Below, piece after piece: positions 1 to 64,000 of a stretch of DNA of 64,000 nt. The position numbers were made by a program, and so were the translations under genes. Each line of letters starts with the position of its first letter. Positions within the stretch are counted from its first letter, which is position 1. The stretch is from Elusimicrobiaceae bacterium. Lineage in GTDB: Bacteria > Elusimicrobiota > Elusimicrobia > Elusimicrobiales > Elusimicrobiaceae. The stretch covers positions 1 through 64,000 of the forward strand of contig JAGCWX010000012.1 in the NCBI GenBank assembly GCA_017961585.1, written 5' to 3'. The notes below the pieces were generated by a model that was given only the letters and a program-made list of their open reading frames with translations, was not told the DNA's origin and did not search any database.

Positions 1-175
1 GAAAGCCGAAAAGTATTTAAAAATGTCTCAATGGGCAGCGCAATCCGGCAACGTAAGCGGTGCTATTAGCTCAGCTGAAAAAGCTATGAAGTACGCCCAA
101 GACGCCGGATTATTTGCCGAAGAGTTAGCCCCGTACCAGGAAGCACTGAACCAGGCAAAAGCTTTGGCTAAATAA
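1..175 (+). CDS. C-terminal end of an unknown alanine-rich helical protein (5' partial)
   Basis: An open frame enters at the left edge (first full codon at base 2) and stops with TAA at 173-175, giving 57 visible residues. The composition is rich in Ala, Glu and Lys (for example SSAEKAMKYAQDAGLFAEE), which reads as paired amphipathic helices like the last TPR-type repeat of a longer protein. This is inference, because the family cannot be named from the tail. A perfect hairpin terminator follows 28 bases later, so the gene ends a transcription unit ahead of the groES promoter. Confidence 0.7.
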   Translation, partial: KAEKYLKMSQWAAQSGNVSGAISSAEKAMKYAQDAGLFAEELAPYQEALNQAKALAK

Positions 176-203
176 ACCAAGTAGTACACATTAAAACCAT
201 TAC

Positions 204-234
204 AAATCCCCGGGTTAGCTCCCGGGGATTTCTT
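204..234 (+). terminator. Intrinsic terminator after the partial gene
   Basis: An 11-bp perfect stem (AAATCCCCGGG at 204-214 with CCCGGGGATTT at 221-231) closes a 6-nt loop and runs into a short T-rich tract. It separates the upstream unit from groES. Confidence 0.85.
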
Positions 235-262
235 CAATACTCACGTTTTTGAACAAGTAAAA

Positions 263-337
263 TTAGCACTCTACAAAAGCGCTTGACAATTTTGCCACAT
301 ATATGATAAACTAGCATTATCACAAGACGAGTGCTAA
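263..337 (+). promoter_or_regulatory. groES-groEL promoter with two imperfect CIRCE (HrcA) operators
   Basis: TTGACA at 283-288 is a consensus -35 box, and weak -10 candidates lie at 305-312. The CIRCE consensus is TTAGCACTC-N9-GAGTGCTAA. A perfect left arm sits at 263-271. Nine bases on, 281-289 matches the right arm at 5 of 9 positions and covers the -35 box. A perfect right arm sits at 329-337. Nine bases before it, CTAGCATTA (311-319) matches the left arm at 6 of 9. The two perfect arms therefore belong to two half-degenerate operators that bracket the promoter. HrcA repression of groE is known in many bacteria; the double layout is what the sequence shows here. Confidence 0.8.
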
Positions 338-372
338 AAAACCCGTTATTTGTGAACTATTTAGGAGGAATT

Positions 373-666
373 ATGGCAAATATCAAATTCAAACCGTTGG
401 GCGACAGAGTATTTGTAAAGCCCATTGAACGCGAAACAATGAAGGGGGGAATCATCATTCCCGATACCGCCAAAGAAAAACCCATGGAAGGCGAAGTACT
501 GGCTGTAGGCGCCGGGAAACTGACCGACAAGGGTGAACGTGCCGCTATGGACGTTAAAAAAGGCGACCGCGTACTTTACGGTAAATATTCCGGCACCGAA
601 GTTAAGCTGGATGACGAAACGTTTTTAATCCTACATCAGGACGAAATCCTGGGGATTTTAGGGTAA
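373..666 (+). CDS. groES: Co-chaperonin GroES (Hsp10)
   Basis: This 97-residue protein begins [17 protein letters not shown] and has the usual GroES length and mobile-loop region ([19 protein letters not shown], about residues 16-34). It forms the heptameric lid that caps GroEL in the cytoplasm during ATP-driven folding. The frame is open further upstream to 331, but TTAGGAGGA directly precedes the ATG at 373 and the CIRCE element overlaps the extra segment, so 373 is the start. groEL follows after 21 bases as an operon. Regulation is probably by HrcA through the upstream CIRCE sites. Confidence 0.97.
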
Positions 667-687
667 TATATATAAGGAGTAAAATTT

Positions 688-2322
688 ATGGCAAAACAAA
701 TTATTTATGGTGATCAAGCCCGCGCCAAAATGAAATCGGGCATTGAAAAAGTAGCCAACGCCGTGCGTGTAACGTTGGGGCCCAAGGGTCGCAGTGTAGT
801 GCTGGAAAAAAAGTTCGGTTCTCCGCTTATTATTGACGACGGTGTAACCATTGCCAAAGATATTGAGTTAGAAGATAAGTTTGAAAATATGGGCGCGCAG
901 CTCATCCGCGAAGTGGCCTCTAAAACTAACGACGTCGCTGGCGACGGTACCACCACCGCCACCGTGCTGGCCAACGCCATGCTGACCGAAGGGATTAAAA
1001 ACATCACCGCCGGTGCCAACCCCACGCTCGTTAAAAAAGGCATTGAAAAAGCCGTGGAAGTAACCAAAGAAGCGTTGGAAAAAATGCACAAACCGGTCAA
1101 AACCAAAGAAGAAAAAGCGCAAATTGCCACCATTTCTTCCAACGACCGCGAAATCGGCAACATGATTGCCGAAGCGATTGAAAAAGTAGGTGCCGAAGGC
1201 GTCATCACCGTGGAAGAAGGCAAAACCGCTACCACGCAACTAGACATTGTGGAAGGGATGCAATTTGACCGCGGCTACATTTCGCCCTACTTTGTAACCG
1301 ATTCCGAACGTATGGAATGTGTGTTGGAAAACCCTTACATTATTATTACGGATAACAAAATCTCGTCCATGAATGAGCTCTTGCCGATTTTGGAAAAAAT
1401 CGTACAAAGCGGTAAGCAGTTCTTAATCGTGGCCGAAGATGTAGACGGCGAAGCCCTGGCCACGTTGGTGGTCAACAAATTGCGCGGTACGTTAAAAGGA
1501 TGCGCCGTAAAAGCCCCCGGCTTTGGCGACCGCCGCAAAGAAATGTTGGAAGATATTGCCGTCCTCACCGGCGGGAATGTCATTAGCGAAGAACGCGGCA
1601 TGAAGTTGGATAAAGCCGAATTGCCGATGCTTGGTCAATGTGCCCGCGTGGTGATTGACAAAGAAAATACCACCATCGTTTCCGGCAAAGGCGAAAAGGC
1701 CTCCATTGATGCTCGCACCGCCCAAATCCGCAAACAAATTGAAAACTCCACCAGCGATTACGACAAAGAAAAATTGCAAGAACGCTTGGCAAAATTGGCC
1801 GGCGGCGTAGCCGTCATCAGCGTAGGTGCCGCAACCGAAACTGAACTCAAAGCCAAAAAAGCCAAAGTGGAAGACGCCAAAAACGCTACCAAAGCTGGCG
1901 TGGAAGAAGGTCTTGTTCCCGGTGGTGGGGTTGCGTTAGCACGCTGCCAAAAAGCGTTGGATGGTATCAAAGAAGATAACGAAGACGTCCGCACCGGTAT
2001 CAACATTGTGCGCAAAGCTTTAACGGCCCCCTTGAAACAAATTGCCGTCAACGCGGGCTTGGATGGCGCCGTAGTGGTTGATAAAGTACTTACTATGAAA
2101 GGTACGGCCGACGGTTACGATGCCGACAAGAACGAATATTGCGACCTGTTAAAAGCCGGCGTAGTAGACCCGGCAAAAGTGGTCCGCACTGCATTGGAAA
2201 ACGCGGCCTCTATTACGGGCACGGTTCTCCTCACCGAAACCCTCGTGGCCGACGCGCCGGAAAAAGAACATCCCGCACCTGCCGGAATGCCCGGCATGGG
2301 TGGAATGCCCGGCATGATGTAA
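688..2322 (+). CDS. groEL: Chaperonin GroEL (Hsp60)
   Basis: This is full-length GroEL (544 residues), the ATPase barrel that refolds cytosolic proteins with GroES. Visible landmarks are TLGPKGRSV near residue 30, the nucleotide-binding [13 protein letters not shown] near residue 85, the [10 protein letters not shown] apical entry near 200, the [13 protein letters not shown] hinge near 410, and the Gly-Met tail ending GGMPGMM. AAGGAGTAA precedes the ATG. The gene is co-transcribed with groES and closed by a strong terminator. Nothing unusual is seen in the coding region. Confidence 0.98.
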
Positions 2323-2361
2323 TGCAAAGGCGCACCGCCTGTTTCCGCGTCAATTAATTAC

Positions 2362-2403
2362 AAAACCTCCTCGTGTGGCAATTGCCGCGAGGGGGTTTTT
2401 TTG
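2362..2403 (+). terminator. Intrinsic terminator of the groES-groEL operon
   Basis: A 12-bp stem (AAAACCTCCTCG with CGAGGGGGTTTT, one G-T wobble) is followed by a run of seven T. Confidence 0.9.
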
Positions 2404-2419
2404 TACGAGCCGCTATCCT

Positions 2420-2488
2420 CTAGGTCCAAGGGCCTAAAAACATCTAGGTCCAAAGACCCCTTGAAATTTCAGCAAATACCCTTATACT
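2420..2488 (+). promoter_or_regulatory. Promoter with two TAGGTCC direct repeats
   Basis: CTAGGTCCAAGGGCC (2420-2434) is repeated as CTAGGTCCAAAGACC (2444-2458), 24 bp apart. The second copy abuts a promoter, TTGAAA (2461-2466), 16 bp, TATACT (2483-2488). Related TAGGTCC elements lie upstream of the secreted-protein genes at 14503 and 26834, so this is a candidate binding site for a shared regulator. Confidence 0.6.
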
Positions 2489-2526
2489 ATTAATGTAGCG
2501 AAAAAAGTACCAGGAGGATTTGAATT

Positions 2527-3255
2527 ATGAAAAAAATAATGACATTTGTAATCTGTTTGTTTGTCCTGGCTGTGGCCACGCAAGCACAAACTATCGGCCC
2601 TCGGCTTAATCAAGCTTCAAGAAATTTGAATACAGCTGTTGAAAGAGCACTTCAAAAACAGGCCAAACCCTTGAGTGAAAAAATTGCACGGGCGCTCTTG
2701 GTGGATGTTGGTTTTACCTACCATAGTTATGTGTATAACAAACTCGGGCAACAAATCGGCAGACAAGAGAAAGGGATTGCCTGTCAGGGCATGTTTGTCA
2801 ATGCGGCAGGTTATATCGCCGTCCCTAACGAGTGTATAAAAACCCTTCAAAGCACTATGGCCAAAGATGCCGCACAAGACGATCTGGAAGTGATTAAAGA
2901 TAGTCTTAGATTTCATGCCATTAAGTATGGTTCACCTGATAATGTAAATGAGAAACCGTTCTTACTATATAGCTTTGTTGGCCAGAAAGATGAAATTACA
3001 CTCAAAAATTTCAAACAGGAAAATGGTTATTATGGCATTTCCATAAAGGACATACCGATGGATTCCATATTTATGCATCAAATGAGAGATCAAGGTATTG
3101 GGACACAGGATATTGTACAGGAGTTGCTGCGCTATCTCAAAGAACTTTTTAATCGCGTAGGAAGCCGTCAGTTAACAGTCGAGACGGTACGATATCAATT
3201 GTATAAACACCACAATACGAAGGTTACAAGTCAATTCCTTTCCGATGACATATAA
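2527..3255 (+). CDS. Secreted protein of unknown function, possible degenerate trypsin-like fold
   Basis: This 242-residue protein has a clear signal peptide (KKIMTFVICLFVLAVATQAQ, cleavage after about residue 20), so it is periplasmic or exported. A helical stretch follows (residues 25-55). The segment CQGMFVNAAGYIAVPNECI (about residues 85-103) resembles the strand-turn around the catalytic His of HtrA/trypsin-type proteases (GxFVxxxGYIxTNxHV), with Glu or Cys where His would be. If the fold is right the enzyme is dead. This is inference. AGGAGGATT precedes the ATG. The gene stands alone between its own promoter and terminator, and its promoter shares a motif with two other secreted-protein genes here. 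Confidence 0.75.
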   Translation: MKKIMTFVICLFVLAVATQAQTIGPRLNQASRNLNTAVERALQKQAKPLSEKIARALLVDVGFTYHSYVYNKLGQQIGRQEKGIACQGMFVNAAGYIAVPNECIKTLQSTMAKDAAQDDLEVIKDSLRFHAIKYGSPDNVNEKPFLLYSFVGQKDEITLKNFKQENGYYGISIKDIPMDSIFMHQMRDQGIGTQDIVQELLRYLKELFNRVGSRQLTVETVRYQLYKHHNTKVTSQFLSDDI

Positions 3256-3265
3256 CTTATCATAT

Positions 3266-3294
3266 ACGCCTCCTGCAAAGGAGGCGTTTTTTTT
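3266..3294 (+). terminator. Intrinsic terminator
   Basis: An 8-bp GC-rich stem (ACGCCTCC with GGAGGCGT), a 6-nt loop and eight T residues. Confidence 0.92.
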
Positions 3295-3379
3295 GGGGCC
3301 AAGTAATTAAAAAAGTGCGGGCGCTTGCGGCCTCATTATTATATAATGAGATATATTCCATTTAAGGAGGGTGAATTTT

Positions 3380-4183
3380 ATGGCACAAAACCCCATGTTT
3401 AACGAAGAAGCTTTCAAACGCGCCCAAGCCCAACATCAACGCGGCTTTGCCATGCAGGATGGCCCGGCGGCGCAAGAAACATTTGAACAACCCATGCATG
3501 TGGTACGCGGGATAGACCGGGCCAATTGCATGACGTTGCAAGGCACCATTAACAAAACGTTTTTCTTACTGCTGATTTGTGTGGTGGGGGGAATGCTCAG
3601 CTGGACCAACCCGCAAGCGTGGATTTCCTACACTGGCTTGCTGGCCATTGGGGCATTAGTGGTGGCGATTGTAACGGCGTTTAAACCTGCCATTTCTATG
3701 TTTACCGCGCCTGTTTACGCGTTTTTAGAAGGGACACTCTTAGGAGCTCTTTCAGCGATGTATAATGCCCAGTGGGACGGTATTGTGTTTAACGCCGTAT
3801 CCATTACAGTGCTTGTATTTTTCTTTATGTTGTTCCTTTATAAATTCCAAATTATCCGCGTAACCAACGGGCTGATGAAAGGGATTTTTGCCGCCACCGC
3901 CGCCATAGCGGTGCTGTATATCGGCTCGTGGATTTTGTCTTTGTTCGGGGTGAGCACGGCATATTTAACGTCTTCCTCACCACTTTCTATCGGCATTAGC
4001 GTGGTAGTGTGCATTGTGGCCGCACTCAACTTCCTAACGGATTTTGAATTTATCAACCGCATGACCGGGGAGTACGAAGCCCCCAAATATATGGAATGGT
4101 ATGCCGGATTTAGTTTGCTAGTTACACTGATATGGCTCTACCTTGAAATTTTACGCTTGCTGGGAAAAACCCGTAGCCGCTAA
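3380..4183 (+). CDS. Bax inhibitor-1-like (YetJ/YccA-type) integral membrane protein
   Basis: This 267-residue protein has a hydrophilic N-terminus of about 55 residues followed by seven predicted membrane helices, ending in the typical EAPKYMEWYAGFSLLVTLIWLYLEILRLL-type region. Both the layout and the tail fit the prokaryotic Bax inhibitor-1-like family, whose members are pH-sensitive calcium-leak or stress-related inner-membrane proteins. The role here is unproven. The frame extends three codons upstream to a GTG at 3371, but AAGGAGG followed by the ATG at 3380 is the better start. A TATAAT box at 3342-3347 provides a promoter. The gene appears monocistronic. Confidence 0.85.
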   Translation: MAQNPMFNEEAFKRAQAQHQRGFAMQDGPAAQETFEQPMHVVRGIDRANCMTLQGTINKTFFLLLICVVGGMLSWTNPQAWISYTGLLAIGALVVAIVTAFKPAISMFTAPVYAFLEGTLLGALSAMYNAQWDGIVFNAVSITVLVFFFMLFLYKFQIIRVTNGLMKGIFAATAAIAVLYIGSWILSLFGVSTAYLTSSSPLSIGISVVVCIVAALNFLTDFEFINRMTGEYEAPKYMEWYAGFSLLVTLIWLYLEILRLLGKTRSR

Positions 4184-4204
4184 ATTCCTATCCTTAAACC
4201 TACC

Positions 4205-4244
4205 CCAAAGGCCCACGTAAAATTGGGCCTTTGGGCCCTTGTTT
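4205..4244 (+). terminator. Probable terminator hairpin
   Basis: An 11-bp perfect stem (CCAAAGGCCCA at 4205-4215 with TGGGCCTTTGG at 4224-4234) is followed by a weak T-tract, GTTTT. Confidence 0.7.
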
Positions 4245-4298
4245 TATTCATCAACGAAAGTTAAAATATAAGTAATAATAGACGGTACGGAGAAAATT

Positions 4299-4709
4299 AT
4301 GAAAAAAAATATTTGTTTTGCTCTTTGTGTGGTGTTATTTTTAGGCGTAGGTGCCATTGCCAAAACCGTTTCTAGTCAAGAGCTATCACGCCAAGTAGAC
4401 CAGAAAATAGAACAAACGGTACAAAACCAACAACAAATTGCGGCCTTTACACAGCAGTTGGCTCAAAAAGACCCGGCTAAATTGGCCAACTTTTTGTTGG
4501 AGGGAAAATTCGCTTACATCCATAATGGAAGCATTATTTTCCTGGGCGTTCAAAGTACGGGAGACGTGTTGGTAATCTGCAAAATAGAAGATTCCGACGT
4601 AGGTACTTTCTATTATACGGTCCACAAAAAAGACAATAAAGTAACCGAACAAAGCACCTCCACGCCGCCAACCACACAGGATTTTGCTACGCTGTTTAAA
4701 CGCCAGTGA
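4299..4709 (+). CDS. Small secreted protein of unknown function
   Basis: This 136-residue protein has a signal peptide (KKNICFALCVVLFLGVGAIA, cleavage near residue 21). A Gln-rich helical segment (residues 25-60) follows, then a beta-rich half containing FAYIHNGSIIFLGVQSTGDVLVICKI. I do not recognise the family. It is probably periplasmic. The gene has its own weak promoter (a TAATAAT-like -10 near 4273) and a terminator on each side, so it is transcribed alone. A similar plan (signal peptide, Gln-rich helix, short beta part) recurs among other unknown secreted genes here, but no clear sequence homology is visible. Confidence 0.7.
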   Translation: MKKNICFALCVVLFLGVGAIAKTVSSQELSRQVDQKIEQTVQNQQQIAAFTQQLAQKDPAKLANFLLEGKFAYIHNGSIIFLGVQSTGDVLVICKIEDSDVGTFYYTVHKKDNKVTEQSTSTPPTTQDFATLFKRQ

Positions 4710-4730
4710 TAGTCAATTTTTCTCATTTAC

Positions 4731-4758
4731 AAAGCTCCGCTTACCTGCGGGGCTTTTA
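4731..4758 (+). terminator. Intrinsic terminator
   Basis: Stem AAAGCTCCGC / GCGGGGCTTT (one wobble pair) with a 6-nt loop and a short T run. Confidence 0.8.
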
Positions 4759-4781
4759 ATTTGGTAGAATGTAAATGTCGG

Positions 4782-4797
4782 GGTTGGTAGGCCAACC
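4782..4797 (+). promoter_or_regulatory. Short palindromic hairpin in the pgk leader
   Basis: GGTTGG-TAGG-CCAACC forms a perfect 6-bp stem with a 4-nt loop between a TAGAAT -10-like box (4765-4770) and the ribosome-binding site of pgk. It could be an operator or a 5' mRNA hairpin. The sequence alone does not decide. Confidence 0.4.
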
Positions 4798-4822
4798 TAC
4801 ATTATATTAAGGAGTAAACTGT

Positions 4823-6016
4823 ATGAATTTTAACAACATTAAAAAAATCCAAGATATGGATTTAAGAGACAAGAAAGTGCTCGTACGTGTGGACTACAAC
4901 GTGCCACTTAAAGACGGTAAAGTAGACAACACTAAACGTATCGTAGCCACTGAAAAAACTATTAAACATTTGCTCGCTAACAACTGCCGCGTAGTGCTCA
5001 TTGCCCACTTGGGCCGCCCCAAAGGCAAAGTCTGCCCCGAATTTAGCTTAGCCCCTGTGGCCAAAGAAGTAGAAAAGTTATTTGGCGTACCGGTACACTT
5101 TGCCAAAGATTGCATTGGCGAAGAAGCCGACAAAGTGGTGGCCGAAACTAAAAACGGCGAAATTGCCCTTTTGGAAAACTTGCGCTTCCACCCCAAAGAA
5201 GAAAAGAACGACAGCAACTTTGCCAAACAACTGGCTAAACATGGCGAACTATTTGTGCAAGAAGCATTTGGTACCGTGCACCGCGCCCACGCTTCTACCA
5301 GTGCTATTACCGATTATTTGCCCGGCTGCGCTGGGTTCTTAGTGCAAAAAGAAGTGGAATTTTTAGGCAAAGCCCTTGAAAACCCGGCCCGCCCGTTTGC
5401 GGCTGTTATCGGCGGGGCAAAAGTATCCGACAAAATTTTACTGCTCAACAATTTGCTTGATAAAGTCAACGTGCTCATCATCGGCGGCGGAATGGCGTAT
5501 ACGTTCTTAAAAGCCAAAGGGGTTGAAATCGGCAAATCGTTGGTAGATGACACCAAAATTGACGAAGCCAAACAGGTTATGCAAAAAGCCGCAGACAAAG
5601 GCGTCAAAATGTTGATGCCCATTGACTTCCGCGTTTCCAGCGAATTTTCCGAAACCGCTACCGCCACGGATAGCGATGTAATCCCGGCGGATAAAGAATC
5701 CATGGACATCGGCCCCAAAACCGAAAAATTATTCCACGATGCTATTTTGGAATGCAAAACCATTTTCTGGAACGGGCCCATGGGCGTGTTTGAATTCCCG
5801 AATTTTGCCCACGGCAGTTTTGCCATTGCCAACGCTATGATTGAAGCCACTCAAAAAGGTGCTATATCCATCATTGGCGGAGGGGATAGTGTAAACGTCC
5901 TTAAAAAAGGCAAAATTGACCAAAAAGCGTTTTCACACGTATCCACTGGCGGTGGTGCCAGCATGGAATTTGTAGAAGGTAAGGAACTTCCTGGCCTTGT
6001 AGCATTAGCCAAATAA
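4823..6016 (+). CDS. pgk: Phosphoglycerate kinase
   Basis: This 397-residue enzyme converts 1,3-bisphosphoglycerate and ADP to 3-phosphoglycerate and ATP in glycolysis. Recognisable features are VLVRVDYNVPLKDGKV near residue 20, the substrate-binding HLGRPKG near 62, LLENLRFHPKEEKND near 115, GGAKVSDKI near 198, NGPMGVFEF near 317 and the C-terminal GGGDSVNVL and STGGGASMEF nucleotide-binding loops. Length is normal and all core motifs are intact. AAGGAG precedes the ATG. The leader holds a small palindrome. Ends with a strong GC-rich hairpin ahead of secG. Confidence 0.98.
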   Translation: MNFNNIKKIQDMDLRDKKVLVRVDYNVPLKDGKVDNTKRIVATEKTIKHLLANNCRVVLIAHLGRPKGKVCPEFSLAPVAKEVEKLFGVPVHFAKDCIGEEADKVVAETKNGEIALLENLRFHPKEEKNDSNFAKQLAKHGELFVQEAFGTVHRAHASTSAITDYLPGCAGFLVQKEVEFLGKALENPARPFAAVIGGAKVSDKILLLNNLLDKVNVLIIGGGMAYTFLKAKGVEIGKSLVDDTKIDEAKQVMQKAADKGVKMLMPIDFRVSSEFSETATATDSDVIPADKESMDIGPKTEKLFHDAILECKTIFWNGPMGVFEFPNFAHGSFAIANAMIEATQKGAISIIGGGDSVNVLKKGKIDQKAFSHVSTGGGASMEFVEGKELPGLVALAK

Positions 6017-6027
6017 GCATATCATAA

Positions 6028-6053
6028 TATCCCCCGGCAAAAACCGGGGGATA
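6028..6053 (+). terminator. Terminator-like hairpin after pgk
   Basis: A 10-bp perfect stem (TATCCCCCGG with CCGGGGGATA) around a 6-nt loop. The following T-tract is poor, so termination may be partial. Confidence 0.65.
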
Positions 6054-6075
6054 GTTATGTATAGCCAAAAATTTG

Positions 6076-6088
6076 TATAATATAGGTA
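6076..6088 (+). promoter_or_regulatory. secG promoter, -10 TATAAT followed by ATAGGTA
   Basis: TATAATATAGGTA occurs identically here, at 7568 and at 19552. The -10 box is perfect, no clear -35 box is seen, and the transcript start is expected just downstream. Confidence 0.7.
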
Positions 6089-6109
6089 CTTAATTTTTAG
6101 GAGAGATAC

Positions 6110-6394
6110 ATGTACGGACTTATTTTAACCATTCACTTGTTGGCGTGCGTGCTGCTGATTTTAATTGTGCTCTTGCAAAGCGGAAAAGGTTCCGCCGCGG
6201 GCATTTTTGGTGCATCGGGTGCAGATAATTTATTTGCCAGCCCCACTGCCTTCAACGCCGTCAACAAATTTACAGCCGTGCTAGCTGTGGTGCTAATGCT
6301 TACGTCTATCGCGCTGACGATTGCGTCCAACAAATCGCGCACGACTTCCGTGTTAGACAACGTGCAAATCCCGGCTGAAGCGCCGGCTAAGTAA
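6110..6394 (+). CDS. secG: Protein-export membrane protein SecG
   Basis: This 94-residue protein has two membrane helices (about residues 3-22 and 50-71) joined by the conserved LLQSGKGSAAGIFGASGADNLFASPTA loop that marks SecG. It is the auxiliary subunit of the SecYEG translocon in the inner membrane and assists SecA-driven export. GGAGAG precedes the ATG. A tRNA-Leu gene follows 54 bases downstream, an arrangement common after secG in many bacteria, so the two may be co-transcribed. Confidence 0.95.
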   Translation: MYGLILTIHLLACVLLILIVLLQSGKGSAAGIFGASGADNLFASPTAFNAVNKFTAVLAVVLMLTSIALTIASNKSRTTSVLDNVQIPAEAPAK

Positions 6395-6448
6395 GTAGTA
6401 ATTTAGTAGAATAGTTGTATCCCTTGTAGGACAATTTGAGCAGTTTAA

Positions 6449-6530
6449 GCGCGGATGGCGGAATTGGTATACGCGTGCGTTTGAGGGGCGCATGCCTTAC
6501 GGCTTGAGGGTTCGAGTCCCTCTCCGCGCA
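6449..6530 (+). tRNA. tRNA-Leu, anticodon GAG
   Basis: The 82-nt cloverleaf has acceptor GCGCGGA (6449-6455) paired with TCCGCGC (6523-6529) and discriminator A at 6530. The anticodon stem TGCGT/GCGCA closes loop TTGAGGG, giving anticodon GAG (reads CUC/CUU). A long variable arm typical of class II tRNA is present, and the T-arm is GAGGG-TTCGAGT-CCCTC. The 3' CCA is not encoded. Confidence 0.96.
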
Positions 6531-6538
6531 AAAATTTA

Positions 6539-6562
6539 AAACCGAGCGTATGCTCGGTTTTT
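6539..6562 (+). terminator. Intrinsic terminator after tRNA-Leu
   Basis: AAACCGAGC-GTAT-GCTCGGTTT, a 9-bp stem with a tetraloop and a T run. Confidence 0.9.
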
Positions 6563-6578
6563 GAATTTTTATGCGGAA

Positions 6579-6600
6579 GTGCACCCACTGCTGGGTGCAC
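6579..6600. repeat. Perfect 9-bp inverted repeat, candidate operator
   Basis: GTGCACCCA-CTGC-TGGGTGCAC is perfectly palindromic around a 4-nt centre and has no T-tract. It lies 42 bp upstream of the -10 box of the next gene. It may be a regulator site for the transporter at 6655. That is inference. Confidence 0.4.
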
Positions 6601-6642
6601 GTGAGAAATTGACCCTGCGCAACGTAACTCTTCCCAAAAAGC

Positions 6643-6657
6643 TATAATAAAGGTATG
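6643..6657 (+). promoter_or_regulatory. Leaderless promoter: TATAAT then 6 nt then ATG
   Basis: TATAAT at 6643-6648 is followed by AAAGGT and then the ATG at 6655. Transcription would begin at or next to the start codon, and no Shine-Dalgarno sequence can fit. Confidence 0.7.
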
Positions 6658-7539
6658 CACTATTCCCCGTTAATGGCGGCCTGGATTTGCTGGGCCATCG
6701 TCGGTTTATCGCCTATTATGGGTAAGTATGCAGCCGGCCTAATTAGCCCGGCGGTACTTGTTTTTTTAGGCACGCTACTAGGCGTACTTTACTTTGCCCC
6801 ATGGGTTACAAAAAACCATAAGTGGGAGGAACTCTTTGCGCCACAAACCGCGCTGAAATTTTTATTTATTGGCACGTTTGGCACCGCGCTACCGTTCACG
6901 GTTTTTTTAATTGCACTCCACTACACTACGCCGGGAAACGCGGCCATTTTGCAACAAAGTGAACTGATTTATTCCCTGCTGTTTGCGGCCCTGTTTTTGA
7001 AAGAATTTCCCGGGCGCGGCCAACTGGGGGGGAGTGCGCTTATCGTGTTAGGCGTGCTGATTATTCTACTTAAAGAGCAGTACACGCCGCGCTGGACGGG
7101 CGATTTGCTGATTGTTGGCAGCACGTGGATGCTGCAAGCCGGGTCCACCGTCGCAAAAAAATTGCCTAAACAGTTAGACTACCGCTTAATCGGCATGGCG
7201 CGCAACGTGTTTGCGTTGCCCGCGCTGCTTATCATTTTAGGCGTGATGTACGCCCTAGGCGAACCGTTCACCTTTCGCTCCACCGCCACCGCTTGGATGG
7301 CACTGGGATACACAGGTATTTTAAAATATGGGCTGGCGATGGTGGTTTGGTACAAAGCCATCCGCGCGCTGGATTTAAGCAAAGTAACTGCCATTTATTT
7401 ATCCTACCCGGTTCTCTCATTACTGCTATCGGCAGGATTAGGGCTTGAACAAATCACTCTACACCAAATCTTAGGGCTCGTCATTACGTGTGCCGGGGCC
7501 TACTGGGTCAGTTTAACCGTCCAAAAAGAAGGGCATTGA
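6655..7539 (+). CDS. EamA-family (DMT) transporter, copy 1
   Basis: This 294-residue protein has about ten hydrophobic helices arranged as two EamA repeats, with the typical TTPGNAAILQQSELIYSLLFAALFLKEFP motif in the first half and LDLSKVTAIYLSYPVLSLLLS in the second. It is an inner-membrane drug/metabolite exporter-superfamily carrier of unknown substrate. It has a close tandem paralogue at 7580. The ATG lies 6 nt after a TATAAT box with no ribosome-binding site, so translation is probably leaderless. Confidence 0.9.
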   Translation: MHYSPLMAAWICWAIVGLSPIMGKYAAGLISPAVLVFLGTLLGVLYFAPWVTKNHKWEELFAPQTALKFLFIGTFGTALPFTVFLIALHYTTPGNAAILQQSELIYSLLFAALFLKEFPGRGQLGGSALIVLGVLIILLKEQYTPRWTGDLLIVGSTWMLQAGSTVAKKLPKQLDYRLIGMARNVFALPALLIILGVMYALGEPFTFRSTATAWMALGYTGILKYGLAMVVWYKAIRALDLSKVTAIYLSYPVLSLLLSAGLGLEQITLHQILGLVITCAGAYWVSLTVQKEGH

Positions 7540-7567
7540 TTGGCCCCCGCACTCCCTCGTAATAAGG

Positions 7568-7582
7568 TATAATATAGGTATG
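7568..7582 (+). promoter_or_regulatory. Leaderless promoter: TATAAT then 6 nt then ATG
   Basis: TATAAT at 7568-7573, then ATAGGT, then the ATG at 7580. The spacing is identical to the promoter of the upstream paralogue. Confidence 0.7.
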
Positions 7583-8470
7583 TTCAAGATTTTACCGGTT
7601 TATGCGGTATGGCTGGCGTGGCTGGCCACATCCATTAACGTTGTTATTTCCAAACTGGCGGTGCCGTATGTTACTTCGGCCCTGTTCCTGTTTTTTGCGT
7701 GTTTGATTGCCACGCTGTGCTTTCGCATTTATTTTGGGAACAACGACGAGTGGGAAAAACTTTTCCGCAAAGATGTATGGCCCCTAGCTTTGGGGATGGG
7801 TACGGTGGGAACCGCGCTGCCGATGACCATTTTTATGGTGGCGTTAAATTACACGTCGCCGGTCAATGCCGCTATCGCAAACCAATTTGAAATTATTTAC
7901 TCGCTTATTTTATCGGCTATCATCTTGAAAGAACGCCCCACATTAAAACAAATCGGCGGCTCAATGTTGATTTTGCTGGGTGTTGGAATGATTGTTTTGG
8001 AAGGCGGAACCACTTTGCAAGCCAAAGGGGATTTGATGGTAATAGGATGTTTGTGGATGTATCAAGTCAGCCATATTTTTGCCAAAAAATTGCCGACGGA
8101 TTTATCCCCGCAAACCATTGCGGCCGCCCGTGCATTTTACGCGATGCCCGCGCTGGGGATTTTGTGTTTGGTGCTGGCGTTTGTGCAAGGGCCTTTGCAG
8201 TTTGAAGCCAACGTGCCTACCCTTTGGATCATTTTGCTGTCCAGCGCGCTGATTAACTACTTTTTGGGGAACTCGTACTGGTATCAGGCCATTCGCAATA
8301 TGGATTTAAGCAAAGCCACCGCTATTATTTTATCGTACCCGGTGATGACATATGTGCTCTCGGTTGCCTTCGGGCAGGACCGGGTAACGCTTATCAAAAT
8401 AATCGGAATGATTTTAGCCATTGGCGGTGCCTACATTGTCACCGGAATTGTAAAAGGAGCCAAGAAATGA
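7580..8470 (+). CDS. EamA-family (DMT) transporter, copy 2
   Basis: This 296-residue, ten-helix inner-membrane carrier is clearly paralogous to the gene at 6655. Compare GTVGTALPMTIFMVALNYTS with GTFGTALPFTVFLIALHYTT, and LDLSKVTAIYLSYPV with MDLSKATAIILSYPV. The substrate is unknown. It is transcribed from its own leaderless promoter and overlaps the next gene by four bases (ATGA), so it is translationally coupled to the HAD phosphatase. The pair looks like a tandem duplication that kept the promoter with each copy. Confidence 0.9.
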   Translation: MFKILPVYAVWLAWLATSINVVISKLAVPYVTSALFLFFACLIATLCFRIYFGNNDEWEKLFRKDVWPLALGMGTVGTALPMTIFMVALNYTSPVNAAIANQFEIIYSLILSAIILKERPTLKQIGGSMLILLGVGMIVLEGGTTLQAKGDLMVIGCLWMYQVSHIFAKKLPTDLSPQTIAAARAFYAMPALGILCLVLAFVQGPLQFEANVPTLWIILLSSALINYFLGNSYWYQAIRNMDLSKATAIILSYPVMTYVLSVAFGQDRVTLIKIIGMILAIGGAYIVTGIVKGAKK

Positions 8471-9318
8471 AGAAACTCGTTTTGTTTGATTTAGATGGAA
8501 CTCTAGTTACTACCGGGGGAGCAGGATGCCGGGCCCTAACCAAAGGGGCCGAAAAGCTTTACGGTAAAAAACCCGTATTTGATTTTGCACTCATTTCCGG
8601 TCGGACGGATTTGGACAATTTTTCCATCATCTACGGGCTGTTGCACAAAGGTAAAAAACCTTCCGCGGCCGAAGTTAAAAAAATGGAAAAGGCGTATGTG
8701 GATCAACTCCCCACCGAAGTGCGTGCCTTGGTACGCGCCAAGAAATACAACATCATTGCCGGCGTAGATAAATTTTTAAAAGAATTAGCCAAAGAAAAAG
8801 ATGTCGTGCTGGGCTTAGGTACCGGCAATGTGGAAAAAGGGGCTTTCATTAAATTGGAACCCAGCGGACTGGGAAAATATTTTACAGTGGGCGGATATGG
8901 TACGGACGGACATACCCGTGAGGAAATGCTCAAAGCCGCCGTCAAACGTGCCGAGAAAAAATTTAAAACTAAATTCTCTCCGGATCAAGTTTTCGTCATT
9001 GGCGACACCCACCGCGACATTTGCGCCGCCAAAAACTGTGGTTTTCACAGTGCGGTAATCACTACCGGGTTAGGAGATCCCAAAAAAATCCAGCGCGCTG
9101 CGGCCGAACTGGAAGTTCCTAATTTTAAAGACACCACCATCTTGCGTGTGTGGTTAGGCTTAAAAACCGACCCTAAAGGCGTCAAACGTGGCCGTTACAT
9201 TATGCCGGCCAGTGCTATTGAACACGTGTTTTTCAGCCGTACCGGCATTGATGAGGACCGCCTCAAAATGTTGCGTATTAAAAAATATTCGGATTTAGAA
9301 TCCGGCACAATTATGTAA
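8467..9318 (+). CDS. HAD-superfamily hydrolase (phosphoglycolate-phosphatase-like)
   Basis: This 283-residue protein has HAD motif I FDLDGTLV at residues 6-13 (nucleophile and acid Asp), motif II in LGLGTGNVEKGA near residue 117, and motif IV VFVIGDTHRDICAAK near 177. A helical cap lies between motifs I and II. This predicts a cytosolic phosphatase of small phosphorylated metabolites; the substrate cannot be assigned. After the HAD domain a tail of about 55 residues (from KTDPKGVKRGRY) is unusual for this group and has no obvious homology. The ATG overlaps the stop of the upstream transporter. Confidence 0.88.
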   Translation: MKKLVLFDLDGTLVTTGGAGCRALTKGAEKLYGKKPVFDFALISGRTDLDNFSIIYGLLHKGKKPSAAEVKKMEKAYVDQLPTEVRALVRAKKYNIIAGVDKFLKELAKEKDVVLGLGTGNVEKGAFIKLEPSGLGKYFTVGGYGTDGHTREEMLKAAVKRAEKKFKTKFSPDQVFVIGDTHRDICAAKNCGFHSAVITTGLGDPKKIQRAAAELEVPNFKDTTILRVWLGLKTDPKGVKRGRYIMPASAIEHVFFSRTGIDEDRLKMLRIKKYSDLESGTIM

Positions 9319-9328
9319 GAGGTTTACT

Positions 9329-9889
9329 ATGCAATGGTCTCACGCCGCTGAACAATTTACCAACGCGTTAGCATCTTCGGATCCGATCCCCGGAGGGGGG
9401 GCGGCCGGTGCCATGGCCGGTGCTATGGGCTGCGCTTTGGTGCTGATGGCAATCGGCACTACGTTAAAACGTAAAAACACCCCACAAGAAGCTCACCCTA
9501 TACTTGAGCAAGCGCAAAAAAAATTAATTGGGTTGCATAACACTCTCAAAGGATTTATCCAAAAAGATAGCGACGCATATGCCGCCTACTTGACCGCCAC
9601 TAAATTGCCGAAAGACAATCCGTCCCGTACGCAAGCCGTACAAGATGCTTTGTGGTTTGCCGCGTGCGTGCCGGCCGACACGGCCACCACCTGTTTGCAC
9701 GTGCTTAAAGAGGCCGCTCTCGTACGCCCACTGATTGACAAAATTATCCTTTCCGACATTGCCTGCGCCCAACATTTGCTCAAAGGTGCCATAGCTTGCA
9801 GTGCGGAAAATATTCGTGCAAACTTGATTTTTATTACTGATACTGCGCGCATTGAGAAATTAAACAAACAATTGGAAACTTTTTTATGA
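9329..9889 (+). CDS. Formiminotetrahydrofolate cyclodeaminase-like protein
   Basis: This 186-residue protein matches the stand-alone cyclodeaminase (FTCD_C) family. It has SDPIPGGGAAGAMAGAMGCAL near residue 17, VPADTATTCLHVL near 114 and SDIACAQHLLKGAIACSAENIRANL near 140. The family converts 5-formimino-THF to 5,10-methenyl-THF plus ammonia, feeding one-carbon units from His or purine breakdown, although several stand-alone members have unproven roles. AAGAGG precedes the ATG. It overlaps the next gene by four bases, so the HAD protein, this enzyme and the unknown at 9886 form an operon. Confidence 0.88.
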   Translation: MQWSHAAEQFTNALASSDPIPGGGAAGAMAGAMGCALVLMAIGTTLKRKNTPQEAHPILEQAQKKLIGLHNTLKGFIQKDSDAYAAYLTATKLPKDNPSRTQAVQDALWFAACVPADTATTCLHVLKEAALVRPLIDKIILSDIACAQHLLKGAIACSAENIRANLIFITDTARIEKLNKQLETFL

Positions 9890-11454
9890 CACAAGAACCT
9901 TCCATTCGTGAACGCATGCTAAACACTCTTTATAATATGCTACCCAGCATAGATAACGACTATGCCGCTAAGCTCGTTTACACTTTGGAAGATAAAAAGA
10001 CAATCGCCCAGTTGCAGCAAGACATTGCCGATTTGGCCGCACAGCTCAGTTCCGATTCGCCCATGACGGACACCCTCATTGCCAAAATGTTGCTGGACGA
10101 ATGCACCCTAGCTGCCGCCCTCAAACAACTGCGCGTTTACAACAATTCCACTTCTATTACTGAGCTGGCTGCTGCGCTCAATTTACCCGCCACGGATACC
10201 AGCAAACTGCTGGAAGTTTATGCTTCTTTTTCTTCGCGCCAATATTTTGATGAGGCTTTTGAAGAAGCATTTAAACAACAAGCTGCGCAACAAACCAACC
10301 ATTCCGATAAAGAACAAGTGCAAGCAGCTGTGAATATTTTACTTGAACAAGCAACTCAGTTAGAAGAAAAAGATGCACAAGTAATTTCTCAAAACCGCAG
10401 TGATATTTTTACTCTAGCAGATCAATATCACTTGCCTGTTGTATTGACCGCGCAGCTTGAAGTATTATATTCTCAACCGGCCAGCGTTTTAATCAAGCCG
10501 GAATTTGAAAAATTATATCAAGAACTTTTTGCACAACATACCAACGAACACCTGTGTGCTTGCTTAACGGCACGTACGCTTTTATGTCAAATTACTTCTA
10601 AAGATGCGCAAGATATTGCCCAAACTTCTAAGTTATTAAATGACGAACTTTTAGAAGAAGATTTAATGATTATTGCTTGCCGTTACCTCAAAGTAAAAAC
10701 CCCGCAAGATATTGCAAACACGTTTGATGGGGTTCTTCAAAAATTACCGTATGCCGATAATCCACAAGAAAATTTGGGCTTGGCTGTGCGCGTATTATTG
10801 GATGGAACCCCCGAAAGTTTTGACCGCGCCCTACGGCAAGCAGCCCTCACGCGGGACCGCAACCTACTGTTTAAACAACTTTGCGGGCAACCCCTTTATG
10901 CTGGTTTTGAAATAGAGCTGGCTCAACATTTCGGCGGCAAAAAAAATTATGAACAACTCAACCACGAAATGCATACACTGCTGCAAACTCTTGCATATTG
11001 TTCTTCGCCGGATGAAAACAAAGAATTAGCTTGCAAAGTGCTTTTAGGAACCTTGCCCATACCACAAGCGCAAGATCAAGCCGCCTATCTGCGCGACGTT
11101 GCTGCCAACACCTTAACCCAAGATTTAGCCGCTAACGTAATTAAAAATTATCGTGGAACACAATCTCCCAAGCAGCTAGCTCGCTTCTTTACAAGCCGGT
11201 TGGCCCCATATAAATTTTGGAAATCCAACCGGGATAAACATATTTTTGCCTTGCGCAGCTTAGTGGAAGAACTAAACGGCACTTACAATCAAACCGTAAG
11301 CACCTGGGTGCTAGACCGCTTGGAACACGGTGCCGACATTGAAGAACTAGGGGCTCTTTTAGAACGTATTAACCAGCAAAAAATGGATGATATTTCGCTG
11401 CAAGCATTGCTAACAGAGAATAGCTTAAAAAAATCGGCGGAAAAATTCCTATAA
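9886..11454 (+). CDS. Large all-helical protein of unknown function
   Basis: This 522-residue protein is rich in Leu, Gln, Ala and Asp, with no signal peptide and no membrane segment, so it is cytosolic. It reads as repeated helix pairs about 40-60 residues long, each with recurring LA..L...Y or LL.E patterns, suggesting an alpha-solenoid or bundle scaffold. No catalytic motif is visible and I do not recognise the family. Translation is coupled to the cyclodeaminase gene by an ATGA overlap. No terminator hairpin follows, but a separate promoter for the next gene begins at 11468. Confidence 0.8.
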   Translation: MTQEPSIRERMLNTLYNMLPSIDNDYAAKLVYTLEDKKTIAQLQQDIADLAAQLSSDSPMTDTLIAKMLLDECTLAAALKQLRVYNNSTSITELAAALNLPATDTSKLLEVYASFSSRQYFDEAFEEAFKQQAAQQTNHSDKEQVQAAVNILLEQATQLEEKDAQVISQNRSDIFTLADQYHLPVVLTAQLEVLYSQPASVLIKPEFEKLYQELFAQHTNEHLCACLTARTLLCQITSKDAQDIAQTSKLLNDELLEEDLMIIACRYLKVKTPQDIANTFDGVLQKLPYADNPQENLGLAVRVLLDGTPESFDRALRQAALTRDRNLLFKQLCGQPLYAGFEIELAQHFGGKKNYEQLNHEMHTLLQTLAYCSSPDENKELACKVLLGTLPIPQAQDQAAYLRDVAANTLTQDLAANVIKNYRGTQSPKQLARFFTSRLAPYKFWKSNRDKHIFALRSLVEELNGTYNQTVSTWVLDRLEHGADIEELGALLERINQQKMDDISLQALLTENSLKKSAEKFL

Positions 11455-11467
11455 AAAGCTGTTCTTT

Positions 11468-11499
11468 TTGGTTCTAATTTGCTATGCTGTTATCATAGC
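11468..11499 (+). promoter_or_regulatory. Promoter with an inverted repeat over the -10 box
   Basis: TTGGTT (11468-11473), a 17-bp spacer and TATCAT (11491-11496). The inverted repeat GCTATG (11481-11486) / CATAGC (11494-11499) covers the -10 box, where a repressor could block initiation. Confidence 0.55.
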
Positions 11500-11529
11500 A
11501 GGGTTATATTTAATACAGGGTGATCAACA

Positions 11530-14346
11530 ATGAGATATTGGGTATATATTAACGACAAAGTAGATGGTCCTTACGAGGAAACCAATTTAGTAACGGTACC
11601 CGGTTTCACGCCGGATACGTTAATCTGCTCGGAAGAAGTGGCCTCCAACGGCGGCCAGGAATGGGTAAAAGCTTCTTCTATTTTTGAATTTGACGAAGTC
11701 CCGGTGGATCCCGCTCCGGTGGCCCCTGTTGCGGCAGCACCCGTTGCTGCGGTAGCTCCGGCCGTGGCAAATACCGTTGATACAGCGGCCTTGCTGTCCC
11801 GGTTGGAAACACTCACGCAAGAAGTTTCCCATTTACAAAATCAGTTGTCTTCCATGCAAACCCATTTAGATCAAACGCTGGAAGAAAATAAAAAATTAGC
11901 CCAACAAGTATCCACCCCTGTTCATGAGCAACCCCTCCCTGAAGTGCACGTTGCACAACCGCAAATGCAAATTCCTGAGGAAGAACCTTTGCCGGAAGTG
12001 GAACTCCCTGTAGAAGAACCGTTACCTCAGGCGGACCTTCCTGCCGAAGAACCTTTACCACAGTTAGATTTACCTGCGGACGAGCCCTTGCACGACGAAG
12101 TGAACTTACCTACGGATCAACCAGTTGCGGCTGTATTGCCGGAAGAGCAATCGGTAGATGAAGCCGGACCGGAAGAAGAATTGGTATTACGCTCGGCATT
12201 AGATTCCTTGTACGGGGAAAAACCTATTTCTGAAAATGTACAAGAAGAAGCTTTCCAAGATTTGTTACCCGGCCGTGAAAAAGAAACCGTTGCTGACATT
12301 GCAGACGATTTGGAATTGATTCCGGTAAAGGAAGAAAATTCCACGGTCAAAGAAGCCCTAATCACCACCCCTTCTGCCGACGAAGCCGCTAAAGATGCGT
12401 TGATTGAGGAGTTGACTTCTTCGCCTAAAGAAGATGTCATTGATCAAATCATCCAAGAACATCAAGAAGAGAAAAAAGATTCTGTGGTGCCTGGCATTGC
12501 CACCGGGGCAACAGCCGTTGCTGCTGCCGCGGGATTGGCTGCTTTAGCCGGCACAAAAGAGAAATCGGCCGAAACATTGGAGATTGCACCCGATAAAGAA
12601 AATCCCTTCCACTTGGAAGAAGTACTTCCTTCTGATCAATTACCGGCTGATGTTCCCGCCAAAAAAGAAGAACCTATTTTAGATTTGCCCGAATTGACCC
12701 CACTTCCCGATGAGATACAACAAGATGGGGCCTTGCCGCCTGCCTCCACTTCTCAAAGCGATGTAATTGAAGAGTTGGTTCCGGGTGCTACGCTTGATAA
12801 AGAAAATGAACTTGAAAAACGCGAAAAAGCAGACGGCTTTTACTTAAGACCGGAAGAAGAAACTCCGGAAGAACAAAAACCGTCCCTCGATTTGGATTCT
12901 GTAAACGAAAGTCCTGCCCTGCAAGAAGAGCCGGCTCCTGCTGAAGAAGTCGTGACGGAAGAACCGGTCCTTAATTTGGAACCTGTAAATGAGGAACCTA
13001 CCGTTCAGGAAGAATCGGCTTCTGCTGAGGAAGCAACCGCGCAAGAGCCGACCACCGAACCGGAACCCGTAAACGAAGAACCGGCCGTGCAAGAAGAACC
13101 TGCTCCCGTAGAAGAAGCAGTCACGGAAAAACCGACTGTTGAACCTGAACCCGTGCAAGAGGAACCGGCTTCCACGGAAGAAACAGCCAAGGAAGAAACT
13201 AAAACTTTAACACAAAAAGATTTAGAAGATGCTTTTGGCCCATTGGAAGATCAACCCGCTTTAAAAGAAGATGCCCAGTCTAGCAAAGGAACCGCGGCAG
13301 TGATTGGTGCGGGTGCCATCGGTGCAGCCGCTTTAGCTGCTTTGGCTGCCAAACAACAAGAACCCGAACCTCAAACGTTGGAAGAAACGTTGGAAAAAAC
13401 GTTATCCGGCTCGGCGCAAACTATGCTTTCGGACAATCCCAACGATTTGACCGAAATTGAACTCAAAGAAGGGTCCACTTATTTGATTTCAGACTTTGTG
13501 CCCCCAGCTCAAATGACCGACGACTTTGCGCAAATGTTGGGTGTGCGCAAAGAAGATGCATTGCAAAACACTTCCTTCCAAGATATCCTGGCCACCACCG
13601 GCCAAACGACTAGACCTTTGGCCACCAAAGAGGGAATGCCTGCAGATTTAGCCGCTACGCAAATCAACTTGGAAAATACCATCCAAGCCAAGCGGGGGGC
13701 CTCGCTGGATATTAAAACCGTCCCCATGGTACACGAACCTGCCCAATCCAACCGATTGGATATGAGTGGGCTTAATAACGACGTCAATGCTCAACATGAT
13801 ATCAAACGTGCTACAAAAGGTATCAATGCAAAAATGATAGCAGGCATTTTAATCGGGATATTGCTGTTCATCATCCTCTACGTCTTGTTAGGATTGATGC
13901 ACTTGTTGCCCAATGCCATCAACGTGTTTGGCGATAAGAAGGCAACTGCTCAAGTAGAACAACCGGCCGAAGAGTTGCTTTCGCAACAACCTGCCCAACT
14001 ACAGCCGCAACTGCCGCAGGAACAAGGGCCAAAAGATGATGCTACTGCCGACCAGGAAGATGCATTGTATCGCGTGCAAAGTTTCCCGTTGCCTAACGGA
14101 TTTACGTTGCAACAATTTATTGAAAACAAACACGCTTATGCTGAACCAGAACAAATCACGTGGGAAGTAAGCGAATCGGTAGAACCGGATAATTACTCCA
14201 TATTGGTCAAAGTACCGCCGGAGAATCCGCAAAGCTTCAAAACCTCATACCGCTTCAATTACAACATGGTATCGGGCTTGTTAGATCCAACTACTTCGGA
14301 TGCCAAGAACTTGTTGGATCAGGCCTACGGAAACGCCCCGAGGTAA
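11530..14346 (+). CDS. Giant acidic GYF_2-domain membrane protein
   Basis: This 938-residue protein starts with a GYF_2 (DUF4339-type) domain: YWVYINDKVDGPYEETNL through GGQEWVKASSIFEF, about residues 3-55. A short Ala-Pro linker, a coiled coil (about 85-125) and very long Pro-Glu-rich repeats follow (EEPLPEVELP-type units near 150-200; EEPxVQEEPAPxEE-type units near 455-560). Two Gly-Ala hydrophobic patches (about 322-340 and 592-612) precede a true membrane helix, ILIGILLFIILYVLLGL, at about residue 780, then a C-terminal domain of about 130 residues. The topology suggests a cytoplasmic sensing or scaffold part and an external tail. The role is unknown. It is probably a lineage-specific envelope organiser, which is inference. 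Confidence 0.85.
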   Translation: MRYWVYINDKVDGPYEETNLVTVPGFTPDTLICSEEVASNGGQEWVKASSIFEFDEVPVDPAPVAPVAAAPVAAVAPAVANTVDTAALLSRLETLTQEVSHLQNQLSSMQTHLDQTLEENKKLAQQVSTPVHEQPLPEVHVAQPQMQIPEEEPLPEVELPVEEPLPQADLPAEEPLPQLDLPADEPLHDEVNLPTDQPVAAVLPEEQSVDEAGPEEELVLRSALDSLYGEKPISENVQEEAFQDLLPGREKETVADIADDLELIPVKEENSTVKEALITTPSADEAAKDALIEELTSSPKEDVIDQIIQEHQEEKKDSVVPGIATGATAVAAAAGLAALAGTKEKSAETLEIAPDKENPFHLEEVLPSDQLPADVPAKKEEPILDLPELTPLPDEIQQDGALPPASTSQSDVIEELVPGATLDKENELEKREKADGFYLRPEEETPEEQKPSLDLDSVNESPALQEEPAPAEEVVTEEPVLNLEPVNEEPTVQEESASAEEATAQEPTTEPEPVNEEPAVQEEPAPVEEAVTEKPTVEPEPVQEEPASTEETAKEETKTLTQKDLEDAFGPLEDQPALKEDAQSSKGTAAVIGAGAIGAAALAALAAKQQEPEPQTLEETLEKTLSGSAQTMLSDNPNDLTEIELKEGSTYLISDFVPPAQMTDDFAQMLGVRKEDALQNTSFQDILATTGQTTRPLATKEGMPADLAATQINLENTIQAKRGASLDIKTVPMVHEPAQSNRLDMSGLNNDVNAQHDIKRATKGINAKMIAGILIGILLFIILYVLLGLMHLLPNAINVFGDKKATAQVEQPAEELLSQQPAQLQPQLPQEQGPKDDATADQEDALYRVQSFPLPNGFTLQQFIENKHAYAEPEQITWEVSESVEPDNYSILVKVPPENPQSFKTSYRFNYNMVSGLLDPTTSDAKNLLDQAYGNAPR

Positions 14347-14358
14347 CCTCCCTTATAC

Positions 14359-14391
14359 AAAAATTCCCCAGGCTATTCCTGGGGAATTTTT
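14359..14391 (+). terminator. Intrinsic terminator
   Basis: A 14-bp perfect stem (AAAAATTCCCCAGG / CCTGGGGAATTTTT) with a 5-nt loop. Confidence 0.93.
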
Positions 14392-14399
14392 ATGCTTAA

Positions 14400-14430
14400 A
14401 GACCTATTTTTAATATAGGTCTAAAGGCCC
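14400..14430 (+). promoter_or_regulatory. TAGGTC inverted-repeat element upstream of a secreted-protein gene
   Basis: AGACCTAT (14400-14407) and ATAGGTCT (14415-14422) form an inverted repeat, followed by AAAGGCCCTGG. The motif resembles those before the genes at 2527 and 26834. A -10-like TAAAAT lies near 14455. Confidence 0.5.
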
Positions 14431-14502
14431 TGGTATAACGTAATGCGTAAATTTTAAAATAGTAGTGTAAGTAGTTAAGTATCTGAAAAGGAGAACTATT
14501 GT

Positions 14503-15606
14503 ATGAAAAATGCTGTAAAGCTATTGTGTGCCTTAGGGGCATTGTTTCTGTGTTTACCCACTTCTGCACAGCTGGGCCCTAAATTGCCCAAGAAGCCAAT
14601 CAAAATTGTAAAACCCACGCCCGGTATCAAAAAACCAGGGCCCCGGTTGCCTAGAACGCAGCGCTACATTCCTTCAAACGTGATAAATCAACGAGTAGCC
14701 ACCCATGTGCAAAGAGTAGCCAAAAAATACGTCACCCCGACTATGCAAAGCCACTCTTTGAATTTGCAGCACGATATTTTAGCCAGCAGTGTTGGCTCTC
14801 GTACCGCAGGAGATTATGGTGCTTTGCAAGAAGGGTTGGGCTATTCAAATTCATTTCCCAATGCCCGCAAACAAGTTTTGGAAGATATCAAACAAGGGAT
14901 AAGAACATATCCTTCCCGGGCCTTACTTATGGCGGACATCCAAGAATATTTAAAAAAGGCCACCCCCAACACGGTGGTAAACATTACCGTAGTCCCTGAA
15001 TATTCTAAATTACCGCTGGGCCACTACGAAGTGTTTGAAATTCCTCTTGAACAAATTTTCCCCAAAAATACCAAAAGAAGAGGTCGGATCAAAATGGAAA
15101 ACGGAGAAAGAGATATTGTTTTAAATCAAAGGCATGAAGTTATTCTTAGACCGTTGGAATCCACCTCTAGCGAACTGCATATCCTGGATCGCGATCAGTT
15201 ATTTGACGTAGATTTTGCAAAATCTGTGCCCAGCTCTATCCAGGGCCAGCAGTTTGCCTCCGCCAGTGAATTTTGGACTGCTTTGGGTGGAAAACAACAG
15301 TATAGTTTAGTGGGAGATTTGTTTGAAGATTTAAAACTCTTCTTCGTTAACCAATCCAGTTTCTTAAAAGAACCGATGCAACCCCTTGCACGTGTTGAAT
15401 ACCAAATTGATGGGCATACTTATGACGTTTATGATCTGCCCACGGAAGACTTGGAACTGTTTGGTCAATCCAAACTAAAAGAAGACCATACCATCTGTTT
15501 GGTTCGTGCCGATCAATTAGCCGAAGGGAAACTGTTGCCCGGCAGCATCAAATTTGATTTTGACAGCATGTTACAAAACCATCTTTTGTACAAAACCGTC
15601 AAATAA
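14503..15606 (+). CDS. Secreted protein of unknown function
   Basis: This 367-residue protein has a signal peptide (NAVKLLCALGALFLCLPTSA, cleavage near residue 22), then a basic Pro-Lys-rich linker (QLGPKLPKKPIKIVKPTPG) and a larger globular part with no cysteine. I do not recognise a family. The N-terminal start of the mature part (AQLGPKL) recalls AQTIGPRL of the protein at 2527, and both genes share a TAGGTC-type upstream element, so they may belong to one regulon. AAAGGAGAA precedes the ATG. A bidirectional terminator closes it against pepT. Confidence 0.75.
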   Translation: MKNAVKLLCALGALFLCLPTSAQLGPKLPKKPIKIVKPTPGIKKPGPRLPRTQRYIPSNVINQRVATHVQRVAKKYVTPTMQSHSLNLQHDILASSVGSRTAGDYGALQEGLGYSNSFPNARKQVLEDIKQGIRTYPSRALLMADIQEYLKKATPNTVVNITVVPEYSKLPLGHYEVFEIPLEQIFPKNTKRRGRIKMENGERDIVLNQRHEVILRPLESTSSELHILDRDQLFDVDFAKSVPSSIQGQQFASASEFWTALGGKQQYSLVGDLFEDLKLFFVNQSSFLKEPMQPLARVEYQIDGHTYDVYDLPTEDLELFGQSKLKEDHTICLVRADQLAEGKLLPGSIKFDFDSMLQNHLLYKTVK

Positions 15607-15638
15607 ACAATTACACTCCACCCAACGTGGGGGGAATT

Positions 15639-15672
15639 AAAAAATCCTCCGGTTTATGCCGGAGGATTTTTT
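15639..15672. terminator. Bidirectional terminator between convergent genes
   Basis: A 14-bp stem (AAAAAATCCTCCGG / CCGGAGGATTTTTT) is flanked by A and T tracts, so it can serve both the secreted-protein gene (+) and pepT (-). Confidence 0.93.
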
Positions 15673-15690
15673 GTGCAATTTGTTGGCTAA

Positions 15691-16932
15691 TTATTTTTGC
15701 GCTACGGCGTTGGTCGCAATGCTTTTAAGTACGCGCAATGCTTTTTCCGCCCAATTTAAACTGCACCATTCATAGGGCCCATGTGGGTTTTCGTACCCGG
15801 CAAAAATGTTGGGAGTAGGTAACCCTTTAAACGTCATTTGCGCCCCGTCGGTACCGCCGCGGGCCTGTGTTAAACGGTACGAGATGTTATTCTCTTTAAG
15901 GGCCTTTTCCAACAATTCCATAGCTTGCGGACGAGTTTTTAAAATATCGCGCATGTTGCGGTACTGTTCTTTAAATTCCACTTCAATTTTAGCCGCCGGA
16001 TATTTGGCACGTTTTTGATCTACCAAATCCAGCAAATCTTGTTTAAACTGGGCAAATTTGGTTAGGTCGTGCTCACGCACCAGGCCTTGCACTTCGGCAC
16101 TTTCCAATCCACCGGTAATATCTTTAAACAAAATAAAGCCGTCTTCCTTATCTGTAGTTTCCGGCAATTTATTTTCTGGCCACGATGCAATAATATCCGC
16201 CGCGATACGCACCGGATTGGCCATAAACCCTTTGGCAGAACCGGGGTGGCAAGATTTACCGGTAATGTGTAGTACAAAACTATCGGCGTTAAAATTGCCG
16301 CAATCAATATCGCCCAAGTTGGCGCCGTCTATCGTATAGGCAAAGTCGGCCGCAAATTTCTTTACATCAAAATAAGTAATCCCCGTGCCGGTTTCCTCAT
16401 CAATGGTAAACGCTACTTTTAAAGGGCCGTGTTTAATTTCGGGATGCGATACCAAGTATTCCACCAACGTCATAATGATAGCAATGCCCAGCTTATCGTC
16501 CGCACCCAAGAGTGTGTTACCATCTGCAGTTACAATAGCATCTCCCACGCATTGGGACAAACGCGGCGCGGTTTGTTCGTTTAACACCATATTTTTAGCG
16601 GCATTGATAACCAGTGGCCCACCAGCATAATTTTCGTGCAGAACGGGGTGGATATCGTGTCCGTTATAATCGCTCACCGTATCCATGTGCGCAAAAAAAC
16701 CAATGGTAGGGGCCGGCGCTTGGGTATTGGCCGGAAGTAGCCCGGTTACAAAACCGTATTCATCTACTTCCACTTCTTGCAGGCCGGCTTTTTTCATTTC
16801 ATCCGCCATTTGATGAGCAAAAGAAATTTGTGCGTCCGTAGAGGGAACCACCGTGCTGGCACCGTCGCTGGTAGTATCTACTGCCACGTAACGTGCCAAG
16901 CGTTTATAAATTTTTTGTTGTAATTCGTTCAT
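15691..16932 (-). CDS. pepT: Peptidase T (tripeptidase)
   Basis: This 413-residue M20-family metallopeptidase cleaves the N-terminal residue of tripeptides in the cytoplasm. Visible zinc-site and catalytic motifs are IGFFAHMDTVSDY (His and Asp, about residues 77-89), LLGADDKLGIA (bridging Asp), FTIDEETGTG (general-base Glu and ligand) and IDGANLGDIDCGNFNAD. SCHPGSAKG in the dimerisation domain is also typical. The frame stays open 12 codons further upstream, but AGGGAGA precedes the internal ATG (MNELQQKIYKR), which is the family start. It is divergently arranged from the lipoprotein gene at 16999. Confidence 0.95.
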   Translation of the reverse strand: MNELQQKIYKRLARYVAVDTTSDGASTVVPSTDAQISFAHQMADEMKKAGLQEVEVDEYGFVTGLLPANTQAPAPTIGFFAHMDTVSDYNGHDIHPVLHENYAGGPLVINAAKNMVLNEQTAPRLSQCVGDAIVTADGNTLLGADDKLGIAIIMTLVEYLVSHPEIKHGPLKVAFTIDEETGTGITYFDVKKFAADFAYTIDGANLGDIDCGNFNADSFVLHITGKSCHPGSAKGFMANPVRIAADIIASWPENKLPETTDKEDGFILFKDITGGLESAEVQGLVREHDLTKFAQFKQDLLDLVDQKRAKYPAAKIEVEFKEQYRNMRDILKTRPQAMELLEKALKENNISYRLTQARGGTDGAQMTFKGLPTPNIFAGYENPHGPYEWCSLNWAEKALRVLKSIATNAVAQK

Positions 16933-16998
16933 AAAAAATCTCCCTAAAAAGCTATTTTTATTATACAATTTTATATATCTTATTTCCGGAGGATTTCT

Positions 16999-17463
16999 AT
17001 GAAAAAACTGTTTTTACTGGCTTTATGTGTTGGCTTGTTGGCAGGTTGTTCCACAGTGAAACAAGCCGCCAATTTAAAAAATTGTACCTATGCCTTAAAG
17101 AGCGTAGAGCTTACGGATGTGGGATTAACTTCGTTGGACTTTACCCTTACCATTGCCATCACCAACCCCAATAAAACCGAGCCGGCCAAGCTAAAACGCT
17201 TTGTAGGGGTATTAACCGCTAACGACGATAAAATTGCCGATGTAACCCTTAAAGACATTGAAATTCAGCCGCAAGCCACTTATAATGCAAAAGCCAAGTT
17301 GAGCATCCCTACCATGACGTTAAGCACCAAACTCATTGGCCTTTTGGCCATGGGAAGCGGTACCATTGATTATCACCTGACAGGAACCATGTATTTTGAA
17401 GGACCGATGGGGGTTGAAATCCCGCTGCCAGTAGACATGGGCCGCCTGGGGAACCATAATTAA
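16999..17463 (+). CDS. LEA14/WHy-domain lipoprotein
   Basis: This 154-residue protein has a lipoprotein signal (FLLALCVGLLAGCST, lipidated Cys near residue 16). The rest is a single beta-sandwich with SLDFTLTIAITNPNKTEPAKLKRFVGVLTANDDKIADVTL, typical of the LEA type 2 / WHy domain. Such bacterial lipoproteins sit on the inner face of the outer membrane or on the inner membrane; the function is mostly unknown, sometimes linked to desiccation or stress. GGAGGATTT precedes the ATG. The gene is monocistronic with a strong terminator shared with feoB. Confidence 0.85.
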   Translation: MKKLFLLALCVGLLAGCSTVKQAANLKNCTYALKSVELTDVGLTSLDFTLTIAITNPNKTEPAKLKRFVGVLTANDDKIADVTLKDIEIQPQATYNAKAKLSIPTMTLSTKLIGLLAMGSGTIDYHLTGTMYFEGPMGVEIPLPVDMGRLGNHN

Positions 17464-17481
17464 ACTTTTACACGTTAAAAG

Positions 17482-17514
17482 AAAAGGCACAAACCATTTG
17501 GGTTTGTGCCTTTT
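17482..17514. terminator. Bidirectional terminator
   Basis: A 14-bp perfect stem (AAAAGGCACAAACC / GGTTTGTGCCTTTT) with a 5-nt loop lies between convergent genes. Confidence 0.93.
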
Positions 17515-17532
17515 ATGTGGTTGCACTAAATT

Positions 17533-19473
17533 TTACATCAAAATCATACGTAAAATAATTGCTGTAATGGTGGAGAACAACAACGTCAAAAATACTACGC
17601 GCAACGTATCCTTCCAACCGCTTTCGCGCAACATAACAAAAAACGTAGCCACGCACGGCATATACATGCTCATAAACACACACGCTACCACCAATGCTTG
17701 CGGAGCCAAGTGAAACGGCTCTAACAAGGCAATGGATACATCTTTACGTAAAAAGCCCAATAGCAAAAGCGGCGTAGCATCCGGTGGCAGGCCTAAGGCC
17801 CACTGCACAGGAGCGCGCAAAATCTGAGTCAGCCACGTGGTAATTCCGCTTAACTGCATCAAGTCCACAAACAAAATACCCACCAAAATCAGTGGCAGTG
17901 CATCCAACAAATATTCCTTCATACGGATCCAAATTTTGCGCGCCAAAGGTTTTAGTTGTGGAATTTGCCACGACGGAATTTCCATAAACAGTTCGGGCGT
18001 TTCACCTTTCATCACGTGGTTAAGCAGCGAGCCGATCACTACCCCGTTTAGCACCAGTGCGCCAAATACAAGCAACATATATCCAATGCCGTAGGGGGAT
18101 AAAATAGAAATAATCATAGCGGTTTGCGAAATACACGGGGCCAGCACCAAAATCAGTGCCAGCGCAATCACACGTTCGCGCCGAGTTTCCAATACGCGAA
18201 TTCCCATCACAGCAGGCACTTTGCACCCAAAACCCAACATGATAGGTAAAGACCCGTACCCATGCAAACCGATTTTGTGCAAGATCCCATCCAAGAGTAC
18301 AGCCAAACGCGGCAAGTATCCTAGCTCACCCAAAAAGCCCAACAGCGTGTAGAATGCAAATACATAAGGCATCACGTCCACCAAGGCAATGTGCAAACCG
18401 TCGGTCAATATACCAAAATAATTTTCGCCGCCGTCGCCCAACAACAACAGCCCCGGCACCGTATCTTTGATACCACCCAGTATTTTTTCTAAGAAGGGGA
18501 AATAGTAATCTTCATAAAGCGGATCCAACACACTAATTAAACTTTCGCCCACCAAGCGCACCAAGAAAAACGATACCACCAACGTCACCAGTGCCAAGGG
18601 CAACCCGGTAGCCGGGGCCGTGGCCCAACCCTGCAAATGTTCCCAAAACGACGGGTGCTTGTGTTTTACTTGCTGCACTTGTTGAATAATTTTGCCAATA
18701 AATTTCCATTTTTCTTCGGCAGCGGGGGGAACAGACAATGTTTTTTGTGCGGAATTATCGGTTAATTTAATGGCTTCGCGCTCCAATTCTTTGAGCCCTT
18801 CACCTGTGGTAGCCACGGTGGCAATCACCGGGATTCCCAAAAGTTTAGAAAGCTTTTTTACGTCAATACTAATCCCTTTGCGTTGGGCTTCGTCAAATTT
18901 ATTGAGCATCAAAATAAGCGGCTTTTGCAGTTGCAAAATTTCCAACACGAAAAATAAATTGCGTTCTAAGTGTGAAGCATCCGCTACGCATACAATAAAA
19001 TCATACTTCAATTCTTTAAATAAATTACGCTTTTTGCCTTCAATCAGCCACTCTTCTTCCAAACGATACAAACCGGGGATGTCAATAATATCGTACGCCT
19101 CTCCCTTAAATTGCGTTTGGCCGTAATTTAACCCCACAGTCGTTCCCGGGAAATTAGAAGAGATAATCCCAATCCCCGTCAAACGCGAGAAAATTAAACT
19201 CTTTCCCACGTTGGGGTTACCAGCCAAAAGAAACGTATTTTTTTTAGCGGTTACTAAAATCTTTTTGGCAGTTTCGCGCCCGATGGCAACTTCCGTGCCA
19301 GACACGCTTACCACTACGGGACTGCTGCCTTTTTTGCGCGTTACAAATTGGCCACGGGCCAGGCCCATAGCCGCTAGTTTGGCGGTCATTTTGCCGTCGG
19401 TTTGAAGCTCGGTAATTTGGGCGGTTTGGCCCGCTTTGAGCTGATAGAGTGAACGAGAATTTTGTGGTTCCAT
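17533..19473 (-). CDS. feoB: Ferrous iron transporter, FeoA-FeoB fusion
   Basis: This 646-residue protein imports Fe(II) across the inner membrane. Residues 8-75 form a FeoA-type SH3 domain (LYQLKAGQTAQITELQ to EVAIGRETAKKILV). It is fused to the FeoB G-domain with G1 GNPNVGKS (about 84-91), the SSNFPGTTV switch, G3 DIPG and G4 LNKFD. The membrane part carries the two Gate/core regions, including GSLPIMLGFGCKVPAVMG and the late Cys-containing helices. It is shorter than E. coli FeoB (about 770) even with FeoA included. A promoter TTGCGA-N17-TACAAT is visible, and AAGGAAAG precedes the ATG. No clear Fur box was seen. It lies divergent to a ferredoxin gene. Confidence 0.95.
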   Translation of the reverse strand: MEPQNSRSLYQLKAGQTAQITELQTDGKMTAKLAAMGLARGQFVTRKKGSSPVVVSVSGTEVAIGRETAKKILVTAKKNTFLLAGNPNVGKSLIFSRLTGIGIISSNFPGTTVGLNYGQTQFKGEAYDIIDIPGLYRLEEEWLIEGKKRNLFKELKYDFIVCVADASHLERNLFFVLEILQLQKPLILMLNKFDEAQRKGISIDVKKLSKLLGIPVIATVATTGEGLKELEREAIKLTDNSAQKTLSVPPAAEEKWKFIGKIIQQVQQVKHKHPSFWEHLQGWATAPATGLPLALVTLVVSFFLVRLVGESLISVLDPLYEDYYFPFLEKILGGIKDTVPGLLLLGDGGENYFGILTDGLHIALVDVMPYVFAFYTLLGFLGELGYLPRLAVLLDGILHKIGLHGYGSLPIMLGFGCKVPAVMGIRVLETRRERVIALALILVLAPCISQTAMIISILSPYGIGYMLLVFGALVLNGVVIGSLLNHVMKGETPELFMEIPSWQIPQLKPLARKIWIRMKEYLLDALPLILVGILFVDLMQLSGITTWLTQILRAPVQWALGLPPDATPLLLLGFLRKDVSIALLEPFHLAPQALVVACVFMSMYMPCVATFFVMLRESGWKDTLRVVFLTLLFSTITAIILRMILM

Positions 19474-19498
19474 AAAAGTTAGTCTTTCCTTACTTTAT

Positions 19499-19527
19499 AT
19501 TGTAGCATAATCGTGCCTCCGTCGCAA
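19499..19527 (-). promoter_or_regulatory. feoB promoter
   Basis: Read on the minus strand: TTGCGA (19522-19527), 17 bp, TACAAT (19499-19504). The promoter lies back to back with the ferredoxin promoter. Confidence 0.65.
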
Positions 19528-19551
19528 GCCCAACCGGGGGGATAAATGTAG

Positions 19552-19564
19552 TATAATATAGGTA
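19552..19564 (+). promoter_or_regulatory. Ferredoxin promoter, TATAATATAGGTA
   Basis: A perfect -10 TATAAT at 19552-19557 is followed by the ATAGGTA extension also seen at 6076 and 7568. Confidence 0.7.
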
Positions 19565-19591
19565 CAAAGATTCTTAATATAGGAGAGAACT

Positions 19592-19762
19592 ATGGCTTAT
19601 AAAGTAAACCCCGAAGTATGCATCAACTGCGGTGCGTGTGAATCTTCCTGCCCGGTTGGCGCTATTAGCGAAAAAGACGGCAAAAGACACATTGACGCTG
19701 AAAAATGCATTGAATGCGGTTCTTGCGCCGGCACCTGCCCGGTCAGCGCCATTGCCCTGTAA
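19592..19762 (+). CDS. 2[4Fe-4S] ferredoxin, 56 residues
   Basis: The translation begins MAYKVNPEVCINCGACES and carries two clusters of the CxxCxxCxxxCP type: CINCGACESSCP at residues 10-21 and CIECGSCAGTCP at 39-50. This is a classic clostridial-type small ferredoxin that carries low-potential electrons for pyruvate oxidoreductase, hydrogenase and similar enzymes, pointing to anaerobic metabolism. GGAGAG precedes the ATG. It has its own promoter and a strong terminator and is divergent from feoB, which fits shared iron relevance. Confidence 0.97.
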   Translation: MAYKVNPEVCINCGACESSCPVGAISEKDGKRHIDAEKCIECGSCAGTCPVSAIAL

Positions 19763-19783
19763 GCATAGGCGTGTTTCAAATTT

Positions 19784-19815
19784 AAACGCATACAGTTTAA
19801 CTGTATGCGTTTTTA
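19784..19815 (+). terminator. Intrinsic terminator after ferredoxin
   Basis: A 12-bp perfect stem (AAACGCATACAG / CTGTATGCGTTT), 5-nt loop and T run. Confidence 0.93.
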
Positions 19816-19822
19816 TATAAAA

Positions 19823-19981
19823 GAGCGGCGGAGTTGTGGATGGAGGCTCCGCCGCTACTAGGTCAGAACCATTCGGGGGGTAAATCGAACGATTCTGGGG
19901 TTAAAAACAGTTATACCACTATATTACAAGGTAATTTTAAAATTTGCAAGCCCTTTTTTAAAAAATTTTTAAAAAAGGGGT
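19823..19981. other. Structured non-coding stretch with three inverted repeats
   Basis: Between the ferredoxin terminator and the promoter of the ankyrin gene lie three inverted repeats. AGCGGCGGAG / CTCCGCCGCT has a perfect 10-bp stem near 19823-19856. CAGAACCATTCG / CGAACGATTCTG pairs at 10 of 12 positions near 19864-19898. A 14-bp AT-rich palindrome, CCCTTTTTTAAAAA / TTTTTAAAAAAGGG with a one-base centre, lies near 19950-19979. No ORF with a ribosome-binding site is seen. It may encode a small RNA or be a regulatory or cruciform region. Confidence 0.45.
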
Positions 19982-20003
19982 TCAAATTTTGCGCGGGTAT
20001 TGT

Positions 20004-20009
20004 TATAAT
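20004..20009 (+). promoter_or_regulatory. Promoter of the ankyrin-repeat gene
   Basis: TATAAT with an extended -10 TGT immediately upstream (20001-20003). The leader of about 30 nt carries AAGAGGA as ribosome-binding site. Confidence 0.65.
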
Positions 20010-20043
20010 AGTAGTATGTAGGTTGTAAATAAAGAGGACACTT

Positions 20044-21831
20044 ATGAGAAAAACTAGTTTTATTTTGGCTTTAAGCGCTGTGGCCATGCCCTTAGTGGCT
20101 CAAGATGGCAGCAGCTTTTTGGAAGAAGAAACCCTGGCCCAACGCCAGGCCCGCGCCGCGCAAATAGCACAACAAGCGGCTCAAGAACAAGCCGCTAAAC
20201 CAGAAGGTGATATTTACCGCGGCAAGGTATTTGGCGTGCCACAACAAAGTTACGAAAGCCGCCTTTTGGGTAATCGTCCCCCGGCCAAAACCAAATATGT
20301 ATATGACACTTCTTTGATTCGCGCCATTAAAATTGATGACGAAGACCGTGTGCGCACACTCATCTACGCCAATGTAGATGTAAACGAACGCAACTATGCC
20401 AATTTAACCCCGCTTACAGTGGCCGCTGAAAAAGGGAATTTAAACATCGTAAAATACCTGGTAGAAGCCGGTGCCAACGTGAACGAGGCTTCCCCTTACG
20501 GAGTTACCCCGTTAGTAGCGGCCTCAGCATCCGGCAATAGCGACGTAGTAACTTACCTTTTAAATCACGGTGCCAGCACCACTGTAAAAGATGACACGGG
20601 CAAGACTCCGCTACTGTATGCTGCTTACTTTGATGATGCCAAACTAGTTGATGCTCTTAGCAAAAATGATCCTGCGGCCGTGAATATTGCTGATGCCGCG
20701 GGCAACACTCCTCTTATTTATTCCGCTCAAAAAGGGTATGCCAACAATATTAAAACCTTGCTTAAAAACGGGGCGGACGTGAATTACCGCAACCCCAATA
20801 CCGGCGTAGGTGCGTTGGCTGCTGCTGCCGCTGAAGGGAATACGGCGGCTTTGCGCGCGTTAACCCAAGCCCAAAATGTGGATGTAAACTTACCCGATGC
20901 ACAAGGGCGTACACCTTTGGCTTACGCAGCCGAAAAAGGTCAAGCGGAAGCGGCTCGTGTCTTGTTAGCTCAAGGAGCCAACCCCAACGCACAAGACGTC
21001 AACGGCGTCACTCCGTTAATGCGCGCGGTTACCCAGGCCGATACAGATTGCGCTTCCTTACTTCTGCGTCAAAAAGATATCTTAACGGAATTAAGAGATG
21101 CAGAAGGAAAAACCGCTTTAATGTACAGCGTACAATCGCCTAATCCATCCATGGTTACGCAGCTCGTTCGCCGCGGAGCAGATATGAACGCCGTTGATAA
21201 TGCAGGCAACAGCGCTTTAATGTTAGCTCTGGCAAATCAAAATGCCGACATAGCCAACTACTTGGTTCAACAAGGAGCTGATACGTTACGCACCAATATG
21301 GAAGGCGTGAATGCTTTAACCGCCGCTGAACAATATGTACCCGCTGCTCAAATTACTAAAACGTTAGAAGGCAATACGGACGAGGCCTACCAAAAAGCCC
21401 TGCAAGTACAAGCTGCCAGCTTGGCTCAAGTACGCCAATTGGAAGCACAACTTGCACAAGATGAAGCTGTTGTACAGCAACTTAGAGCGGCTCAAGAACA
21501 AGCCCTAGGCAATGCTCAAGCACTGCGCGATCAAGCTGCCGAACAAATTGCCAAAGAGCAAGCCCACGCGCAAGCGCTTACTCAATCCACGGCAGAAACA
21601 TTAGCCCAACAACAAGCGCAAGCTTACGCGTTGGAACAACAAGCGCTGGACGCTCAAAACGCGGTAAAACAAACTGCGGCTGATTCTCAAAAAGCAGTAG
21701 AGAAAACGGTCACCAATACTCAAAAAACCGCAAAAGAGCAAACCACCAAAGCCCAAGCAGCAGCTCGTGGAATCATTCAGGATTTGCAAACTATGCCACA
21801 GCCGCGCTGGCGTAGCATGGCAGATGAATAA
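20044..21831 (+). CDS. Exported ankyrin-repeat protein with C-terminal coiled coil
   Basis: This 595-residue protein has a signal peptide (RKTSFILALSAVAMPLVAQ, cleavage near residue 20). Ankyrin repeats of about 33 residues run from about residue 95 to 450, with repeated G.TPL..A...G...V..LL..GA.....D signatures (such as NLTPLTVAAEKGNLNIVKYL). A long Ala-Gln-Glu coiled coil fills about 455-590. It is expected in the periplasm as a protein-binding scaffold. Ankyrin proteins are often linked to host interaction, but a periplasmic role is equally possible. The gene is monocistronic with strong promoter and terminator. Confidence 0.92.
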   Translation: MRKTSFILALSAVAMPLVAQDGSSFLEEETLAQRQARAAQIAQQAAQEQAAKPEGDIYRGKVFGVPQQSYESRLLGNRPPAKTKYVYDTSLIRAIKIDDEDRVRTLIYANVDVNERNYANLTPLTVAAEKGNLNIVKYLVEAGANVNEASPYGVTPLVAASASGNSDVVTYLLNHGASTTVKDDTGKTPLLYAAYFDDAKLVDALSKNDPAAVNIADAAGNTPLIYSAQKGYANNIKTLLKNGADVNYRNPNTGVGALAAAAAEGNTAALRALTQAQNVDVNLPDAQGRTPLAYAAEKGQAEAARVLLAQGANPNAQDVNGVTPLMRAVTQADTDCASLLLRQKDILTELRDAEGKTALMYSVQSPNPSMVTQLVRRGADMNAVDNAGNSALMLALANQNADIANYLVQQGADTLRTNMEGVNALTAAEQYVPAAQITKTLEGNTDEAYQKALQVQAASLAQVRQLEAQLAQDEAVVQQLRAAQEQALGNAQALRDQAAEQIAKEQAHAQALTQSTAETLAQQQAQAYALEQQALDAQNAVKQTAADSQKAVEKTVTNTQKTAKEQTTKAQAAARGIIQDLQTMPQPRWRSMADE

Positions 21832-21845
21832 TCCTCACGTTTCTT

Positions 21846-21877
21846 AAAAAATCCCGGCGAAAACGCCGGGATTTTTT
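21846..21877 (+). terminator. Intrinsic terminator
   Basis: A 14-bp perfect stem (AAAAAATCCCGGCG / CGCCGGGATTTTTT) with an AAAA loop. Confidence 0.95.
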
Positions 21878-21902
21878 AATGCTTTTGCAAACACTTAAAA
21901 GC

Positions 21903-21919
21903 TATAATATTGGTATATG
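21903..21919 (+). promoter_or_regulatory. Near-leaderless promoter: TATAAT then 8 nt then ATG
   Basis: TATAAT at 21903-21908 and the ATG at 21917, with no room for a ribosome-binding site. Confidence 0.6.
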
Positions 21920-23707
21920 AATATCCGCAATGCAGCTGCTTTTGCTTTGTTACACGGAATCGGATGGAGTCTGCTTTCCCTGCTGTTTTTTGGGATCAAC
22001 GGTTTTTTTACAGACCCCTTGGGGCTACTTTTTACATTTGCATTTATTTTGGGACATATTTTCCTTTTTGCCTGGATTTTGTGGGGGATCAGTATTCCGT
22101 TTGCTTGGTTGGGCCCGCGTACGTTGCAAGGAGTGTGTGTAGGATTGGGGGGAATTACTTCGCTATTTTTCTGTTTGGATTTGCTGGTCTATTCTCAATA
22201 TCGTTTTCACATTAGTCCGGCGATGTTGGAACTTTTTTTCGGCCCGGCCGGGCGGGAAATTTTTGCTTTTTCTACCGCTATGTGGGTAGGTGCTGTCTTG
22301 GCCATTGTCTTGTTATTTGCGGTTGAAATCACCCTTAGCTTTATAGCCAAACGCTATACCCCGTCCACTCGGTTGATCGTGCGCTTTGGCATAGCGTGGG
22401 GAATTATTTTCTTACTTTATAATGGGCTGTATGCATGGGGAAAATTTGAAATGGTCCCTTCCATTATTTCACAACGTGCGGTACTGCCTTTGGCGAACCC
22501 GCTCTCGGCAAACCGACGCTTGCGCAAGTTAGGTTTTGAACCCAAAAAAGACCCATATGCCACCCCAGCTACCGGCACTTTAAATTACCCGTTGGCTCCG
22601 CTTACGTGCACTGGGAAAGCCCCATTTACAAACGTGCTTATTTTGCTGGTTGATTCTTGGCGTGCGGACAGCGTTACCCCGCAAATTATGCCTAATCTAT
22701 CTGCCCGTTTGGAGCAATCGGGCATCAGCTATTTTACCAATCACCTTTCGGGTGGAAACGCAACCGAGGCGGGGGTATTTTCACTCTTTTATTCGCTCCC
22801 TTATGCCTACTGGAATGATTTTACCAGCCGCCAACTGCCACCCGTGCTTGTCAGCCAAGCACTTGCGCTGGGATACGTACCGGCTATTTATTCCAGCAGT
22901 AAATTAAACAGCCCCACATTCCACCAAAATATTTTTGCTACGGTTCCCAATTTGCGTTTGGAATCTCAAGGTGAAGAAAAATGGCAACGCGACGAAAATG
23001 CCGTACAAGATTTTGAAAAATTTTTAGATACGCGCAACCCGCACGAACCGTTTTTTGGGTTTATTTTTTTAGATGCTCCACACGGTTCCAGCTATCCCGC
23101 GCAGGACGAAATTTTTACCCCGGCGCAAGAAATCAACTACTTATTGGTCAATAAAAATACGGACCCGACCCCGTATTTAAACCGCTACAAAAATGCCGTG
23201 CACTTTACAGACCGCATGATTGAGCGTATCTGGCAAGATTTACAAGCCCGAGGGTTACTGAAAAATACCGTCGTTATAATTTCAGGGGATCACGGTCAGG
23301 AAATCAATGATACCCATCATAACTTTTGGGGACATAACAGCAACTTTGCCAAATATCAAACCCAGGTTCCGTTGCTGGTATGGGACCCGGCACAAAAAGC
23401 GGCAAAAACATTCTCGCACCGTACCACTCATTATGATATTGCCCCTACGCTGCTTGCGCGGCTGTACGGTTGCACCAATCCGGCGCAGGATTATTCCAGC
23501 GGGCAGGACTTATTTGACGAGTCTCCGCGGCCGTTTAGCTTAATTTCCAGCTATACCAAAAAAGCCATCCGCACCGGGAATGATTTAACCGTACTGGACC
23601 AATACGGCGGGGTGGAAATGTACGACGAAAATTTCAACCCTTCTCAGGGGGCAGATCCGCACGTCATTAAAGATGCCCTGTCCGAATTTGCCCGGTTTTA
23701 TAAATAA
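21917..23707 (+). CDS. yejM: YejM/PbgA(LapC)-like inner-membrane sulfatase-fold protein
   Basis: This 596-residue protein has five membrane helices (about residues 5-185) and a periplasmic sulfatase-fold domain (about 235-560). Recognisable YejM-type signatures are NVLILLVDSWRADSVTPQIMPN, SGGNATEAGVFSLFY, PFFGFIFLDAPHGSSYP, YLNRYKNAVHFTDRMI and VVIISGDHGQEINDTHHNFWGHNSNF. In E. coli, YejM senses periplasmic-side LPS and controls LpxC turnover through LapB-FtsH. Metal-site residues of the fold (DS, SGDHG, WGH) are kept here. The start is fixed by a promoter ending 8 nt before the ATG. The same role in this organism is inference. Confidence 0.88.
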   Translation: MNIRNAAAFALLHGIGWSLLSLLFFGINGFFTDPLGLLFTFAFILGHIFLFAWILWGISIPFAWLGPRTLQGVCVGLGGITSLFFCLDLLVYSQYRFHISPAMLELFFGPAGREIFAFSTAMWVGAVLAIVLLFAVEITLSFIAKRYTPSTRLIVRFGIAWGIIFLLYNGLYAWGKFEMVPSIISQRAVLPLANPLSANRRLRKLGFEPKKDPYATPATGTLNYPLAPLTCTGKAPFTNVLILLVDSWRADSVTPQIMPNLSARLEQSGISYFTNHLSGGNATEAGVFSLFYSLPYAYWNDFTSRQLPPVLVSQALALGYVPAIYSSSKLNSPTFHQNIFATVPNLRLESQGEEKWQRDENAVQDFEKFLDTRNPHEPFFGFIFLDAPHGSSYPAQDEIFTPAQEINYLLVNKNTDPTPYLNRYKNAVHFTDRMIERIWQDLQARGLLKNTVVIISGDHGQEINDTHHNFWGHNSNFAKYQTQVPLLVWDPAQKAAKTFSHRTTHYDIAPTLLARLYGCTNPAQDYSSGQDLFDESPRPFSLISSYTKKAIRTGNDLTVLDQYGGVEMYDENFNPSQGADPHVIKDALSEFARFYK

Positions 23708-23780
23708 AATTTAGGGCTTGCACAAACCATATTTTTATTGTATTCTAATCTTAGCAGTGAACTTAAAATTAGGAGGATGT

Positions 23781-24107
23781 ATGAACGTATTTAGCAAATA
23801 TTTTATAGATCCCATCAAAAACCATTACCTGGATTTTGCTGGCAAAGCCACCCGCACGCAATACTGGCTGTGGGTATTGTTTAGCTTCTTGGTTTTTCTC
23901 GTACTTTCTATTGTATTGGGCTTTTTCGGTAAAGTAGGCGATGTGACCTATTTTATTTGTCAATTAGCCGTGCTGTTGCCGGCCATCGCCATTGGTGCGC
24001 GTCGCTTGCGTGATGCGGGTTTTTCGCCTTGGTGGCTGCTCCTTGCCTTAACGGGTATCGGCTGTATTGTTCTGCTCGTATTCTTTTTGCTACCCAGCAA
24101 AAAATAA
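23781..24107 (+). CDS. DUF805 family small membrane protein
   Basis: This 108-residue protein has three membrane helices. The N-terminal FAGKATRTQYWLWVLF and the loop ARRLRDAGFSPWWLLL are the hallmarks of DUF805 (YhaH/YhaI type). The function is unknown; members are inner-membrane proteins of about 110-130 residues. The frame is open from 23718, but AGGAGG lies 6 bases before the ATG at 23781, so the shorter form is used. It is followed by a terminator that overlaps a possible promoter of the next gene. Confidence 0.9.
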   Translation: MNVFSKYFIDPIKNHYLDFAGKATRTQYWLWVLFSFLVFLVLSIVLGFFGKVGDVTYFICQLAVLLPAIAIGARRLRDAGFSPWWLLLALTGIGCIVLLVFFLLPSKK

Positions 24108-24116
24108 ATCTTAAGG

Positions 24117-24155
24117 ATACCGCCTTGCGCATCTTGCGTAGGGCGGTATTTTTTT
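24117..24155 (+). terminator. Terminator that may also hold the next gene's promoter
   Basis: Stem ATACCGCC (24117-24124) / GGCGGTAT (24142-24149) is followed by seven T. Inside it, TTGCGC (24125-24130), 16 bp and TATTTT (24147-24152) could act as a promoter 7 nt before the ATG at 24160. Confidence 0.7.
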
Positions 24156-24159
24156 GTCT

Positions 24160-24951
24160 ATGCGTACATACCGGATTATTTTATGTGTGTTGGCGATTAC
24201 GATAAGCGTGGCAGCAGCGTATAGCGCGTTTATGTACGTATATACGGACCATATGTTTGCCCCAGTTGCGTTCTTGACTACACCCAAAACACAGGCCCCG
24301 CATACGCCCTGGCCCACTCTGCAAAAACAAACCCGTTTTATTCATCAAGTAAACACTCCGCAACGTGCCCAACGCAAAGGCAAACGTTTTGCCGGATTGG
24401 AAGTAGACGTGTGGGGGGAAGAATTGCTAGCTGCACACGACGAGCAAGAAGCCCTTTTACAAACGCCGCTTCGCGCTATTTTTGCCGCTGTTAAAAACCC
24501 GCAAGAAAAATTATGGTGGCTGGATTTAAAAAGCGAATTTTCTGCCGCAGCACTGGATGCCATGGTGCAAACCGCCGCCCAATACAACATTCCACCAGAG
24601 AATTTGCTTTTTGAAACCGTTCCCGGCCCAACGGCTAAACTCATTAACCAAAAGAAATTGGCCCTACTTTTGCAACTACCCGAAGAATTTGAAACGGATC
24701 AGAACGATCTTAAACGCCGCGAAGAAATTAACGCCCAGACGTGGGCTTTGTGGGAGGAATATCGCCCGGCGGCTGTATCGGCCAGTTTTGGCAAGTACGG
24801 ACATTTAAAAACTTACTTTCCCGATATGCCAAAGGCCATTTATTATTCCAACACCAAACGGCCCAGCTTAAAAAAATCTTTTATGGCTGCGCACATAAAA
24901 AAAGACCCGTCCGTCAAAATTTTTATGACGGACGAGTACACTTATTTGTAA
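24160..24951 (+). CDS. Membrane-anchored GDPD/PI-PLC-like TIM-barrel protein
   Basis: This 263-residue protein has an N-terminal membrane anchor (about residues 5-25). The remainder resembles the glycerophosphodiester phosphodiesterase superfamily. A His (FIHQVNTPQ) is followed by FAGLEVDVWGEELLAAHDEQ, matching the H..E.D....HD metal/catalytic pattern, then WWLDLKSEF and LLFETVPG strands. It would face the periplasm and cleave phosphodiesters, possibly lipid head groups. Some family branches are inactive, so activity is unproven. The start is the ATG at 24160, only 4 nt past a terminator T-run, with no ribosome-binding site. Confidence 0.75.
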   Translation: MRTYRIILCVLAITISVAAAYSAFMYVYTDHMFAPVAFLTTPKTQAPHTPWPTLQKQTRFIHQVNTPQRAQRKGKRFAGLEVDVWGEELLAAHDEQEALLQTPLRAIFAAVKNPQEKLWWLDLKSEFSAAALDAMVQTAAQYNIPPENLLFETVPGPTAKLINQKKLALLLQLPEEFETDQNDLKRREEINAQTWALWEEYRPAAVSASFGKYGHLKTYFPDMPKAIYYSNTKRPSLKKSFMAAHIKKDPSVKIFMTDEYTYL

Positions 24952-24964
24952 TTTCAAAACCAAA

Positions 24965-25699
24965 TTACAATTCCATGATTTTATCCAGTTGGGTAAAAAA
25001 TTCCGTTGCCTTTTGCGGGAAATACAAATCCGTAATTTGCCCCGTGTAGGAGGAAGGACGTGGATTGACTTCAATAATTTTGCACCCGTGTTCGTGGGCG
25101 GCCAAAGGCAAACTGCACGCCGGCATTACTTGCCCGGCCGTACCTACCACCAGCATCACGTCGGCCTGCAACGCCAACTGAGTGGAATTTTCATACGCAC
25201 GCGGAGGGATTCCTTCCCCGTAAAAGACAAAATCCGGCTTGAGCACGCCACCGCACAAACAGGTGGGGGGAACTTGTGTTAAATCCACATCCTCCAAACG
25301 GTATTTACGATCACAATGCAAACACGAAAGCGTTTGGATCGTACCGTGAAATTCCTGCACGTTTTTACTGCCGGCCCGTTGGTGCAAACCGTCTATGTTT
25401 TGCGTGATAACACCTTCCAAAAGGCCTTTGTTTTCCAGCTTTGCTAATACCTGGTGAGCCGCGTTGGGTTGGGCCTGGTCCATATCGGTAAAAAATATTT
25501 TTTTCATTTCTTCCCAACTGCGTTTCGGGTCGGAAAGAAAGAAATTAATCTCTATGAATTTAGGGTCGTATTGGTTCCACAAACCACCCGCCCCGGTAAA
25601 CGGCGCGATGCCGCTTTCTACACTAATACCCGCCCCGGTAAAAGCTACCGCATGACGAGCCGTTTTGAGCCAATGAGAAGTTTGTTGTAAATCAGTCAT
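24965..25699 (-). CDS. cobB: Sir2-family NAD-dependent protein deacylase
   Basis: This 244-residue sirtuin has AFTGAGISVESGIAPFTG (NAD site, about residues 18-37), ITQNIDGLHQRAGS and EFHGTIQ (catalytic His), a zinc knuckle CLHCDRKY...CLCGG, and VVGTAGQVMPACSLP and EVNPRPS. It removes acyl groups from protein lysines using NAD. Oddity: the usual SGIPxFR reads SGIAPFT, replacing the conserved Arg with Thr, which could alter NAD handling or specificity. The start codon lies 6 nt downstream of a TAAAAT box on the minus strand with no ribosome-binding site, so the mRNA is probably leaderless. Confidence 0.93.
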   Translation of the reverse strand: MTDLQQTSHWLKTARHAVAFTGAGISVESGIAPFTGAGGLWNQYDPKFIEINFFLSDPKRSWEEMKKIFFTDMDQAQPNAAHQVLAKLENKGLLEGVITQNIDGLHQRAGSKNVQEFHGTIQTLSCLHCDRKYRLEDVDLTQVPPTCLCGGVLKPDFVFYGEGIPPRAYENSTQLALQADVMLVVGTAGQVMPACSLPLAAHEHGCKIIEVNPRPSSYTGQITDLYFPQKATEFFTQLDKIMEL

Positions 25700-25770
25700 A
25701 GTTTTATTTTACTAATTCTAGCAGAAATTGATACAATAAATGAGTAAGTTACTATAAGGAGCATACTATT

Positions 25771-26085
25771 ATGAAAAAAATGATGTTACTCGCGCTACTA
25801 GCTACGTTTGTAGCGGGCTGTGCTTCCACCACAGGTTCTACCACGGCTACGGCTTCCAACCAACCGTTGACCCTGGAAGAAGCCCTGCAAAAATCGGCTC
25901 AAACCCGCCAACAACTGGAACAAGCCAAACAAAATTACCAAACCGCCAAAACAGCAGCCGAAGCGGCCAACGTTTCCTCTTCTGTAAAAGATGCGGTAAA
26001 GAACCAAATCCAAAAACAAGTAGACCAATCCACTTCCCAAGTACAAAGTGAAGTACAAGCTTGGAAAGATGTCTTAAAAAACTAA
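25771..26085 (+). CDS. Small coiled-coil lipoprotein
   Basis: This 104-residue protein has the lipoprotein signal LLALLATFVAGCAST (lipidated Cys near residue 17), a Thr/Ser-rich linker, and a Gln-Lys-Ala heptad-like helix (residues 35-100). No family is recognised. The design (lipid anchor plus one long helix) is like Lpp-type or TolC-coiled-coil lipoproteins, but no peptidoglycan-linking C-terminal Lys-Arg motif is seen; it ends VLKN. AAGGAGC precedes the ATG. It has its own terminator. Confidence 0.82.
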   Translation: MKKMMLLALLATFVAGCASTTGSTTATASNQPLTLEEALQKSAQTRQQLEQAKQNYQTAKTAAEAANVSSSVKDAVKNQIQKQVDQSTSQVQSEVQAWKDVLKN

Positions 26086-26104
26086 TCAAGTACGCTTGTC
26101 AAAG

Positions 26105-26130
26105 GCCCCTGCAAAACAGGGGCTTTTTTT
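26105..26130 (+). terminator. Intrinsic terminator
   Basis: GCCCCTG / CAGGGGC 7-bp stem, CAAAA loop, eight T. Confidence 0.92.
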
Positions 26131-26164
26131 TACAAATAAAAACCCCCGGGATTGACGCCGGGGG
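26131..26164 (-). terminator. Intrinsic terminator, minus strand
   Basis: On the minus strand CCCCCGG and CCGGGGG (+ strand 26143-26149 and 26158-26164) form a stem followed by TTTTTATTTG. It closes the gene at 26208-26834. Confidence 0.85.
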
Positions 26165-26207
26165 AGAGTTTTCGTCTTCCTTCAAGTTGAAAAAAGGCGG
26201 TGCTGTA

Positions 26208-26834
26208 TTAGTAGATAAAACTATTCAAGATTCTTTCATTCTCTGCAGATAAGTTGGCTTTATTTTGTATTAAGTAGCTCATTACATTACCTACGGAAGG
26301 AATAGAATTATTTAAGTAATTAACTAAAGCAGCGCGTTCTTGAAGAGCTTTTTGCTTTTTGTCATTGACACTTGATACCAATTGTTTATATTGGGTGACA
26401 GCTGATATTTGGCTTTCCGTAAAACCATTTGAACTGGCTTTATAGGAATGGATTTGCTCATCTAATCGAGCAAAATATTGCTTTTGTACGTTCACATATT
26501 TAATATATGCAGACGCTACCCCTTCTTCAACCAATTGGTTCGCAATATAATTGGCTTTTGAGCCGGTATATTTATTTTCTTTCAAACCTGTGTTGGTTTT
26601 GGTAGCAAAGGTATCAACAACTTTTTTGAATTGCTGACCGTTAATGGATAATTTCCGCATAACCTGGTCGCCAACTTTCTGAACTGGTTTGGCAGGACTA
26701 TCCTGTTGTACAGCAGTTACTTTTTTAGATACCTGTTCGCTCAAGGCGTTGATTTGATGCCAGGGCGGAATGGGTTGAGCAAAGCACACCGTGCTTATGA
26801 CTAACAGACTTACTGCTATGACTCCTTTTTTCAT
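26208..26834 (-). CDS. Secreted helical protein of unknown function
   Basis: This 208-residue protein has a signal peptide (KKGVIAVSLLVISTVCFAQ, cleavage near residue 20), then PIPPWHQINALSEQVSKKV and a mostly helical body rich in Lys, Gln, Asn and Ser. No cysteine or catalytic motif is visible after the signal. I do not recognise the family. GGAGAT precedes the ATG. Its upstream region carries ATAGGTCC/GGACCTAT inverted repeats and GGGCCTAAA, shared with the promoter regions of the secreted proteins at 2527 and 14503. Confidence 0.75.
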   Translation of the reverse strand: MKKGVIAVSLLVISTVCFAQPIPPWHQINALSEQVSKKVTAVQQDSPAKPVQKVGDQVMRKLSINGQQFKKVVDTFATKTNTGLKENKYTGSKANYIANQLVEEGVASAYIKYVNVQKQYFARLDEQIHSYKASSNGFTESQISAVTQYKQLVSSVNDKKQKALQERAALVNYLNNSIPSVGNVMSYLIQNKANLSAENERILNSFIY

Positions 26835-26918
26835 CTTGTTTATCTCCTTTTTCGCTTAACAAAATCTTGTCCTTCTACCCCTATATTGTATGTATTCCTT
26901 GGTCAATTCACCAGGGTC

Positions 26919-26976
26919 ATAGGTCCTATTTGCTATGCATATTTGGACCTATCTCAAATTTAGGCCCAGTCATTTG
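26919..26976 (-). promoter_or_regulatory. TAGGTCC inverted-repeat element upstream of a secreted-protein gene
   Basis: ATAGGTCC (26919-26926) and GGACCTAT (26945-26952) form an inverted repeat. On the minus strand GGGCCTAAA lies just upstream, in the same order and near-identical spacing (7 against 6 bp) to TAGGTCCAAA as seen before the gene at 2527. Confidence 0.5.
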
Positions 26977-27002
26977 TTTACTTCTCACGACAATTTAAAA
27001 AT

Positions 27003-29879
27003 TTATTTTTCCGAAGGATGTTTTTGTAAGTAGGCAGTTATGGCTTCCAGCTCGGGCTTGAGGTAGCGGCCCGTGTAAGAACCTTTGCACGCAGCCACTT
27101 GCTCTGGGGTTCCTTCGCAAACAATTTGACCGCCCTTATCTCCGCCCTCTGGTCCCAAGTCAATGAGCCAATCGGCTGTTTTGATAACATCTAAATTGTG
27201 CTCAATAATTAAAACAGTATTGCCTTTATCGGCTAAACCGTGTAACACCTGCAACAATTTATCAATATCCGCAAAATGCAGGCCGGTGGTGGGCTCGTCC
27301 AAAATGTATAGCGTATTTCCCGTTCCTTTGCGAGACAGTTCATCCGCTAATTTGACACGTTGAGCTTCGCCGCCCGAAAGAGTGGTAGCCGCTTGGCCCA
27401 GTTTGATATATCCCAATCCCACGTCGTTTAAGGTTTGCAGATAACGTTTGATTTTAGGGATAGCGCCAAAAAACTCAAGCGCTTGGGAAACGCTTAAATC
27501 CAACACATCAGCAATGCTCTTCCCTTTAAATTTTACTTGGAGCGTATCTTCATTAAAACGTTTGCCGTTGCACTCCTCACACTTGACGTAAATATCCGGC
27601 AAAAATTGCATTTGAATTTTTAAAATGCCATCTCCCTGGCATTTTTCGCACCGGCCCCCTTTGACGTTAAAGGAAAACCGGCCCGGCTTATAACCGCGGC
27701 GTTTGGCCTCGGGCATTTGGGCAAACAAATCCCGAATGTGCGAAAATACCCCCGTGTATGTAGCCGGGTTGCTACGCGGAGTTTTACCGATAGGGCTTTG
27801 ATCCACAATAATTACTTTGTCTATATGATTGAGCCCTTTAATCGTTTTATGCGTACCGGGAACTTCTTTGGCATTGTAAAATTCTTGCGCGAGGGCTTTA
27901 TATAATATGTTGTGCACTAATGTACTCTTGCCGGAACCGGATACCCCCGTTACACACACCAATTTGCCTAGCGGAATTTTTACGTCTATATTTTTAAGGT
28001 TAAATTGGCGCGCCCCGCAAATAGTTAAAAATTTTCCGTTCCCTTTGCGTAGCGTAGCGCGCGGCAAAATGATCCGTCGTCCATTTAAGTAGGAAGCCGT
28101 AAGCGAGGTTTTGTTTTTCAAAAAATCACGGGTAGATTGGCTGGCCACAATTTGCCCACCGTTTTCGCCGGCAGCCGGCCCCAATTCCACGACATAGTCT
28201 GAGGCCAAAATAGTGTCTTTATCGTGCTCCACCACAATCAATGTATTATCCAAATCGCGCAAATTTTTCAAGGTATCAATCAAGCGGTCGTTATCGCGCG
28301 AATGAAGGCCAATGGTCGGCTCGTCAAGCACATAAAGCACGCCCGTTAAGCCCGAACCGATTTGCGTAGCCAAGTGAATACGCTGGGCTTCACCCCCGGA
28401 AAGGGTTTGGCTTCTGCGATTTAACGTTAAGTAGGAAAGCCCTACACTGTCCAAAAAATTCAGCCGTGCATTGATTTCTTTCAACACGTCTTTGGCAATT
28501 ATTTTTTCTTTGGCGGTAAGCGTCAAATGTGCAAAAAAATCTTTAGCCGCCGATACTTGCATTGACGTAATTTCGTCAATGTTTTTCCCATTGATTTTAA
28601 CGGCCAACGCTTCGGGCTTTAAGCGTTTGCCTTGGCAAGAAGGGCATTGCACTTCGCGCATAAAACGCTGGGTAACTTCTTCTTTTACAAAATCGCTTTC
28701 CGACTCTGCCACCCGACGCTTTAAGTTGGTAATCACGCCTTCAAATTCTTGTTCCCCGCCGGAAATAATAGAGGTATATGTGGCTCCGCCGGCACCGTAC
28801 AACAGCAAATTACGTTGGGCTTTGGGCAATTTATTCCAAGGAACATTCATTTTAATTTTAGCTTGCCGACACACTTGTTTAAGAATATCGTAATAATACC
28901 CGCTCCAGGAGTTTTTCCAACGGTGCGTACGTGTGGTAACGGGGTTTTCCCAGGCCTCAATAGCACCTTCGTTAATGGAAAGCGTTTCGTCGGGTACCAC
29001 CAGCGTTTCATCCACCTCAATTTTAACACCTAACCCGTTACATTCCGGGCAAGCTCCGTAGGGGGAATTAAAGGAAAACAAACGCGGTTCCAATTCACTA
29101 AATCCAATTCCGCAATGCGCACAAGCATTGGCTTCGCTGTATGTAAAATCAAGCGGGTTTTTCCCTTCCGTTTCCAGGACATGGACCAATCCTTTGCCGT
29201 AACGCAGGGCGGCTTCCAAACTTTCTACCAACCGCTCGCGATCAAATTCTTCTACAAAAATTTCGTCGCAAACAAGCTCAATTGTATGCTTTTTATAACG
29301 GTCCAATACCGGGATAGTATCCACATTAATGACTGTTCCATTTACCCGCGCTTTGACATATCCTTCTTTTTTAAATTTTTTAAACAATTCTTCGTACGTT
29401 CCCTGCCGCCCACGGATTACAGGAGCCAAAATGTACACCGTTTTCTCATTAAATTTGCTTAAAATATCCTGGGAAATACCCTGCACGCTCCAGCTTTGCA
29501 CGGGTCGCCCGCACTGAGGACAATACCGCTGCCCTACCCGGGCAAATAACAAACGTAAATAGTCATAAATTTCAGTTACAGTAGCTACCGTAGAGCGCGG
29601 ATTTTTAGAAGGATTGCGTTGTTCAATAGAAATAGCGGGGGAAAGTCCTTCTATGTGTTCTACATCGGGCTTTTCCATAAGTTCCAAAAATTGCCGTGCA
29701 TAGGCGGACATGCTTTCCACATACCGGCGTTGGCCTTCGGCATAAATTGTATCAAATGCCAACGAGCTCTTACCCGAGCCGGAAAGTCCCGTTACCACCA
29801 CCATCTTTCCCTTGGGGATTTCTACGGATATGTTCTTTAAGTTGTGGCCTTTAGCCCCTATGACTTTGATAGACTTCAT
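27003..29879 (-). CDS. uvrA: UvrABC excinuclease subunit A
   Basis: This 958-residue protein is the ATP-dependent DNA-damage sensor of nucleotide excision repair. It has two ABC modules: Walker [10 protein letters not shown] near residue 31 and GVSGSGKST near 640; signatures [12 protein letters not shown] and [12 protein letters not shown]; and Walker [11 protein letters not shown] and [10 protein letters not shown]. Zinc-finger Cys pairs are visible ([24 protein letters not shown]...CEECNGKR). Length is normal. AAGAGG precedes the ATG. The upstream region to the divergent flippase gene shows no clear LexA box. Confidence 0.98.
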
Positions 29880-29948
29880 GCACTGTAAAACCTCTTAAGC
29901 AATACCCCAGCTAGGCCTAAAACCGCCCGCCGAAGCTTTAATATATTA

Positions 29949-29954
29949 TATAAT
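29949..29954 (+). promoter_or_regulatory. -10 box of the flippase-CA-receiver-TPR operon
   Basis: TATAAT in an AT-rich context, 28 nt before the GTG start. A -35 box is not evident. Confidence 0.5.
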
Positions 29955-29982
29955 TTATTGAATCCACTCTTGGAGAACATGT

Positions 29983-31035
29983 GTGAAAAAACCACTTAAA
30001 TTTGTATTTTATTTTATCGGGATCTTGCTTTCACTCGGAATTTTGGGCATCATGATTTACCAGGCCAAAGACAGCTTTGTTAAAATTTGGCAAGGCGTCC
30101 AAACCCGTTACTTATTCTTAGCTTTATTATCTTCCGCTCTCATTTACATTGCCATGGGAATGAGTCTATACGAGATGCTACGCATCATGGGCCGGCGTAT
30201 CAGCAAAAGCGCCGCGGTAGGGATTGCCCTGGTATCCACCACCGTGAACTATTTAATTTCTTCCCTGGGGGCTAGCGGTTTTGCCTTGCGCGCCCATTTA
30301 TTAAACCGTCGGCATATCCCATTTGGCATGTGTGTTACCGCCAGCATTGTAATTACAGTACTGCTTTATTTCGTCCTGGCAATTATCATTTTGCAAGGAT
30401 CTATTTTGATGTTGATTAATTCTTCAACCACTACCCTACAATTAGCCGAAAATTTTGCCCTCATCGTGGGGATGTGTATCGTATGTGCAATCATTACGGC
30501 CTTTCTCTTTAATGACCAATGGCGCTCCAAGTGGCTACGCAAAGCATTTCGGTTACTTAATAAAATTTTATTTCACGTCTTCCGGGCGTTGATTCCCAAA
30601 GGCCGTTACGATGACTTTATGGATCAGTTAGACGAGGGAATTGATCTGATTCACAAAAAAAAGCGTAAGCTCACCCGCACCGTTGCTTATGTATGTGCGG
30701 ATTGGTTCTTTACCATTATGGTACTGTATTTTGCGTTTTGCGCGGTAGGAATTGATATTTCAGCCGGCGTATTAGTGGCTGGATTTGCCGTCGGAATGGC
30801 AACCACCCTTATTCCTATTTTGCCCAGCGGTTTAGGCGCTATGGAGTTAGCAATGACCGCCGTTTTTAGTCAAATGGGAATTGACTGGGATGCAGCTCTG
30901 ATGGCTACGTTAATTTACCGTGTAGCTTATTACATTATTCCAGGGATTATTAGTATCTTTATTTACTGGGGGCTTCAGTTATCCTCCCCATCCGTACGCC
31001 CGAACAAACATAAACGCCATGGAGCTCACTCATGA
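29983..31035 (+). CDS. LPG-synthase-TM / flippase-like integral membrane protein
   Basis: This 350-residue polytopic protein has about eight to nine helices and matches the lysylphosphatidylglycerol synthase TM-region (UPF0104-like) family. ISSLGASGFALRAHLLNRRHIP, with its Gly-Arg pattern, and LPSGLGAMELAMTAVFSQMG are typical. Members are lipid or undecaprenyl-linked flippase-like proteins; the substrate here is unknown. The start is GTG at 29983 with TTGGAGAAC upstream; the nearby ATG is out of frame. It overlaps the carbonic-anhydrase-like gene by 4 bp. Confidence 0.85.
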   Translation: MKKPLKFVFYFIGILLSLGILGIMIYQAKDSFVKIWQGVQTRYLFLALLSSALIYIAMGMSLYEMLRIMGRRISKSAAVGIALVSTTVNYLISSLGASGFALRAHLLNRRHIPFGMCVTASIVITVLLYFVLAIIILQGSILMLINSSTTTLQLAENFALIVGMCIVCAIITAFLFNDQWRSKWLRKAFRLLNKILFHVFRALIPKGRYDDFMDQLDEGIDLIHKKKRKLTRTVAYVCADWFFTIMVLYFAFCAVGIDISAGVLVAGFAVGMATTLIPILPSGLGAMELAMTAVFSQMGIDWDAALMATLIYRVAYYIIPGIISIFIYWGLQLSSPSVRPNKHKRHGAHS

Positions 31036-31547
31036 TTGAAAAACTTGCACACTTAACGCCAGTGGTACCGTCCAGTTGCTTTGTACATTCTGCTGCGTCA
31101 ATTATCGGGCAAGTGACCTTGGGGGAAAATGTATCGGTTTTTCCAGGAGCTGTGCTCCGTGGAGATATTGCCGCCATCACGGTGGGAAAAAATTCCAATA
31201 TTCAAGACAATGCATGTTTGCATGTCAATTACAACACTCCCTGTGAAATTGGTTGCGCAGTCAGTATTGGACACGGGGCAGTAGTACACGGAAGCAAAAT
31301 TGGGGATAATGTCCTCGTCGGAATGAATGCAGTCATTATGGAAAGTGAAGTGGGTCCCAACTGTATCATCGGGGCGGGGGCCGTTATTCCCGCCGGAAGG
31401 CGCATCCCGGCAGGTTCGCTAGTAATGGGAGTCCCAGGAAAAATTGTCCGTTCTCTAGAGGAAGAAGAAGCAAACGCAATTTTAGACAATGCACGCGAAT
31501 ATGTCCGCGCGATTGCCATCTATAAAAAACAACTTAAAAAATTATGA
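31032..31547 (+). CDS. Gamma-carbonic anhydrase-like hexapeptide-repeat protein
   Basis: This 171-residue left-handed beta-helix belongs to the YrdA/PaaY/CaiE group. Repeats run from about residue 20 to 135 (SIIGQVTLGENVSVFPGAVLRGD...). The three zinc-binding His are present in CLHVNYN and IGHGAVVHG. Typical activity is reversible CO2 hydration, or thioesterase activity in some members. The C-terminal helix RSLEEEEANAILDNAREYV is standard. Translation is coupled at both ends by 4-bp ATGA overlaps to the flippase-like and receiver genes, an unusual combination. Confidence 0.9.
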   Translation: MIEKLAHLTPVVPSSCFVHSAASIIGQVTLGENVSVFPGAVLRGDIAAITVGKNSNIQDNACLHVNYNTPCEIGCAVSIGHGAVVHGSKIGDNVLVGMNAVIMESEVGPNCIIGAGAVIPAGRRIPAGSLVMGVPGKIVRSLEEEEANAILDNAREYVRAIAIYKKQLKKL

Positions 31548-31909
31548 AAAAAATTGTACTCATTGAAGATTCCAAAGTATTGGCCCATGCACTTACCGGT
31601 GCTTTAAAAATTAACAACATAGAAACGCATTGGGCAGATAACGGTGTAGCCGGAGTAACCTTGGCCAAACAACAAAAGCCGGATTTAATTTTACTGGATT
31701 TAATGCTGCCCAAGTTAAGCGGTTTTGACGTGTGCAAACTTCTTAAAACGGACAACGCCACCTGGCGCATCCCGATTGTTATTATGTCTACCCTGGCCGA
31801 TCCTGAATCGCGCCAACGTGCTACTGAAGCCGGGGCCGATTACTTTATTCCAAAACCGTACGATTTACCGTCCACCTTGGCGGAAATTAAAAAAATTTTA
31901 AAAATATAG
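31544..31909 (+). CDS. Stand-alone CheY-like response-regulator receiver
   Basis: The 121 residues form one receiver domain. The acidic pair is in VLIEDSKVL, the phospho-acceptor Asp in LILLDLMLPKLSGFD (about residue 51), Ser/Thr in VIMSTLAD and the conserved Lys in YFIPKPYD. There is no output domain, so it acts by protein contact. It overlaps the gamma-carbonic anhydrase gene and sits 9 bp before a TPR gene, a plausible partner. No histidine kinase is in the window. Confidence 0.95.
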   Translation: MKKIVLIEDSKVLAHALTGALKINNIETHWADNGVAGVTLAKQQKPDLILLDLMLPKLSGFDVCKLLKTDNATWRIPIVIMSTLADPESRQRATEAGADYFIPKPYDLPSTLAEIKKILKI

Positions 31910-31918
31910 GAGGACGCT

Positions 31919-32977
31919 ATGGCCTTTGATTTAGATTATGCAATTGAACTTTTGGAAACGAACGAACCCGTCCAAGCCCTTGGCGAGCTTAAAAAAGCAC
32001 GCAAAAAAGAGGCACAAGTTTTATTTTTAGAAGGGGAAGCTCACCGGCAACTGGGGCATTTTAAAACAGCCCTAAAAACCTATGCTGCCGCGTTAGCTAA
32101 GGCCGACGTTGCCGAAGACCGTATGGACATTCTTTTGGCGATGTCCGCCTGTTACCGGACTTTAGGGCATAGTGCCCCTGCTTATGAATTGGCTTTGGAA
32201 ACCTTGGAAATGGCTAAAGAGCTTGAATATGACGATTACGAAATCCGTGCGATGCAAGAGATGGGAATGTCTCTACGGGCATGGGGAAAATTAGAAGAAG
32301 CACTTGAGTTATTAGACGCAGTTTTGGCGGCTTACGTACAACTCAAAGATTATGCTGGGCAAAGTTTTATTCATTGGGCCAAGGGGGGAATTTTCCGCCT
32401 GCAAGGACATTTTGAAGAAGGTATTTTTCAATTTAAAAAATCCATCACGCTGGCCAAAAATATCGGGGATAAAATCAACGAGGCCTACGGTTATTGTGGC
32501 TTGGCCGGCATCAGCCGTATCTGCGGAAAGATTGATGACTGTGTAAAAAATTACAAATTGGCAGACAAAATTTTTAGACATTCGCAAGACGTATTTGGCA
32601 AGGCCTACACCCATTGCGGTATGGCAAATGGGCTGCGCCAACAGGGCAAGTATGATGAAGCCCTGCGTCATTATAACATGGCAGACAAACTATATTCTCA
32701 AATTGGCGATCAGGTAGACCTGGGGTTTGTAAAATGGGGCCGCGCCGACGTGCTGCGCCGCAAAAACAAATTAGATCTGGCTTTAAAAGATTTACAAGAA
32801 GCCAAGATTTTATTTGATAATTCTGACGAGAAACGCGGGCAAATTTTAACCAAGCTATCGCTGGCGCAAGTGCTCTATGCTTTGGGCTGCACCGACGAAG
32901 CCGAGGCATTTTACGACGCAGGCGTTAAACAAGCCCGTAGTGAAAAGTTACACACGTATTTGGAGAGTTACACCTAA
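31919..32977 (+). CDS. TPR-repeat protein
   Basis: This 352-residue cytosolic protein has about eight tetratricopeptide repeats. These include the 40-residue Rapsyn/LGN-like units (residues about 190-330) with INEAYGYCGLAGISRICGKI, KAYTHCGMANGLRQQGKYDEAL and DLGFVKWGRADVLRRKNKLDLAL. Such units bind partner proteins. Position and spacing (AGGAGG start site, 9 bp after the receiver) suggest it works with the receiver protein. It ends 2 bp before the convergent mutY stop with no terminator between. Confidence 0.9.
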   Translation: MAFDLDYAIELLETNEPVQALGELKKARKKEAQVLFLEGEAHRQLGHFKTALKTYAAALAKADVAEDRMDILLAMSACYRTLGHSAPAYELALETLEMAKELEYDDYEIRAMQEMGMSLRAWGKLEEALELLDAVLAAYVQLKDYAGQSFIHWAKGGIFRLQGHFEEGIFQFKKSITLAKNIGDKINEAYGYCGLAGISRICGKIDDCVKNYKLADKIFRHSQDVFGKAYTHCGMANGLRQQGKYDEALRHYNMADKLYSQIGDQVDLGFVKWGRADVLRRKNKLDLALKDLQEAKILFDNSDEKRGQILTKLSLAQVLYALGCTDEAEAFYDAGVKQARSEKLHTYLESYT

Positions 32978-32979
32978 GG

Positions 32980-34002
32980 TTATACTTGTTCCAATAACTT
33001 TTGTACCAGGCGGGGAATTGCATACCCGCCTATTTTTTGGGTAGACACTTTGATAAACCCACTTGCCACCGGATGAGAGGGGGGAAGAACTACCTTATAC
33101 AAGCGGGCATAAATAACTTGGTGGGAAAGCACGTGTTTAACCGGAGTTTTAGAAATTTGTTGCAACGGCACCGCCCCAAACCATTTCTTAAGCTGAGGAT
33201 ATTTAAAAGACAAAACGTCCGATTGGGTTTCTATCAAGGGGAGCTCATATAAATTCTGCCACACATCCCCTGCACCACGCCGATGCAACCAAGTAGATTT
33301 TCCTTGCACTACATATATATAGTGGAAATAACGCGTGGAAATTTTAGTTTTTTGGCTTTTTACAGGGAAATTCATCTGAGTACCGGTTTTGCGTGCTTGG
33401 CACATTTTAGACAGGGGGCATCCCTCGCACAAAGGGGTTTGCGGCGTACATACCATGGCCCCCAGGTCCATGAGGGCTTGGTTATAATCGCCGGGATGTT
33501 TTACGTCTAATAAATCTTGGGCCAAGGCAGAAAACTGTTTCTTCCCATCGGTAGAATCAATCGGGGTGGAAATCCCCAATACCCGTGATAGTACTCGGTA
33601 TACATTCCCGTCCACCACCGCGTACGGCATATCGTAAGCAATTGAACAAATAGCAGCCGCCGTGTAATCGCCCACCCCCTTCAAGGATCGAACCTCTTGG
33701 TAGGTCTTAGGAAATGTCCCTTTCATACTCTTGGCGGCTGCATGCAAATTGCGCGCCCGGGAGTAATACCCCAACCCTTGCCATAATTTGAGCACTTGGT
33801 CCTCGCTGGCCTGCGCCAAAGCCCGAGGGGAGGGGAATTTTTCCACAAACCGGTTGTAATAGGCCAATCCCTGGGCTACACGGGTTTGCTGCATGATGAT
33901 CTCACAAAGCCAAATCTTATATGGGTCTTTGGTCCGCCGCCAGGGTAAGTCGCGTTTATGAATTTTGTACCAGGCCAAAAGGGGGGAGGAAAAAGATTTC
34001 AT
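32980..34002 (-). CDS. mutY: A/G-specific adenine glycosylase
   Basis: This 340-residue enzyme removes adenine mispaired with 8-oxoguanine. Visible are the entry PWRRTKDPYKIWLCEIIMQQT with catalytic Glu, the helix-hairpin-helix LKGVGDYTAAAI, the catalytic Asp in AVVDGNVYRVL, and the [4Fe-4S] loop C-x6-C-x2-C-x5-C (CTPQTPLC, EGC, PLSKMC). A NUDIX-like C-terminal domain follows. The ATG lies 6 nt after a minus-strand TACAAT (+ strand ATTGTA at 34009-34014) with no ribosome-binding site, so it is probably leaderless. Confidence 0.96.
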   Translation of the reverse strand: MKSFSSPLLAWYKIHKRDLPWRRTKDPYKIWLCEIIMQQTRVAQGLAYYNRFVEKFPSPRALAQASEDQVLKLWQGLGYYSRARNLHAAAKSMKGTFPKTYQEVRSLKGVGDYTAAAICSIAYDMPYAVVDGNVYRVLSRVLGISTPIDSTDGKKQFSALAQDLLDVKHPGDYNQALMDLGAMVCTPQTPLCEGCPLSKMCQARKTGTQMNFPVKSQKTKISTRYFHYIYVVQGKSTWLHRRGAGDVWQNLYELPLIETQSDVLSFKYPQLKKWFGAVPLQQISKTPVKHVLSHQVIYARLYKVVLPPSHPVASGFIKVSTQKIGGYAIPRLVQKLLEQV

Positions 34003-34333
34003 AGTTTTATTGTACTATTTTAGCATTTCAAAGTTCCCGCAAATTTACAAGCGATTTTGCATTTTTGAAAAAACAAGCAAAAACGAACGATATCAATTCC
34101 CTACAACTTAGCGCTCCAAAAAATCTAACAATGGCACTAAACTTCATTTTTTGGCCTCAATTTTGCAAAAAATTTAACAAAAGACCTTAAATTTTAGGGG
34201 CAACCGAGCCGAATCCTTCGTCGGAAAACAGGGGTTATCAACCGGGTATGACATATAATTAACATATATGACATATCTATTGACATAAAATTAAAAATTA
34301 GTTACTATATGTCTATAGCTGGGGATAACCCCT
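34003..34333. other. 331-bp AT-rich intergenic region with short repeats
   Basis: No gene is seen. Contents are the leaderless mutY promoter at the left edge, a TGGCACTAAAC copy near 34133 that recurs near 35239, the left arm of a 12-bp inverted repeat (34228-34239), three TGACATA repeats (near 34248, 34269 and 34281), and the promoter of the next gene. The mutY promoter aside, everything recognisable lies in the right-hand 110 bp. Confidence 0.6.
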
Positions 34334-34335
34334 GT
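34228..34335 (+). promoter_or_regulatory. Promoter bracketed by a perfect 12-bp inverted repeat
   Basis: TTGACA (34280-34285), 17 bp, TACTAT (34303-34308) is a good sigma70-type promoter. ACAGGGGTTATC (34228-34239) and its exact complement GATAACCCCTGT (34324-34335) flank it, and the right arm covers the GTG start. GGGG-ATAA-CCCC (34321-34332) can also fold as a hairpin over the start. TGACATA repeats lie between. The layout suggests autoregulation by looping or translational masking (inference). Confidence 0.6.
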
Positions 34336-34927
34336 GGAAAACGTAGCCAATTTAATAGTAAACTTTATGAACAATAGCATGGACAAAGAAACACTAAAAA
34401 TGCGATTTAAACTCCCCAATGGAGAAGAATTTGAAGCCCAGGGCCCGCAAGAATTTATTGAGGCCCAGCGTAATTATTTTCTAGCTTTAATTGGCCAGCA
34501 AACACTCACTGCTCCCAGCAGTCGTTTGCCCAATACACCGTCACAATCCGATCGTCCGGTTCCTCATTTCTTTGCCGCGGCCAACTCACGGGCCGCACAA
34601 GTTTCCCCATGGGAGCGCCTTTTCCGAGTGCAGGAACACACACTTGTATTGCGCCGGAAAGCCAAAATTTCGCCTCAAGATACCGCTATTCTTATTTTAG
34701 CGGCAGCCCGGGACATCTTCAAGCAAAGCGCCTATAGCGCTCTAGAGTTATCCCGCTCTCTCAAAGCCCTAGGCATTGAGGGGGGGCGATTGGACCGTTT
34801 GTTGGTGGGGGAAATACAAGCCGGCCGAATGACAGCCCAAGGTTCCAAAAGAGGCCGCACTTATCAATTGAGCAATGAGGGACTAGCCCATGCTTTTGTG
34901 CTAGCCCACAAATTATTGGGAGAATAA
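34334..34927 (+). CDS. Unknown protein with probable C-terminal winged helix, beside dif
   Basis: This protein has 197 residues from GTG at 34334; an ATG at 34367 is an alternative, and neither has a good ribosome-binding site. The N-terminal part (MRFKLPNGEEFEAQGP) could be a small beta unit, then there is a Pro-Ser linker. The C-terminal 75 residues (AILILAAARDIFKQS, SALELSRSLKALGI, LDRLLVGEIQAGRM, GSKRGRTYQLSNEG) have the helix-helix-wing pattern of a winged-helix DNA-binding domain with a basic wing. I do not recognise the family. Its location 163 bp from the dif-like site and its bracketed promoter suggest a terminus-linked or self-regulating DNA-binding protein (inference). Confidence 0.65.
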   Translation: MENVANLIVNFMNNSMDKETLKMRFKLPNGEEFEAQGPQEFIEAQRNYFLALIGQQTLTAPSSRLPNTPSQSDRPVPHFFAAANSRAAQVSPWERLFRVQEHTLVLRRKAKISPQDTAILILAAARDIFKQSAYSALELSRSLKALGIEGGRLDRLLVGEIQAGRMTAQGSKRGRTYQLSNEGLAHAFVLAHKLLGE

Positions 34928-35089
34928 CCTCCCCTTTTTCAAAAAATCAATATTTCAAGTAGAAAATATATAAATTAAAAAATATTTATATTTTAAGCAT
35001 TTTTATTTTTGCATATTTTCTTAATATTTACAGGATAAAATTTTACAAATAAATATGGCCCGGGGGGACTATTTGTCTTTATATATTTA

Positions 35090-35117
35090 ACTAACGAGAA
35101 TATATATTATGTTAATT
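35090..35117 (+). other. dif: Candidate dif site for XerCD chromosome-dimer resolution
   Basis: The 28 bp read left arm ACTAACGAGAA, centre TATATA, right arm TTATGTTAATT. From memory, the B. subtilis dif arms are ACTTCCTAGAA and TTATGTAAACT with the same centre (23 of 28 identical). The right arm differs from E. coli dif (TTATGTTAAAT) at one base. The flip of G-run polarity exactly here supports the assignment. Confidence 0.85.
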
Positions 35118-35720
35118 AAAAGGCGTGTAAAAATCAATTTTTACGCACATCTAATCATTATTATATTATTATTGTTTTTCTTTTATTTATAAGTACTTTT
35201 ATATTAATTATAATACTAATTATAGATATTTGTTTGTTGGCACTAAACGCTTTGTCAAAAATGCATATAATTTTCAATTGCATTTTTTAGGGAAATATTC
35301 AAAATTGTATCAAATTTTAGCAAACGCTTAAAAATGCAAAATTAATACTTATTTTGCTGTTTCCAAATTTGCCCCAGAACGATTTTGGGGGTATTAGGGT
35401 ATGGGCCAAATTAAAATCGCATTCCTGGCAAAGGGCAGATAAGGGGTTTAAATGAGGCCATGGGATTTCCCCACAACAATTTTAGGGGTATGATAATATC
35501 CCCAAATTCATTTTATACATTTAATTAAAGGATTGTTCTACGGTTAGGGGCACCTATTTTCAAGAACACGGTTTAAATGTTCCAAATCAAAAACAAAGAT
35601 GGAAGGTTAGTGCGAAAATTCTAAAGAGTTTCAATGTTTAGGAAAAGCAATATTGCTTTCTTTATTCACGATAGAAAAAGGGGGAAAACAATCCTTCTTT
35701 TTTCCCATAAAGTTATCATA

Positions 35721-35760
35721 AAAAAGAGGGGGATCTTGTAAAAAAGTTTCTCCCCCTCTC
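35721..35760 (-). terminator. Intrinsic terminator, minus strand
   Basis: AGAGGGGGA / TCCCCCTCT-type stem. On the minus strand it is followed by TTTTTT. It closes the two-gene operon at 35781-37022. Confidence 0.85.
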
Positions 35761-35780
35761 TTGCTAAAAGTAGCAATAAT

Positions 35781-36491
35781 TTACTTTTGTTTTTCCTTTA
35801 CTTTCATACGGTCCGTCAATATTTTCTCGATCCCTCCTTTATCCAAATTGGATTGTTTGGGATCTACATTATCCAAATTTGCGGTATTACTCTTACCCAA
35901 CAAACTCGATGCCGCTGCAGAATCTTTTTCGGCTTGGTTGCTGTTGGTATTTCCCAAGTCCATACTCCCCCCACCCAACGGAGCTGCTTTTTCTGCGGGC
36001 TTATTAAAGCTTTTGGCTTGTGGGGGTCTATAATCGCTCATACTACCTCCGCCGCGCGATTGAGACGAAGATTCGGCCGCTGTTCCTTTCGCCGGACTTC
36101 CGCCCGCACTTGCGGTTGTGTTAGCCGTTGCAAACGAAGACGTTTGTGGATGTATTACGGTCACCGTAGTTTGCGGGTGAGTAACCACCGTCTGCGTAGT
36201 AGGATGCTCTACTTTTGACGTTGTGGTAGGATGAATAACCGCTGTCTGCGTGGTGGGATGCGTCACCACTCCCGTAGTTTGGGGATGAGTTACCGCTACC
36301 TGCGTTTTGGGATGAAGCACTTGAGAAGAAGTTGTTGGGTGCAAAACGCTTCCTTGTGTCGTTGGATGAACAACCACCTGCGTAGTACTAGGATGCATCG
36401 GTTGGCCCGGCATCAGTGTAGGCGGCGTCTTTGCCGTCGCACAAACACAAAGCCCTCCCAATAAAATTGTTGTTCCCAAAATCGCTTTCAT
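35781..36491 (-). CDS. Secreted protein with a 9-residue HPTT tandem repeat
   Basis: This 236-residue protein has a signal peptide (KAILGTTILLGGLCVCATA, cleavage near residue 20). Ten near-perfect 9-residue repeats (residues about 32-120) follow, with consensus HPTTQxxVx: HPTTQVVV, HPTTQGSVL, HPKTQVAVT, HPTTQTAVI and so on. His-Pro recurs every ninth residue. The second half is low-complexity, Ser/Gly/Ala-rich, with a basic end. No family is recognised. The repeat could form a regular beta or extended rod, and the spaced His could bind metal (inference). It lies 9 bp after the protein at 36501-37022 in a strong operon. Confidence 0.8.
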   Translation of the reverse strand: MKAILGTTILLGGLCVCATAKTPPTLMPGQPMHPSTTQVVVHPTTQGSVLHPTTSSQVLHPKTQVAVTHPQTTGVVTHPTTQTAVIHPTTTSKVEHPTTQTVVTHPQTTVTVIHPQTSSFATANTTASAGGSPAKGTAAESSSQSRGGGSMSDYRPPQAKSFNKPAEKAAPLGGGSMDLGNTNSNQAEKDSAAASSLLGKSNTANLDNVDPKQSNLDKGGIEKILTDRMKVKEKQK

Positions 36492-36500
36492 AACAATTCC

Positions 36501-37022
36501 TTATTTTTTAGCAGGAGCAGCAGCCGGTGCCGCAGCCCCCCCCATTAAGTTGGATAAATCGGGCATCCCTGGAATTGCGGGCATTCCCGCGGGATTACCG
36601 CCGGCAGGTTGTCCCCCCGCTTGATTCATCATTTGCATCATTCCCTGTACCTGTTGCATCATGGCCGCTGGGTCAGCATTGGCCGGCATTGCCGCAGGCG
36701 TTTGCTGCGTAGAAGGTTTGGGAGCAACTGCCGGTTTAGCAGGTTTAGGTTCCGCAGCGGCCTTTTTAGATACAGAAGGAGTTTCCGGTTTTTTTGTAAA
36801 ATCGATTACCGTTTCCCCGGCTACCGAAGTCTCCACCCCTTGGGTTTGGACCCCCTGGTTCCAACCGCGGTTGCTGTAATTGGTAAAAGCACGGGCATTG
36901 GCCGGCTGTGCCGGTTGTTGTTGGTTACTACCAAAATTGGGGCGCCCTTGCGGCCCGGCTTGATACGCGGCTGCCGGCAACGCCATAACAGCAATTAACA
37001 AAAAACATGCACAAGATTTCAT
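36501..37022 (-). CDS. Secreted Pro/Ala/Gln/Met-rich low-complexity protein
   Basis: This 173-residue protein has a signal peptide (KSCACFLLIAVMALPAAA, cleavage near residue 19). An NQ-rich segment, a Lys-Pro-Ala linker (EPKPAKPAVAPKPS) and a Met-Gln-Gly-Pro tail (MMQQVQGMMQMMNQAGG, GNPAGMPAIPGMP) follow, ending KK. There is no globular domain. It is first in an operon with the HPTT-repeat protein and is driven by the best promoter seen in the window, so both are likely abundant envelope or surface components. The role is unknown. Confidence 0.78.
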   Translation of the reverse strand: MKSCACFLLIAVMALPAAAYQAGPQGRPNFGSNQQQPAQPANARAFTNYSNRGWNQGVQTQGVETSVAGETVIDFTKKPETPSVSKKAAAEPKPAKPAVAPKPSTQQTPAAMPANADPAAMMQQVQGMMQMMNQAGGQPAGGNPAGMPAIPGMPDLSNLMGGAAAPAAAPAKK

Positions 37023-37052
37023 AATAAATCCCCCTTTTTAGTGATCTTTAAT

Positions 37053-37081
37053 AGTATAGTGCTGTGAAGGGAAATTGTCAA
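37053..37081 (-). promoter_or_regulatory. Strong sigma70-type promoter
   Basis: On the minus strand: TTGACA (37076-37081), exactly 17 bp, TATACT (37053-37058). It drives the two secreted low-complexity proteins. Confidence 0.85.
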
Positions 37082-37184
37082 GGGGGATTTCTATTGATTT
37101 TTTTCATTATGACTCTACTCACCAGGTAAATATTTTCGTATAGAATCCCCCTCCTTTACCCACTTTTTGCCTCGCCATAAATGC

Positions 37185-37199
37185 TATAATAAAGATATG
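37185..37199 (+). promoter_or_regulatory. Leaderless promoter of cdsA: TGC-TATAAT then 6 nt then ATG
   Basis: Extended -10 (TGC before TATAAT at 37185-37190), then AAAGAT, then the ATG at 37197. It heads the cdsA-proS cluster. Confidence 0.7.
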
Positions 37200-38027
37200 C
37201 TATTACCTAGAATATTAACGGCCTTAATTGGCATCCCTTTAATCATTGCGGCCATTCATTTGGGTGGCCTAGTTTACATGGTTTTTGTCGGCTGTGTGAT
37301 TTTGCTTTGTCTTTATGAATACAGCTTGGTTTTAACGGCAGGAAAACGCCCCGTACATACGCTTTCCCTCATACTATGGGGGTTACTAATGGGTGCGGTG
37401 GCCTTGTTGGGACACATCCACCCAGAAGGGCTCTCCTTGCCAGACAATCTCTACCCGTTGGCTATTAGTGCCGTCCTGGTAGGGGTACTTGTGTTTGAAG
37501 TATTAACCCCCAAACGTAGTTGGGAACGTGTGTGCAATACCTTTATGGGCGTATTTTTAATTCCCTGGTCTCTAGCACACTTAATTAACTTACGAGACAT
37601 CCCCACCTACGGCGAATATTTGACCTTGTTTATGATTATTACCGTGTGGGTAAGCGATACGGGTGCTTATTTTTCGGGCCGTTTTTTGGGCAGACACAAA
37701 CTCAACAAAGAGGTCAGCCCCAAGAAAACCTGGGAAGGTGCCATCGGCGGGACCTTGCTGGCCGTAGCGGGAGCCGTCGTAATGCGCAACTTGTTTTTAA
37801 GTTCCCTTTTTACAGTAAAAACGGCCATTTGGCTGGGGCTATTGGTAGCCGTTATCGGGCAACTTTCCGACTTGGCCGAATCGGTCATCAAACGTTCTAC
37901 CGGGGTAAAAGATTCCTCCAACTTACTGCCGGGACACGGTGGTTTTTTGGACCGTTTTGATTCTTATTTGCTTTTGGCCCCTGTATTTTACTACGTCGTG
38001 ATTTACACGTTTAATGTTTCGTTATGA
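37197..38027 (+). CDS. cdsA: Phosphatidate cytidylyltransferase (CDP-diglyceride synthase)
   Basis: This 276-residue polytopic inner-membrane enzyme makes CDP-diacylglycerol from phosphatidic acid and CTP, the precursor of all phospholipids. The family signature S-x-x-KR-x-x-x-x-KD-...-PGHGG-x-LDRFDS is visible at the end (SVIKRSTGVKDSSNLLPGHG, then GFLDRFDS). The frame runs 10 codons further upstream, but the TATAAT box at 37185 lies inside that extension and the ATG at 37197 is 6 nt after it. The stop overlaps dxr by 4 bp. Confidence 0.96.
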   Translation: MLLPRILTALIGIPLIIAAIHLGGLVYMVFVGCVILLCLYEYSLVLTAGKRPVHTLSLILWGLLMGAVALLGHIHPEGLSLPDNLYPLAISAVLVGVLVFEVLTPKRSWERVCNTFMGVFLIPWSLAHLINLRDIPTYGEYLTLFMIITVWVSDTGAYFSGRFLGRHKLNKEVSPKKTWEGAIGGTLLAVAGAVVMRNLFLSSLFTVKTAIWLGLLVAVIGQLSDLAESVIKRSTGVKDSSNLLPGHGGFLDRFDSYLLLAPVFYYVVIYTFNVSL

Positions 38028-39223
38028 AAAATATTGTTATTTTAGGTTCTACGGGCTCTATTGGCACTTCGGCACTGGATGTTATTCACCGTTTAGGTAA
38101 TCAGTACCAAGTATTGGCACTTTCAGCGAACAACAATACCGATTTGTTTTTGAAACAAATTCATACGTTTCACCCACGCTTTGCCGCCGTACTAAACCCG
38201 ATCTCATACGACAAATTAAAAGATCAAATGCCGCAAGGCACACGCCTTCTTCCGCCGGAAATTGACAGCTTGATGTTTATCGCGTCTTTACCGTCGGCGG
38301 ATTTGATTGTCAATGGCCTAGTAGGGGCGGTCGGATTTCGCCCTTTGGTGGCAGCGATTAAAGCAGGTAAGACCATTGCATTGGCCAATAAAGAACCCAT
38401 GGTTATGGCTGGCAAAACACTCATGCAGGAATGCGAACGCTGGCAAGCCGCTATCTTGCCGGTAGACAGCGAACCTTCTGCCATTTTTCAATGCCTTAGC
38501 GGGTTAGCAGGCAAAAATAATTACGCTAAAATTTCAGACGATATTTCCCGTATTTTTTTAACTGCTTCCGGCGGACCGTTCGCCAAGTATGAAGGCCCTT
38601 TAGATGAGGTAACCCCGGCGCAAGCCCTCAATCATCCGCGTTGGAAAATGGGCAAAAAAATTACCATTGATTCTTCCACGTTAATGAACAAAGGTTTTGA
38701 GGCCATTGAAATCATGAATCTGTTCAATGTGCCCGAAGAAAAAGTGCAAATTGTCATTCATCCGCAATCTATTGTCCATTCTGCGGTGGAATTTAATGAC
38801 GGGGCCATCTTGGCCCAAATGGGCGAACCCGATATGCGTGTCCCCATTCAGTATGCTATTACTTACCCGCAACGCGCCATCAGCCCGGTTAAGAAATTAG
38901 ACCTTTTTGAAACGGCCAAACTGGAATTTTTCAAACCGGACTTAGAACGTTTTGTATGTTTGGATTTGGCCCTAGCGGCAGCCCGTTCCGGGGGGATTAC
39001 TCCCGCCGTATTAAGTGCCGCAGATGAAATAGCAGTGCAAGCATTTTTAGATGGTAAAATTAAATTTACGGATATTTCCAAGCTCATCTATACCACCCTT
39101 CGCAAAGTGCCCTCTACCGGAGGAATTGCTACCATTAACCAAGCCCTGGAAGCCGATACCTGGGCCCGTGAAGAAGCTTCCGCTATTTTAAACGAAGGTA
39201 CCTACAAAGACGCTGTTTTATAG
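38024..39223 (+). CDS. dxr: 1-deoxy-D-xylulose-5-phosphate reductoisomerase
   Basis: This 399-residue enzyme of the MEP isoprenoid pathway converts DXP to MEP using NADPH. NADPH-binding ILGSTGSIGTSALDV is at the N-terminus. Metal and substrate motifs are ILPVDSEPSAIFQC (about residue 145), TASGGPFAKYEG, NHPRWKMGKKITIDSSTLMNKG and IHPQSIVHSAVEFNDGA. Length and motifs are normal. It is translationally coupled to cdsA by ATGA. Followed after 7 bp by rseP, as in many bacteria. Confidence 0.98.
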   Translation: MKNIVILGSTGSIGTSALDVIHRLGNQYQVLALSANNNTDLFLKQIHTFHPRFAAVLNPISYDKLKDQMPQGTRLLPPEIDSLMFIASLPSADLIVNGLVGAVGFRPLVAAIKAGKTIALANKEPMVMAGKTLMQECERWQAAILPVDSEPSAIFQCLSGLAGKNNYAKISDDISRIFLTASGGPFAKYEGPLDEVTPAQALNHPRWKMGKKITIDSSTLMNKGFEAIEIMNLFNVPEEKVQIVIHPQSIVHSAVEFNDGAILAQMGEPDMRVPIQYAITYPQRAISPVKKLDLFETAKLEFFKPDLERFVCLDLALAAARSGGITPAVLSAADEIAVQAFLDGKIKFTDISKLIYTTLRKVPSTGGIATINQALEADTWAREEASAILNEGTYKDAVL

Positions 39224-39230
39224 GAGGAAT

Positions 39231-40397
39231 ATGTTGTTATCTATTTTGGCTGTACTGGTTGTATTAAGCCCCATTGTAATTATTCACGAATTTGGGCACT
39301 TTTTAGCTTGCCGTCTTACCGGTATCCGTGTGAATGAATTTTCATTCGGGTTTGGTAAAATTTTGTGGCACAAGAAGAAAGGCGATACGGATTACCAAAT
39401 TCGCGCCATTCCTTTTGGCGGATTTGTAGAACCGGCCGGCCCTATGTTTCACCCCGAAGATGCCAAAGAACCACCCAAGCCCTACGAATTTGCCGCCAAA
39501 CCTTGGTATTCCAAATTTTTTATGGTTGTCAACGGGGCTTTGTTTAACTACGTATTGGCAGCCGTTATTTTTGGGGTGCTTATTTTTGTACAAGGCCGCC
39601 CACAAACAGACCCCGCCTTATTACCGGCCGTCGTCGGAAGTGTAAGCAAAGATTATCCGGCCGCACATCTAGACCTGCAACCTGGGGACACGATTACTTC
39701 CTTAAACGGGAAACCCGTTTCCAATTGGCAGGATTTAATGGATTTATTGCAAGCGCGCACCGGGGATTTGACACTCAATTATACGCGCGAAATATCCTGT
39801 AGCGAAATCGGCATGAGATGCTATCATCCGAACCAGAAACTTCCTCGCACTTTAACCGCCACGGTCGAAGCCAGTGATTTTAATCCGAAAGCCCCCAAAA
39901 CTTTAGGGGTTACTGTAATGCCCGCGTACGAAAAAGTATCGTGGTGGAAAGCCATTGGATACGGCGCTTATGAGTGCTATTATTGGACGGCCTATTCTCT
40001 AAAATCCATCGGGCAAAGCTTTGCCAAGAAAAAAGCCCCTGAGTTGGCCGGCCCCATTGGGATTGTAAACATTATTCACCAAGTAGCTCACCGCAATTTG
40101 TTGGATTTTATTTCCCTGATTGCCATGTTATCCGTGGCGGTAGGGATGTTTAACTTGTTCCCCATTCCGATACTAGACGGCGGCTACGCTCTGGTATATT
40201 TATGGGAAGGGCTTACCCACAAACTACCCACGCAAAAAACACTTGGAAAGGCAGCTAACGTCGGTCTAGCGCTGCTGGCAATGCTGGTACTGTATGCTTC
40301 GTACTCGGACATTAAACGCATTTTCTTTAAGCCCAAAACAGTTGCTGTGGAAACGACTCAAACTACCCCTCAAGAGGAACCCCATGTACAAGACTAG
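39231..40397 (+). CDS. rseP: Site-2 metalloprotease RseP
   Basis: This 388-residue inner-membrane zinc protease cleaves membrane-embedded segments such as anti-sigma factors and signal-peptide remnants. HEFGH (residues 19-23) is the zinc site, and NLFPIPILDGG near residue 310 supplies the third ligand. A single PDZ domain (about residues 120-215) lies between, with PGDTITSLNGKPV. It has an unusual Cys-containing insertion, ISCSEIGMRCYHPNQK, inside the PDZ region. AGGAGG precedes the ATG. The end overlaps ispG by 14 bp. Confidence 0.96.
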   Translation: MLLSILAVLVVLSPIVIIHEFGHFLACRLTGIRVNEFSFGFGKILWHKKKGDTDYQIRAIPFGGFVEPAGPMFHPEDAKEPPKPYEFAAKPWYSKFFMVVNGALFNYVLAAVIFGVLIFVQGRPQTDPALLPAVVGSVSKDYPAAHLDLQPGDTITSLNGKPVSNWQDLMDLLQARTGDLTLNYTREISCSEIGMRCYHPNQKLPRTLTATVEASDFNPKAPKTLGVTVMPAYEKVSWWKAIGYGAYECYYWTAYSLKSIGQSFAKKKAPELAGPIGIVNIIHQVAHRNLLDFISLIAMLSVAVGMFNLFPIPILDGGYALVYLWEGLTHKLPTQKTLGKAANVGLALLAMLVLYASYSDIKRIFFKPKTVAVETTQTTPQEEPHVQD

Positions 40398-41472
40398 AGA
40401 AGTAAAAGTAGGCCCTTTTACCTTGGGAACCAGGCACCCAGTGCGCGTGCAAAGCATGTGCAATACCGACACGCGCGATGCAGTTAAAACAGCTTCTCAA
40501 ATTTGCATTTTGGAAGAAGCAGGTTGTGAAATTAACCGTGTGGCCGTGCCCGATATGCAAGCCGCACAAGCCATCGGGGAAATTAAAAAACGCATCCACT
40601 CCCCCCTCGTGGCGGACATCCATTTTGATTACAAATTAGCGCTGGAGGCCATCAAACAAGGCGTGGATAAAGTGCGCATCAACCCCGGCAACATTGGCGC
40701 CGTGGAAAACACCAAAGAAGTGGTACGCGCGGCATTGGATCACGGGGTAGCTATCCGTATCGGCGTGAATGCCGGCAGTGTTAAATACTTAAAAAGCGTA
40801 CAAGGGCGCATGGAACTATCCGACGAAAAATGGGCCGAAATCATGGTCAATGAAGCCCTGGAACAAGCCAACATTTTAGAACAACTAAATTTCAAAAATG
40901 TAGTTGTGTCGCTCAAATCGGATAACTTTAAACGCACCGTGCTGGCCAACGAACTTTTTGCCAAACAAAGCGATATTCCCTTGCACATTGGGCTCACCGA
41001 AGCGGGCAGCTTTTTAAGCGGCACCGTTAAAAGCTCCGTGGCACTGGGGACTTTACTTCAAAAAGGGATTGGTGCCACGATTCGCGTTTCGTTGACGGAA
41101 GACCCGCGTATGCAGGTGCGCACTGCGTATGAAATTTTAAAGGCCTTGGGGCTGCGCGAATATGGCCCTAATTTAATTTCTTGCCCCACGTGTGGCCGTA
41201 CCCAAGTGGACGTAACTGGGACCGTTCACACCCTGGAAGAAAAGATTTACGCCAGCAAAGAATTGCGCGAAAAAGCCACCGGGCTTAAAATTGCCGTGAT
41301 GGGCTGCATTGTAAACGGCCCCGGCGAAGCGCGCGATGCCGACTTTGGCATTGCCGGCGGGAAAGGCGAAGGCCTATATTTTGAACACGGGCGGACCATG
41401 TTCAAACTCCCCCAAGAAAAATGGGTAGAATTTTTACTGGATAAAATTAACACGTGGGAGAAAGTAAAATGA
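40384..41472 (+). CDS. ispG: 4-hydroxy-3-methylbut-2-enyl diphosphate synthase
   Basis: This 362-residue [4Fe-4S] enzyme converts MEcPP to HMBPP in the MEP pathway. Visible are VRVQSMCNTDTRDAV near residue 20, ADIHFDYKLAL, RINPGNIG, the cluster cysteines in ISCPTCGRTQ (about residue 265) and GCIVNGPGEA (about 305). The frame extends 30 codons upstream within rseP, but AGAGGAA precedes the ATG at 40384 and the family starts MYKTREVKVG, so the short form is used. Confidence 0.97.
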   Translation: MYKTREVKVGPFTLGTRHPVRVQSMCNTDTRDAVKTASQICILEEAGCEINRVAVPDMQAAQAIGEIKKRIHSPLVADIHFDYKLALEAIKQGVDKVRINPGNIGAVENTKEVVRAALDHGVAIRIGVNAGSVKYLKSVQGRMELSDEKWAEIMVNEALEQANILEQLNFKNVVVSLKSDNFKRTVLANELFAKQSDIPLHIGLTEAGSFLSGTVKSSVALGTLLQKGIGATIRVSLTEDPRMQVRTAYEILKALGLREYGPNLISCPTCGRTQVDVTGTVHTLEEKIYASKELREKATGLKIAVMGCIVNGPGEARDADFGIAGGKGEGLYFEHGRTMFKLPQEKWVEFLLDKINTWEKVK

Positions 41473-41912
41473 AAAAATTATTCATTTTTATTATAACGAC
41501 GGTTTTATTGGGAGCATGTATAACAACCAATTCTAAAAATGAGACAACAGCTACGGCCAAACCGAAGCCCACTTATCGTAAATATAACATTCCCAACTCT
41601 ACCAATAAAGCCATCGAAGGGTTAGAAGGTTGTACGAAGGAATTTGCTTTTAATGTAATGGGTATTCCCACTAGAGAAAAAATCATTGACGGGAAGAAAT
41701 ACTTTGAATGGAGCATAAGGAATGCTTCTTGTATCGTAGATGCTAATGTTAACGACGAAGGTATCATAGAAAACATCTATTATCAAGATACAAGAAACGA
41801 ATGCGAACATATGTACCTACGTATTGTAAATTATTACAGAAAGAACCCGGCTCAAAGCGAACAAACGTGCCCTAATCGTACCGATTTACAAGGAAATCAT
41901 TATAATAAATAA
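41469..41912 (+). CDS. Lipoprotein of unknown function inserted between ispG and proS
   Basis: This 147-residue protein has a lipoprotein signal (FIFIITTVLLGACITT, lipidated Cys near residue 16), a Thr/Lys linker, and a small domain with four or five cysteines (GCTKEFAF, ASCIVDA, NECEHMY, EQTCPN) that may form disulfides. The segment KEFAFNVMGIPTREKIIDGKKYFEW recalls the BamE/SmpA-type fold (start of a helix then GxPxxxxxxDGxxxW), a tentative assignment. The ATG overlaps the ispG stop. Its codon use looks more AT-rich than its neighbours, suggesting a later insertion into an old cluster. Confidence 0.8.
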   Translation: MKKLFIFIITTVLLGACITTNSKNETTATAKPKPTYRKYNIPNSTNKAIEGLEGCTKEFAFNVMGIPTREKIIDGKKYFEWSIRNASCIVDANVNDEGIIENIYYQDTRNECEHMYLRIVNYYRKNPAQSEQTCPNRTDLQGNHYNK

Positions 41913-41922
41913 GGACTAAACT

Positions 41923-43647
41923 ATGAAATTATCACAATATTATATTCCCACTTTAAAGGAAGCGCCTAAAGATGCCGATACACTCTCGGCCAAGCTGATG
42001 ATCCGCGCCGGGCTGGTGCGCAAAGTAGCCAGCGGGCTTTATGAATGGCTGCCGCTGGGGCTTAAGGTGCTTAAAAAAGTAGAAACCATCGTGCGCGAAG
42101 AAATGGACCGTGCCGGTGCGTGCGAAGTGTGGCTACCCATCGTGCAACCCAAAGAACTTTGGGAACAAAGCGGCCGCTGGACGTTTTACGGCAAAGAACT
42201 TTTGCGCTTTGAAGACCGTAAAAAAGCCGGGTTTTGCATGGCCCCCACCGCCGAAGAAGTAATGACAGACCTTGTCAAAAAAGATACTACTTCTTATAAA
42301 CAACTGCCTTTTTGTTTGTATCAATTTGGAACTAAATTTCGCGATGAAATCCGCCCCCGTTTTGGCGTAATGCGTGCACGCGAATTTTACATGAAAGATG
42401 CCTATTCCTTTGCTGCTAACGACCAGCAAGCCAACGAATGGTATCAGAAAATGTACGATGCCTATCAGCGCGTTTTTAAACGCTGTGGCTTTGAATTTAA
42501 AGCCGTGGAAGCTGACACCGGTGCCATTGGTGGAAACTTCTCGCACGAGTTTATGGTACTGGCCGACACCGGCGAAGACGCCATTGCCAACTGTCCTTCC
42601 TGCGGATATGCCGCCAATACCGAAAAGGCAGAAATTCAGGCCCCGGCCGATGTAAAAATTGATCCGGCTGAATTAAAACCCATGGAAAACAAAGCCACCC
42701 CCAAAGTCTACACCGTGGAAGATGTAGCAGAACTCTTACACGTATCTACCGACAAAATTATCAAATTGTTAGTGTTTACCGCCGACGGAAAACCGGTGGT
42801 AGCTTTGGTACGCGGAGACCATGAACTAAACGAATTTAAGTTCAAAGCCCTTCTAAAATGCAACGAATTGGAAAAAGCCAGTGAAGAAGTTTACACGCAA
42901 GTAACCGGCTCGTTTGTGGGCTTTGCCGGCGCCCAAGGGCTCAAAGAAAAAAATCCGTCCGTCATGATTTACGCCGACAATTATGTAAAAAATATTGTCA
43001 ACGGCGTATCCGGCGGGAATGAAAAAGACGTACACACTATTAATGTGACCCCGCAACGCGATATTAAAGTAGACGTGTATGCCGACTTGAAAATGGCCTG
43101 CGCCGGCGACAAATGTGCCCGCTGCGGAGCTACGTTTAATTTTACACGCGGAATTGAGGCCGGGCACGTGTTCAAGCTGGGCACCAAATATTCCGCTTCT
43201 ATGGGGGCTAATTTCTTAAACGAAAAACAAACCTCTGAACCCATGATTATGGGTTGCTACGGGATTGGTATTTCCCGCGTGGTAGCCGCTGCCATTGAGC
43301 AATCGCACGACGATTTTGGCATCATTTGGCCCGAACCGCTGGCCCCCTTCACAGTGGCTTTGGTAGCGATTGATTACGCCTCCAACCCGGACGTAAAAAA
43401 ATACGCCGATCAGATTATGGCTGACTTGGAAGCCCAAGGCATTAGCGTGCTGATGGACGACCGCGACGAACGCCCCGGTATTAAGTTTAAAGATATGGAT
43501 CTAATCGGCCTACCGCATCGCTTGGTAATCAGCTCACGCACAGTAGCCGACGGCCAATGCGAATATAAAAACCGAAAAGAAAAAGAATCTACGCGCTGGA
43601 ACTTAACCGAAGCCGTAGCCAAACTAAAAGAACGGATTCAAAAATAA
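41923..43647 (+). CDS. proS: Prolyl-tRNA synthetase (bacterial type, with editing domain)
   Basis: This 574-residue class II synthetase charges tRNA-Pro. Motif 1 lies around EEMDRAGACEVWLPIVQPKELWEQSGR, motif 2 around FRDEIRPRFGVMRAREFYMKDAYSF, and motif 3 GIGISRVVAAAIEQ near residue 445. A YbaK-like editing insertion occupies about residues 235-390 and the anticodon-binding domain about 475-574. Cys pairs NCPSCGYAAN and GDKCARCGA are typical. It ends the cdsA-proS cluster with a bidirectional terminator shared with ldh. Confidence 0.97.
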   Translation: MKLSQYYIPTLKEAPKDADTLSAKLMIRAGLVRKVASGLYEWLPLGLKVLKKVETIVREEMDRAGACEVWLPIVQPKELWEQSGRWTFYGKELLRFEDRKKAGFCMAPTAEEVMTDLVKKDTTSYKQLPFCLYQFGTKFRDEIRPRFGVMRAREFYMKDAYSFAANDQQANEWYQKMYDAYQRVFKRCGFEFKAVEADTGAIGGNFSHEFMVLADTGEDAIANCPSCGYAANTEKAEIQAPADVKIDPAELKPMENKATPKVYTVEDVAELLHVSTDKIIKLLVFTADGKPVVALVRGDHELNEFKFKALLKCNELEKASEEVYTQVTGSFVGFAGAQGLKEKNPSVMIYADNYVKNIVNGVSGGNEKDVHTINVTPQRDIKVDVYADLKMACAGDKCARCGATFNFTRGIEAGHVFKLGTKYSASMGANFLNEKQTSEPMIMGCYGIGISRVVAAAIEQSHDDFGIIWPEPLAPFTVALVAIDYASNPDVKKYADQIMADLEAQGISVLMDDRDERPGIKFKDMDLIGLPHRLVISSRTVADGQCEYKNRKEKESTRWNLTEAVAKLKERIQK

Positions 43648-43662
43648 TTCCTCTTTTGACAT

Positions 43663-43691
43663 AAAAAGCCCCGCATCAAGCGGGGCTTTTT
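43663..43691. terminator. Bidirectional terminator between proS and ldh
   Basis: A 12-bp perfect stem (AAAAAGCCCCGC / GCGGGGCTTTTT) with a 5-nt loop. Confidence 0.95.
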
Positions 43692-43707
43692 GATTCACCG
43701 CAATTTC

Positions 43708-44667
43708 TTATATACCGGCTTTGGCGGCTATTTGTTTTAAAATCTCAGCCGATTTTTTGAGGGCTGCGGCCTCGCTCTCGCTCAACGTAATGGGCATTTG
43801 CACCTCAATTCCATTCCTACCTACTACGGCAGGCATACTTAATGTAATATCATCTATGCCAAACGCCCCGTGCATCCGGTTGGAAACCGGCAAAACAGAC
43901 TTTTCATCCCGTACAATACATTCACAAATACGCTTGACCGCCATCGCAATGCCGTAGTAGGTGGCTTTTTTGCGCTCAATAATTTCGTAAGCCGCATTTT
44001 TAACGTCATCGGCAATTTTTTTCATAGCCTGTTGATGATTAAAATGGCCGCGCAACTCACAAAACTTATTAATAGGCACGCCAGCTACGTTGGCAGTACT
44101 CCATACGGCAATTTCACTGTCTCCATGTTCCCCCACAATAAATGCGTGCACACTGCGGCTATCTACCCCCAAGTGATTGCCCAAAATTTCGCGAAAGCGA
44201 GCCGTATCCAGCACGGTGCCAGAACCGATCACCCGGTTTTCCGGCAAACCACTTAATTTAAGGGCAGCGTGCGTAAGTACATCAACCGGATTGGCAACCA
44301 CTAGCAAAATTCCTTTGTAATTACGTTTGGCAATTTCGGGGATGATGGACTTAAAAATGTTCACATTTTTTTGCACTAAGTCCAGGCGGGTTTCACCCGG
44401 TTTTTGGTTGGCCCCAGCGGTAATCACAATAATAGCGGCATCGGTAATGTCATCATACGTGCCGGCATAGATTTTCATCGGGCGGGCGTAGGCCTCCCCG
44501 TGGGAAATATCCATGGCCTCTCCTTCGGCTTTTTTGTGATCCACATCCACTAAAACCATTTCACTAAATAGCCCACTTTGCATGAGCGCAAAGGCGCTGG
44601 CCGAGCCTACAAATCCGCAGCCGATAATGGCTACTTTCCGGTCGTTAATTCCACAAGGATTATTCAT
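43708..44667 (-). CDS. ldh: L-lactate dehydrogenase
   Basis: This 319-residue NAD-dependent enzyme interconverts pyruvate and L-lactate for fermentation. It has NAD-binding VAIIGCGFVGSASAFAL, the specificity loop AGANQKPGETRLDLV with Gln at the position that is Arg in malate dehydrogenases (so lactate), VANPVDVLT, GSGTVLDTARFR and catalytic His in GEHGDSE. AGGAGGG precedes the ATG and a TATAAT box (minus strand, + 44688-44693) lies 20 bp upstream of it, overlapping the preceding terminator region. Confidence 0.95.
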   Translation of the reverse strand: MNNPCGINDRKVAIIGCGFVGSASAFALMQSGLFSEMVLVDVDHKKAEGEAMDISHGEAYARPMKIYAGTYDDITDAAIIVITAGANQKPGETRLDLVQKNVNIFKSIIPEIAKRNYKGILLVVANPVDVLTHAALKLSGLPENRVIGSGTVLDTARFREILGNHLGVDSRSVHAFIVGEHGDSEIAVWSTANVAGVPINKFCELRGHFNHQQAMKKIADDVKNAAYEIIERKKATYYGIAMAVKRICECIVRDEKSVLPVSNRMHGAFGIDDITLSMPAVVGRNGIEVQMPITLSESEAAALKKSAEILKQIAAKAGI

Positions 44668-44687
44668 ACGTTTTCCCTCCTTCTTAT

Positions 44688-44693
44688 ATTATA
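44688..44693 (-). promoter_or_regulatory. ldh -10 box
   Basis: TATAAT on the minus strand, followed by AAGGAGGG and the start codon. A clear -35 box is not seen because the fadL terminator occupies that position. Confidence 0.55.
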
Positions 44694-44698
44694 GAAAA

Positions 44699-44728
44699 CA
44701 AAACCCCCGCCGTTAAGCAGGGGTTTTT
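44699..44728 (-). terminator. Intrinsic terminator of the fadL-like gene
   Basis: On the minus strand AAAACCCC...GGGGTTTT (one internal mismatch) with T runs. It overlaps the presumed -35 region of ldh. Confidence 0.75.
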
Positions 44729-44745
44729 AATTAGTTTAAGTTTAT

Positions 44746-46017
44746 TTAAAACTTATACCCAACGGTAAAGGCAAACATATCTCCCCCACCGGTTCCGTAA
44801 CGCATAGCTGCATTACCAAATTGATCATTGCTATCACCTTTCAAGTGACGTCCAAAGATGTGAGCGTAGGCAAAATCCGCGCTCCAGATTTCCCCTTTAT
44901 AACCGAAACCAACGCTACCAATGTGACGATCATCTACGGGAACAAGTGTATCCATAGCGTGTTCGTTAATCGGGGATTTGTCATACACATAGCCAGCGCG
45001 AGCAAACCATTTAGGAATAAATTGATATTCCACACCAAAGTTTACACGAATGGTATCTTTATATTCTTTGCGGTTGTGGATCGTCGGTGCACTTTCATCA
45101 TCCTTATACTCAATCGTAATCTGATCATATGAGCTCCACATCGTTGCGACAGCTCCTAATTCCATCGTCCATTTTTCGTCCGGACGGAAAGCCACACCGA
45201 TGGAAAAACTGTCCGGCAATGTAATAGAACCCTTTGCGTCAGAATCACGCACGGCCTCTTTCAGCGTAGGGGGATATACGCTCATATCAGGAGCATAGAT
45301 AACTCCGCCATTGGAAGTGTCAATATAACCATTTAAATTTTGTTTTACTTTGGTACGATACATAGCCCCTAAAGACCATTTCTCTGCCCATTCAGGACGA
45401 TAAATCAACGAGAAGTTCCCCCCCCAGCTGACTCCATCACCGTGAATTTCATAAGTACTTCCAGCTGGAACAGGTCCATTAGACTTTTGTGTAAAATCAA
45501 TGGTCATAGCTTCCAAGCCCATGGCCAAAGAAAGTTGGTCATTGGCTTTAATGGCAATGGTAGGGGTAAAGGAAAAAGTTTCCAATTTCACTTTGTACGC
45601 TAAATAGCTGCCGTACCAAGTATCATGATTTTTATAAGTGCCACCCAATCCATAGCGTGAAAAACCACCTAATCCAAAACTAATATCATTGCTCCATTTA
45701 TGAGTGATATAAAAGTTAGGCAACGTCCAGATATCACGTTGAAGTTCACGTGATTCAAATTTTCCGGTATACGGATTTTGAATGGAGGTTTTAGCATTAG
45801 CAGAAACGACAGTTACCCCAACCTGCGCTTGAGTTCCTTCCAATTCCGTAATCAAAGCCGGGTTGGTGGCCAAAGAGGCCGGCTCAGCCGTAGAGGCCAT
45901 TACAGCCCCGCCCATGGCGGTAGAACGGCCGCTATATTCGTACAAGGCAAACCCAGCCCCATACGTTAGGTTCGCACCTAAACCGCTTACTAACGCGGCT
46001 AATAATAATTTTTTCAT
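44746..46017 (-). CDS. FadL/TodX (OMPP1) family outer-membrane transporter
   Basis: This 423-residue beta-barrel has a signal peptide (KKLLLAALVSGLGANLTYG) and the FadL N-terminal plug: AGFALYEYSGRSTAMGGAVMASTAEPASLATNPA (residues about 21-54), the diagnostic G...A.....PS..NPA pattern. Strands alternate to a C-terminal aromatic end (AFTVGYKF). The family imports long-chain fatty acids or other hydrophobic compounds across the outer membrane; the substrate here is unknown. GGAGAATT precedes the ATG. It is monocistronic. Confidence 0.92.
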   Translation of the reverse strand: MKKLLLAALVSGLGANLTYGAGFALYEYSGRSTAMGGAVMASTAEPASLATNPALITELEGTQAQVGVTVVSANAKTSIQNPYTGKFESRELQRDIWTLPNFYITHKWSNDISFGLGGFSRYGLGGTYKNHDTWYGSYLAYKVKLETFSFTPTIAIKANDQLSLAMGLEAMTIDFTQKSNGPVPAGSTYEIHGDGVSWGGNFSLIYRPEWAEKWSLGAMYRTKVKQNLNGYIDTSNGGVIYAPDMSVYPPTLKEAVRDSDAKGSITLPDSFSIGVAFRPDEKWTMELGAVATMWSSYDQITIEYKDDESAPTIHNRKEYKDTIRVNFGVEYQFIPKWFARAGYVYDKSPINEHAMDTLVPVDDRHIGSVGFGYKGEIWSADFAYAHIFGRHLKGDSNDQFGNAAMRYGTGGGDMFAFTVGYKF

Positions 46018-46037
46018 AATTCTCCTATTAATACACT

Positions 46038-46064
46038 AAAAATCCCCGCTTACCTATCGCGGGG
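46038..46064 (-). terminator. Intrinsic terminator, minus strand
   Basis: CCCCGC / GCGGGG stem (46044-46049, 46059-46064) followed on the minus strand by ATTTTTAG. Confidence 0.8.
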
Positions 46065-46071
46065 GTACAAC

Positions 46072-46725
46072 TTACTTATTCAAAACAGCTAATTTATCCT
46101 TGGATACTTTACCAAAATAAGAGCTGGGATAACTACCCAAAATTTGTTGATACGTCTCTTGCGCAGCTTGCTTTTGCCCGGCCAGTTCTTGGCTCATGGC
46201 CAAGGTAAAATAGGCCTGCGGTAAGGCAAAGCTCTTGGGGTTCTTTTCAATAAAATTTTGCAAAACCTCAATGGAACCCTGATAATCCTGGGTGGCTTGG
46301 CGCGCCGCCCCCAGCGAAAGCACTGCATCCGTACGAAGAATTTCGTTGGAAGAATTTAACAAAGGCGCGTATACATCCGCTGCTTGAGCGTAATTTTCAC
46401 CCGCGTAAAGTAAATCCCCCTTAAGCAACTGGGCATACTGAGCGGCTAAAGTATTAGGGAATTGCTGGGCCACGCTGTCTAATGCCGTAACTTCTTGGGG
46501 ATTATTCATTACAGCCAATTGGGCTTTGTAATAGGCCGCCCAAGAATTTTCTTCTACAGAGCGTACATGAGCCGCATAGGCATACCCAATTACGCCGGCC
46601 AACACCAAAATCACCACCACCGTAAGTACGGCTGTTTTGTGGGCTTTTACATAGTTTATGATGCTGGATAAAAAGGAAAGGAGCAAATCCTTCTCTTGAG
46701 GTTGAACAGTTTGTTTTGTGGTCAT
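46072..46725 (-). CDS. YfgM-like membrane-anchored TPR protein
   Basis: This 217-residue protein has a cytoplasmic N-terminus, one membrane helix (AVLTVVVILVLAGVIGYAYA, about residues 34-53) and four to five TPR-like repeats in the periplasm. VEENSWAAYYKAQLAVMNNP after the helix is typical of the YfgM/TPR_21 family, which associates with SecYEG and periplasmic chaperones. The start is 7 nt after a minus-strand TATAAT (+ 46733-46738) and has no ribosome-binding site, so the mRNA is probably leaderless. Divergent from the gene at 46788. Confidence 0.85.
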   Translation of the reverse strand: MTTKQTVQPQEKDLLLSFLSSIINYVKAHKTAVLTVVVILVLAGVIGYAYAAHVRSVEENSWAAYYKAQLAVMNNPQEVTALDSVAQQFPNTLAAQYAQLLKGDLLYAGENYAQAADVYAPLLNSSNEILRTDAVLSLGAARQATQDYQGSIEVLQNFIEKNPKSFALPQAYFTLAMSQELAGQKQAAQETYQQILGSYPSSYFGKVSKDKLAVLNK

Positions 46726-46732
46726 ATACTCT

Positions 46733-46781
46733 ATTATAGTAAAAATAAAGCAAGAAATACATAAAATACATTTATTATAAT
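46733..46781. promoter_or_regulatory. Divergent pair of leaderless promoters
   Basis: Minus strand: TATAAT at 46733-46738, then 7 nt to the start at 46725. Plus strand: TATAAT at 46776-46781, then 6 nt (ATGACT) to the ATG at 46788. Both genes read from AUG at the transcript start. Confidence 0.65.
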
Positions 46782-46787
46782 ATGACT

Positions 46788-47486
46788 ATGAAACAACGTT
46801 CCAATTTGACAGCATTATGGTTTATCCCTTTGGTAGCATTTATTTTTGCTAGCGGAATTACGCTGGCGGGTGTAATCGGGTGGAAATTGCTAAAACCCTC
46901 TATTTCTTCGGATAAAGTGATACAAACCACCCAAGCAACCCCGCAGGGATCCTCCCACAAAGTAAACCCATCCCAGCCGAAGCCGATCCCCCCTTCTCAA
47001 CAAACTGCTGCTTTGCCCCCGGCAAAAGTTCGTTTTGAAAACGCCTTCAATCAATGCCTTAATTTGGGGCTTTTCCCTTGTTCTTGGGAATACACACAAG
47101 ACGGTGTATTAAAACAATTTACTATAGATAAGAAGGATGGGCTAATCGTGCGTAGTACGTACGATATAGGCGGAAGCCCAATTAGTCAAACCATTATTTC
47201 TTCTGATGGGAATGTTGTGCTTCACCGAGAGAATAAAATGATTTGGTATTTTGATAAAGACGGGTTAGTGCGCCGAATTTCTACGGCAGCTTCCTCGCAA
47301 TCACGAGGGGATGAACCCCCAAACAATTATTTCTATACCATAGAAGGGCAAATGAATGCCTGCACGTGTGCCGATAAGACCACGCAGTGTTGTGCAAGTG
47401 CCCCGAATTTGCAAAATCAGCCGCGAACGTACTGTACTATGTTTGCACTGGATGTAGAATTTTGCCCCGCACCTAATTTGAAATAA
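46788..47486 (+). CDS. Membrane-anchored Cys-rich protein of unknown function
   Basis: This 232-residue protein has one N-terminal helix (WFIPLVAFIFASGITLAGVIG, about residues 10-30), a Pro/Gln/Ser linker (30-75), and an extracytoplasmic domain. RFENAFNQC opens that domain, a run of beta strands (LKQFTIDKKDGLIVRSTYD) follows, and the end is Cys-rich (ACTCADKTTQCC). An ATG at 46782 is in frame, but it lies directly against the -10 box; 46788 is 6 nt after TATAAT, matching other leaderless genes. The family is not recognised. The lipoprotein hydrolase gene follows 12 bp later. Confidence 0.78.
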   Translation: MKQRSNLTALWFIPLVAFIFASGITLAGVIGWKLLKPSISSDKVIQTTQATPQGSSHKVNPSQPKPIPPSQQTAALPPAKVRFENAFNQCLNLGLFPCSWEYTQDGVLKQFTIDKKDGLIVRSTYDIGGSPISQTIISSDGNVVLHRENKMIWYFDKDGLVRRISTAASSQSRGDEPPNNYFYTIEGQMNACTCADKTTQCCASAPNLQNQPRTYCTMFALDVEFCPAPNLK

Positions 47487-47498
47487 AGAGAATAAATT

Positions 47499-48323
47499 AT
47501 GAAAAGAATCTACGTAATTTTTTGTACCGTTTGTTTATTGCTCGCGGGTTGTGCAAGCGCCCAAATTCAACAAAAGTTCACCTTGCAAGGCGATCACGGC
47601 AAATTGTCCGCCGTGTTACAAACGCCTAATCACAAAAAAACTTATCCTCTTGTAATGATCTTGCACGGGTTTAACGCCAACAAAGAAATGTATTTGCTTA
47701 CCGAACTGGCCAACCAACTTAATCAGCGCGGCATAGCCACCGTATTATTTGATTTCAACGGGCATGGTGCCAGTGAAGGATCTTTCCTGGATATGACCAT
47801 TCCCAACGAATTGGAAGATGCACGGCGTGTATATGCTTACGTACAAAAATTGCCTGAGGTAACTTCTATATCTGCCGTAGGCCATTCCCAAGGCGGAGTT
47901 GTAGTAGGCATGCTGGCAGGTGAATTGGGTGAGAAAGGGCTTAAAAGCATTGTGCTGATGTCCCCTGCCCCGGAACTCAAAGAAGATACGGCCCGCGGCG
48001 AACTGTTTGGCGTTAAGTATGATCCCAAAAATCCGCCGGAATATATTACGCTTTCCAACGGGCTTAAAGTTGGCCGGGCTTTCTTGACCACCACCCAGCA
48101 ATTACCCATTTATGACGTTTCTGCCCGTTATACCGGCCCGGTATTGGTTGTGCATAGTCAAGACGATCAACTGGTCCCATACCGCTATGGAGTGGAGTAC
48201 AGTAAAGTTTTCCCTCACGCCCAGCTTAAAACCGTATATGGGTTTGACCACAACTTTACGCAAGACACTCCGGCTATAGATAAAATTGTGGCGGATTTCG
48301 TCACAGAACAGCTCAATCCTTAA
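47499..48323 (+). CDS. Alpha/beta-hydrolase lipoprotein (esterase-like)
   Basis: This 274-residue protein has a lipoprotein signal (FCTVCLLLAGCAS, lipidated Cys near residue 18). The alpha/beta-hydrolase fold shows the oxyanion entry MILHGFNANKE, FDFNGHGASEG, nucleophile elbow VGHSQGGVV, acid HSQDDQLVP and catalytic His FDHNFT. It resembles cinnamoyl/feruloyl-esterase-type serine hydrolases. Lipid anchoring puts it at the envelope, where it could release acyl groups from plant-derived or other esters; the substrate is unknown. It probably shares a transcript with the gene at 46788. Confidence 0.9.
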   Translation: MKRIYVIFCTVCLLLAGCASAQIQQKFTLQGDHGKLSAVLQTPNHKKTYPLVMILHGFNANKEMYLLTELANQLNQRGIATVLFDFNGHGASEGSFLDMTIPNELEDARRVYAYVQKLPEVTSISAVGHSQGGVVVGMLAGELGEKGLKSIVLMSPAPELKEDTARGELFGVKYDPKNPPEYITLSNGLKVGRAFLTTTQQLPIYDVSARYTGPVLVVHSQDDQLVPYRYGVEYSKVFPHAQLKTVYGFDHNFTQDTPAIDKIVADFVTEQLNP

Positions 48324-48365
48324 TTTTAATTATGTCTTATATTTTTTGATGGATCTTAAGAATTT

Positions 48366-49169
48366 ATGTTAATATCTCTAACTTTCCAAAAAATCTGTTA
48401 CTTAATTTTATCTCATATTTGCAAAGGCCCCTTGAAAGAAAACTTCAAGAAAAAATACGAAAATTTACAATTTTTGCAAAACAAAGCATTCAATGAATCT
48501 TACTTCGTAATAGGAGATTCTCATACAGATATTTTCCATCGCAATAAAATGGATCAAAAGATGATTATAACAGGCCGTTGAAAAATCCCCGCAAGGACTA
48601 TTTTCTTTAACAAATCAGAACATTTTGTGTGTTATCATATGGGGCCCGTGACAGCATATAACACAAACAACCCACTTGCAACAATCCCATCTATAAAGAA
48701 AATCAAATTTTTAATAAAGCACGGTTTTCTGCCCGAAGGATGCCCCATAATATGCGTATTTGGGGAAATTGATTGCCGCGTCCACATTCAAAAACAAAGT
48801 GAAAAGCAACACCGCCCTATAGAAGAAATTATAGATGATGTGCTTAAAAATTACGAAGCGCTCTTGTTGATGTTAAAAAATAAGGGGTATCACGTAATTG
48901 TTTATGGGCCTATCCCCTCCCAAAGTGACAAAGTAGAGATTGATCCGCTTTTCCCAAGATACGGCACGGAAATTGAACGAAATAAAATCACCAAAGTGTT
49001 TAACCAAAAATTAGAAATTTTATGCAAAAAAGACAATTTAGAATTCAAAACCTTATTCTATACTTTGTTAAACGATGATATGACAACAAAAGATGAATAT
49101 TTAGTAGATCATGTACACTTAAGGGCAGAATCTTTTGAGCTAGTAGAGAAATTATTTTTCTCCAAATAA
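48366..49169 (+). pseudogene. SGNH/GDSL-type hydrolase interrupted by one in-frame UGA
   Basis: Two open segments in the same frame are separated only by TGA at 48579-48581. The first (72 codons) holds block I, FVIGDSHTDIF. The second resumes without a frame change (KIPARTIFFNKSEHFVCYHMGPVTAYN) and holds CVFGEIDCR and the catalytic YLVDHVHLR. Joined, they make one intact enzyme of about 267 residues, similar to SGNH-type proteins found in surface-polysaccharide loci. A TGG-to-TGA or CGA-to-TGA change is the simplest cause. No ribosome-binding site restarts the second half. The region is AT-richer than its neighbours, hinting at transfer. Confidence 0.8.
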
Positions 49170-49247
49170 ATTTTTACTAAAAACTATTCTCCAGCCACGT
49201 TTCTTCGTATATTACAACATTTTCCCAATACATCTATCCTAAAAAGG

Positions 49248-49253
49248 TATAAT
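49248..49253 (+). promoter_or_regulatory. pagP-like gene promoter
   Basis: GGTATAATAG: TATAAT at 49248-49253, with a leader of about 40 nt and no good ribosome-binding site before the ATG at 49301. Confidence 0.55.
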
Positions 49254-49300
49254 AGCGTTTTAGCCGCTTGGCGTATCTTAACAAAATAATTTGTAGATAA

Positions 49301-49837
49301 ATGTACCTTTTGCGCAAATTCAAAATCCTTTACTTCTTAGGATTTAGTTTACTGCTCGCCCCAAATGCTTGGGGTGAAGGCACGTTTGTGCAAAATTGCA
49401 AAGATCGCGTTTCCACTACATGGAAACAAGGACGTTTGGAGTTGATTATCCCCGTCAACACATGGCACAACCGTAGCCACTACAGCCATGAACAAATAGA
49501 AGAATATAACGAACGCCCCTGGGGCGGCGGATTGGCCCTCACTTACACGGATGAACGCGCCAACCGACACCGGCTTTTAGCATTGGTTTTTCAGGATTCG
49601 TTTAATAGCGCGGAGCCCACATTTGGCTATTCGTGGCAGGCGGTATGGTGGGCCGAACATACCATCCGCCCAACGTTGGGATTTGTGGCCGGTGTAACCT
49701 TCCGCCACAGCTATGATTGGGTCCCTATCCCCGCCGCTATTCCCGTAGTAGGGATAGATATTGGGCCGCTATCGGTAGAAACTACTTATCTGCTTGGTTT
49801 TGACGTATTATTTAGCTGGGTCTCTTTTCGGTTTTAA
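49301..49837 (+). CDS. pagP: PagP-like lipid A palmitoyltransferase
   Basis: This 178-residue protein has a signal peptide (about residues 1-25) and an eight-stranded outer-membrane barrel. The match to PagP is strong: STTWKQGRLELIIPVNTWHNR (catalytic His), YNERPWGGGLAL, LLALVFQDSFNSAEPTFGY (catalytic Asp-Ser), RPTLGFVAGVTFR, PLPxxxP-like PIPAAIPVVGIDIG and the C-terminal FSWVSFRF. PagP transfers palmitate from phospholipid to lipid A at the outer leaflet. It is best known from Gammaproteobacteria and a few Betaproteobacteria. The last 30 bp overlap the convergent PAP2 gene. Confidence 0.93.
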   Translation: MYLLRKFKILYFLGFSLLLAPNAWGEGTFVQNCKDRVSTTWKQGRLELIIPVNTWHNRSHYSHEQIEEYNERPWGGGLALTYTDERANRHRLLALVFQDSFNSAEPTFGYSWQAVWWAEHTIRPTLGFVAGVTFRHSYDWVPIPAAIPVVGIDIGPLSVETTYLLGFDVLFSWVSFRF

Positions 49838-50764
49838 AAAAATCCACTTTAGTACAAGCGGATAAAGCGCAACAATATACAACATCAAACCGGCCGACCA
49901 AGCAAACCGTCCCCATTGAGCCCCTAATAGATGTTTGAAGGGCTGATTGGCATACGTAAGGAATAAAAATAACGGCACAAGCCCCGCCAGGCCACAAATA
50001 ATCCCTTTTAAGTGGAGCCCCGTTTCTTTAAAGCAAATCCACGTTTTTTCAATATAACGCGCTGCACAAAACCCCATCAATACGCCCATTCCTTCGAAGG
50101 CACTCTTGAGCATTTTATGCGGATTTACCAATAATTTACCATTTACATAGTCCATAGGATAGGGTTTATAAAGCAGGTAAATGAGTGCCAATATACCGGC
50201 TACGAATACGGCACCCAAACATATATTTTCCTTCTCAGGATGTTTTTGAAAATACGCCCCGGCCTTCCACACAACGCACAAACAAGCAATGCTTAATAAA
50301 AACCCCACACAAACGTCTTGCGGCGTGTGAACCCCTAAGTAATTGCGCGACAAGGGGTTTAAAATAGCCAACAGTACACAAAGCAACGCTAAAATTTTAG
50401 TCCATTTCTTTTGCCAAAGAATCAATGCCGAGCCCAAATAGAGGGGTGTTCCCATAGAGGTATGCCCACTGGGGAACGAATAACTACTCGGCAATGATTT
50501 TACAGCCGGAATAATACGAGGGTCTTTGATCCACGGGCGGTACACACAAGCCGTCAATTTGATCACAGCCGCCACGGCTACACACAAACAAAAAGAAGCT
50601 AGCGTCAGTAAACCGCGCCTTTTATCCCAACACCAGTAAAGAAAGGCCGGCAAAAGGATTAAATACGATACGCTAAACGCAGAAATCCCCTCCATAAGGG
50701 GATTCAACACGCCGTGCGTAGCATCCCTAAAATCTTGCCACCAAAGCAAATAACTAATATCCAT
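49808..50764 (-). CDS. PAP2-family membrane phosphatase
   Basis: This 318-residue polytopic protein carries the three phosphatase motifs: KLTACVYRP (K-x6-RP), FPSGHTSMG and SRNYLGVHTPQD. The C-terminal third adds further helices. Such enzymes dephosphorylate lipids (undecaprenyl-PP, phosphatidate, or lipid A as LpxE/F). The tail-to-tail overlap with pagP suggests a lipid A or lipid-remodelling role, which is inference. It follows the VanX-type gene by 5 bp on the same strand, so the two form an operon. Confidence 0.92.
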   Translation of the reverse strand: MDISYLLWWQDFRDATHGVLNPLMEGISAFSVSYLILLPAFLYWCWDKRRGLLTLASFCLCVAVAAVIKLTACVYRPWIKDPRIIPAVKSLPSSYSFPSGHTSMGTPLYLGSALILWQKKWTKILALLCVLLAILNPLSRNYLGVHTPQDVCVGFLLSIACLCVVWKAGAYFQKHPEKENICLGAVFVAGILALIYLLYKPYPMDYVNGKLLVNPHKMLKSAFEGMGVLMGFCAARYIEKTWICFKETGLHLKGIICGLAGLVPLFLFLTYANQPFKHLLGAQWGRFAWSAGLMLYIVALYPLVLKWIFLKPKRDPAK

Positions 50765-50769
50765 GAAAA

Positions 50770-51447
50770 TTACTCTACATCAAAGTTAAAATATGTGTCC
50801 GGGTAGGGTTCATCTTTGAGTGTAAAATGCCACCATTCCGAATCCAACGGCTTAAACCCGGCATTTACCATAGCATCACGCAGAATTTCCCGGTTCTTTT
50901 TTTGCTTTTTGCTGATTTTTTTGTAGTCGGGGTGTGAAATTTCCGAGAATAAATCAAATGTTCCCCCCATGTCCACAAAGCCCCCGTCTTTTTTAATAAT
51001 TGTTAAATCCACCGTGCTGCCGCGCGTATGGCCGGACTTGGCCATAATATAATCCCCTGCAAGTAGATCCGATTTTTCAAGTTTTGGATAAAAAGTTTTA
51101 TCCCCGGGATTGTTAGGGTCATTGATCCATGCCACAAAATCGTCCACGGCTTTTTGCGGACGGTAAGCATCCCAAATAAGCAGGCGATATCCCTGTGCGC
51201 GCAAATCTTCGGCCGCTTTTGCCAGTGCCGCAAGCGCTTTTTTAGTCATATAAGCACGCGGGGCTTTATAGCCGTTTATTTTGTGCCCCGTAAAGTTATT
51301 GGGTGAATAATAGCGGATATCATACGCTGCGTCATCAATTACGGTACCGATTTGCGCAAAGTCGGATTTATCCGTGGAAATAGTTTCGGCAAAAACAAAC
51401 CCCAAGCAACATACCATCCACACAAGCGTTGTAACCAACTTTTTCAT
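50770..51447 (-). CDS. ddpX: Periplasmic D-Ala-D-Ala dipeptidase (VanX/DdpX type, M15)
   Basis: This 225-residue protein has a signal peptide (KKLVTTLVWMVCCLGFVFA). It has the zinc-site SGHTRGSTVDLT (His and Asp), the catalytic LDSEWWHF (Glu and His) and the conserved Arg in WDAYRPQ. VanX-type enzymes cleave D-Ala-D-Ala. Cytosolic VanX gives vancomycin resistance, while exported homologues such as PcgL or DdpX recycle peptidoglycan dipeptide in the periplasm. The signal peptide and the absence of vanHA genes here favour recycling. GGAGGTAC precedes the ATG. Confidence 0.92.
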   Translation of the reverse strand: MKKLVTTLVWMVCCLGFVFAETISTDKSDFAQIGTVIDDAAYDIRYYSPNNFTGHKINGYKAPRAYMTKKALAALAKAAEDLRAQGYRLLIWDAYRPQKAVDDFVAWINDPNNPGDKTFYPKLEKSDLLAGDYIMAKSGHTRGSTVDLTIIKKDGGFVDMGGTFDLFSEISHPDYKKISKKQKKNREILRDAMVNAGFKPLDSEWWHFTLKDEPYPDTYFNFDVE

Positions 51448-51578
51448 GTTGTACCTCCTAACTCAGATAGAATAAATATATCAAAAATAGTAAAAGCACA
51501 CAAATCTTTTAATTACCCTAATAGAAAAAATGCTACAATTCTTTGTGTTTTTATTTAAGGGTAATAGGAAACAAAAAT

Positions 51579-52235
51579 ATGAAAAAAATTATTCTCTCAT
51601 TGGCTACATTGTTTCTTTGCGTGCCGGTTTTTGCCGAACTTACCCAAAGCCAGCACATGGTAGGAGGCCGGTTGGGGCTTGGATTTCAGCTGGAAAACTC
51701 CGGCATTTCTTACTCCGATTATGACCGCGTGGATTGGGGATCTCTCGGAGCGGAATATGGACTGTCCTACTATTATCTGCTGACGAATCATGTGGGACTG
51801 GGAACTGAAATATCCTATGCTGAATTTGATGGCGGAGAGTTATTTGTTTCTAACGATAAAGTAAGTGATGAAACAAAATTATTTAACGCCATGCTTGCGG
51901 CCCGTTTTACGGCCAATCCTTCCAATCTAGTCCGATTGTATATGCCGGTAGGGCTTGGCCTTACTGTCGCTCGGCAAAATATGTCTGTTAGAAAGAATGG
52001 GATAGACTACGCCAAAAAAGAGACTGACACCTCCCTGGGGTGGTTTGTGGGAGCTGGTGTAGAGTTTGACTTGGGACGCAAAAGCGAATGGTCCATGGGC
52101 TTTGAAACGCGCTACAACATGTTTCACTATGATACAGAAAAACTAACACACAACGCCCCTAATGGCATTACGGGAGATGGGAACCGTCGCTTAAGTTATA
52201 TGTCGTTCCATGTGCAAGTAAATAAACGGTTTTAA
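51579..52235 (+). CDS. Outer-membrane beta-barrel protein (OMP_b-brl type)
   Basis: This 218-residue protein has a signal peptide (KKIILSLATLFLCVPVFA). Alternating strands (VGGRLGLGFQLENSGISYS, GLGTEISYAEF, AMLAARFTAN, GWFVGAGVEFDL, MGFETRYNMF) end in FHVQVNKRF, with a terminal Phe as BAM signal. About eight strands are expected. No specific function can be assigned. The frame is open from 51543, but the ATG at 51579 gives a proper signal peptide. AATAGGAAAC is a weak ribosome-binding site. Confidence 0.85.
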   Translation: MKKIILSLATLFLCVPVFAELTQSQHMVGGRLGLGFQLENSGISYSDYDRVDWGSLGAEYGLSYYYLLTNHVGLGTEISYAEFDGGELFVSNDKVSDETKLFNAMLAARFTANPSNLVRLYMPVGLGLTVARQNMSVRKNGIDYAKKETDTSLGWFVGAGVEFDLGRKSEWSMGFETRYNMFHYDTEKLTHNAPNGITGDGNRRLSYMSFHVQVNKRF

Positions 52236-52267
52236 TAAATCGTCTCTGCAGCTGCGATTGCAAATAA

Positions 52268-52283
52268 CTAACGAGATATATAC
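52268..52283 (+). other. Partial dif-like sequence (XerC-arm half)
   Basis: ACTAACGAGATATATA repeats the left arm and centre of the dif-like site at 35090 with one A missing. The right arm is not present (CACACAAAAAG follows). Confidence 0.35.
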
Positions 52284-52420
52284 ACACAAAAAGAAAAATA
52301 ATCTGGCAAGCATCGTTACTGCTTCCCAATAGATTTATAAGATAACCATACTACAAAAATCGCACCTCTTACAAATAATGATTATTTCCAATATGCTACA
52401 ATGACAAAGAGGATTCCCTT

Positions 52421-53245
52421 ATGCCCCAAAAACATGAAACGGTTGCCCGGTGCTTGTACCAGGCCTTTGAAGAAAAATTTGCACTGCAAAAAGCACACTT
52501 GCTTTGTACGTCAGACGTAGAAGAAGTGATAGACGGACTTTGGCATTTACTCGGCGGATGTATTATGGGCCAATCAGTCACGCAGCATGCCGAATTACTA
52601 ATGCATTATGCCTCCTTGCTAGAGCCGCAAATTGCGCAAGCATTGCTACTTGTGCAACCTGACAAATCTCAAGCACTGTGCCAAGAGCAAGCAACCGATA
52701 TTTGCAATCGTTTTATAGAGGATCTGCCCAAAATTCAAGAAATTTTATTTATAGATATCCGCGCTGCTTACGAAGGGGATCCCGCCGCCGTCAACGAAAT
52801 AGAAACCTTGTTTTGTTATCCCGGTGTACGGGCTATCACATACCAGCGCATTGCTCACTTACTACACCAACAAGGGGTACGCATTTTACCGCGGATCATG
52901 ACCGAACACGCCCACCAATTAACCGGTATTGATATCCACCCGGGGGCACAAATTGGCCCGGCTTTTTTCATTGATCACGGAACCGGTGTGGTAATTGGGG
53001 AGACCTGCGTAATTGGCTCGCACGTGAAATTATATCAAGGGGTTACGTTGGGCGCAAAAAGCTTTCCACGGGACGACAAAGGCAACCTCATTAAAGGAAT
53101 AAAACGCCACCCGAATATCGGCAATAACGTAATTATTTATGCTGAAACAACTATTTTAGGCAACGTTACGATTGGGGATGGGGCGATAATTGGAGCCAAC
53201 AAGTGGATCACGCAAGATGTTCCCCCCCACGCCAAAATCAACTAA
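52421..53245 (+). CDS. cysE: Serine O-acetyltransferase
   Basis: This 274-residue enzyme makes O-acetylserine from serine and acetyl-CoA, the first step of cysteine synthesis. The N-terminal helical domain includes the conserved [12 protein letters not shown] near residue 110. The left-handed beta-helix carries the catalytic Asp-His in [14 protein letters not shown] and ends in the hexapeptide turns [38 protein letters not shown]. It is of the longer N-terminal type. TACAAT (52397-52402) and GAGG before the ATG define the start. cysK lies convergent, 11 bp away. Confidence 0.95.
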
Positions 53246-53256
53246 CCTCAAGTAGC

Positions 53257-54174
53257 TTACAGTGCGGATAAATACCGCTCGCCCGTATCGGGTAATAACA
53301 CAACAATGATTTTCTCTTTATTTTCCGGGCGCTTGGCACACTGGGTGGCCGCCCACATCGCCGCACCGGAAGAAATCCCCACCAGCAGCCCTTCCTGCTG
53401 AGCTAAGCTGCGCATAGTTGCAAAGGCATCCTCGTTGGACACTGGGATTACTTCGTCATAAATAGATGTATTTAGTGTTTGCGGAATAAACCCGGCCCCA
53501 ATGCCTTGAATTTTATGAGGGCCTGCCACTCCTTTGGATAAAACCGGGGATCCTTCGGGCTCTACGGCAATCACCTGGATTGTGGGATTTTTACTCTTTA
53601 AGAAACTACCCACGCCCGAAATCGTTCCCCCCGTCCCTACGCCGGCCACAAACAAATCCACCTTTCCATCCGTATCATCCCAAATTTCAGGGCCGGTGGT
53701 GCGATTGTGTACGGCCGGATTGGCAGGGTTGGTAAACTGGCCAGGGATAAAACTATTTGGGATTTGAGCCGCCAACTCTTGTGCTTTGGCAATTGCCCCC
53801 TTCATCCCTTGGGCCCCGTCCGTAAGCACCAACTCAGCTCCATAGGCCTTTAATAAATTACGTCGTTCTACGCTCATAGTTTGCGGCATGGTCAAAATAA
53901 TTTTGTACCCGCGGGCCGCTGCCACAGCTGCCAGGCCGATACCCGTGTTTCCGCTGGTGGGCTCAATAATCACGCTATTTGGTTTTAGAAGGCCCTTTTC
54001 TTCAGCGTCTGCAATAAGGGCATAGGCCACGCGGTCTTTCACACTCCCGGCCGGATTAAAATATTCCAATTTAGCATAAAGTGTGGCCTGCAAATGACGA
54101 TGAGCCATATAGTTAGTCAATTGCAAGAGAGGCGTTTTGCCTATAAGTTCGGTGATTTGTTTAGCAATTTTCAT
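53257..54174 (-). CDS. cysK: Cysteine synthase A (O-acetylserine sulfhydrylase)
   Basis: This 305-residue PLP enzyme combines O-acetylserine with sulfide. It has the PLP lysine in [12 protein letters not shown] (about residue 42), [11 protein letters not shown] (phosphate and substrate loop), [11 protein letters not shown] and the PLP-ring Ser in [20 protein letters not shown] precedes the ATG. It is convergent with cysE, so the two steps of the pathway are transcribed towards each other without a visible terminator in the 11-bp gap. Confidence 0.97.
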
Positions 54175-54308
54175 ACTTGCCTCCTAAATCTAAAAGCGGC
54201 ACGTGTTTATCATTATATCAAACCTTTCATTGTTTTCCCATAAAACGTACCAGTAAATTTTTTCGCAACATACGCTTTAACTGCTACAATACCAACATAG
54301 GAGAATTT

Positions 54309-55496
54309 ATGGTTACTACATTACATACCAACATTTCAGGAATTAATTTTGAAAACCCATTCTTGCTCTCGTCTGCACCGCCTACGGCACTCATAGAAAA
54401 TATTGACAAGGCCTTTGCCCTGGGCTGGGGCGGAGCGGTGCTTAAAACCATCACGCCCGATGATTTAGAACTGCATGAAGCCAGCCCGCGCTATACCGTA
54501 CTAAAGGAAAATAAGCGCATTATTGGGTTTCAAAATATTGAACTTTTAAGCCACCAAACTGTACAGTATTGGTGTGACGGAATCAAATTTCTCAAACAAA
54601 AATACCCACACAAAGTGATTATTGCCAACATCATGGCTCCCATCAATAAAATTACGTGGCAAACGCTTGTAAGGACACTGGATCAAACGCCCGTAGATGG
54701 GTTTGAGCTCGGTTTGTCATGCCCGCATGGGATTTTGGAAAAGGGAGCGCCATTGGCAGTAAGTACGGACGCGCAGATGTCTGCGCAAATTACCTCCTGG
54801 GTGAAAGAGGTTACCCAAAAACCTGTGTTTGTAAAACTATCCCCCAACGTAACTGATATCGCCCAGATTGCCCGTGCGGTGGAAAATGCCGGGGCGGACG
54901 GCCTATCGGCCATTGACACAGTGGCTGGGTTTATGGGGATTAATTTAGATACCCTATGCCCCAAACTTAATGTGCAAGGAAAAACCGCTTTTGGAGGTTG
55001 CTCCGGCCCAATGGTGCGCCCGATTGGGCTGCGCTGTGTAGCTCAAATACGTCAGGCCAGTGCGTTGCCTATTTTGGGCCAAGGCGGGATTTCTTCTTGG
55101 CAAGATGCCGCGCAATATATCGCCGCCGGTTCGGATGCCGTGCAGGTTTGCACGGAAGTAATGTTAAATGGATATAAGATTATCGGCCCCATGTTAAAAG
55201 GACTTCAAACGTATTTAGAAAACAAGGGATTTGCCGATATTTCTGCCCTTAAAAATAAGGCCGTGGCACAAATTTGTTCGCATGAAGATTTACCCAAAAA
55301 GCCGCTTGCTTACCCGCAGGTAAATCATGAGGCGTGCACACGCTGTGGGAAATGCGTGATGTGTTGCGAGGAATCCGAGCACCAAGCCCTGCAACTTACC
55401 GATGGGTACATTACGGTAGATAAAACCCGTTGCGTAGGATGTGGCTTATGCGGCTTGGTCTGCCCCGCAAGCGCAATCCATGCGGGAAGTAATTAG
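54309..55496 (+). CDS. preA: Dihydropyrimidine dehydrogenase subunit PreA-like flavoenzyme
   Basis: This 395-residue protein pairs a dihydroorotate-dehydrogenase-like FMN barrel (residues 1-310) with a C-terminal ferredoxin domain. Barrel motifs are NPFLLSSAPPTALIENIDKAF, GFELGLSCPHGI (catalytic Cys), VKLSPNVTDI, AIDTVAGFMGI and ILGQGGISSWQDA. The ferredoxin domain has CTRCGKCVMCCEES and CVGCGLCGLVCP. PreA with PreT reduces uracil and thymine; preT is not in this window. The frame runs 44 codons upstream, but GGAGAATTT precedes the ATG at 54309 and TACAAT lies at 54285-54290. Confidence 0.92.
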   Translation: MVTTLHTNISGINFENPFLLSSAPPTALIENIDKAFALGWGGAVLKTITPDDLELHEASPRYTVLKENKRIIGFQNIELLSHQTVQYWCDGIKFLKQKYPHKVIIANIMAPINKITWQTLVRTLDQTPVDGFELGLSCPHGILEKGAPLAVSTDAQMSAQITSWVKEVTQKPVFVKLSPNVTDIAQIARAVENAGADGLSAIDTVAGFMGINLDTLCPKLNVQGKTAFGGCSGPMVRPIGLRCVAQIRQASALPILGQGGISSWQDAAQYIAAGSDAVQVCTEVMLNGYKIIGPMLKGLQTYLENKGFADISALKNKAVAQICSHEDLPKKPLAYPQVNHEACTRCGKCVMCCEESEHQALQLTDGYITVDKTRCVGCGLCGLVCPASAIHAGSN

Positions 55497-55516
55497 GCAC
55501 TACCCCACAAATTTGC

Positions 55517-55544
55517 TTGCAATGCAACCTAATTTATGTATAAT
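55517..55544 (+). promoter_or_regulatory. Promoter of the 22-residue microprotein
   Basis: TTGCAA (55517-55522), 16 bp, TATAAT (55539-55544). Confidence 0.7.
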
Positions 55545-55591
55545 GGGTTTATGGAGTGATACTTCAAAATATTCAAATAAAGGAGAGCATT

Positions 55592-55660
55592 ATGAGAACT
55601 ATCATTTATTGGGTCGGGCTGATTGTAATCATCGTATTTCTGTATAGATTGTTCTTCTAA
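55592..55660 (+). CDS. 22-residue single-helix membrane microprotein
   Basis: The product starts MRTIIYWVGLIVIIVFLYR and ends LFF: a short basic start, one hydrophobic helix of about 15 residues, then an Arg and aromatic end. It has its own promoter (TTGCAA-N16-TATAAT), a strong ribosome-binding site (AAGGAGAG, 6 nt before the ATG), a stop codon, and an intrinsic terminator 20 bp later, so the whole unit is built to express this peptide. The function is unknown. Small membrane peptides often modulate larger membrane complexes or act as type I toxins; no antisense partner is obvious. Confidence 0.75.
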   Translation: MRTIIYWVGLIVIIVFLYRLFF

Positions 55661-55679
55661 TACGTAAGTTTCATGCATT

Positions 55680-55710
55680 AAAAATCCTCCGGCTTAACCG
55701 GAGGATTTTT
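55680..55710. terminator. Bidirectional terminator
   Basis: AAAAATCCTCCGG / CCGGAGGATTTTT with a 5-nt loop, between the microprotein gene and the convergent macrodomain gene. Confidence 0.93.
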
Positions 55711-55712
55711 AT

Positions 55713-56219
55713 TTACAAACTCAGTAATTTATCATAAATTTCTTTGTCTTGCGCACTAAAACATACAAAAATAATTTCTTGGACGGTTTTTAATGTGGGC
55801 TCGGCCTGCTTTACGGCACGGATCGCTATTTGTGCGGCCGCTTGTTTAGGAAAACGGTACACCCCGGTAGAAATGCACGGGAACGCCACTCTTTTACAGG
55901 CGTGTTGTTCAGCCAATTTAAGAGAATTTAAATAGCAATTTTTCAAATTTTCTTCTTCGTTGTGCGTTCCGCCATACCATACCGGGCCCACCGTGTGAAT
56001 CACATATTTACAAGGCAAATGATAGGCCGCGGTTATTTTGGCATCCCCGGTTGCACAACCACCCAAGGTGCGGCATTCTTCCAAAAGCTGTGGCCCGGCG
56101 GCGCGATGGATCGCCCCGTCCACTCCCCCGCCCCCTAACAGCGTGTGATTAGCGGCATTCACAATCGCATCTACGCACAGCTTGGTTATATCCCCTTGAA
56201 CAACGGTTAATTTTGACAT
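55713..56219 (-). CDS. Macrodomain protein (YmdB-like ADP-ribose hydrolase)
   Basis: This 168-residue single macrodomain has [37 protein letters not shown] near the start and the ADP-ribose loops [25 protein letters not shown] and [12 protein letters not shown]. The family removes ADP-ribose or deacetylates O-acetyl-ADP-ribose. The frame extends 31 codons upstream into the permease gene, but the family start is [10 protein letters not shown] at 56219, seven bases after the permease stop. It is therefore co-transcribed with the permease. A link to the sirtuin at 24965, which makes O-acetyl-ADP-ribose, is possible but the genes are far apart. Confidence 0.93.
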
Positions 56220-56226
56220 AAATTTA

Positions 56227-57477
56227 TCAAATCCGCCCTTTAAATTCAAAGCCGATCGCTTCCACAGCGGCCTTAATTTCTTCGTCGGTCGGGTTCCCTT
56301 CAACACGGGCAATCCCGTCGCTTAAATTGATGGTTATACCTTTTACGGACTTGAGATTGCTGATGGCTTTTGTAGCATTGTTTTTGCAATTATTGCACCT
56401 CATTCCGCCAATTCTAAAAGCAACCGTTTCTCCATGAGTATGTTCCACTGTCTCTGCGTGTTCTTTATGTTTTTTGAGTAGCATTGCATGCGCGAAAAGA
56501 ATAAGCAAAATACAAGAACAAATTACTTTGAAACAGTAAAAATGGCCACTGTGATGCGCCCCCATACTAAAATGAGACACATCAAACCAACTGGCGGGTA
56601 AAAAATTATCTATAATCAATCCGGACGTAATGGCCCCTATAACGAGAGTAGTCAAATAGAGCAAGAATGTTTTTCTACCCAATACTTTGCCGATAACGAG
56701 CATGGACGCTATATTGGCGGCAGGCCCCGCCATCAACAAAACGAGCGCTGTCCCGGGGCTCATTCCTTTCATCATTAGCGCAATAGCAATCGGGATGGAA
56801 CCCGTCGCGCACACGTACATAGGAACTGCCACAACTAGAATCAGCAGCATAGTTAGCAAGGTATTATTTCCAAAGAGCATAAAAAAGTTATCCGGCACAA
56901 AATAGGAAATCAAACCCGCCACAATCAAACCGAACAAAAGCATTTTTCCGATATCTTCCATCATTTCCACATATCCGTAATGCAAAGCGCTAATTAATTT
57001 TTGCATGAAGGACATTTTCTGCGGGTTGTTATCGGCACTAGGCGTTGCGATCTGAACGTTTTCTTCAGAAGTAAAAGCATTCGTTACCAACCCTGCAAAC
57101 AGGGAAGTAAAAAAAGCAGTTACCGGGCGGATAATCGCAAAGGGTAAGCCCAAGAGTGAATACGTGGCAACGATGGAATCCACCCCCGTTTGCGGGGTAG
57201 CTATCAGAAACGAAATGACAGCCCCTTTGGATGCCCCCTCTTTGTAGAGGGCCATAGCGGTGGGAATCACCCCACAAGAACATAACGGGAGTGGAATGCC
57301 AAACAGCGTAGCATAAAAAACAGATACCCAATTATTTTTTGATAAATATTTGGAAAATAAACGTTGCTGAACAAAAGCATGTAAAATTCCGGCAAACAAG
57401 AACCCCAAGAGCAAATAAAACGACATTGCATTAAATATAGAAAAAATAACAGCTGTGATTTCCTTAATAAATTCCAT
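56227..57477 (-). CDS. Permease with C-terminal HMA domain (SO_0444-type Cu/Zn exporter)
   Basis: This 416-residue protein has about eight to ten membrane helices with [43 protein letters not shown], the conserved CSCGVIP and TPQTG motifs of the permease DUF318/ArsP-like family. A heavy-metal-associated domain (about residues 350-416) carries [12 protein letters not shown] (CxxC). A His-rich linker (HTHGE, HHSGHFY) lies before it. The family exports Cu/Zn or related ions. A GGAAACGTTTCC palindrome upstream is a candidate operator. Confidence 0.88.
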
Positions 57478-57512
57478 AGGGCACCCCCCAATTTATATTT
57501 TACCAAATGTAA

Positions 57513-57524
57513 GGAAACGTTTCC
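57513..57524. promoter_or_regulatory. Perfect 12-bp palindrome, candidate operator of the permease gene
   Basis: GGAAACGTTTCC lies 36 bp before the permease start, near the expected -35 region of its minus-strand promoter (TAAAAT/TATAAA-like -10 next to 57490-57503). The sequence resembles LacI-type half-site symmetry with a central CG. Confidence 0.45.
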
Positions 57525-57607
57525 GATAGCCCTGACGCATTCCCCTGTATAAGTCATACAAAACGACGGACACAATAAATTATTTGAACTTATAAATTTA
57601 CTTTTAT

Positions 57608-57613
57608 TATAAT
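57608..57613 (+). promoter_or_regulatory. -10 box of the three-lipoprotein operon
   Basis: TATAAT at 57608-57613, leader of about 25 nt, AGGAGAT ribosome-binding site. Confidence 0.65.
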
Positions 57614-57644
57614 GGAGAGGTACACTTCAAATAGGAGATTAACT

Positions 57645-58055
57645 ATGAAAAAAACGCTGCAATTGTCTGTACTGTTGACCGCTCTTGTTTGTTTTGGCGG
57701 TTTGGTAGGGTGCTCTTCTTCCACTGGGAACACGATTGAAAACGACGAAAAATTAACCGTTGCAAAAGCTCAAAAAGAGATTAAAATCGGGATGTCGTCG
57801 GCAGAAGTAGTGGAAATATTAGGAAGCCCTAATATGGTCACGACCGATGATCAACGCCGCGAAACCTGGGTATATGACCGCATGTCCACTCAAGTTGACG
57901 CAAGTTCCTCTTCCAAAGGGGTATGGTTACTCGTTGTTGGAGCGGGCGGGAGCAAAGCTTCTACAAAATCGTCTCAACGCACCTTAACTATTATTGTTAA
58001 ATTTGATGAACAAAGCAAAGTGCGCGATTTTGCCTATCGTTCCTCTAGTTTCTAG
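57645..58055 (+). CDS. BamE/SmpA-like lipoprotein
   Basis: This 136-residue protein has a lipoprotein signal (LTALVCFGGLVGCSSS, lipidated Cys near residue 23). KLTVAKAQKEIKIGMSSAEVVEILGSPNMVTTDDQRRETWVYDR has the BamE/SmpA_OmlA pattern (helix, GMSxxxVxxxLGxP, then a strand with W.Y). BamE assists outer-membrane protein assembly, but many short homologues have unknown roles. The tail is Ser/Gly/Lys-rich. The ATG at 57645 is chosen for AGGAGAT upstream; the frame is open 11 codons earlier. It leads an operon with two paralogous lipoproteins. Confidence 0.82.
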   Translation: MKKTLQLSVLLTALVCFGGLVGCSSSTGNTIENDEKLTVAKAQKEIKIGMSSAEVVEILGSPNMVTTDDQRRETWVYDRMSTQVDASSSSKGVWLLVVGAGGSKASTKSSQRTLTIIVKFDEQSKVRDFAYRSSSF

Positions 58056-58058
58056 TAT

Positions 58059-58574
58059 ATGAAAAAGCTCATTTATATTTTCATGTTGGGATGTCTTATC
58101 TCTGCTTGCGCGACCGATAAGGATTTGTATATTCCCGATGCCAATTATCTTGAACGTAGAAATGTAGAAACCCGGATATTTGACACCGCCAATACAAAAG
58201 AGCTGTTAATTGCATCGGCTCAGTTATTGCAGGACATGGATTACACCATTACTGAATCGGATACAGAAATTGGAGTGATCACGGCCACCAAGGATAGAAA
58301 CGTCATGCCCACCGCGGGAAAAGTAGTGCTGACCGTTTTGGCCGCTCTTAACAATCAACCCGCTGTATATGAAGATAAGCAAAAGTTCTATGTGTCTATC
58401 GTAAACACCAAACTGAATGGACGCCAAACAAAAACCAGGGTAACTTTTGCGCGCATCGTTTATGACAATTTGGGCAAAGTTGCCGAGATTGAAAAACTAG
58501 ACGATCCTGCTTTATATACGGAATTCTTTGATAAGTTAGGGCAATCTGTATTTTTAACCGCAAATAATATTTAG
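58059..58574 (+). CDS. Lipoprotein of unknown function, paralogue A
   Basis: This 171-residue protein has a lipoprotein signal (IFMLGCLISACATD, lipidated Cys near residue 17). The body shares with the next gene RxxxTRxFDT, LQDMDYTITESDTEIGVITATK and the ending FFDKLGQSVFLTANNI. I do not recognise a named family. The layout recalls small outer-membrane lipoproteins with an alpha/beta roll. It starts 3 bp after the upstream stop, so it is coupled to the BamE-like gene. Confidence 0.82.
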   Translation: MKKLIYIFMLGCLISACATDKDLYIPDANYLERRNVETRIFDTANTKELLIASAQLLQDMDYTITESDTEIGVITATKDRNVMPTAGKVVLTVLAALNNQPAVYEDKQKFYVSIVNTKLNGRQTKTRVTFARIVYDNLGKVAEIEKLDDPALYTEFFDKLGQSVFLTANNI

Positions 58575-58582
58575 GAGAAAAT

Positions 58583-58990
58583 ATGAAAAAAAGTATTCTA
58601 ATTTGCCTGGGAGCTCTCCTCTTAGCCGCTTGTGCAACAACCAATCAAGTGGCCCTAGAGTCCAAGACCTCGCAAGTAGCTACCCGCAATTATCAAACCC
58701 GCTCGTTTGATACTACGGACAAAGTAAACGTAATGAATAATATCGTTGCAACCATGCAAGATTTGGGATTTGTAATTGAAAAAGCCGATAAAGAAATCGG
58801 TACTATTTCGGGTTTTTCTTTTACCAACCAAACGACCATGACGGTAAGCGTGCGCCCTCAAGGCAAGAGCATGATTGTGCGCGCCAACGCTTCCAAAGGG
58901 ACAAGGGCCATTACGGAACCGCAAGCGTATCAAAACTTCTTTAATGCGCTCTCGCAATCTTTGTTCTTGACTGCCAACGAAGTTTTATAA
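58583..58990 (+). CDS. Lipoprotein of unknown function, paralogue B
   Basis: This 135-residue protein has a lipoprotein signal (LGALLLAACATT, lipidated Cys near residue 17). It shares with the preceding protein NYQTRSFDT, MQDLGFVIEKADKEIGTISGF and FFNALSQSLFLTANEVL, while lacking its roughly 35-residue middle insertion. This is a tandem duplication that has diverged. AGGAGAA precedes the ATG, and a strong terminator ends the three-gene operon. Confidence 0.82.
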   Translation: MKKSILICLGALLLAACATTNQVALESKTSQVATRNYQTRSFDTTDKVNVMNNIVATMQDLGFVIEKADKEIGTISGFSFTNQTTMTVSVRPQGKSMIVRANASKGTRAITEPQAYQNFFNALSQSLFLTANEVL

Positions 58991-59004
58991 AGCAAAATCC
59001 TGCC

Positions 59005-59032
59005 AAAGCCCCGCCTCCGCGGGGCTTTTTTT
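59005..59032 (+). terminator. Intrinsic terminator
   Basis: AAAGCCCCGC-CTCC-GCGGGGCTTT, followed by further T. Confidence 0.95.
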
Positions 59033-59158
59033 ACGCAATACATTTTTAAAGATAAAATCCGTCAATTGACTCTTCTTAAAACATCAAAAATGCATATTTT
59101 TTACATATTTTGTGTTTATAACTGCTAAAATGTTTGAGGGTAAGGTTTATCAAAAATT

Positions 59159-59175
59159 TATAATTTATAAATATG
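59159..59175 (+). promoter_or_regulatory. Near-leaderless promoter of the mla operon
   Basis: TATAAT at 59159-59164, 8 nt, then the ATG at 59173. The only purine-rich stretch is more than 20 nt upstream and too far to act as a ribosome-binding site. Confidence 0.55.
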
Positions 59176-60258
59176 ATTGAAATCAAAACGAAGGGCGACT
59201 GCGTAATCTGTATTTTGGAAGGTGTTCTCAATGGGACAGAACACATAGATGTGTCCGCTTCGCAAGTGAGCAATAAAAAAATACAGCTGGTGGGGCAGAA
59301 TATTGATTCTTGGAATACGGACTTTGTCATTACCCTTTTTAACGCTTTCAAGCAGGTTTCTAAAGAAAATATCACTTATTCAAATTTACCCAAGGGCATG
59401 GAACAATTGCTACGGCTTGCCTTCCAAACGCCCTACAAAGAAGAAGAAAATCCCCCCCAAAAACTCCCCTTTTTAGAATTTATCGGCGAATATGGCCTCC
59501 GCTTTTGCCGCAGTGTCAAAAAAGGGACTATGTTTATCCGTGAGTGTTTATCTTCTTGGGGTAGGCAACTAATCGGGAAAGCTGTTTACCGCAGCAAAGA
59601 TTTTTGGATGATTTTGGCCGATTGTGGCCCTAAATCTATTTTGATTGTATCTCTCATCAGTTTTATGGTCGGGCTCATTTTGGCCTTTGTAGGCGCTATA
59701 CAGCTCAAAACCTTTGGCGCACAAATTTATGTGGCTAGCTTGGTTACTATCGGTATGACGCGTATTATGGGTGCCATTATGACAGGGGTTATCATGGCCG
59801 GCCGCACGGGTGCTTCCTATGCCGCTACAATCGGCACTATGCAAGTCAACGAAGAGCTTGACGCCCTGCAAACCATGGGGATTTCCCGTACTGATTTTTT
59901 GGTTCTGCCGCGTATGAATGCGTTGCTACTATCTATGCCTATTTTGATTTTACTCTCGGACATTATGGGCATTGTAGGTGGTTGTTTTGTGTGCGTGCTG
60001 TTTTGGGACATTCCTCTGGCAGAGTATATCAAATATGCCGTCAATTCATTTTATTTAACAAATTTCCTCGTGGGCGTTTTCCACGGTATTGTTTTTGGGC
60101 TTATCATTGCCTTATGTGGATGCTATTTTGGCGTAAATTGTGGACGTAATGCCGACAGCGTGGGCACCGCCACCACCCAGGCCGTAGTATATGCCATTGT
60201 GTGGATGATTGTGATGACGGGCATCCTTACAGCCATTTGTGAAGGGTTGGGGGTCTGA
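59173..60258 (+). CDS. mlaE: MlaE-type lipid ABC permease with fused N-terminal STAS-like domain
   Basis: This 361-residue protein has a cytoplasmic STAS-like domain (residues 1-85, MIEIKTKGDCVICILEGVLNG onwards), which in the E. coli Mla system is the separate protein MlaB. The MlaE permease follows (about 120-361): GLILAFVGAIQLKTFGAQIYVA, MTGVIMAGRTGASYAATIGTMQVNEELDALQTMGI and LFWDIPLAEYIKYA. It moves phospholipids between inner and outer membranes. The stop overlaps mlaF by one base (TGATG). Confidence 0.95.
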   Translation: MIEIKTKGDCVICILEGVLNGTEHIDVSASQVSNKKIQLVGQNIDSWNTDFVITLFNAFKQVSKENITYSNLPKGMEQLLRLAFQTPYKEEENPPQKLPFLEFIGEYGLRFCRSVKKGTMFIRECLSSWGRQLIGKAVYRSKDFWMILADCGPKSILIVSLISFMVGLILAFVGAIQLKTFGAQIYVASLVTIGMTRIMGAIMTGVIMAGRTGASYAATIGTMQVNEELDALQTMGISRTDFLVLPRMNALLLSMPILILLSDIMGIVGGCFVCVLFWDIPLAEYIKYAVNSFYLTNFLVGVFHGIVFGLIIALCGCYFGVNCGRNADSVGTATTQAVVYAIVWMIVMTGILTAICEGLGV

Positions 60259-61019
60259 TGAAACAAGATCCTATGATTCGCGTAAAAAATTTAAGTATCG
60301 GGTATGATGGCAAGGTCATCATGAAGGATCTATCGTTTGATATCTCCAAGGGTGATATCTTTATCATCATGGGCGGATCCGGCTGCGGAAAGAGCACCCT
60401 GTTACGCACACTTACAGGCCTTATTCCCGCGCAATCCGGTCAAATTTGGATACAGGGTATAGATTTCATCAATACCAATTCAAAAGAGAAATTAGAAATC
60501 ATGAAGCATAGTGGCATTTTGTATCAAAGCGGTGCGCTGTTTAGCTCCATGACATTGGCGGAAAACGTAGCTCTCCCCCTCCAGCAATACACTTCTTATT
60601 CACAAGATAAAATTAGTCAAATTGTGGCTTTTAAACTGGCTTTGGTGGGGCTATCGGGTTACGAGGATTATTATCCTTCCGAAATCAGCGGTGGGATGCG
60701 CAAACGCGCGGGACTGGCACGAGCATTGGCATTAGACCCCGAGATTGTTTATTTTGATGAACCCTCTGCCGGATTAGATCCCGTCAGTTCCAAAAATTTG
60801 GACGATTTGATATTAGAAATTAACAGAACGTTGGGTACCACCATTATTGTGGTAACGCATGAGTTGTCTTCTATTTTTTCTATCGGGAAAAACAGCATTT
60901 TCTTGGATAAAACCGTCCGTACCATATCGGCCAAGGGGAATCCAAACGAATTGTTGAAAAATCCCCCCAACCAGCAGGTCTATGAATTTTTAACAAGAGG
61001 AGCACAGTATGAAAAATGA
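60258..61019 (+). CDS. mlaF: MlaF-type ABC ATPase
   Basis: This 253-residue ATPase powers the Mla lipid transporter. Walker A GGSGCGKST is near residue 36, the Q-loop in GILYQSGALFSSMT, signature ISGGMRKRAGLARAL, Walker B IVYFDEPSAGLDP and the switch His in VVTHELSS. It starts inside the mlaE stop and ends 11 bp into mlaD, so the three are tightly coupled. Confidence 0.96.
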   Translation: MKQDPMIRVKNLSIGYDGKVIMKDLSFDISKGDIFIIMGGSGCGKSTLLRTLTGLIPAQSGQIWIQGIDFINTNSKEKLEIMKHSGILYQSGALFSSMTLAENVALPLQQYTSYSQDKISQIVAFKLALVGLSGYEDYYPSEISGGMRKRAGLARALALDPEIVYFDEPSAGLDPVSSKNLDDLILEINRTLGTTIIVVTHELSSIFSIGKNSIFLDKTVRTISAKGNPNELLKNPPNQQVYEFLTRGAQYEK

Positions 61020-61800
61020 ACCAAATAGGAAAGCAATTGGACTATTTTTAATCGTCGGATTTGCATTATTTTTGGGGTTGATCGGGCATTCCATCCTCTC
61101 CAAAATACACGCAGATACACGCAATATGGTTGTTATGTATTTTAACGAATCATTGCAAGGGTTATCCGAGGGATCCTCTATCGTTTTTCAGGGGGTAGAG
61201 GTCGGCAAAGTGACCCGTATTTTGCTAGTAACCGACAAAAATAATTTAAAATTCAAGGTGGCTGTGTATGCCCGCTTAAAACAAATCGGCATTATGAGCG
61301 AGGGTTCTATTTTAGATAAATTTTGGAAGAAAGATAATTTACTGGGCACTTTAGTGGGGCATGGGCTTCGCGCCCGAATTGCCACCCAAAGTTATTTGAC
61401 GGGACAACTGATGATTGAATTAGTTATGCTCCCGGGCACGAAAGCACAAATTGAATATCAAAAAAATGATGACTTTCCTCAAATTCCGACCGTTTTATCC
61501 AAGAGAGAAGAATTGGCCCGTGGGTTAGACGCTCTCAAAGTGCAAGAAATGATGGATCGGTTTAATCACGTCACGGAAGTATTGGGAAAAGAACTGCCCG
61601 TCTTATTGCCGGCCCTAACAAAAAGTTCTCAAAACTTGGATCAAACCCTAGCAAAAGTGGCCCAAAGCAGCGACGAAACCATTTCCAATTTAAACGAAAC
61701 GTTACACGAAGTTTCCGACGCCGCCAAATCGTTCCAGAATTTGACTGATTATTTGGAAAGACATCCGGAATCTTTACTCAAAGGAAAGAAAGGAGAATAA
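61009..61800 (+). CDS. mlaD: MCE-domain lipid-transport protein MlaD
   Basis: This 263-residue protein has one N-terminal membrane helix (AIGLFLIVGFALFLGLIGHSI), an MCE domain (about residues 40-120, VVMYFNESLQGLSEGSSIVFQGVEVGKVTRI) and a long helical tail (155-255). It forms the periplasmic hexameric ring that holds lipid for the Mla system. AGAGGAG precedes the ATG. The tail is longer than in E. coli MlaD and may bridge more of the periplasm. Followed after 1 bp by the auxiliary lipoprotein gene. Confidence 0.94.
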   Translation: MKNEPNRKAIGLFLIVGFALFLGLIGHSILSKIHADTRNMVVMYFNESLQGLSEGSSIVFQGVEVGKVTRILLVTDKNNLKFKVAVYARLKQIGIMSEGSILDKFWKKDNLLGTLVGHGLRARIATQSYLTGQLMIELVMLPGTKAQIEYQKNDDFPQIPTVLSKREELARGLDALKVQEMMDRFNHVTEVLGKELPVLLPALTKSSQNLDQTLAKVAQSSDETISNLNETLHEVSDAAKSFQNLTDYLERHPESLLKGKKGE

Positions 61801-61801
61801 T

Positions 61802-62374
61802 ATGCGACTACTAAAAATCATCATCCCTTGTTTGTTACTCGGTGCCTGCTTTTGGGGAACCAGCCAAAATGCTAAATTTTACACACAATCCGCTACTGCC
61901 ACCCAAACGCTTTCTTCGGATTATGTTGCTTTTGTAGGGGTCAATCGGGTTCAACTGCCTAGATTTATGGATCGTCCGCAAATACTAACGCAGGTGAAGG
62001 ATTCTTCGCAAGTGAATATATCCGAATATAACCGCTGGGTAGAATTGCCCTCTGTTTTAGCAACGCGGGTATTAACGGAGGATTTGGGTATACTTCTCCC
62101 TGCCGCGCAAATCAAAATGAATCAGTTCCAAGGGGAAGGGTTTGATCGGGTCGTCTCCGTAGAAGTGATTGAGATGAATGCTATTTTGGGTGATAAAGCC
62201 GAGCTTGTGGCGTGGTACACTGTTAAAAACAATTCCACCAAAAAGATACTCACCCGTCAAAAATTTGAAAGCACGATGGAAATTGGCAAAACATACGACG
62301 ATTTAGCTCAAGGTTACAGCACATTATTGGCCCAATTAAGTCAGGAAATTGCTAGTGTTTTAATAAAAAAATAA
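61802..62374 (+). CDS. ABC-transport auxiliary lipoprotein (PqiC/YmbA-like)
   Basis: This 190-residue protein has a lipoprotein signal (IIPCLLLGACFWG, lipidated Cys near residue 17). KFYTQSATATQ, VAFVGVNRVQLPRFMDRPQILTQVKDSSQVNISEYNRWVELP and a later ILLPAAQIK/FQGEGFDRVVSVEVIEM region match the PqiC/ABC-type auxiliary family. Such lipoproteins work at the outer membrane with MCE transporters. In this operon it takes the place of MlaA or MlaC, neither of which is seen nearby. It ends before a large stem-loop. Confidence 0.9.
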   Translation: MRLLKIIIPCLLLGACFWGTSQNAKFYTQSATATQTLSSDYVAFVGVNRVQLPRFMDRPQILTQVKDSSQVNISEYNRWVELPSVLATRVLTEDLGILLPAAQIKMNQFQGEGFDRVVSVEVIEMNAILGDKAELVAWYTVKNNSTKKILTRQKFESTMEIGKTYDDLAQGYSTLLAQLSQEIASVLIKK

Positions 62375-62410
62375 TTTTGAGGCGTCTTTACTAAAATAAC
62401 TTCGGTCTAT

Positions 62411-62463
62411 AAATACGTGCAGGGATTTTGTCGTATCACATTCCTAACATCTGCACGTATTTC
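62411..62463 (+). terminator. Long-loop stem after the mla operon
   Basis: AAATACGTGCAG (62411-62422) and CTGCACGTATTT (62451-62462) make a perfect 12-bp stem with an unusual 28-nt loop, followed by CTTTG. It could be a terminator, an mRNA stabiliser or a protein-binding dyad. Confidence 0.5.
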
Positions 62464-62503
62464 TTTGTGCAAATTATCACTCCAAGAGGATTGGATTTTT
62501 TGC

Positions 62504-62534
62504 TTGACTTAGAGCTAACTCCAACTGATACAAT
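62504..62534 (+). promoter_or_regulatory. MerR-type promoter with 19-bp spacer
   Basis: TTGACT (62504-62509), 19 bp, TACAAT (62529-62534). The dyad TTAGAG-CTAA-CTCCAA lies inside the long spacer, where MerR regulators bind and realign the promoter. The regulator gene just downstream is therefore probably self-regulated. Confidence 0.8.
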
Positions 62535-62551
62535 ATTCATATGGAGGCATT

Positions 62552-62929
62552 ATGACTATTTCCGAAGTAAGCAAACAATGTAATATCTCTCCCGATACGT
62601 TACGCTATTATGAAAAAGAAGGTCTTATCACAGATATAAACCGTACCGCCGGCGGGGTACGCGACTATACCGAACAAGATTGCAAACAAATAGAATTTAT
62701 TAAATGTATGCGTAGTGTCGGGCTTTCCATAGAAGTATTAAGAAAATACTTTGAACTTTTTAAAAAGGGTAAACGTACCCTTAAAGCACGACGCGATTTA
62801 TTGGCAACAGAACGCGAACAATTGCACACGCGTTTAACGGAATTGCAAAATACGCTTAATCGTTTAGATTACAAAATTTCCGTCTATGATAAAGCCATTA
62901 AATCCAAAACAAAAGAACTTAAATTTTAG
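62552..62929 (+). CDS. MerR-family transcriptional regulator
   Basis: This 125-residue protein has an N-terminal helix-turn-helix (TISEVSKQCNISPDTLRYYEKEGLI), wing (RTAGGVRDYTEQD), the second helix pair (IEFIKCMRSVGLSIEVLRKYFELF) and a dimerisation coiled coil (about 75-115). The metal-binding cysteines of MerR/CueR/ZntR are absent. It resembles the AdhR/NmlR-like branch that senses electrophiles or aldehydes. It sits directly before a flavodoxin and an FMN reductase, probably its targets in the same transcript. Confidence 0.93.
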   Translation: MTISEVSKQCNISPDTLRYYEKEGLITDINRTAGGVRDYTEQDCKQIEFIKCMRSVGLSIEVLRKYFELFKKGKRTLKARRDLLATEREQLHTRLTELQNTLNRLDYKISVYDKAIKSKTKELKF

Positions 62930-62938
62930 GAGAATAAA

Positions 62939-63553
62939 ATGTTTAAAAAAATACTAATTACTCTACTTATCTTGGCTGTTATCGGCGGGATCATGGCGCT
63001 CATTCATCACTTAAGAGTGGCCCACCGCAACAAAAAAGAGTTGGCCAACTTTTCTCAAGAAACGCCTTATACCGCCCAATTAGGCAAAGTGCTTGTCATT
63101 TACTATTCTTGGACAGGACACACACAAGATATTGCCAATCAGATTACAACTCTCACTAAAGCGGATACTTACCGTATTCAAACGCAGGAAGAATTTAAAT
63201 CATCCCCTGCTTTTTATGCCCGGATTAAAAAGGAACTAAACAATAAAATTTATCCGCCTTTAATTGAGCCATTACCGGATGTAAATCCATACGATGTAGT
63301 GTTTGTAGGAGGCCCGGTATGGTGGTACACCATGGCAACGCCACTTTATTCCTTTCTGGGAAAAATCGATTTTAAGGGAAAGCGCGTCATTCCCTTTTCC
63401 ACACAAGGCAGCAATCCGGGAACTTTCTTGAAAGATTTTACCGCCAATGTTAATAATGCCCAGGTAGGCACGTATGCCAATTTTAATAATGTCGGCCCCG
63501 AGTATAATAAAGCCGTACATAACAAAATTGTGCATTGGTTAAACAATTTATAG
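62939..63553 (+). CDS. Membrane-anchored flavodoxin
   Basis: This 204-residue protein has an N-terminal membrane helix (ILITLLILAVIGGIMALIHHL) then a flavodoxin domain. The FMN-phosphate loop is VIYYSWTGHTQDIANQI (about residues 52-68), with FVGGPVWWYTMATPLYSFL and FSTQGSNPGTF as isoalloxazine loops. It would act as an electron carrier or quinone/electrophile reductase at the membrane. AGGAGAAT precedes the ATG. It lies 9 bp after the MerR gene, so it is part of the same operon. Confidence 0.92.
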   Translation: MFKKILITLLILAVIGGIMALIHHLRVAHRNKKELANFSQETPYTAQLGKVLVIYYSWTGHTQDIANQITTLTKADTYRIQTQEEFKSSPAFYARIKKELNNKIYPPLIEPLPDVNPYDVVFVGGPVWWYTMATPLYSFLGKIDFKGKRVIPFSTQGSNPGTFLKDFTANVNNAQVGTYANFNNVGPEYNKAVHNKIVHWLNNL

Positions 63554-63562
63554 GAGAAATAT

Positions 63563-64000
63563 ATGAGTAAAAAAGTATTAATCATTTCCGCTTCCCCCCG
63601 CAAGGGTGGGAACTCGGATGTGTTGTGCGACCAATTTCTGCACGGGGCAGAAGAAGCCGGAAATAACGTAGAAAAAATCTTTTTGCGCGACCACAAAATC
63701 AATTATTGCTTGGGTTGCGGCGTATGTAACGATACCCACCATTGTGTACAAAAAGACGATATGAAAAAAATCTTAGACAAAATGGTGGAAGCGGATGTAA
63801 TTGTACTGGCAACCCCTGTTTATTTCTATACAATGGACGGGCAACTAAAAACTTTTATCGACCGCTGCGTACCAAGATATACTGAAATTTCAAATAAAGA
63901 TTTCTATTTCATTGTAAGTGCTGCCGATACCAATAAAAAGAATTTAACCCCCGCTATAGAGGGGCTACGAGGCTTTACACGGGATTGCTTGGACGGCACG
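63563..64000 (+). CDS. NADPH-dependent FMN reductase / iron-sulfur flavoprotein family (3' partial)
   Basis: The open frame starts at ATG 63563 (AGGAGAAAT upstream) and runs off the right edge; 146 residues are visible. It begins SKKVLIISASPRKGGNSDVLCDQF, the FMN-phosphate loop of this family, followed by NYCLGCGVCNDTHHC, a Cys cluster typical of the iron-sulfur flavoprotein or multimeric flavodoxin branch, then LATPVYFYTMDGQLKTFIDRC. It probably reduces quinones, azo compounds or electrophiles with NAD(P)H. It is the third gene of the MerR operon. Confidence 0.92.
   Translation, partial: MSKKVLIISASPRKGGNSDVLCDQFLHGAEEAGNNVEKIFLRDHKINYCLGCGVCNDTHHCVQKDDMKKILDKMVEADVIVLATPVYFYTMDGQLKTFIDRCVPRYTEISNKDFYFIVSAADTNKKNLTPAIEGLRGFTRDCLDGT

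What the first reader, a model, noticed from the sequence alone, without database searches (positions are those of the whole stretch)
34228..34927. Unrecognised winged-helix-like protein beside dif with a bracketed promoter
The gene 163 bp from dif encodes a 197-residue protein with a probable winged-helix C-terminus and no family I can name. A perfect 12-bp inverted repeat (ACAGGGGTTATC at 34228 and its complement at 34324) flanks its promoter, the right arm covers the GTG start, and three TGACATA repeats lie in between. This could be an autoregulated terminus-organising protein.
Basis: partly seen in the sequence, partly recalled or inferred. Interest (0 to 1): 0.7.

Follow-up and report, generated by a model that had tools for sequence, protein, structure and literature searches.

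The report
Self-regulated DNA-binding gene beside dif
Across a whole class of bacteria (Elusimicrobia), an unnamed DNA-binding protein gene sits right beside dif, the site where finished chromosomes are separated, and its on-switch carries repeated binding sites plus sites for the replication-start protein DnaA, hinting at an undescribed way of linking the end of replication to its start.

Summary
The gene (window 34334-34927) matches no named family; AlphaFold gives a confident C-terminal winged helix. Homologues occur in 175 of 340 Elusimicrobiota genomes searched. In 93 relatives with a hit whose surroundings I read, dif lies downstream on the same strand within 1.2 kb in 81 (three more marginal); nine do not fit, four because the contig ends within 1 kb. 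The TGACATA repeats belong to a conserved operator: GACATA half-sites spaced 10-11 bp (or multiples) over a 17-bp-spaced promoter, with DnaA-box-like sites in fixed register. The 12-bp inverted repeat is not conserved; its arms overlap those DnaA-like sites, and the supposed GTG start falls inside one (likelier start: ATG 34367 or 34379). In 10 of 10 gene-bearing genomes tested the operator is the only strong site, which argues against a many-site terminus organiser and a two-sided fork trap. Best reading: a vertically inherited, autoregulated, DnaA-linked protein of the replication terminus, organised like the self-regulated terminator genes tus and rtp but unrelated in sequence. Autoregulation is well supported by DNA evidence; the terminus function is inferred.

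The parts
34228..34239 (.). left arm of the 12-bp perfect inverted repeat (not conserved as such)
34235..34243 (+). left DnaA-box-like site TTATCAACC (2 mismatches to TTATCCACA)
   Evidence: a left forward box (<=2 mismatches) is found in 18 of 30 f1 genomes, usually 16 bp before the first half-site
34249..34287 (+). operator array: TGACATA at 34249, degenerate TAACATA 34260, TGACATA 34269, TTGACATA 34280-34287
   Evidence: enriched and helically spaced in relatives; single strong site in the genome
34280..34308 (+). promoter: TTGACA 34280-34285, 17-bp spacer, TACTAT 34303-34308, overlapping the operator
   Evidence: sequence; TTGACATATGTCAA and TATTATATGTC are the consensus of 29 aligned operators
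34307..34313 (-). inverted half-site ATATGTC overlapping the -10 region
   Evidence: nearly invariant in alignment A3
34320..34328 (-). DnaA-box-like site TGGGGATAA (reverse orientation, 1 mismatch)
34324..34335 (.). right arm of the 12-bp inverted repeat (not conserved as such)
34333..34341 (-). DnaA-box-like site TGTGGAAAA (reverse orientation, 1 mismatch); contains the GTG taken as start
   Evidence: a right box 49-51 bp after the last ACATA in 28 of 30 f1 genomes
34367..34927 (+). conserved unnamed DNA-binding gene (ATG 34367 or 34379): N-terminal beta-beta-alpha domain, variable linker, C-terminal winged helix
35090..35117 (+). dif, same strand as the gene, 163 bp after the stop

Best explanation
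The gene encodes a vertically inherited DNA-binding protein of class Elusimicrobia that belongs to the replication terminus. Its winged helix (probably as a dimer, inferred) binds the helically phased GACATA half-sites and the TTGACATATGTCAA palindrome over its own -35/-10 and represses its own promoter; DnaA binds the fixed-register boxes on either side and ties expression to the replication cycle (both inferred from DNA). Because the gene, its only strong operator and dif stay together at the skew switch, I infer that the protein-operator complex works locally at the end of one replichore, most probably as a single-site terminus complex comparable in organisation to the self-regulated tus/ter and rtp/Ter units (fork slowing or termination timing next to dif). 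Shown here: conservation, gene-dif linkage, operator, predicted fold. Inferred: binding, repression, DnaA control, fork or terminus action.
For: Homologues in 54 of 61 genomes including own and 175 of 340 phylum genomes. dif downstream, same strand: 49 of 53 relatives at 41-1107 bp; 32 of 40 further regions at 29-1188 bp with <=5 mismatches, three more at 6-7; also other single-contig or draft genomes. The gene tree follows six taxonomic families with the least possible 5 label changes. TGACATA per 260 nt upstream 3.45 (f1) and 2.74 (f2) against 0.018 and 0.031 in control stretches of the same loci; spacing peaks 10/11, 20/21, 30/31; DnaA boxes (<=1 mismatch) in 33/38, 19/23, 30/31 upstream regions against 166/1988, 52/1400, 18/1170 controls. 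Right DnaA box at +49..51 in 28 of 30 f1. The operator model finds one strong site (E <= 2.3e-15) in 10 of 10 gene-bearing genomes and none in 2 gene-negative ones. GC skew of a 1,643,562-bp single-contig relative changes sign between 845 and 911 kb; gene at 904.5, dif at 917.2 kb. Winged helix by AF2. Review passages: tus and rtp are autoregulated by a ter site in their promoters (PMC10331603).
Against: No binding, expression or fork data. No second, opposed operator was found, which a classical two-sided fork trap would have. A repressor binding only its own promoter would show the same DNA. Neighbours are partly conserved too: one left-neighbour family lies within 6 kb in 22 of 23 f2 and 28 of 32 class genomes, mutY in 26 of 38 f1, so part of the linkage may be plain synteny. 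In the 1.64-Mb genome dif is 12 kb away, in G103 about 8 kb. G045 has 9.5 kb downstream without recognisable dif. Outside f1 and f2 exact TGACATA is scarce (mean 0.74); only the looser TGNCNTAW holds. The left DnaA box is found in only 18 of 30 f1.
Confidence: 0.5

Rival explanations
1. Plain autoregulated transcription factor whose place beside dif is only conserved synteny; DnaA boxes are ordinary promoter regulation and there is no terminus function.
For: The operator is the only strong site and lies on its own promoter; left neighbours are partly conserved in f2 and the other families; a solo repressor fits all DNA features except the reason for staying at dif.
Against: In f1 the left neighbour changed to mutY, and in G000 a block (43708-46725) lies on the other side of dif than in relatives, yet gene and dif stayed together. 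No other regulated gene is apparent near the operator.
Confidence: 0.3
2. Replication fork barrier proper (functional analogue of RTP or Tus, type I layout): the array arrests one fork just before dif. (A stronger form of the best explanation.)
For: Winged helix like RTP, gene at the terminus, binding array in its own promoter with constant polarity toward dif; precedent of single-ter type I traps that also repress tus (PMC10331603 passages).
Against: No opposed second site in 10 genomes; no sequence relation to a terminator family reported by Pfam in 52 members.
Confidence: 0.25
3. Domesticated replicon or dif-integrating element: winged-helix initiator plus iterons plus DnaA boxes plus dif left from an ancestral plasmid or phage.
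For: Iteron-like repeats with DnaA boxes; dif is a live integration site, as one relative (G122) carries a microvirus-like element between two dif copies beside the gene.
Against: No relative in 72,556 plasmid or 50,697 phage records at E<=0.1 nor in the motif-limited IMG/VR scan; no Rep family hit beyond noise (one member, E 0.1); the tree looks vertical.
Confidence: 0.12
4. Xer accessory factor acting at dif (like PepA/ArgR at cer, recalled) or a stand-in for the FtsK gamma domain.
For: Constant gene-dif linkage and orientation.
Against: Distance varies from 29 bp to 12 kb, so no fixed complex; half-sites are barely enriched between gene and dif (TGNCATA 0.58 against 0.39 per kb in the order); two recombinases of XerC/XerD size are present and an FtsK-gamma-like C-terminus, below the curated cut-off, in 46 of 117 genomes including own.
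Confidence: 0.08
5. Terminus macrodomain organiser of MatP type with many scattered sites.
For: Terminus location.
Against: One strong operator per genome in 10 of 10; paired half-sites at strict 10-11-bp spacing are not clustered elsewhere in 10 genomes.
Confidence: 0.04

Closest known systems
Replication terminator protein RTP and its gene rtp (Bacillus subtilis)
   Same: Winged-helix protein, terminus gene, binding site in its own promoter (review passages PMC10331603).
   Different: No sequence match to any named family; no opposed sites found; short phased direct repeats with DnaA boxes; immediate neighbour of dif.
Tus/ter, type I fork trap
   Same: Self-regulated terminus protein with its site in the promoter (PMC10331603 passages).
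   Different: Predicted fold here is a winged helix; a single array; class Elusimicrobia.
XerS-difSL and XerH-difH modules
   Same: A gene genetically linked to dif (PMC2731167, abstract and passages).
   Different: The linked gene there is the recombinase; here it is a DNA-binding protein, and two XerC/D-size recombinases lie elsewhere.
Iteron plasmid origins
   Same: Repeats plus DnaA boxes beside a DNA-binding protein gene (layout recalled; PMC4980987 seen in search listing only).
   Different: Chromosomal, apparently vertical, at the terminus; no Rep homology.
MarR/PadR-like and archaeal winged helices (AF1382, RosR, STIV F93)
   Same: Best fold matches of residues 96-186 (Z 9-11).
   Different: 6-23% identity; extra conserved N-terminal beta-beta-alpha domain without a convincing PDB match.

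Membership tests
RTP (replication terminator protein) | winged-helix fold | tested here: met
   AF2 and PDB comparison, fold class only
RTP (replication terminator protein) | sequence homology to RTP | tested here: not met
   Pfam scan of 52 members at E<=1 lists no such family among the 25 of 27 families shown; window protein none at E<=10
RTP / Tus fork trap | opposed binding sites on both sides of the terminus | tested here: not met
   one strong operator per genome in 10 of 10; a weak site in G102 at 866 kb (E 0.045) is unresolved
RTP / Tus fork trap | binding site in own promoter | tested here: inconclusive
   conserved operator over the promoter; binding itself untested
RTP / Tus fork trap | polar fork arrest | not testable with these tools
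   needs 2D gels or replication profiles
MatP/matS organiser | many sites spread over the terminus region | tested here: not met
   (scattered single half-sites cannot be excluded)
Iteron plasmid initiator | phased repeats with DnaA boxes beside the gene | tested here: met
Iteron plasmid initiator | Rep-family homology | tested here: not met
   Rep3_N in 1 of 52 members at E 0.1 only
Iteron plasmid initiator | occurrence on plasmids | tested here: not met
   no match in PLSDB at E<=0.1
FtsK gamma / Xer accessory protein | fixed-distance complex with dif, or replacement of a missing FtsK gamma | tested here: not met
   distance 29 bp to 12 kb; FtsK-gamma-like hits in 46 of 117, none over the curated cut-off
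MarR/PadR transcriptional regulators | sequence family match | tested here: not met
   PadR in 2 of 52 members at E 0.11; one MarR_EPS at E 0.03

The most novel reading that the evidence does not exclude
A terminus-borne replication-completion switch: the last-replicated locus carries DnaA boxes interlocked with an autoregulated winged-helix operator beside dif, so that its duplication and the DnaA state set the protein's level, and the protein in turn feeds back on DnaA or on dif and division. This would be a chromosome-terminus counterpart of DnaA-controlling loci such as datA (recalled), with no equivalent seen in my searches.
Probability: 0.2. Interest if true: 0.9.

Novelty: new variant of a known kind. 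Interest (0 to 1): 0.7.

Why it matters
Known chromosome-terminus systems come from a few model phyla. Here an unnamed protein family, its only strong operator and dif have stayed together in at least six families of one class, with DnaA-box-like sites in fixed register. If it acts at the terminus it is an independent solution to ending or timing replication; even if it only regulates itself, it is a precise marker of the terminus and a ready test case for coupling between DnaA and the end of replication.

Tried and rejected
Inverted repeat as operator: an exact arm was found in only 1 of 29 other-genome loci L010-L038; the conserved elements are the half-sites and DnaA-like boxes. The third exact copy of the arm in the genome (59782) lies inside a long ORF; taken as chance.

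Half-sites near dif: no clear enrichment overall, only in one subclade. Many-site organiser: disfavoured. FtsK-gamma replacement: disfavoured. Mobile origin: empty. The genome scan with the single protein found nothing; with the alignment it found 109 loci, of which 80 were kept, all titled Elusimicrobi* or only 'bacterium' (motif-limited, so other phyla are not excluded). RTP does not appear among the rows shown by the fold searches; that excludes nothing. N-terminal domain predicted alone: beta-beta-alpha, no PDB match better than E 0.9.

Gene-negative genomes: of 20 in f1/f2, a convincing dif was found in G021 (contig ends about 260 bp beyond it on the gene side) and G112 (about 790 bp); G001 has dif-like sites in a phage-like stretch; most lack both gene and dif, so absence is probably an assembly gap, but loss is not excluded. 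A weak second operator-like site in G102 at 866 kb lies between a pilin-like gene and a divergent gene; unresolved.

Rows dropped: G001 (weak hit, E 0.004) was left out of alignment, motif counts and tree; G036 (gene broken at its 3' end) was left out of A1 and the tree; G018 was dropped from the operator alignment because my search pattern missed it. Only 35 of the 80 loci went into A4 with the window.

Full report
What is there. The window (G000 contig C32; genome 1.49 Mb in 36 contigs) holds an ORF at 34334-34927 with no match in Pfam, NCBIfam or (beyond noise) PHROGs. The described inverted repeat, the three TGACATA copies and the dif-like site are all present as stated.

The gene is real and conserved. 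A protein search found it in 54 of 61 genomes, own included, and a profile from 52 members in 175 of 340 genomes of the phylum, 118 of 191 of the good ones; the listed matches fall in families f1, f2, f7, f10, f11, f13, f14 and f15, all within the class. Named loci are Elusimicrobia/Elusimicrobiota or only 'bacterium'. The alignment shows an N-terminal motif K-[IL]-R-x-K-x-P-x-G-[EA]-EFEAEG and a C-terminal winged helix with invariant R-x-D-R and G-x-[K]-R. AF2 on 81 sequences: mean pLDDT 84.8, helices and wing at residues 96-186; best PDB matches AF1382 (Z 11.2), RosR, STIV F93, MarR types. A tree of 92 proteins groups them by family with 5 label changes for 6 groups, the least possible.

dif. 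In 53 relatives whose surroundings were read, a dif lies downstream on the same strand at 41-1107 bp in 49; the other four are G045 (9.5 kb without dif), G036 (1.6 kb of flank), G052 (contig ends after 195 bp) and G001 (doubtful hit). In 40 further genomes from other genera and families, 32 have it within 29-1188 bp at <=5 mismatches, and G180, G182 and G184 at 6-7; G181, G101 and G107 end within 1 kb; G102 has it 12 kb and G122 5.9 kb away, in G122 behind a microvirus-like insert. G203, a single 3.8-Mb contig, and G105 also show the pair. Neighbouring genes vary more: mutY is near in 26 of 38 f1 and in none of the others; another family in 3 of 38, 22 of 23 and 28 of 32. In the 1,643,562-bp genome (a size I recall as that of Elusimicrobium minutum) sampled GC skew changes sign between 845 and 911 kb, with the gene at 904.5 and dif at 917.2 kb.

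The operator. Upstream of the homologues printed there are GACATA half-sites spaced 10-11, 20-21 or 30-31 bp, over TTGACA-17-TATTAT-like promoters. TGACATA averages 3.45 and 2.74 per 260 nt (f1, f2) against 0.018 and 0.031 in control stretches; in the other families it weakens to 0.74 and the looser TGNCNTAW (3.84 against 0.079) takes over. DnaA boxes with <=1 mismatch occur in 33 of 38, 19 of 23 and 30 of 31 upstream regions; in f1 a reverse box (<=2 mismatches) lies 49-51 bp after the last half-site in 28 of 30, while a left box was found in only 18 of 30. The same box type clusters near dnaA. A sequence model of 29 operators finds one strong place in each of 10 gene-bearing genomes and none in two gene-negative ones.

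How it may work. Shown: family, linkage, operator, predicted fold. Inferred: the protein binds its array and represses itself; DnaA modulates this. A terminus role rests on the constant company of dif and on analogy with tus and rtp, both autoregulated through a ter site (PMC10331603, passages). The lack of an opposed second site and the variable distance to dif speak against a two-sided fork trap and against a Xer accessory complex. A plain self-repressor beside dif remains a serious rival.

Known or new. Linked dif modules with the recombinase gene are known (PMC2731167, passages), and dif had been predicted in one Elusimicrobia genome (PMC3025954, passages). My searches (listings only unless stated) showed no paper on this gene or its link to dif; the library lacks most subscription journals.

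Noticed in passing
L240 (G122) 3984-8540: About 4.5 kb between a decayed and an intact dif carries ORFs resembling a microvirus capsid, replication and pilot protein (judged by eye): a probable dif-integrated ssDNA phage in Elusimicrobiota.
   Followed up: partly
window 35050-35075 and f1 relatives: A G-run followed by (A)GTATTTGTC-like sequence lies about 25-45 bp left of dif in most f1 genomes; possibly an FtsK-orienting (KOPS-like, recalled) element.
   Followed up: no
L291 (G001 C90:26576 and 27071): Two inverted dif-like sites within a stretch of phage-like genes.
   Followed up: no
L330 (G102 866216-866303): Weak operator-like site (GACATATG...TATAATATGTC) between a pilin-like gene and a divergent gene, about 38 kb from the family gene.
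   Followed up: partly
L287 (G102 904-919 kb): Several similar secreted-looking ORFs lie between the gene and dif and may explain the 12-kb distance.
   Followed up: no
window 43708-46725: A three-gene block that lies left of the gene in relatives lies right of dif and on the other strand here: apparently an inversion around the terminus that kept gene and dif together.
   Followed up: partly

What the first reader, a model, noticed from the sequence alone, without database searches (positions are those of the whole stretch)
35090..35117. Candidate dif site marks the replication terminus
The 28-bp sequence (arms ACTAACGAGAA and TTATGTTAATT around TATATA) matches my recollection of B. subtilis dif at 23 of 28 positions and the E. 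coli XerD arm at 10 of 11. It lies in an 833-bp gene-free AT-rich region, as dif sites often do. dif may not have been annotated in this lineage.
Basis: partly seen in the sequence, partly recalled or inferred. Interest (0 to 1): 0.8.

Follow-up and report, generated by a model that had tools for sequence, protein, structure and literature searches.

The report
Chromosome-dimer resolution site with linked gene
This is the single spot (dif) where an Elusimicrobium-type gut bacterium untangles linked chromosome copies. It is an ordinary site in itself, but a DNA motif points at it from both sides, it lies about 100-170 kb from the apparent end of replication in relatives, and an unknown DNA-binding-protein gene sits beside it across the class.

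Summary
Window 35090-35117 is almost certainly dif of an Elusimicrobium-type bacterium (Elusimicrobiota). It occurs once in the genome, even with 3 mismatches. Close versions occur in 110 of 149 genomes of the order. XerC, XerD and FtsK are encoded elsewhere in the genome. A dif in Elusimicrobia was predicted before (Kono 2011), so the site itself is a known kind.

In four relatives with long contigs, GC skew switches 105-166 kb (6-10% of the genome) away, always on the XerC-arm side; in the complete relative the switch is near the point opposite dnaA. The window has no skew switch.

Three findings look new. (1) GGGGGGA is strand-polarised toward dif (368:2 in seven genomes) and flips within about 1 kb of it in the best-resolved genomes, not at the GC-skew switch: a candidate FtsK-orienting sequence (KOPS). 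(2) A single-copy winged-helix protein gene without a Pfam or NCBIfam name (34367-34927) lies just upstream of dif, pointing at it: 102 of 104 genomes have both on one contig, all in that orientation, 99 within 2 kb. (3) A GGGGGG..TATTTGTC element precedes dif. Function is inferred.

The parts
35090..35117 (+). dif site: XerC arm 35090-35100 (ACTAACGAGAA), spacer 35101-35106 (TATATA), XerD arm 35107-35117 (TTATGTTAATT)
   Evidence: Unique in genome; order/class-wide conservation; GGGGGGA polarity switch at this point
35062..35077 (+). Conserved dif-proximal element GGGGGGA.TATTTGTC, about 13-28 bp 5' of the XerC arm; it contains the last dif-pointing GGGGGGA
   Evidence: In 35 dif loci (34 of family f1 including G082 and G083, one of f2): G-run in 33, TTTG-type core in 33; columns -25 to -23 G in 32-34, -17 T in 34, -16 T in 32
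34367..34927 (+). Gene for a 186-aa protein with a predicted C-terminal winged helix, no Pfam/NCBIfam/PHROGs name, conserved beside dif and transcribed toward it (an alternative GTG start lies at 34334)
   Evidence: 102/104 genomes on the same contig as dif, all same order and orientation, 99 within 2 kb; AlphaFold pLDDT about 95 over residues 80-186; MarR-like fold matches; no family hits
34249..34287 (+). Promoter region of that gene with TGACATA repeats at 34249, 34269 and 34281 (candidate autoregulatory operators)
   Evidence: TGACATA/TATGTCA present upstream in 39 of 45 orthologues, usually 2-6 copies, against 0.02-0.035 expected per 250 bp
444..35068 (+). Left of dif: 13 GGGGGGA on + (444, 3586, 7027, 15629, 18724, 19536, 22147, 24413, 25265, 32383, 33079, 33981, 35062), none on -
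   Evidence: window Fisher exact p = 2.7e-6
35966..63599 (-). Right of dif: 11 GGGGGGA on - (35966, 36612, 40600, 45417, 46987, 50962, 53221, 53626, 59451, 60962, 63593), one exception on + at 38990
   Evidence: best change point in the contig lies between 0.0 and 0.9 kb from dif

Best explanation
The 28-mer is the chromosomal dif of an Elusimicrobium-type bacterium. XerC and XerD bind the two arms and resolve chromosome dimers when FtsK, steered along the DNA by the polar motif GGGGGGA, arrives from both sides. Shown by computation: the site, its uniqueness and conservation, presence of xerC/xerD/ftsK, and convergence of the polar motif on it. Inferred: that GGGGGGA is read by FtsK-gamma, that XerCD bind and recombine here, and that replication forks normally meet elsewhere (about 100-170 kb away on the XerC-arm side), so that the site marks where segregation ends rather than where replication ends. 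Also inferred, with less confidence: the winged-helix protein encoded next door binds DNA at its own promoter and perhaps at the GGGGGG..TATTTGTC element beside dif, as an accessory or terminus-organising factor.
For: Unique in own genome. Found in 110/149 genomes of the order and, with XerD arm TTATGTTACAT, in other families of the class. XerC-like (topA-xerC-ROK, C14), XerD-like (C27) and FtsK with a gamma-like C-terminus (C25) present. GGGGGGA 368 toward: 2 away, the most polarised of 6,769 7-mer pairs with >=100 copies, equally in sense, antisense and intergenic positions. Optimal change points per genome contain or touch dif: -0.4..0.3, -0.4..0.7, -0.2..0.6, 0.0..0.9 kb and wider. Density rises from 0.5 to 4.5 per 10 kb toward dif. 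Held-out family f2: 47:5 within 20 kb of dif. Own genome: in the six other contigs with at least 3 listed copies, 97 of 99 lie on the contig's majority strand.
Against: GC skew does not switch at dif. Both Xer proteins score slightly below the curated XerC/XerD cut-offs (325 vs 335; 304 vs 330 bits), although above the general NF001399 tyrosine-recombinase cut-off. XerD's C-terminal FtsK-contact residues (RQ-QQ in E. coli, per PMC5357621) do not look conserved by eye (not formally tested). Nothing was tested in the laboratory.
Confidence: 0.95

Rival explanations
1. The site is dif and also the replication terminus; GC skew is just noisy here.
For: dif and the skew switch coincide in most bacteria: mean distance 13 kb (PMC6199493); outliers within 3% of the genome in Proteobacteria/Firmicutes (PMC3025954).
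Against: In four genomes of three genera the skew change point lies 105, 162, 166 and 106 kb from dif (bootstrap intervals exclude dif; log-likelihood gain 32-49) and always on the same side. In the complete relative it lies near the point opposite dnaA (about 812 against 823 kb) while dif is at 917 kb.
Confidence: 0.1
2. The polar GGGGGGA is a Chi-like recombination signal or a by-product of coding or leading-strand bias, not an FtsK-orienting sequence.
For: Chi sites and G-rich words are also leading-strand biased in many bacteria (general knowledge).
Against: Leading-strand signals should flip at the GC-skew switch; this flips at dif, 100-170 kb away: 167:0 in the zone between, where G/C skew is opposite. 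Polarity is equal in sense, antisense and intergenic positions. Density rises toward dif, a defining property of AIMS that Chi lacks (PMC5993296).
Confidence: 0.1
3. The 28-mer is a Xer site of a mobile element (IMEX or plasmid pdif-like) rather than the chromosomal dif.
For: dif-like sites with GC-rich spacers occur at boundaries of repeated sequences in family f2 genomes.
Against: Unique, conserved through the genus with the same neighbouring gene, no element boundary seen, chromosome-wide motif convergence.
Confidence: 0.02
4. The linked winged-helix gene is only a passive neighbour kept by slow rearrangement near dif and has nothing to do with it.
For: Rearrangements are constrained near termini (PMC5993296); in three family-f1 genomes the gene is 2-12 kb from dif and in G082 on another contig.
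Against: Of 37 window ORFs tested, mutY and other close neighbours are shared near dif only within the genus, whereas this gene is near dif in every f1 and f2 genome tested (in G083 12 kb away) and in other families of the class. Strand order is 102/102. Where the first dif pattern had missed, a variant dif lay about 65-160 bp downstream of the gene in three of five class genomes.
Confidence: 0.35

Closest known systems
dif/XerCD of B. subtilis and E. coli; predicted dif of Elusimicrobia (Kono et al. 2011)
   Same: 28-bp layout 11-6-11, unique in the genome, XerC/XerD/FtsK encoded; 23/28 to B. subtilis dif
   Different: Displaced 105-166 kb from the GC-skew switch in relatives; flanked by a conserved G-run/TATTTGTC element and a linked winged-helix gene
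KOPS (GGGNAGGG, E. coli/Vibrio), SRS (B. subtilis), AIMS
   Same: Short, G-rich, points to dif on both arms, density rises toward dif
   Different: Sequence is GGGGGGA; GGGNAGGG itself is not polarised between the skew switch and dif here (41:42); polarity is nearly absolute (368:2) and is decoupled from GC skew
P. aeruginosa PAO1-UW, where segregation but not replication terminates at dif (PMC6199493)
   Same: dif displaced from the expected meeting point of the forks
   Different: There, and in the genomes surveyed in that paper, GC skew switched near dif; here it switches near the point opposite the origin and away from dif. The asymmetry there is an inversion in one strain, here it is shared by three genera
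xerS-difSL of streptococci/lactococci and xerH-difH of epsilonproteobacteria (linkage from my own knowledge)
   Same: A gene conserved immediately beside dif
   Different: There the linked gene is the recombinase itself; here it is a non-recombinase winged-helix protein, and xerC/xerD lie on other contigs
MatP/matS terminus organiser of enterobacteria
   Same: Idea of a DNA-binding protein dedicated to the dif region
   Different: No matS-like GTGACNNNGTCAC in 2.2 Mb sampled; TGACATATGTCA occurs at the gene's promoter only

Membership tests
chromosomal dif | 28-bp 11-6-11 site matching known dif | tested here: met
   23/28 to B. subtilis dif; order-wide homologues
chromosomal dif | One copy per chromosome | tested here: met
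   One in G000 at <=3 mismatches
chromosomal dif | Cognate XerC and XerD present | tested here: met
   Two Xer-type recombinases, best hits XerC and XerD, slightly under the equivalog cut-offs but over NF001399
chromosomal dif | FtsK-orienting polar sequences converge on it | tested here: met
   GGGGGGA switch at dif in seven genomes; that FtsK reads it is not shown
chromosomal dif | Lies at or near the GC-skew switch (usual, not strictly defining: displaced dif sites are known) | tested here: inconclusive
   No switch in the window's contig and own genome too fragmented to place it; in four relatives the switch is 105-166 kb away
chromosomal dif | XerCD binding and recombination | not testable with these tools
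   Needs biochemistry
KOPS/AIMS | Strand bias toward dif | tested here: met
   368:2; held-out f2 47:5
KOPS/AIMS | Abundance rises toward the terminus/dif | tested here: met
   0.5 to 4.5 per 10 kb
KOPS/AIMS | Recognised by FtsK-gamma | not testable with these tools
   gamma-like C-terminus present in FtsK; binding untested
winged-helix (MarR-like) DNA-binding protein | Winged-helix fold | tested here: met
   Predicted residues 96-186, Z 9-11 to several winged-helix proteins, most at 2-3 A rmsd; Foldseek best E 3e-3; a shared fold shows no function
MatP/matS | matS sites (GTGACRNYGTCAC) around dif | tested here: not met
   0 of GTGACNNNGTCAC in 2.2 Mb sampled

The most novel reading that the evidence does not exclude
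Class Elusimicrobia carries a dedicated dif-bound protein: the linked winged-helix protein binds its own promoter repeats and the G-run/TATTTGTC element beside dif, and controls Xer recombination or anchors dif at the septum, in chromosomes where segregation (FtsK/GGGGGGA/dif) and replication termination have been pulled 100-170 kb apart.
Probability: 0.3. Interest if true: 0.85.

Novelty: new variant of a known kind. Interest (0 to 1): 0.58.

Why it matters
It separates two things that usually coincide: where replication ends (GC-skew switch) and where segregation ends (dif plus the FtsK-orienting motif). A published survey concluded that skew switches near dif even in asymmetric genomes; this lineage looks like an exception shared by three genera, so causes of GC skew can be tested against those of KOPS polarity. 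It also offers a candidate KOPS for Elusimicrobiota and a conserved protein family with no named function whose gene marks dif across a class.

Tried and rejected
GC skew as the test of the site in the window itself: uninformative, no switch in the 78.5-kb contig. GGGNAGGG, GAGAAGGG and GAAGAAG as the polar motif: weak or inconsistent. Extra dif-like hits in G055 C12: they overlap the N-terminal coding sequence of pilin genes, a chance match. A first degenerate 8-mer scan was invalid because reverse masks were missing; it was redone correctly. matS-like sites: none. Phage or plasmid origin of the linked protein: no PHROGs family, no tblastn hit. PDB sequence search of the linked family: only E 0.95 noise. 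No relative of its N-terminal hairpin-helix part appeared, but that part was not folded and searched alone.

Full report
Organism. The window is bases 1-64000 of contig C32 (78,550 bp) of a 1.49-Mb, 36-contig, 98% complete assembly. Genomes holding nearly the same site are Elusimicrobium-type MAGs, many from ruminant, horse and other animal gut samples, so the lineage is Elusimicrobiota, class Elusimicrobia.

The site. ACTAACGAGAATATATATTATGTTAATT at 35090-35117 is unique in the genome and has no chance expectation in the window. In the order, 110 of 149 genomes carry ACTNACGATAA-N6-TTATGTTAAYT within two mismatches. Across 33 dif loci positions 2, 3, 7, 8, 10-12 and 17-25 never vary, while the spacer does. 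In other families of the class the XerD arm ends TTATGTTACAT or similar. Only two of the sampled genomes outside the class matched the pattern. XerC-like, XerD-like and FtsK genes are present on contigs C14, C27 and C25. Kono et al. (PMC3025954) already predicted dif in the one Elusimicrobia genome they had; its sequence is not in the text I could read, so identity with this site is not verified.

Not the replication terminus. In the window and the rest of C32, skew is weakly negative on both sides of dif. In relatives sampled along long contigs and turned so that XerC arm to XerD arm runs left to right, the skew change point is at -105 kb (G083), -162 kb (G047), -166 kb (G057) and -106 kb (G104), with bootstrap intervals that exclude dif; the zone between switch and dif has weaker but same-signed skew as beyond dif. 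Two further genomes sampled more thinly agree in direction (G050; G044, with the switch beyond the sampled end). In G083 the switch (about 812 kb) is near the point opposite dnaA (823 kb), and dif is at 917 kb. The published survey found skew switching near dif even in asymmetric genomes (PMC6199493), so this lineage appears to differ.

A polar motif that does switch at dif. Over 2.16 Mb from seven genomes, GGGGGGA is oriented toward dif 368 times and away twice, the most extreme of 6,769 7-mer pairs with at least 100 copies; the split is the same for sense, antisense and intergenic copies. In the zone between the skew switch and dif, where G is the rarer base on that strand, it is 167:0. The best change point, computed per genome, is within -0.4 to +0.3 kb in G047, -0.2 to +0.6 in G044, -0.4 to +0.7 in G057, 0.0 to +0.9 in the window's contig, and wider intervals that contain dif elsewhere. 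Density rises from 0.5 to 4.5 per 10 kb toward dif. Because the motif was chosen using dif-oriented sequence, two checks matter: family f2, not used in the choice, gives 47:5 within 20 kb of dif, and in the own genome the other contigs listed are each nearly uniform in strand, for example 62 of 62 on C5 and 16 of 17 on C14 (only the first 100 of 263 places are listed). The p-values assume independent copies, and related genomes are not independent; the argument does not rest on them. I read GGGGGGA as the KOPS of this lineage; recognition by FtsK is inferred.

A linked gene. The ORF at 34367-34927 has no Pfam, NCBIfam or PHROGs family. Its profile finds the family in 148 of 295 genomes sampled across the phylum, usually one match each (some matches are split in two), all of those listed within the class. 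Of 104 genomes in which both it and dif were located, 102 have both on one contig; in all 102 the gene is on the XerC-arm side and points at dif; the gap is at most 2 kb in 99 and the median is 289 bp (the table was typed). Exceptions: G083 at 12 kb, G103 at 6 kb, G092 at 2.2 kb; G082 and G283 have them on different contigs. In class genomes where the first pattern had missed dif, a variant dif lies shortly after the gene in G289, G316 and G282, not found for G297 and G304. Other close neighbours, such as mutY, are shared near dif only within the genus. The model has a confident C-terminal winged helix similar to MarR-type and archaeal winged-helix proteins; the N-terminal part was not tested alone.

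Candidate DNA targets. Upstream of the gene, TGACATA/TATGTCA occurs in 39 of 45 orthologues, usually 2-6 copies, against 0.02-0.035 per 250 bp in background; in families f7/f8 the repeats are sparse or absent. The full palindrome TGACATATGTCA was seen only at this promoter in the sampled genomes. Just 5' of dif lies a conserved GGGGGG..TATTTGTC element; in G083, where the gene lies 12 kb away, TATTTGTCA is still beside dif, so the element stays with dif. Its partial resemblance to TATATGTCA suggests, but does not show, that the linked protein binds there.

Verdict. dif: about 0.95. Separation of dif from the skew switch in relatives: well supported; in the window's own genome it is inferred because the assembly is fragmented. 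KOPS role of GGGGGGA: likely. Function of the linked protein: open.

Noticed in passing
G032:C9/C35, G027:C4, G029:C5, G139:C40/C41 (L209-L212, L214, L215), family f2 genomes: Several dif-like sites per genome with GC-rich spacers (for example ACTAACGATAACCGGCCTTATGTTTACT) preceded by a G-run; in pairs from one genome the left flank is conserved and the right flank diverges soon after the site, as at the end of an inserted element. Possible Xer-exploiting mobile elements.
   Followed up: partly
G023:C2:2617-3145 (L213): Two inverted dif-like sites 0.5 kb apart around a small helix-turn-helix gene, next to an integrase and phage-like genes; looks like a prophage region.
   Followed up: no
window 35118-35150: Short inverted repeat GCGTGTAAAAATCAATTTTTACGCAC just 3' of the XerD arm; not obviously conserved in relatives.
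   Followed up: no
window 35784-36491 (-) and 36504-37022 (-): Two adjacent ORFs with no Pfam or NCBIfam hit on the XerD side of dif, recognisable only in part of the genus.
   Followed up: no
window 38990: The only GGGGGGA in the window that points away from dif; also the only exception in contig C32.
   Followed up: no
window 34310-34345 and orthologous promoters: Sequences like GTGGATAAC/GTGGAAAAC recur just upstream of the linked gene in the genus, resembling DnaA boxes (recollection).
   Followed up: no

What the first reader, a model, noticed from the sequence alone, without database searches (positions are those of the whole stretch)
49301..50764. PagP homologue overlapping a PAP2 phosphatase gene tail to tail
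The PagP barrel keeps the His, Asp and Ser of the active site and the YNERPWGGG motif. PagP is known mainly from Gammaproteobacteria and a few Betaproteobacteria. The two genes share their last 30 bp in opposite directions. Together with yejM and mla genes this suggests lipid A remodelling and possible lateral transfer.
Basis: partly seen in the sequence, partly recalled or inferred. Interest (0 to 1): 0.65.

Follow-up and report, generated by a model that had tools for sequence, protein, structure and literature searches.

The report
Sparse outer-membrane PagP enzyme in Elusimicrobium
A gut bacterium from a phylum where this gene is very rare carries a plausible, selectively maintained copy of PagP, an outer-membrane enzyme that adds a fatty acid to the lipid anchor of endotoxin; its 30-base overlap with the next gene looks incidental.

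Summary
In detail: an intact 178-aa PagP-family ORF (49301-49837, +) and a PAP2 phosphatase ORF (49808-50764, -) end tail to tail with 30 shared bases. The protein passes Pfam's PagP cut-off and its predicted fold matches PagP crystals best, but it misses NCBI's stricter PagP cut-off (146.3 against 155). The genome is in the genus of a MAG labelled Elusimicrobium and has LpxC and KdtA genes. PagP is in 5 of 340 Elusimicrobiota genomes: three of this genus, two of another.

The overlap is not the interesting part: it falls in PAP2's unconserved tail and is absent in the other two carriers of the genus. Instead, in all three carriers pagP lies within 10 kb of an accessory mlaE-F-D-lipoprotein operon found in 15 of 66 genomes of the genus. 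Carriers are not one GroEL clade, so pagP was lost or moved repeatedly. A proteobacterial origin is plausible; the donor is unresolved. The acyl-length ruler residue, Gly in E. coli, is Ser here, predicting a chain shorter than palmitate (inferred). New member of a known kind.

The parts
49301..49837 (+). PagP-family outer-membrane protein, 178 aa; signal-peptide-like N-terminus, helix about 29-43, then a beta barrel
   Evidence: the signal peptide is read from the sequence, not tested
49808..50764 (-). PAP2-family membrane phosphatase, 318 aa, with K-x6-RP / PSGH / SR-x5-H motifs read from the sequence
49808..49837 (.). 30-bp tail-to-tail overlap: last strand of the PagP barrel against the variable PAP2 C-terminal tail
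49238..49300 (+). Upstream block alignable with the G054 pagP upstream region; holds TATAAT at 49248-49253; possible promoter, untested
   Evidence: not listed by the consensus scan and poorly kept in G019
50770..51447 (-). Peptidase M15 (D-Ala-D-Ala dipeptidase family), recurrent neighbour in congeners
51543..52235 (+). Outer-membrane beta-barrel protein (OMP_b-brl), near pagP in all three carriers of the genus
59173..60258 (+). Accessory MlaE-family permease (361 aa; N-terminal part without a Pfam hit)
60258..61019 (+). ABC ATPase (MlaF position)
61009..61800 (+). MlaD/MCE-domain protein
61802..62374 (+). ABC_trans_aux lipoprotein of the same operon

Best explanation
The gene encodes a working PagP-type outer-membrane acyltransferase of an Elusimicrobium species. 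It most likely takes an acyl chain from phospholipids that stray into the outer leaflet and puts it on lipid A (or another acceptor such as phosphatidylglycerol), which tightens the membrane under stress. The lineage got it, probably from Pseudomonadota, before its present carriers diverged; it has since been kept in an accessory neighbourhood of outer-membrane genes near a second Mla-type phospholipid transporter and lost or moved many times. Shown: family, predicted fold, key residues, lipid A and Kdo genes, recurrent neighbourhood, selection. Inferred: enzyme activity, acceptor, donor lineage, functional link with Mla, and a chain shorter than C16 from the Ser ruler residue. The overlap with PAP2 is an incidental result of close packing.
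For: Family: Pfam 134.5 bits against 24. Structure: AlphaFold2 mean pLDDT 80.9; best PDB matches are the two PagP crystals, VIA-align Z 19.2 (rmsd 2.5, 146 aligned) and 17.7 (rmsd 2.5, 138 aligned), next row 13.8; PagP entries are the only Foldseek hits at E 0.001 or less. Key residues kept. Envelope: LpxC in 9 of the 10 genomes searched, the nine being all the Elusimicrobiota among them; Kdo transferase family in 10 of 10 Elusimicrobiota; LpxL-like acyltransferase in the own genome, two matches, one weak. Selection: dN 0.16-0.25 against saturated dS 1.5-2.1. Neighbourhood: pagP within 10 kb of the accessory mla operon in 3 of 3 carriers of the genus; pagP in 3 of 15 mla-2 genomes and 0 of 51 others, hypergeometric 0.0099, not corrected for kinship. 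Gain/loss: a single clade of carriers is rejected on a GroEL tree, p-AU 1.5e-12; G055, near G019, has the HAD gene between M15 and OMP_b-brl without pagP.
Against: NCBIfam PagP equivalog cut-off missed (146.3 against 155). Three positions differ from E. coli: Tyr70 to Leu (5 of 5 Elusimicrobiota rows, 0 of 24 others), Gly88 to Ser/Thr, Pro144 to Leu/Ile with a shortened loop in the three rows of this genus. No LpxL-like gene was found in carriers G054, G040 and G118. The NMR PagP structure 1mm4 matches the model only at Z 8.5. The donor is unresolved: in the full tree the two Elusimicrobiota groups join at 89/92 with a long-branch warning and are placed apart when tested alone. 12 of 15 mla-2 genomes have no pagP, and in Klebsiella lipid A palmitoylation by PagP did not change on loss of mlaC (PMC9403492, passages), so the Mla link may not be functional.
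Confidence: 0.8

Rival explanations
1. It keeps the PagP fold but has changed substrate: it uses a shorter acyl chain and/or acylates an acceptor other than lipid A. (Not exclusive with the best explanation, which leaves chain and acceptor open.)
For: Gly88 of E. coli is Ser in the window and Ser/Thr in 5 of 5 Elusimicrobiota rows; Tyr70 is Leu in all five and in no other of 29 rows. NCBIfam equivalog cut-off missed. Three carriers show no LpxL-like gene. PagP of Klebsiella also acylates phosphatidylglycerol (PMC9403492, passages).
Against: Position 88 varies widely in PagP-family rows (G 9, A 11, S 5, T 1, M 1, L 2 of 29), so a non-Gly residue is not special to this phylum. Active-site residues and lipid A genes are present.
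Confidence: 0.35
2. The tail-to-tail overlap is a functional device: pagP and the PAP2 gene regulate each other through antisense transcripts and form one lipid-phosphate/lipid A module.
For: The 30-bp overlap is real and the only overlapping pair of 10 convergent ones listed.
Against: In G054 and G019 the closest PAP2 relatives are not beside pagP; the overlapped PAP2 tail is unconserved in length and sequence in the 10 PAP2 sequences aligned.
Confidence: 0.04
3. The gene is a contaminant or misassembly in this MAG.
For: MAG in 36 contigs; rare family in the phylum (5 of 340).
Against: Two other MAGs of the genus carry it next to orthologous mla and OMP_b-brl genes; its G+C is not out of line for the window.
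Confidence: 0.02

Closest known systems
E. coli PagP / CrcA (PDB 1thq, 3gp6, 1mm4), lipid A palmitoyltransferase
   Same: Predicted fold, helix before the barrel, His33/Asp76/Ser77, YNERPWGGG, Pro28/Pro50/Pro127
   Different: Ser at the ruler position 88, Leu at 70, Leu at 144 with a shorter loop; Elusimicrobiota host; lies near an mla-type operon
PagP of uncultured Alphaproteobacteria (L016, L008, L011) and of Methylotenera-type Betaproteobacteria
   Same: 40-44% (alpha) and 34-46% (beta) identity; L016 is the nearest row outside the phylum by path on the tree
   Different: L016 passes the NCBIfam cut-off (225.8), the window protein does not; the flanks of L008, L011 and L016 are unlike the window's (beta flanks not compared). 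Grouping with L016 is neither shown nor rejected (p-AU 0.31)
PagP-like proteins of another Elusimicrobiota genus (G040, G118)
   Same: Same Pfam family, Leu70 and Ser/Thr88
   Different: Longer N-terminal region, different neighbours (symporter- and LemA-like ORFs by eye), 41/38% identity; a common origin with the window gene is unsure
PagL (PDB 2erv), lipid A deacylase
   Same: Outer-membrane barrel, VIA-align Z 13.2, rmsd 2.5 over 120 residues
   Different: 10% identity; Pfam lists only PagP for the window protein up to E 10

Membership tests
PagP family (Pfam PF07017) | Score over the curated Pfam cut-off | tested here: met
   134.5 bits against 24
PagP family (Pfam PF07017) | His33, Asp76, Ser77 (E. 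coli numbering; role recalled) | tested here: met
   kept in 29 of 29 rows
PagP family (Pfam PF07017) | Eight-stranded barrel with N-terminal amphipathic helix | tested here: met
   Predicted model only: helix 29-43, strands from 45; PDB 3gp6 Z 19.2, rmsd 2.5, 146 aligned
NCBIfam NF008271 lipid IV(A) palmitoyltransferase PagP (equivalog) | Score over the curated equivalog cut-off | tested here: not met
   146.3 bits against 155; so it is not filed as this equivalog
NCBIfam NF008271 lipid IV(A) palmitoyltransferase PagP (equivalog) | Gly at ruler position 88 for C16 selection (recalled from Ahn et al. 2004, not held) | tested here: not met
   Ser in the window
NCBIfam NF008271 lipid IV(A) palmitoyltransferase PagP (equivalog) | Palmitoyl transfer to lipid A | not testable with these tools
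   Needs biochemistry or lipid mass spectrometry
PAP2 superfamily (Pfam PF01569) | Score over cut-off | tested here: met
   70.1 bits against 27.2
PAP2 superfamily (Pfam PF01569) | Substrate (undecaprenyl diphosphate, PGP, lipid A phosphate) | not testable with these tools
   The three NCBIfam equivalogs listed are all far under cut-off
Mla-type transport operon | MlaE permease, ATPase, MlaD/MCE protein and auxiliary lipoprotein side by side | tested here: met
   the NCBIfam MlaE and MlaD cut-offs are not met
YejM/LapC (NCBIfam NF038282) | Score over cut-off | tested here: not met
   194.9 against 825 for window 21917-23707

The most novel reading that the evidence does not exclude
Elusimicrobiota carry a PagP sub-type (Leu70, Ser/Thr88) that transfers a chain shorter than palmitate, and in Elusimicrobium it works as a unit with an accessory Mla-type phospholipid transporter: one pulls stray phospholipids back, the other uses them to acylate the outer leaflet.
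Probability: 0.2. Interest if true: 0.55.

Novelty: new member of a known kind. Interest (0 to 1): 0.37.

Why it matters
It extends a well-studied lipid A modification enzyme to a gut phylum; a search of the held papers for both 'PagP' and 'Elusimicrobi' found none. If active, such bacteria could change the acylation of their endotoxin, which bears on tolerance of antimicrobial peptides and on how the host senses them (established for PagP elsewhere, from general knowledge). The recurrent nearness to an accessory Mla-type operon makes a link between phospholipid retrieval and lipid A acylation testable.

Tried and rejected
Overlap as a conserved device: rejected, because it is not seen in the other two carriers of the genus and the PAP2 tail is unconserved. 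Contamination: rejected. Mobile carriage: tblastn found no match in 50,697 phage records and a scan of viral contigs confirmed none of 9 candidate stretches; 143 plasmid records matched, all under 60% identity, most from Pantoea, Klebsiella and Citrobacter, so no direct vehicle was found. A specific donor: not resolved. Foreign base composition: pagP has G+C 0.488 (third positions 0.514), above its near neighbours PAP2, M15 and OMP_b-brl (0.44; 0.446-0.464) but below groEL (0.506; 0.554); this shows nothing either way. A search of E. coli genomes with Yersinia pagP DNA gave nothing. Papers: the source papers on the PagP ruler and lateral gates (PMC514935, PMC5007123, PMC5007129) are not held, so statements on the roles of Gly88, Tyr70, Pro144 and the catalytic residues are from recall; the numbering came from an alignment. 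Searches for PagP with Gly88 and for PagP with 'lipid A modification' and rumen found no paper. Seen as listings only. Seen as passages: PMC7617971, PMC11131202, PMC9403492, PMC8168481, PMC2887491.

Rows dropped before the PagP tree of 29 rows: L067, L081 and L019 as duplicates of L016, L013 and L005; L001 and L004, copies of the window; the partial hit L017; and the weak gammaproteobacterial hits L085-L095 (11 of the 15 genomes). Of 66 genomes of the genus 40 went into the GroEL tree, 14 of the 15 mla-2 carriers among them; G076, the other, had no GroEL match.

Full report
Observation. The window holds an ORF of 178 aa at 49301-49837 (+) and one of 318 aa at 49808-50764 (-) that share bases 49808-49837. 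The first is a PagP-family protein (Pfam 134.5 bits against 24; the only PDB sequence hits up to E 1 are PagP entries); the second a PAP2-family protein.

Which organism. The window lies in G000:C32 of a 1.49-Mb assembly in 36 contigs, 98.03% complete, 1.63% contaminated. The best of 13 loci in a scan of genome contigs, 76% identical, is in a record titled uncultured Elusimicrobium sp. RUG14410. The same-genus genome G054 has an identical PagP on a contig of the same length, 38,266 bases, so I take G054 to be that MAG and the window's genus to be the one labelled Elusimicrobium; that step is inference.

Distribution. PF07017 was found in 5 of 340 Elusimicrobiota genomes: G000, G054 and G019 of this genus and G040 and G118 of one other genus of the same order; in 9 of 385 genomes of the class of an alphaproteobacterial MAG; and in 15 of 369 genomes of the class of a Methylotenera MAG, 11 of them weak matches. 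The centres of the last two draws were chosen because they have PagP.

Protein anatomy. In an alignment of 29 rows the window keeps H33, D76, S77, YNERPWGGG, P28, P50 and P127 of E. coli PagP. It differs at position 70 (Leu; Leu in all five Elusimicrobiota rows, Phe in two rows, Tyr in the other 22), at 88 (Ser; over the 29 rows G 9, A 11, S 5, T 1, M 1, L 2) and at 144 (Leu; not Pro in 9 of 29 rows, the three of this genus and six of seven beta rows), with a shorter loop there. From recall, Gly88 forms the floor of the pocket that measures palmitate, so Ser predicts a somewhat shorter chain; this is inference, and the variability of the site in other rows tempers it. The AlphaFold2 model (13-row alignment, mean pLDDT 80.9) matches PagP crystals best, Z 19.2 (rmsd 2.5, 146 aligned) and 17.7 (rmsd 2.5, 138 aligned); the next row is 13.8, and the PagP NMR entry 1mm4 comes at 8.5. 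The stricter NCBIfam equivalog cut-off is missed by 8.7 bits, while the alphaproteobacterial relative L016 passes.

Does the cell make lipid A? LpxC was found in 9 of 10 genomes searched; the nine are all the Elusimicrobiota among them and the miss is the alphaproteobacterial MAG G342. The Kdo transferase family was found in 10 of 10 Elusimicrobiota. An LpxL-like acyltransferase is in G000 (two matches, one weak), G019, G011 and G061 but was not found in carriers G054, G040 and G118. So the substrate pathway seems to be there, though its acylation pattern may differ among carriers.

Neighbourhood. In G054 pagP stands 444 bases before an mlaE-type gene on the same strand; in G019 it is followed on the same strand by a HAD gene, an OMP_b-brl gene, a small ORF and the mla-type operon, 2.3 kb away; in the window the operon begins 9.3 kb downstream of pagP on the same strand. 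This mlaE (361 aa) is an accessory second copy: 15 of 66 genomes of the genus have it at 66-100% identity (in G018 in two pieces), and the other matches are a shorter paralogue, or pieces of it, at 41% or less. pagP is in 3 of these 15 and in none of the other 51 (one search is taken to cover all 66), hypergeometric 0.0099, not corrected for kinship. Around mla-2 several of the same genes (M15, DHOD, HAD, OMP_b-brl, macro-domain, permease) recur in varying order in G075, G015, G055, G004, G011 and partly G087, so this is a reshuffled accessory region. Against that, in G092, G069, G076 and G018 (L130, L134-L136) these neighbours are not seen in the stretch fetched; three of the 12 stretches are contigs under 9 kb.

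Evolution. On a GroEL DNA tree of 40 genomes of the genus the three pagP carriers are not one clade (p-AU 1.5e-12; one gene only). G055, a near relative of G019 with the same mla-2, has the HAD gene between OMP_b-brl and M15 and no pagP. The three PagPs of the genus form one clade (100/99) with low dN against saturated dS. I read this as one old acquisition followed by loss or movement within the genus; repeated gain is not excluded. The wider placement is unresolved: Elusimicrobiota rows join at 89/92 under a long-branch warning; with the other group left out, the window clade is placed openly among alpha, beta and gamma rows, and with the window clade left out the other group goes with E. 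coli and two alpha rows at 87/78.

The overlap. The ten PAP2 sequences aligned share a conserved core that ends with a YP motif and a few residues; the tail after it differs in length and sequence. The overlap lies in that tail. In G019 the closest PAP2 relative sits on another contig with M15 and DHOD genes, in G054 about 15.5 kb away on the same contig. So the overlap is best seen as incidental.

Literature. PMC11131202 (passages) states that PagP takes palmitate from outer-leaflet phospholipids and that loss of mlaA raises lipid A palmitoylation in E. coli; PMC9403492 (passages) reports PagP-dependent acylation of PG and lipid A in Klebsiella and no dependence of the latter on MlaC. No held paper has both PagP and Elusimicrobi; most subscription papers are not held, so this does not show absence from print.

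Verdict. A PagP-family enzyme gene in a phylum where it is rare, maintained by selection and placed near an accessory Mla-type locus. Activity, acceptor and chain length are unknown. New member of a known kind, interest 0.37.

Noticed in passing
window 48360-49169 (+): An SGNH/GDSL-hydrolase-like gene seems broken: two ORFs in the same frame (48360-48581, with a GDSH motif by eye, and 48582-49169, a weak Lipase_GDSL_2 hit under its cut-off) are separated by a stop codon. G+C of 48627-49169 is 0.35 against 0.448 for the window, so it may be a decaying foreign insert.
   Followed up: partly
window 59173-62374 and L126-L137: A second, accessory mlaE-F-D-lipoprotein operon is present in 15 of 66 genomes of the genus, in several of them in a neighbourhood whose genes are reshuffled between species.
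   Followed up: partly
G439 (L070, L074): One alphaproteobacterial-class genome carries two diverged PagP genes that group with E. coli PagP on the tree (99/99).
   Followed up: no
L071, L072, L073: Three PagPs of the alphaproteobacterial class have Met or Leu at the acyl-ruler position, which would predict a much shorter acyl chain (role of the site recalled).
   Followed up: no
G342 (L016): This PagP-bearing alphaproteobacterial MAG gave no LpxC match although a Kdo transferase is present; perhaps an incomplete assembly (its completeness is not told).
   Followed up: partly
G062:C140:2275-3964: GroEL appears as two adjoining pieces in this MAG, perhaps an assembly error.
   Followed up: no
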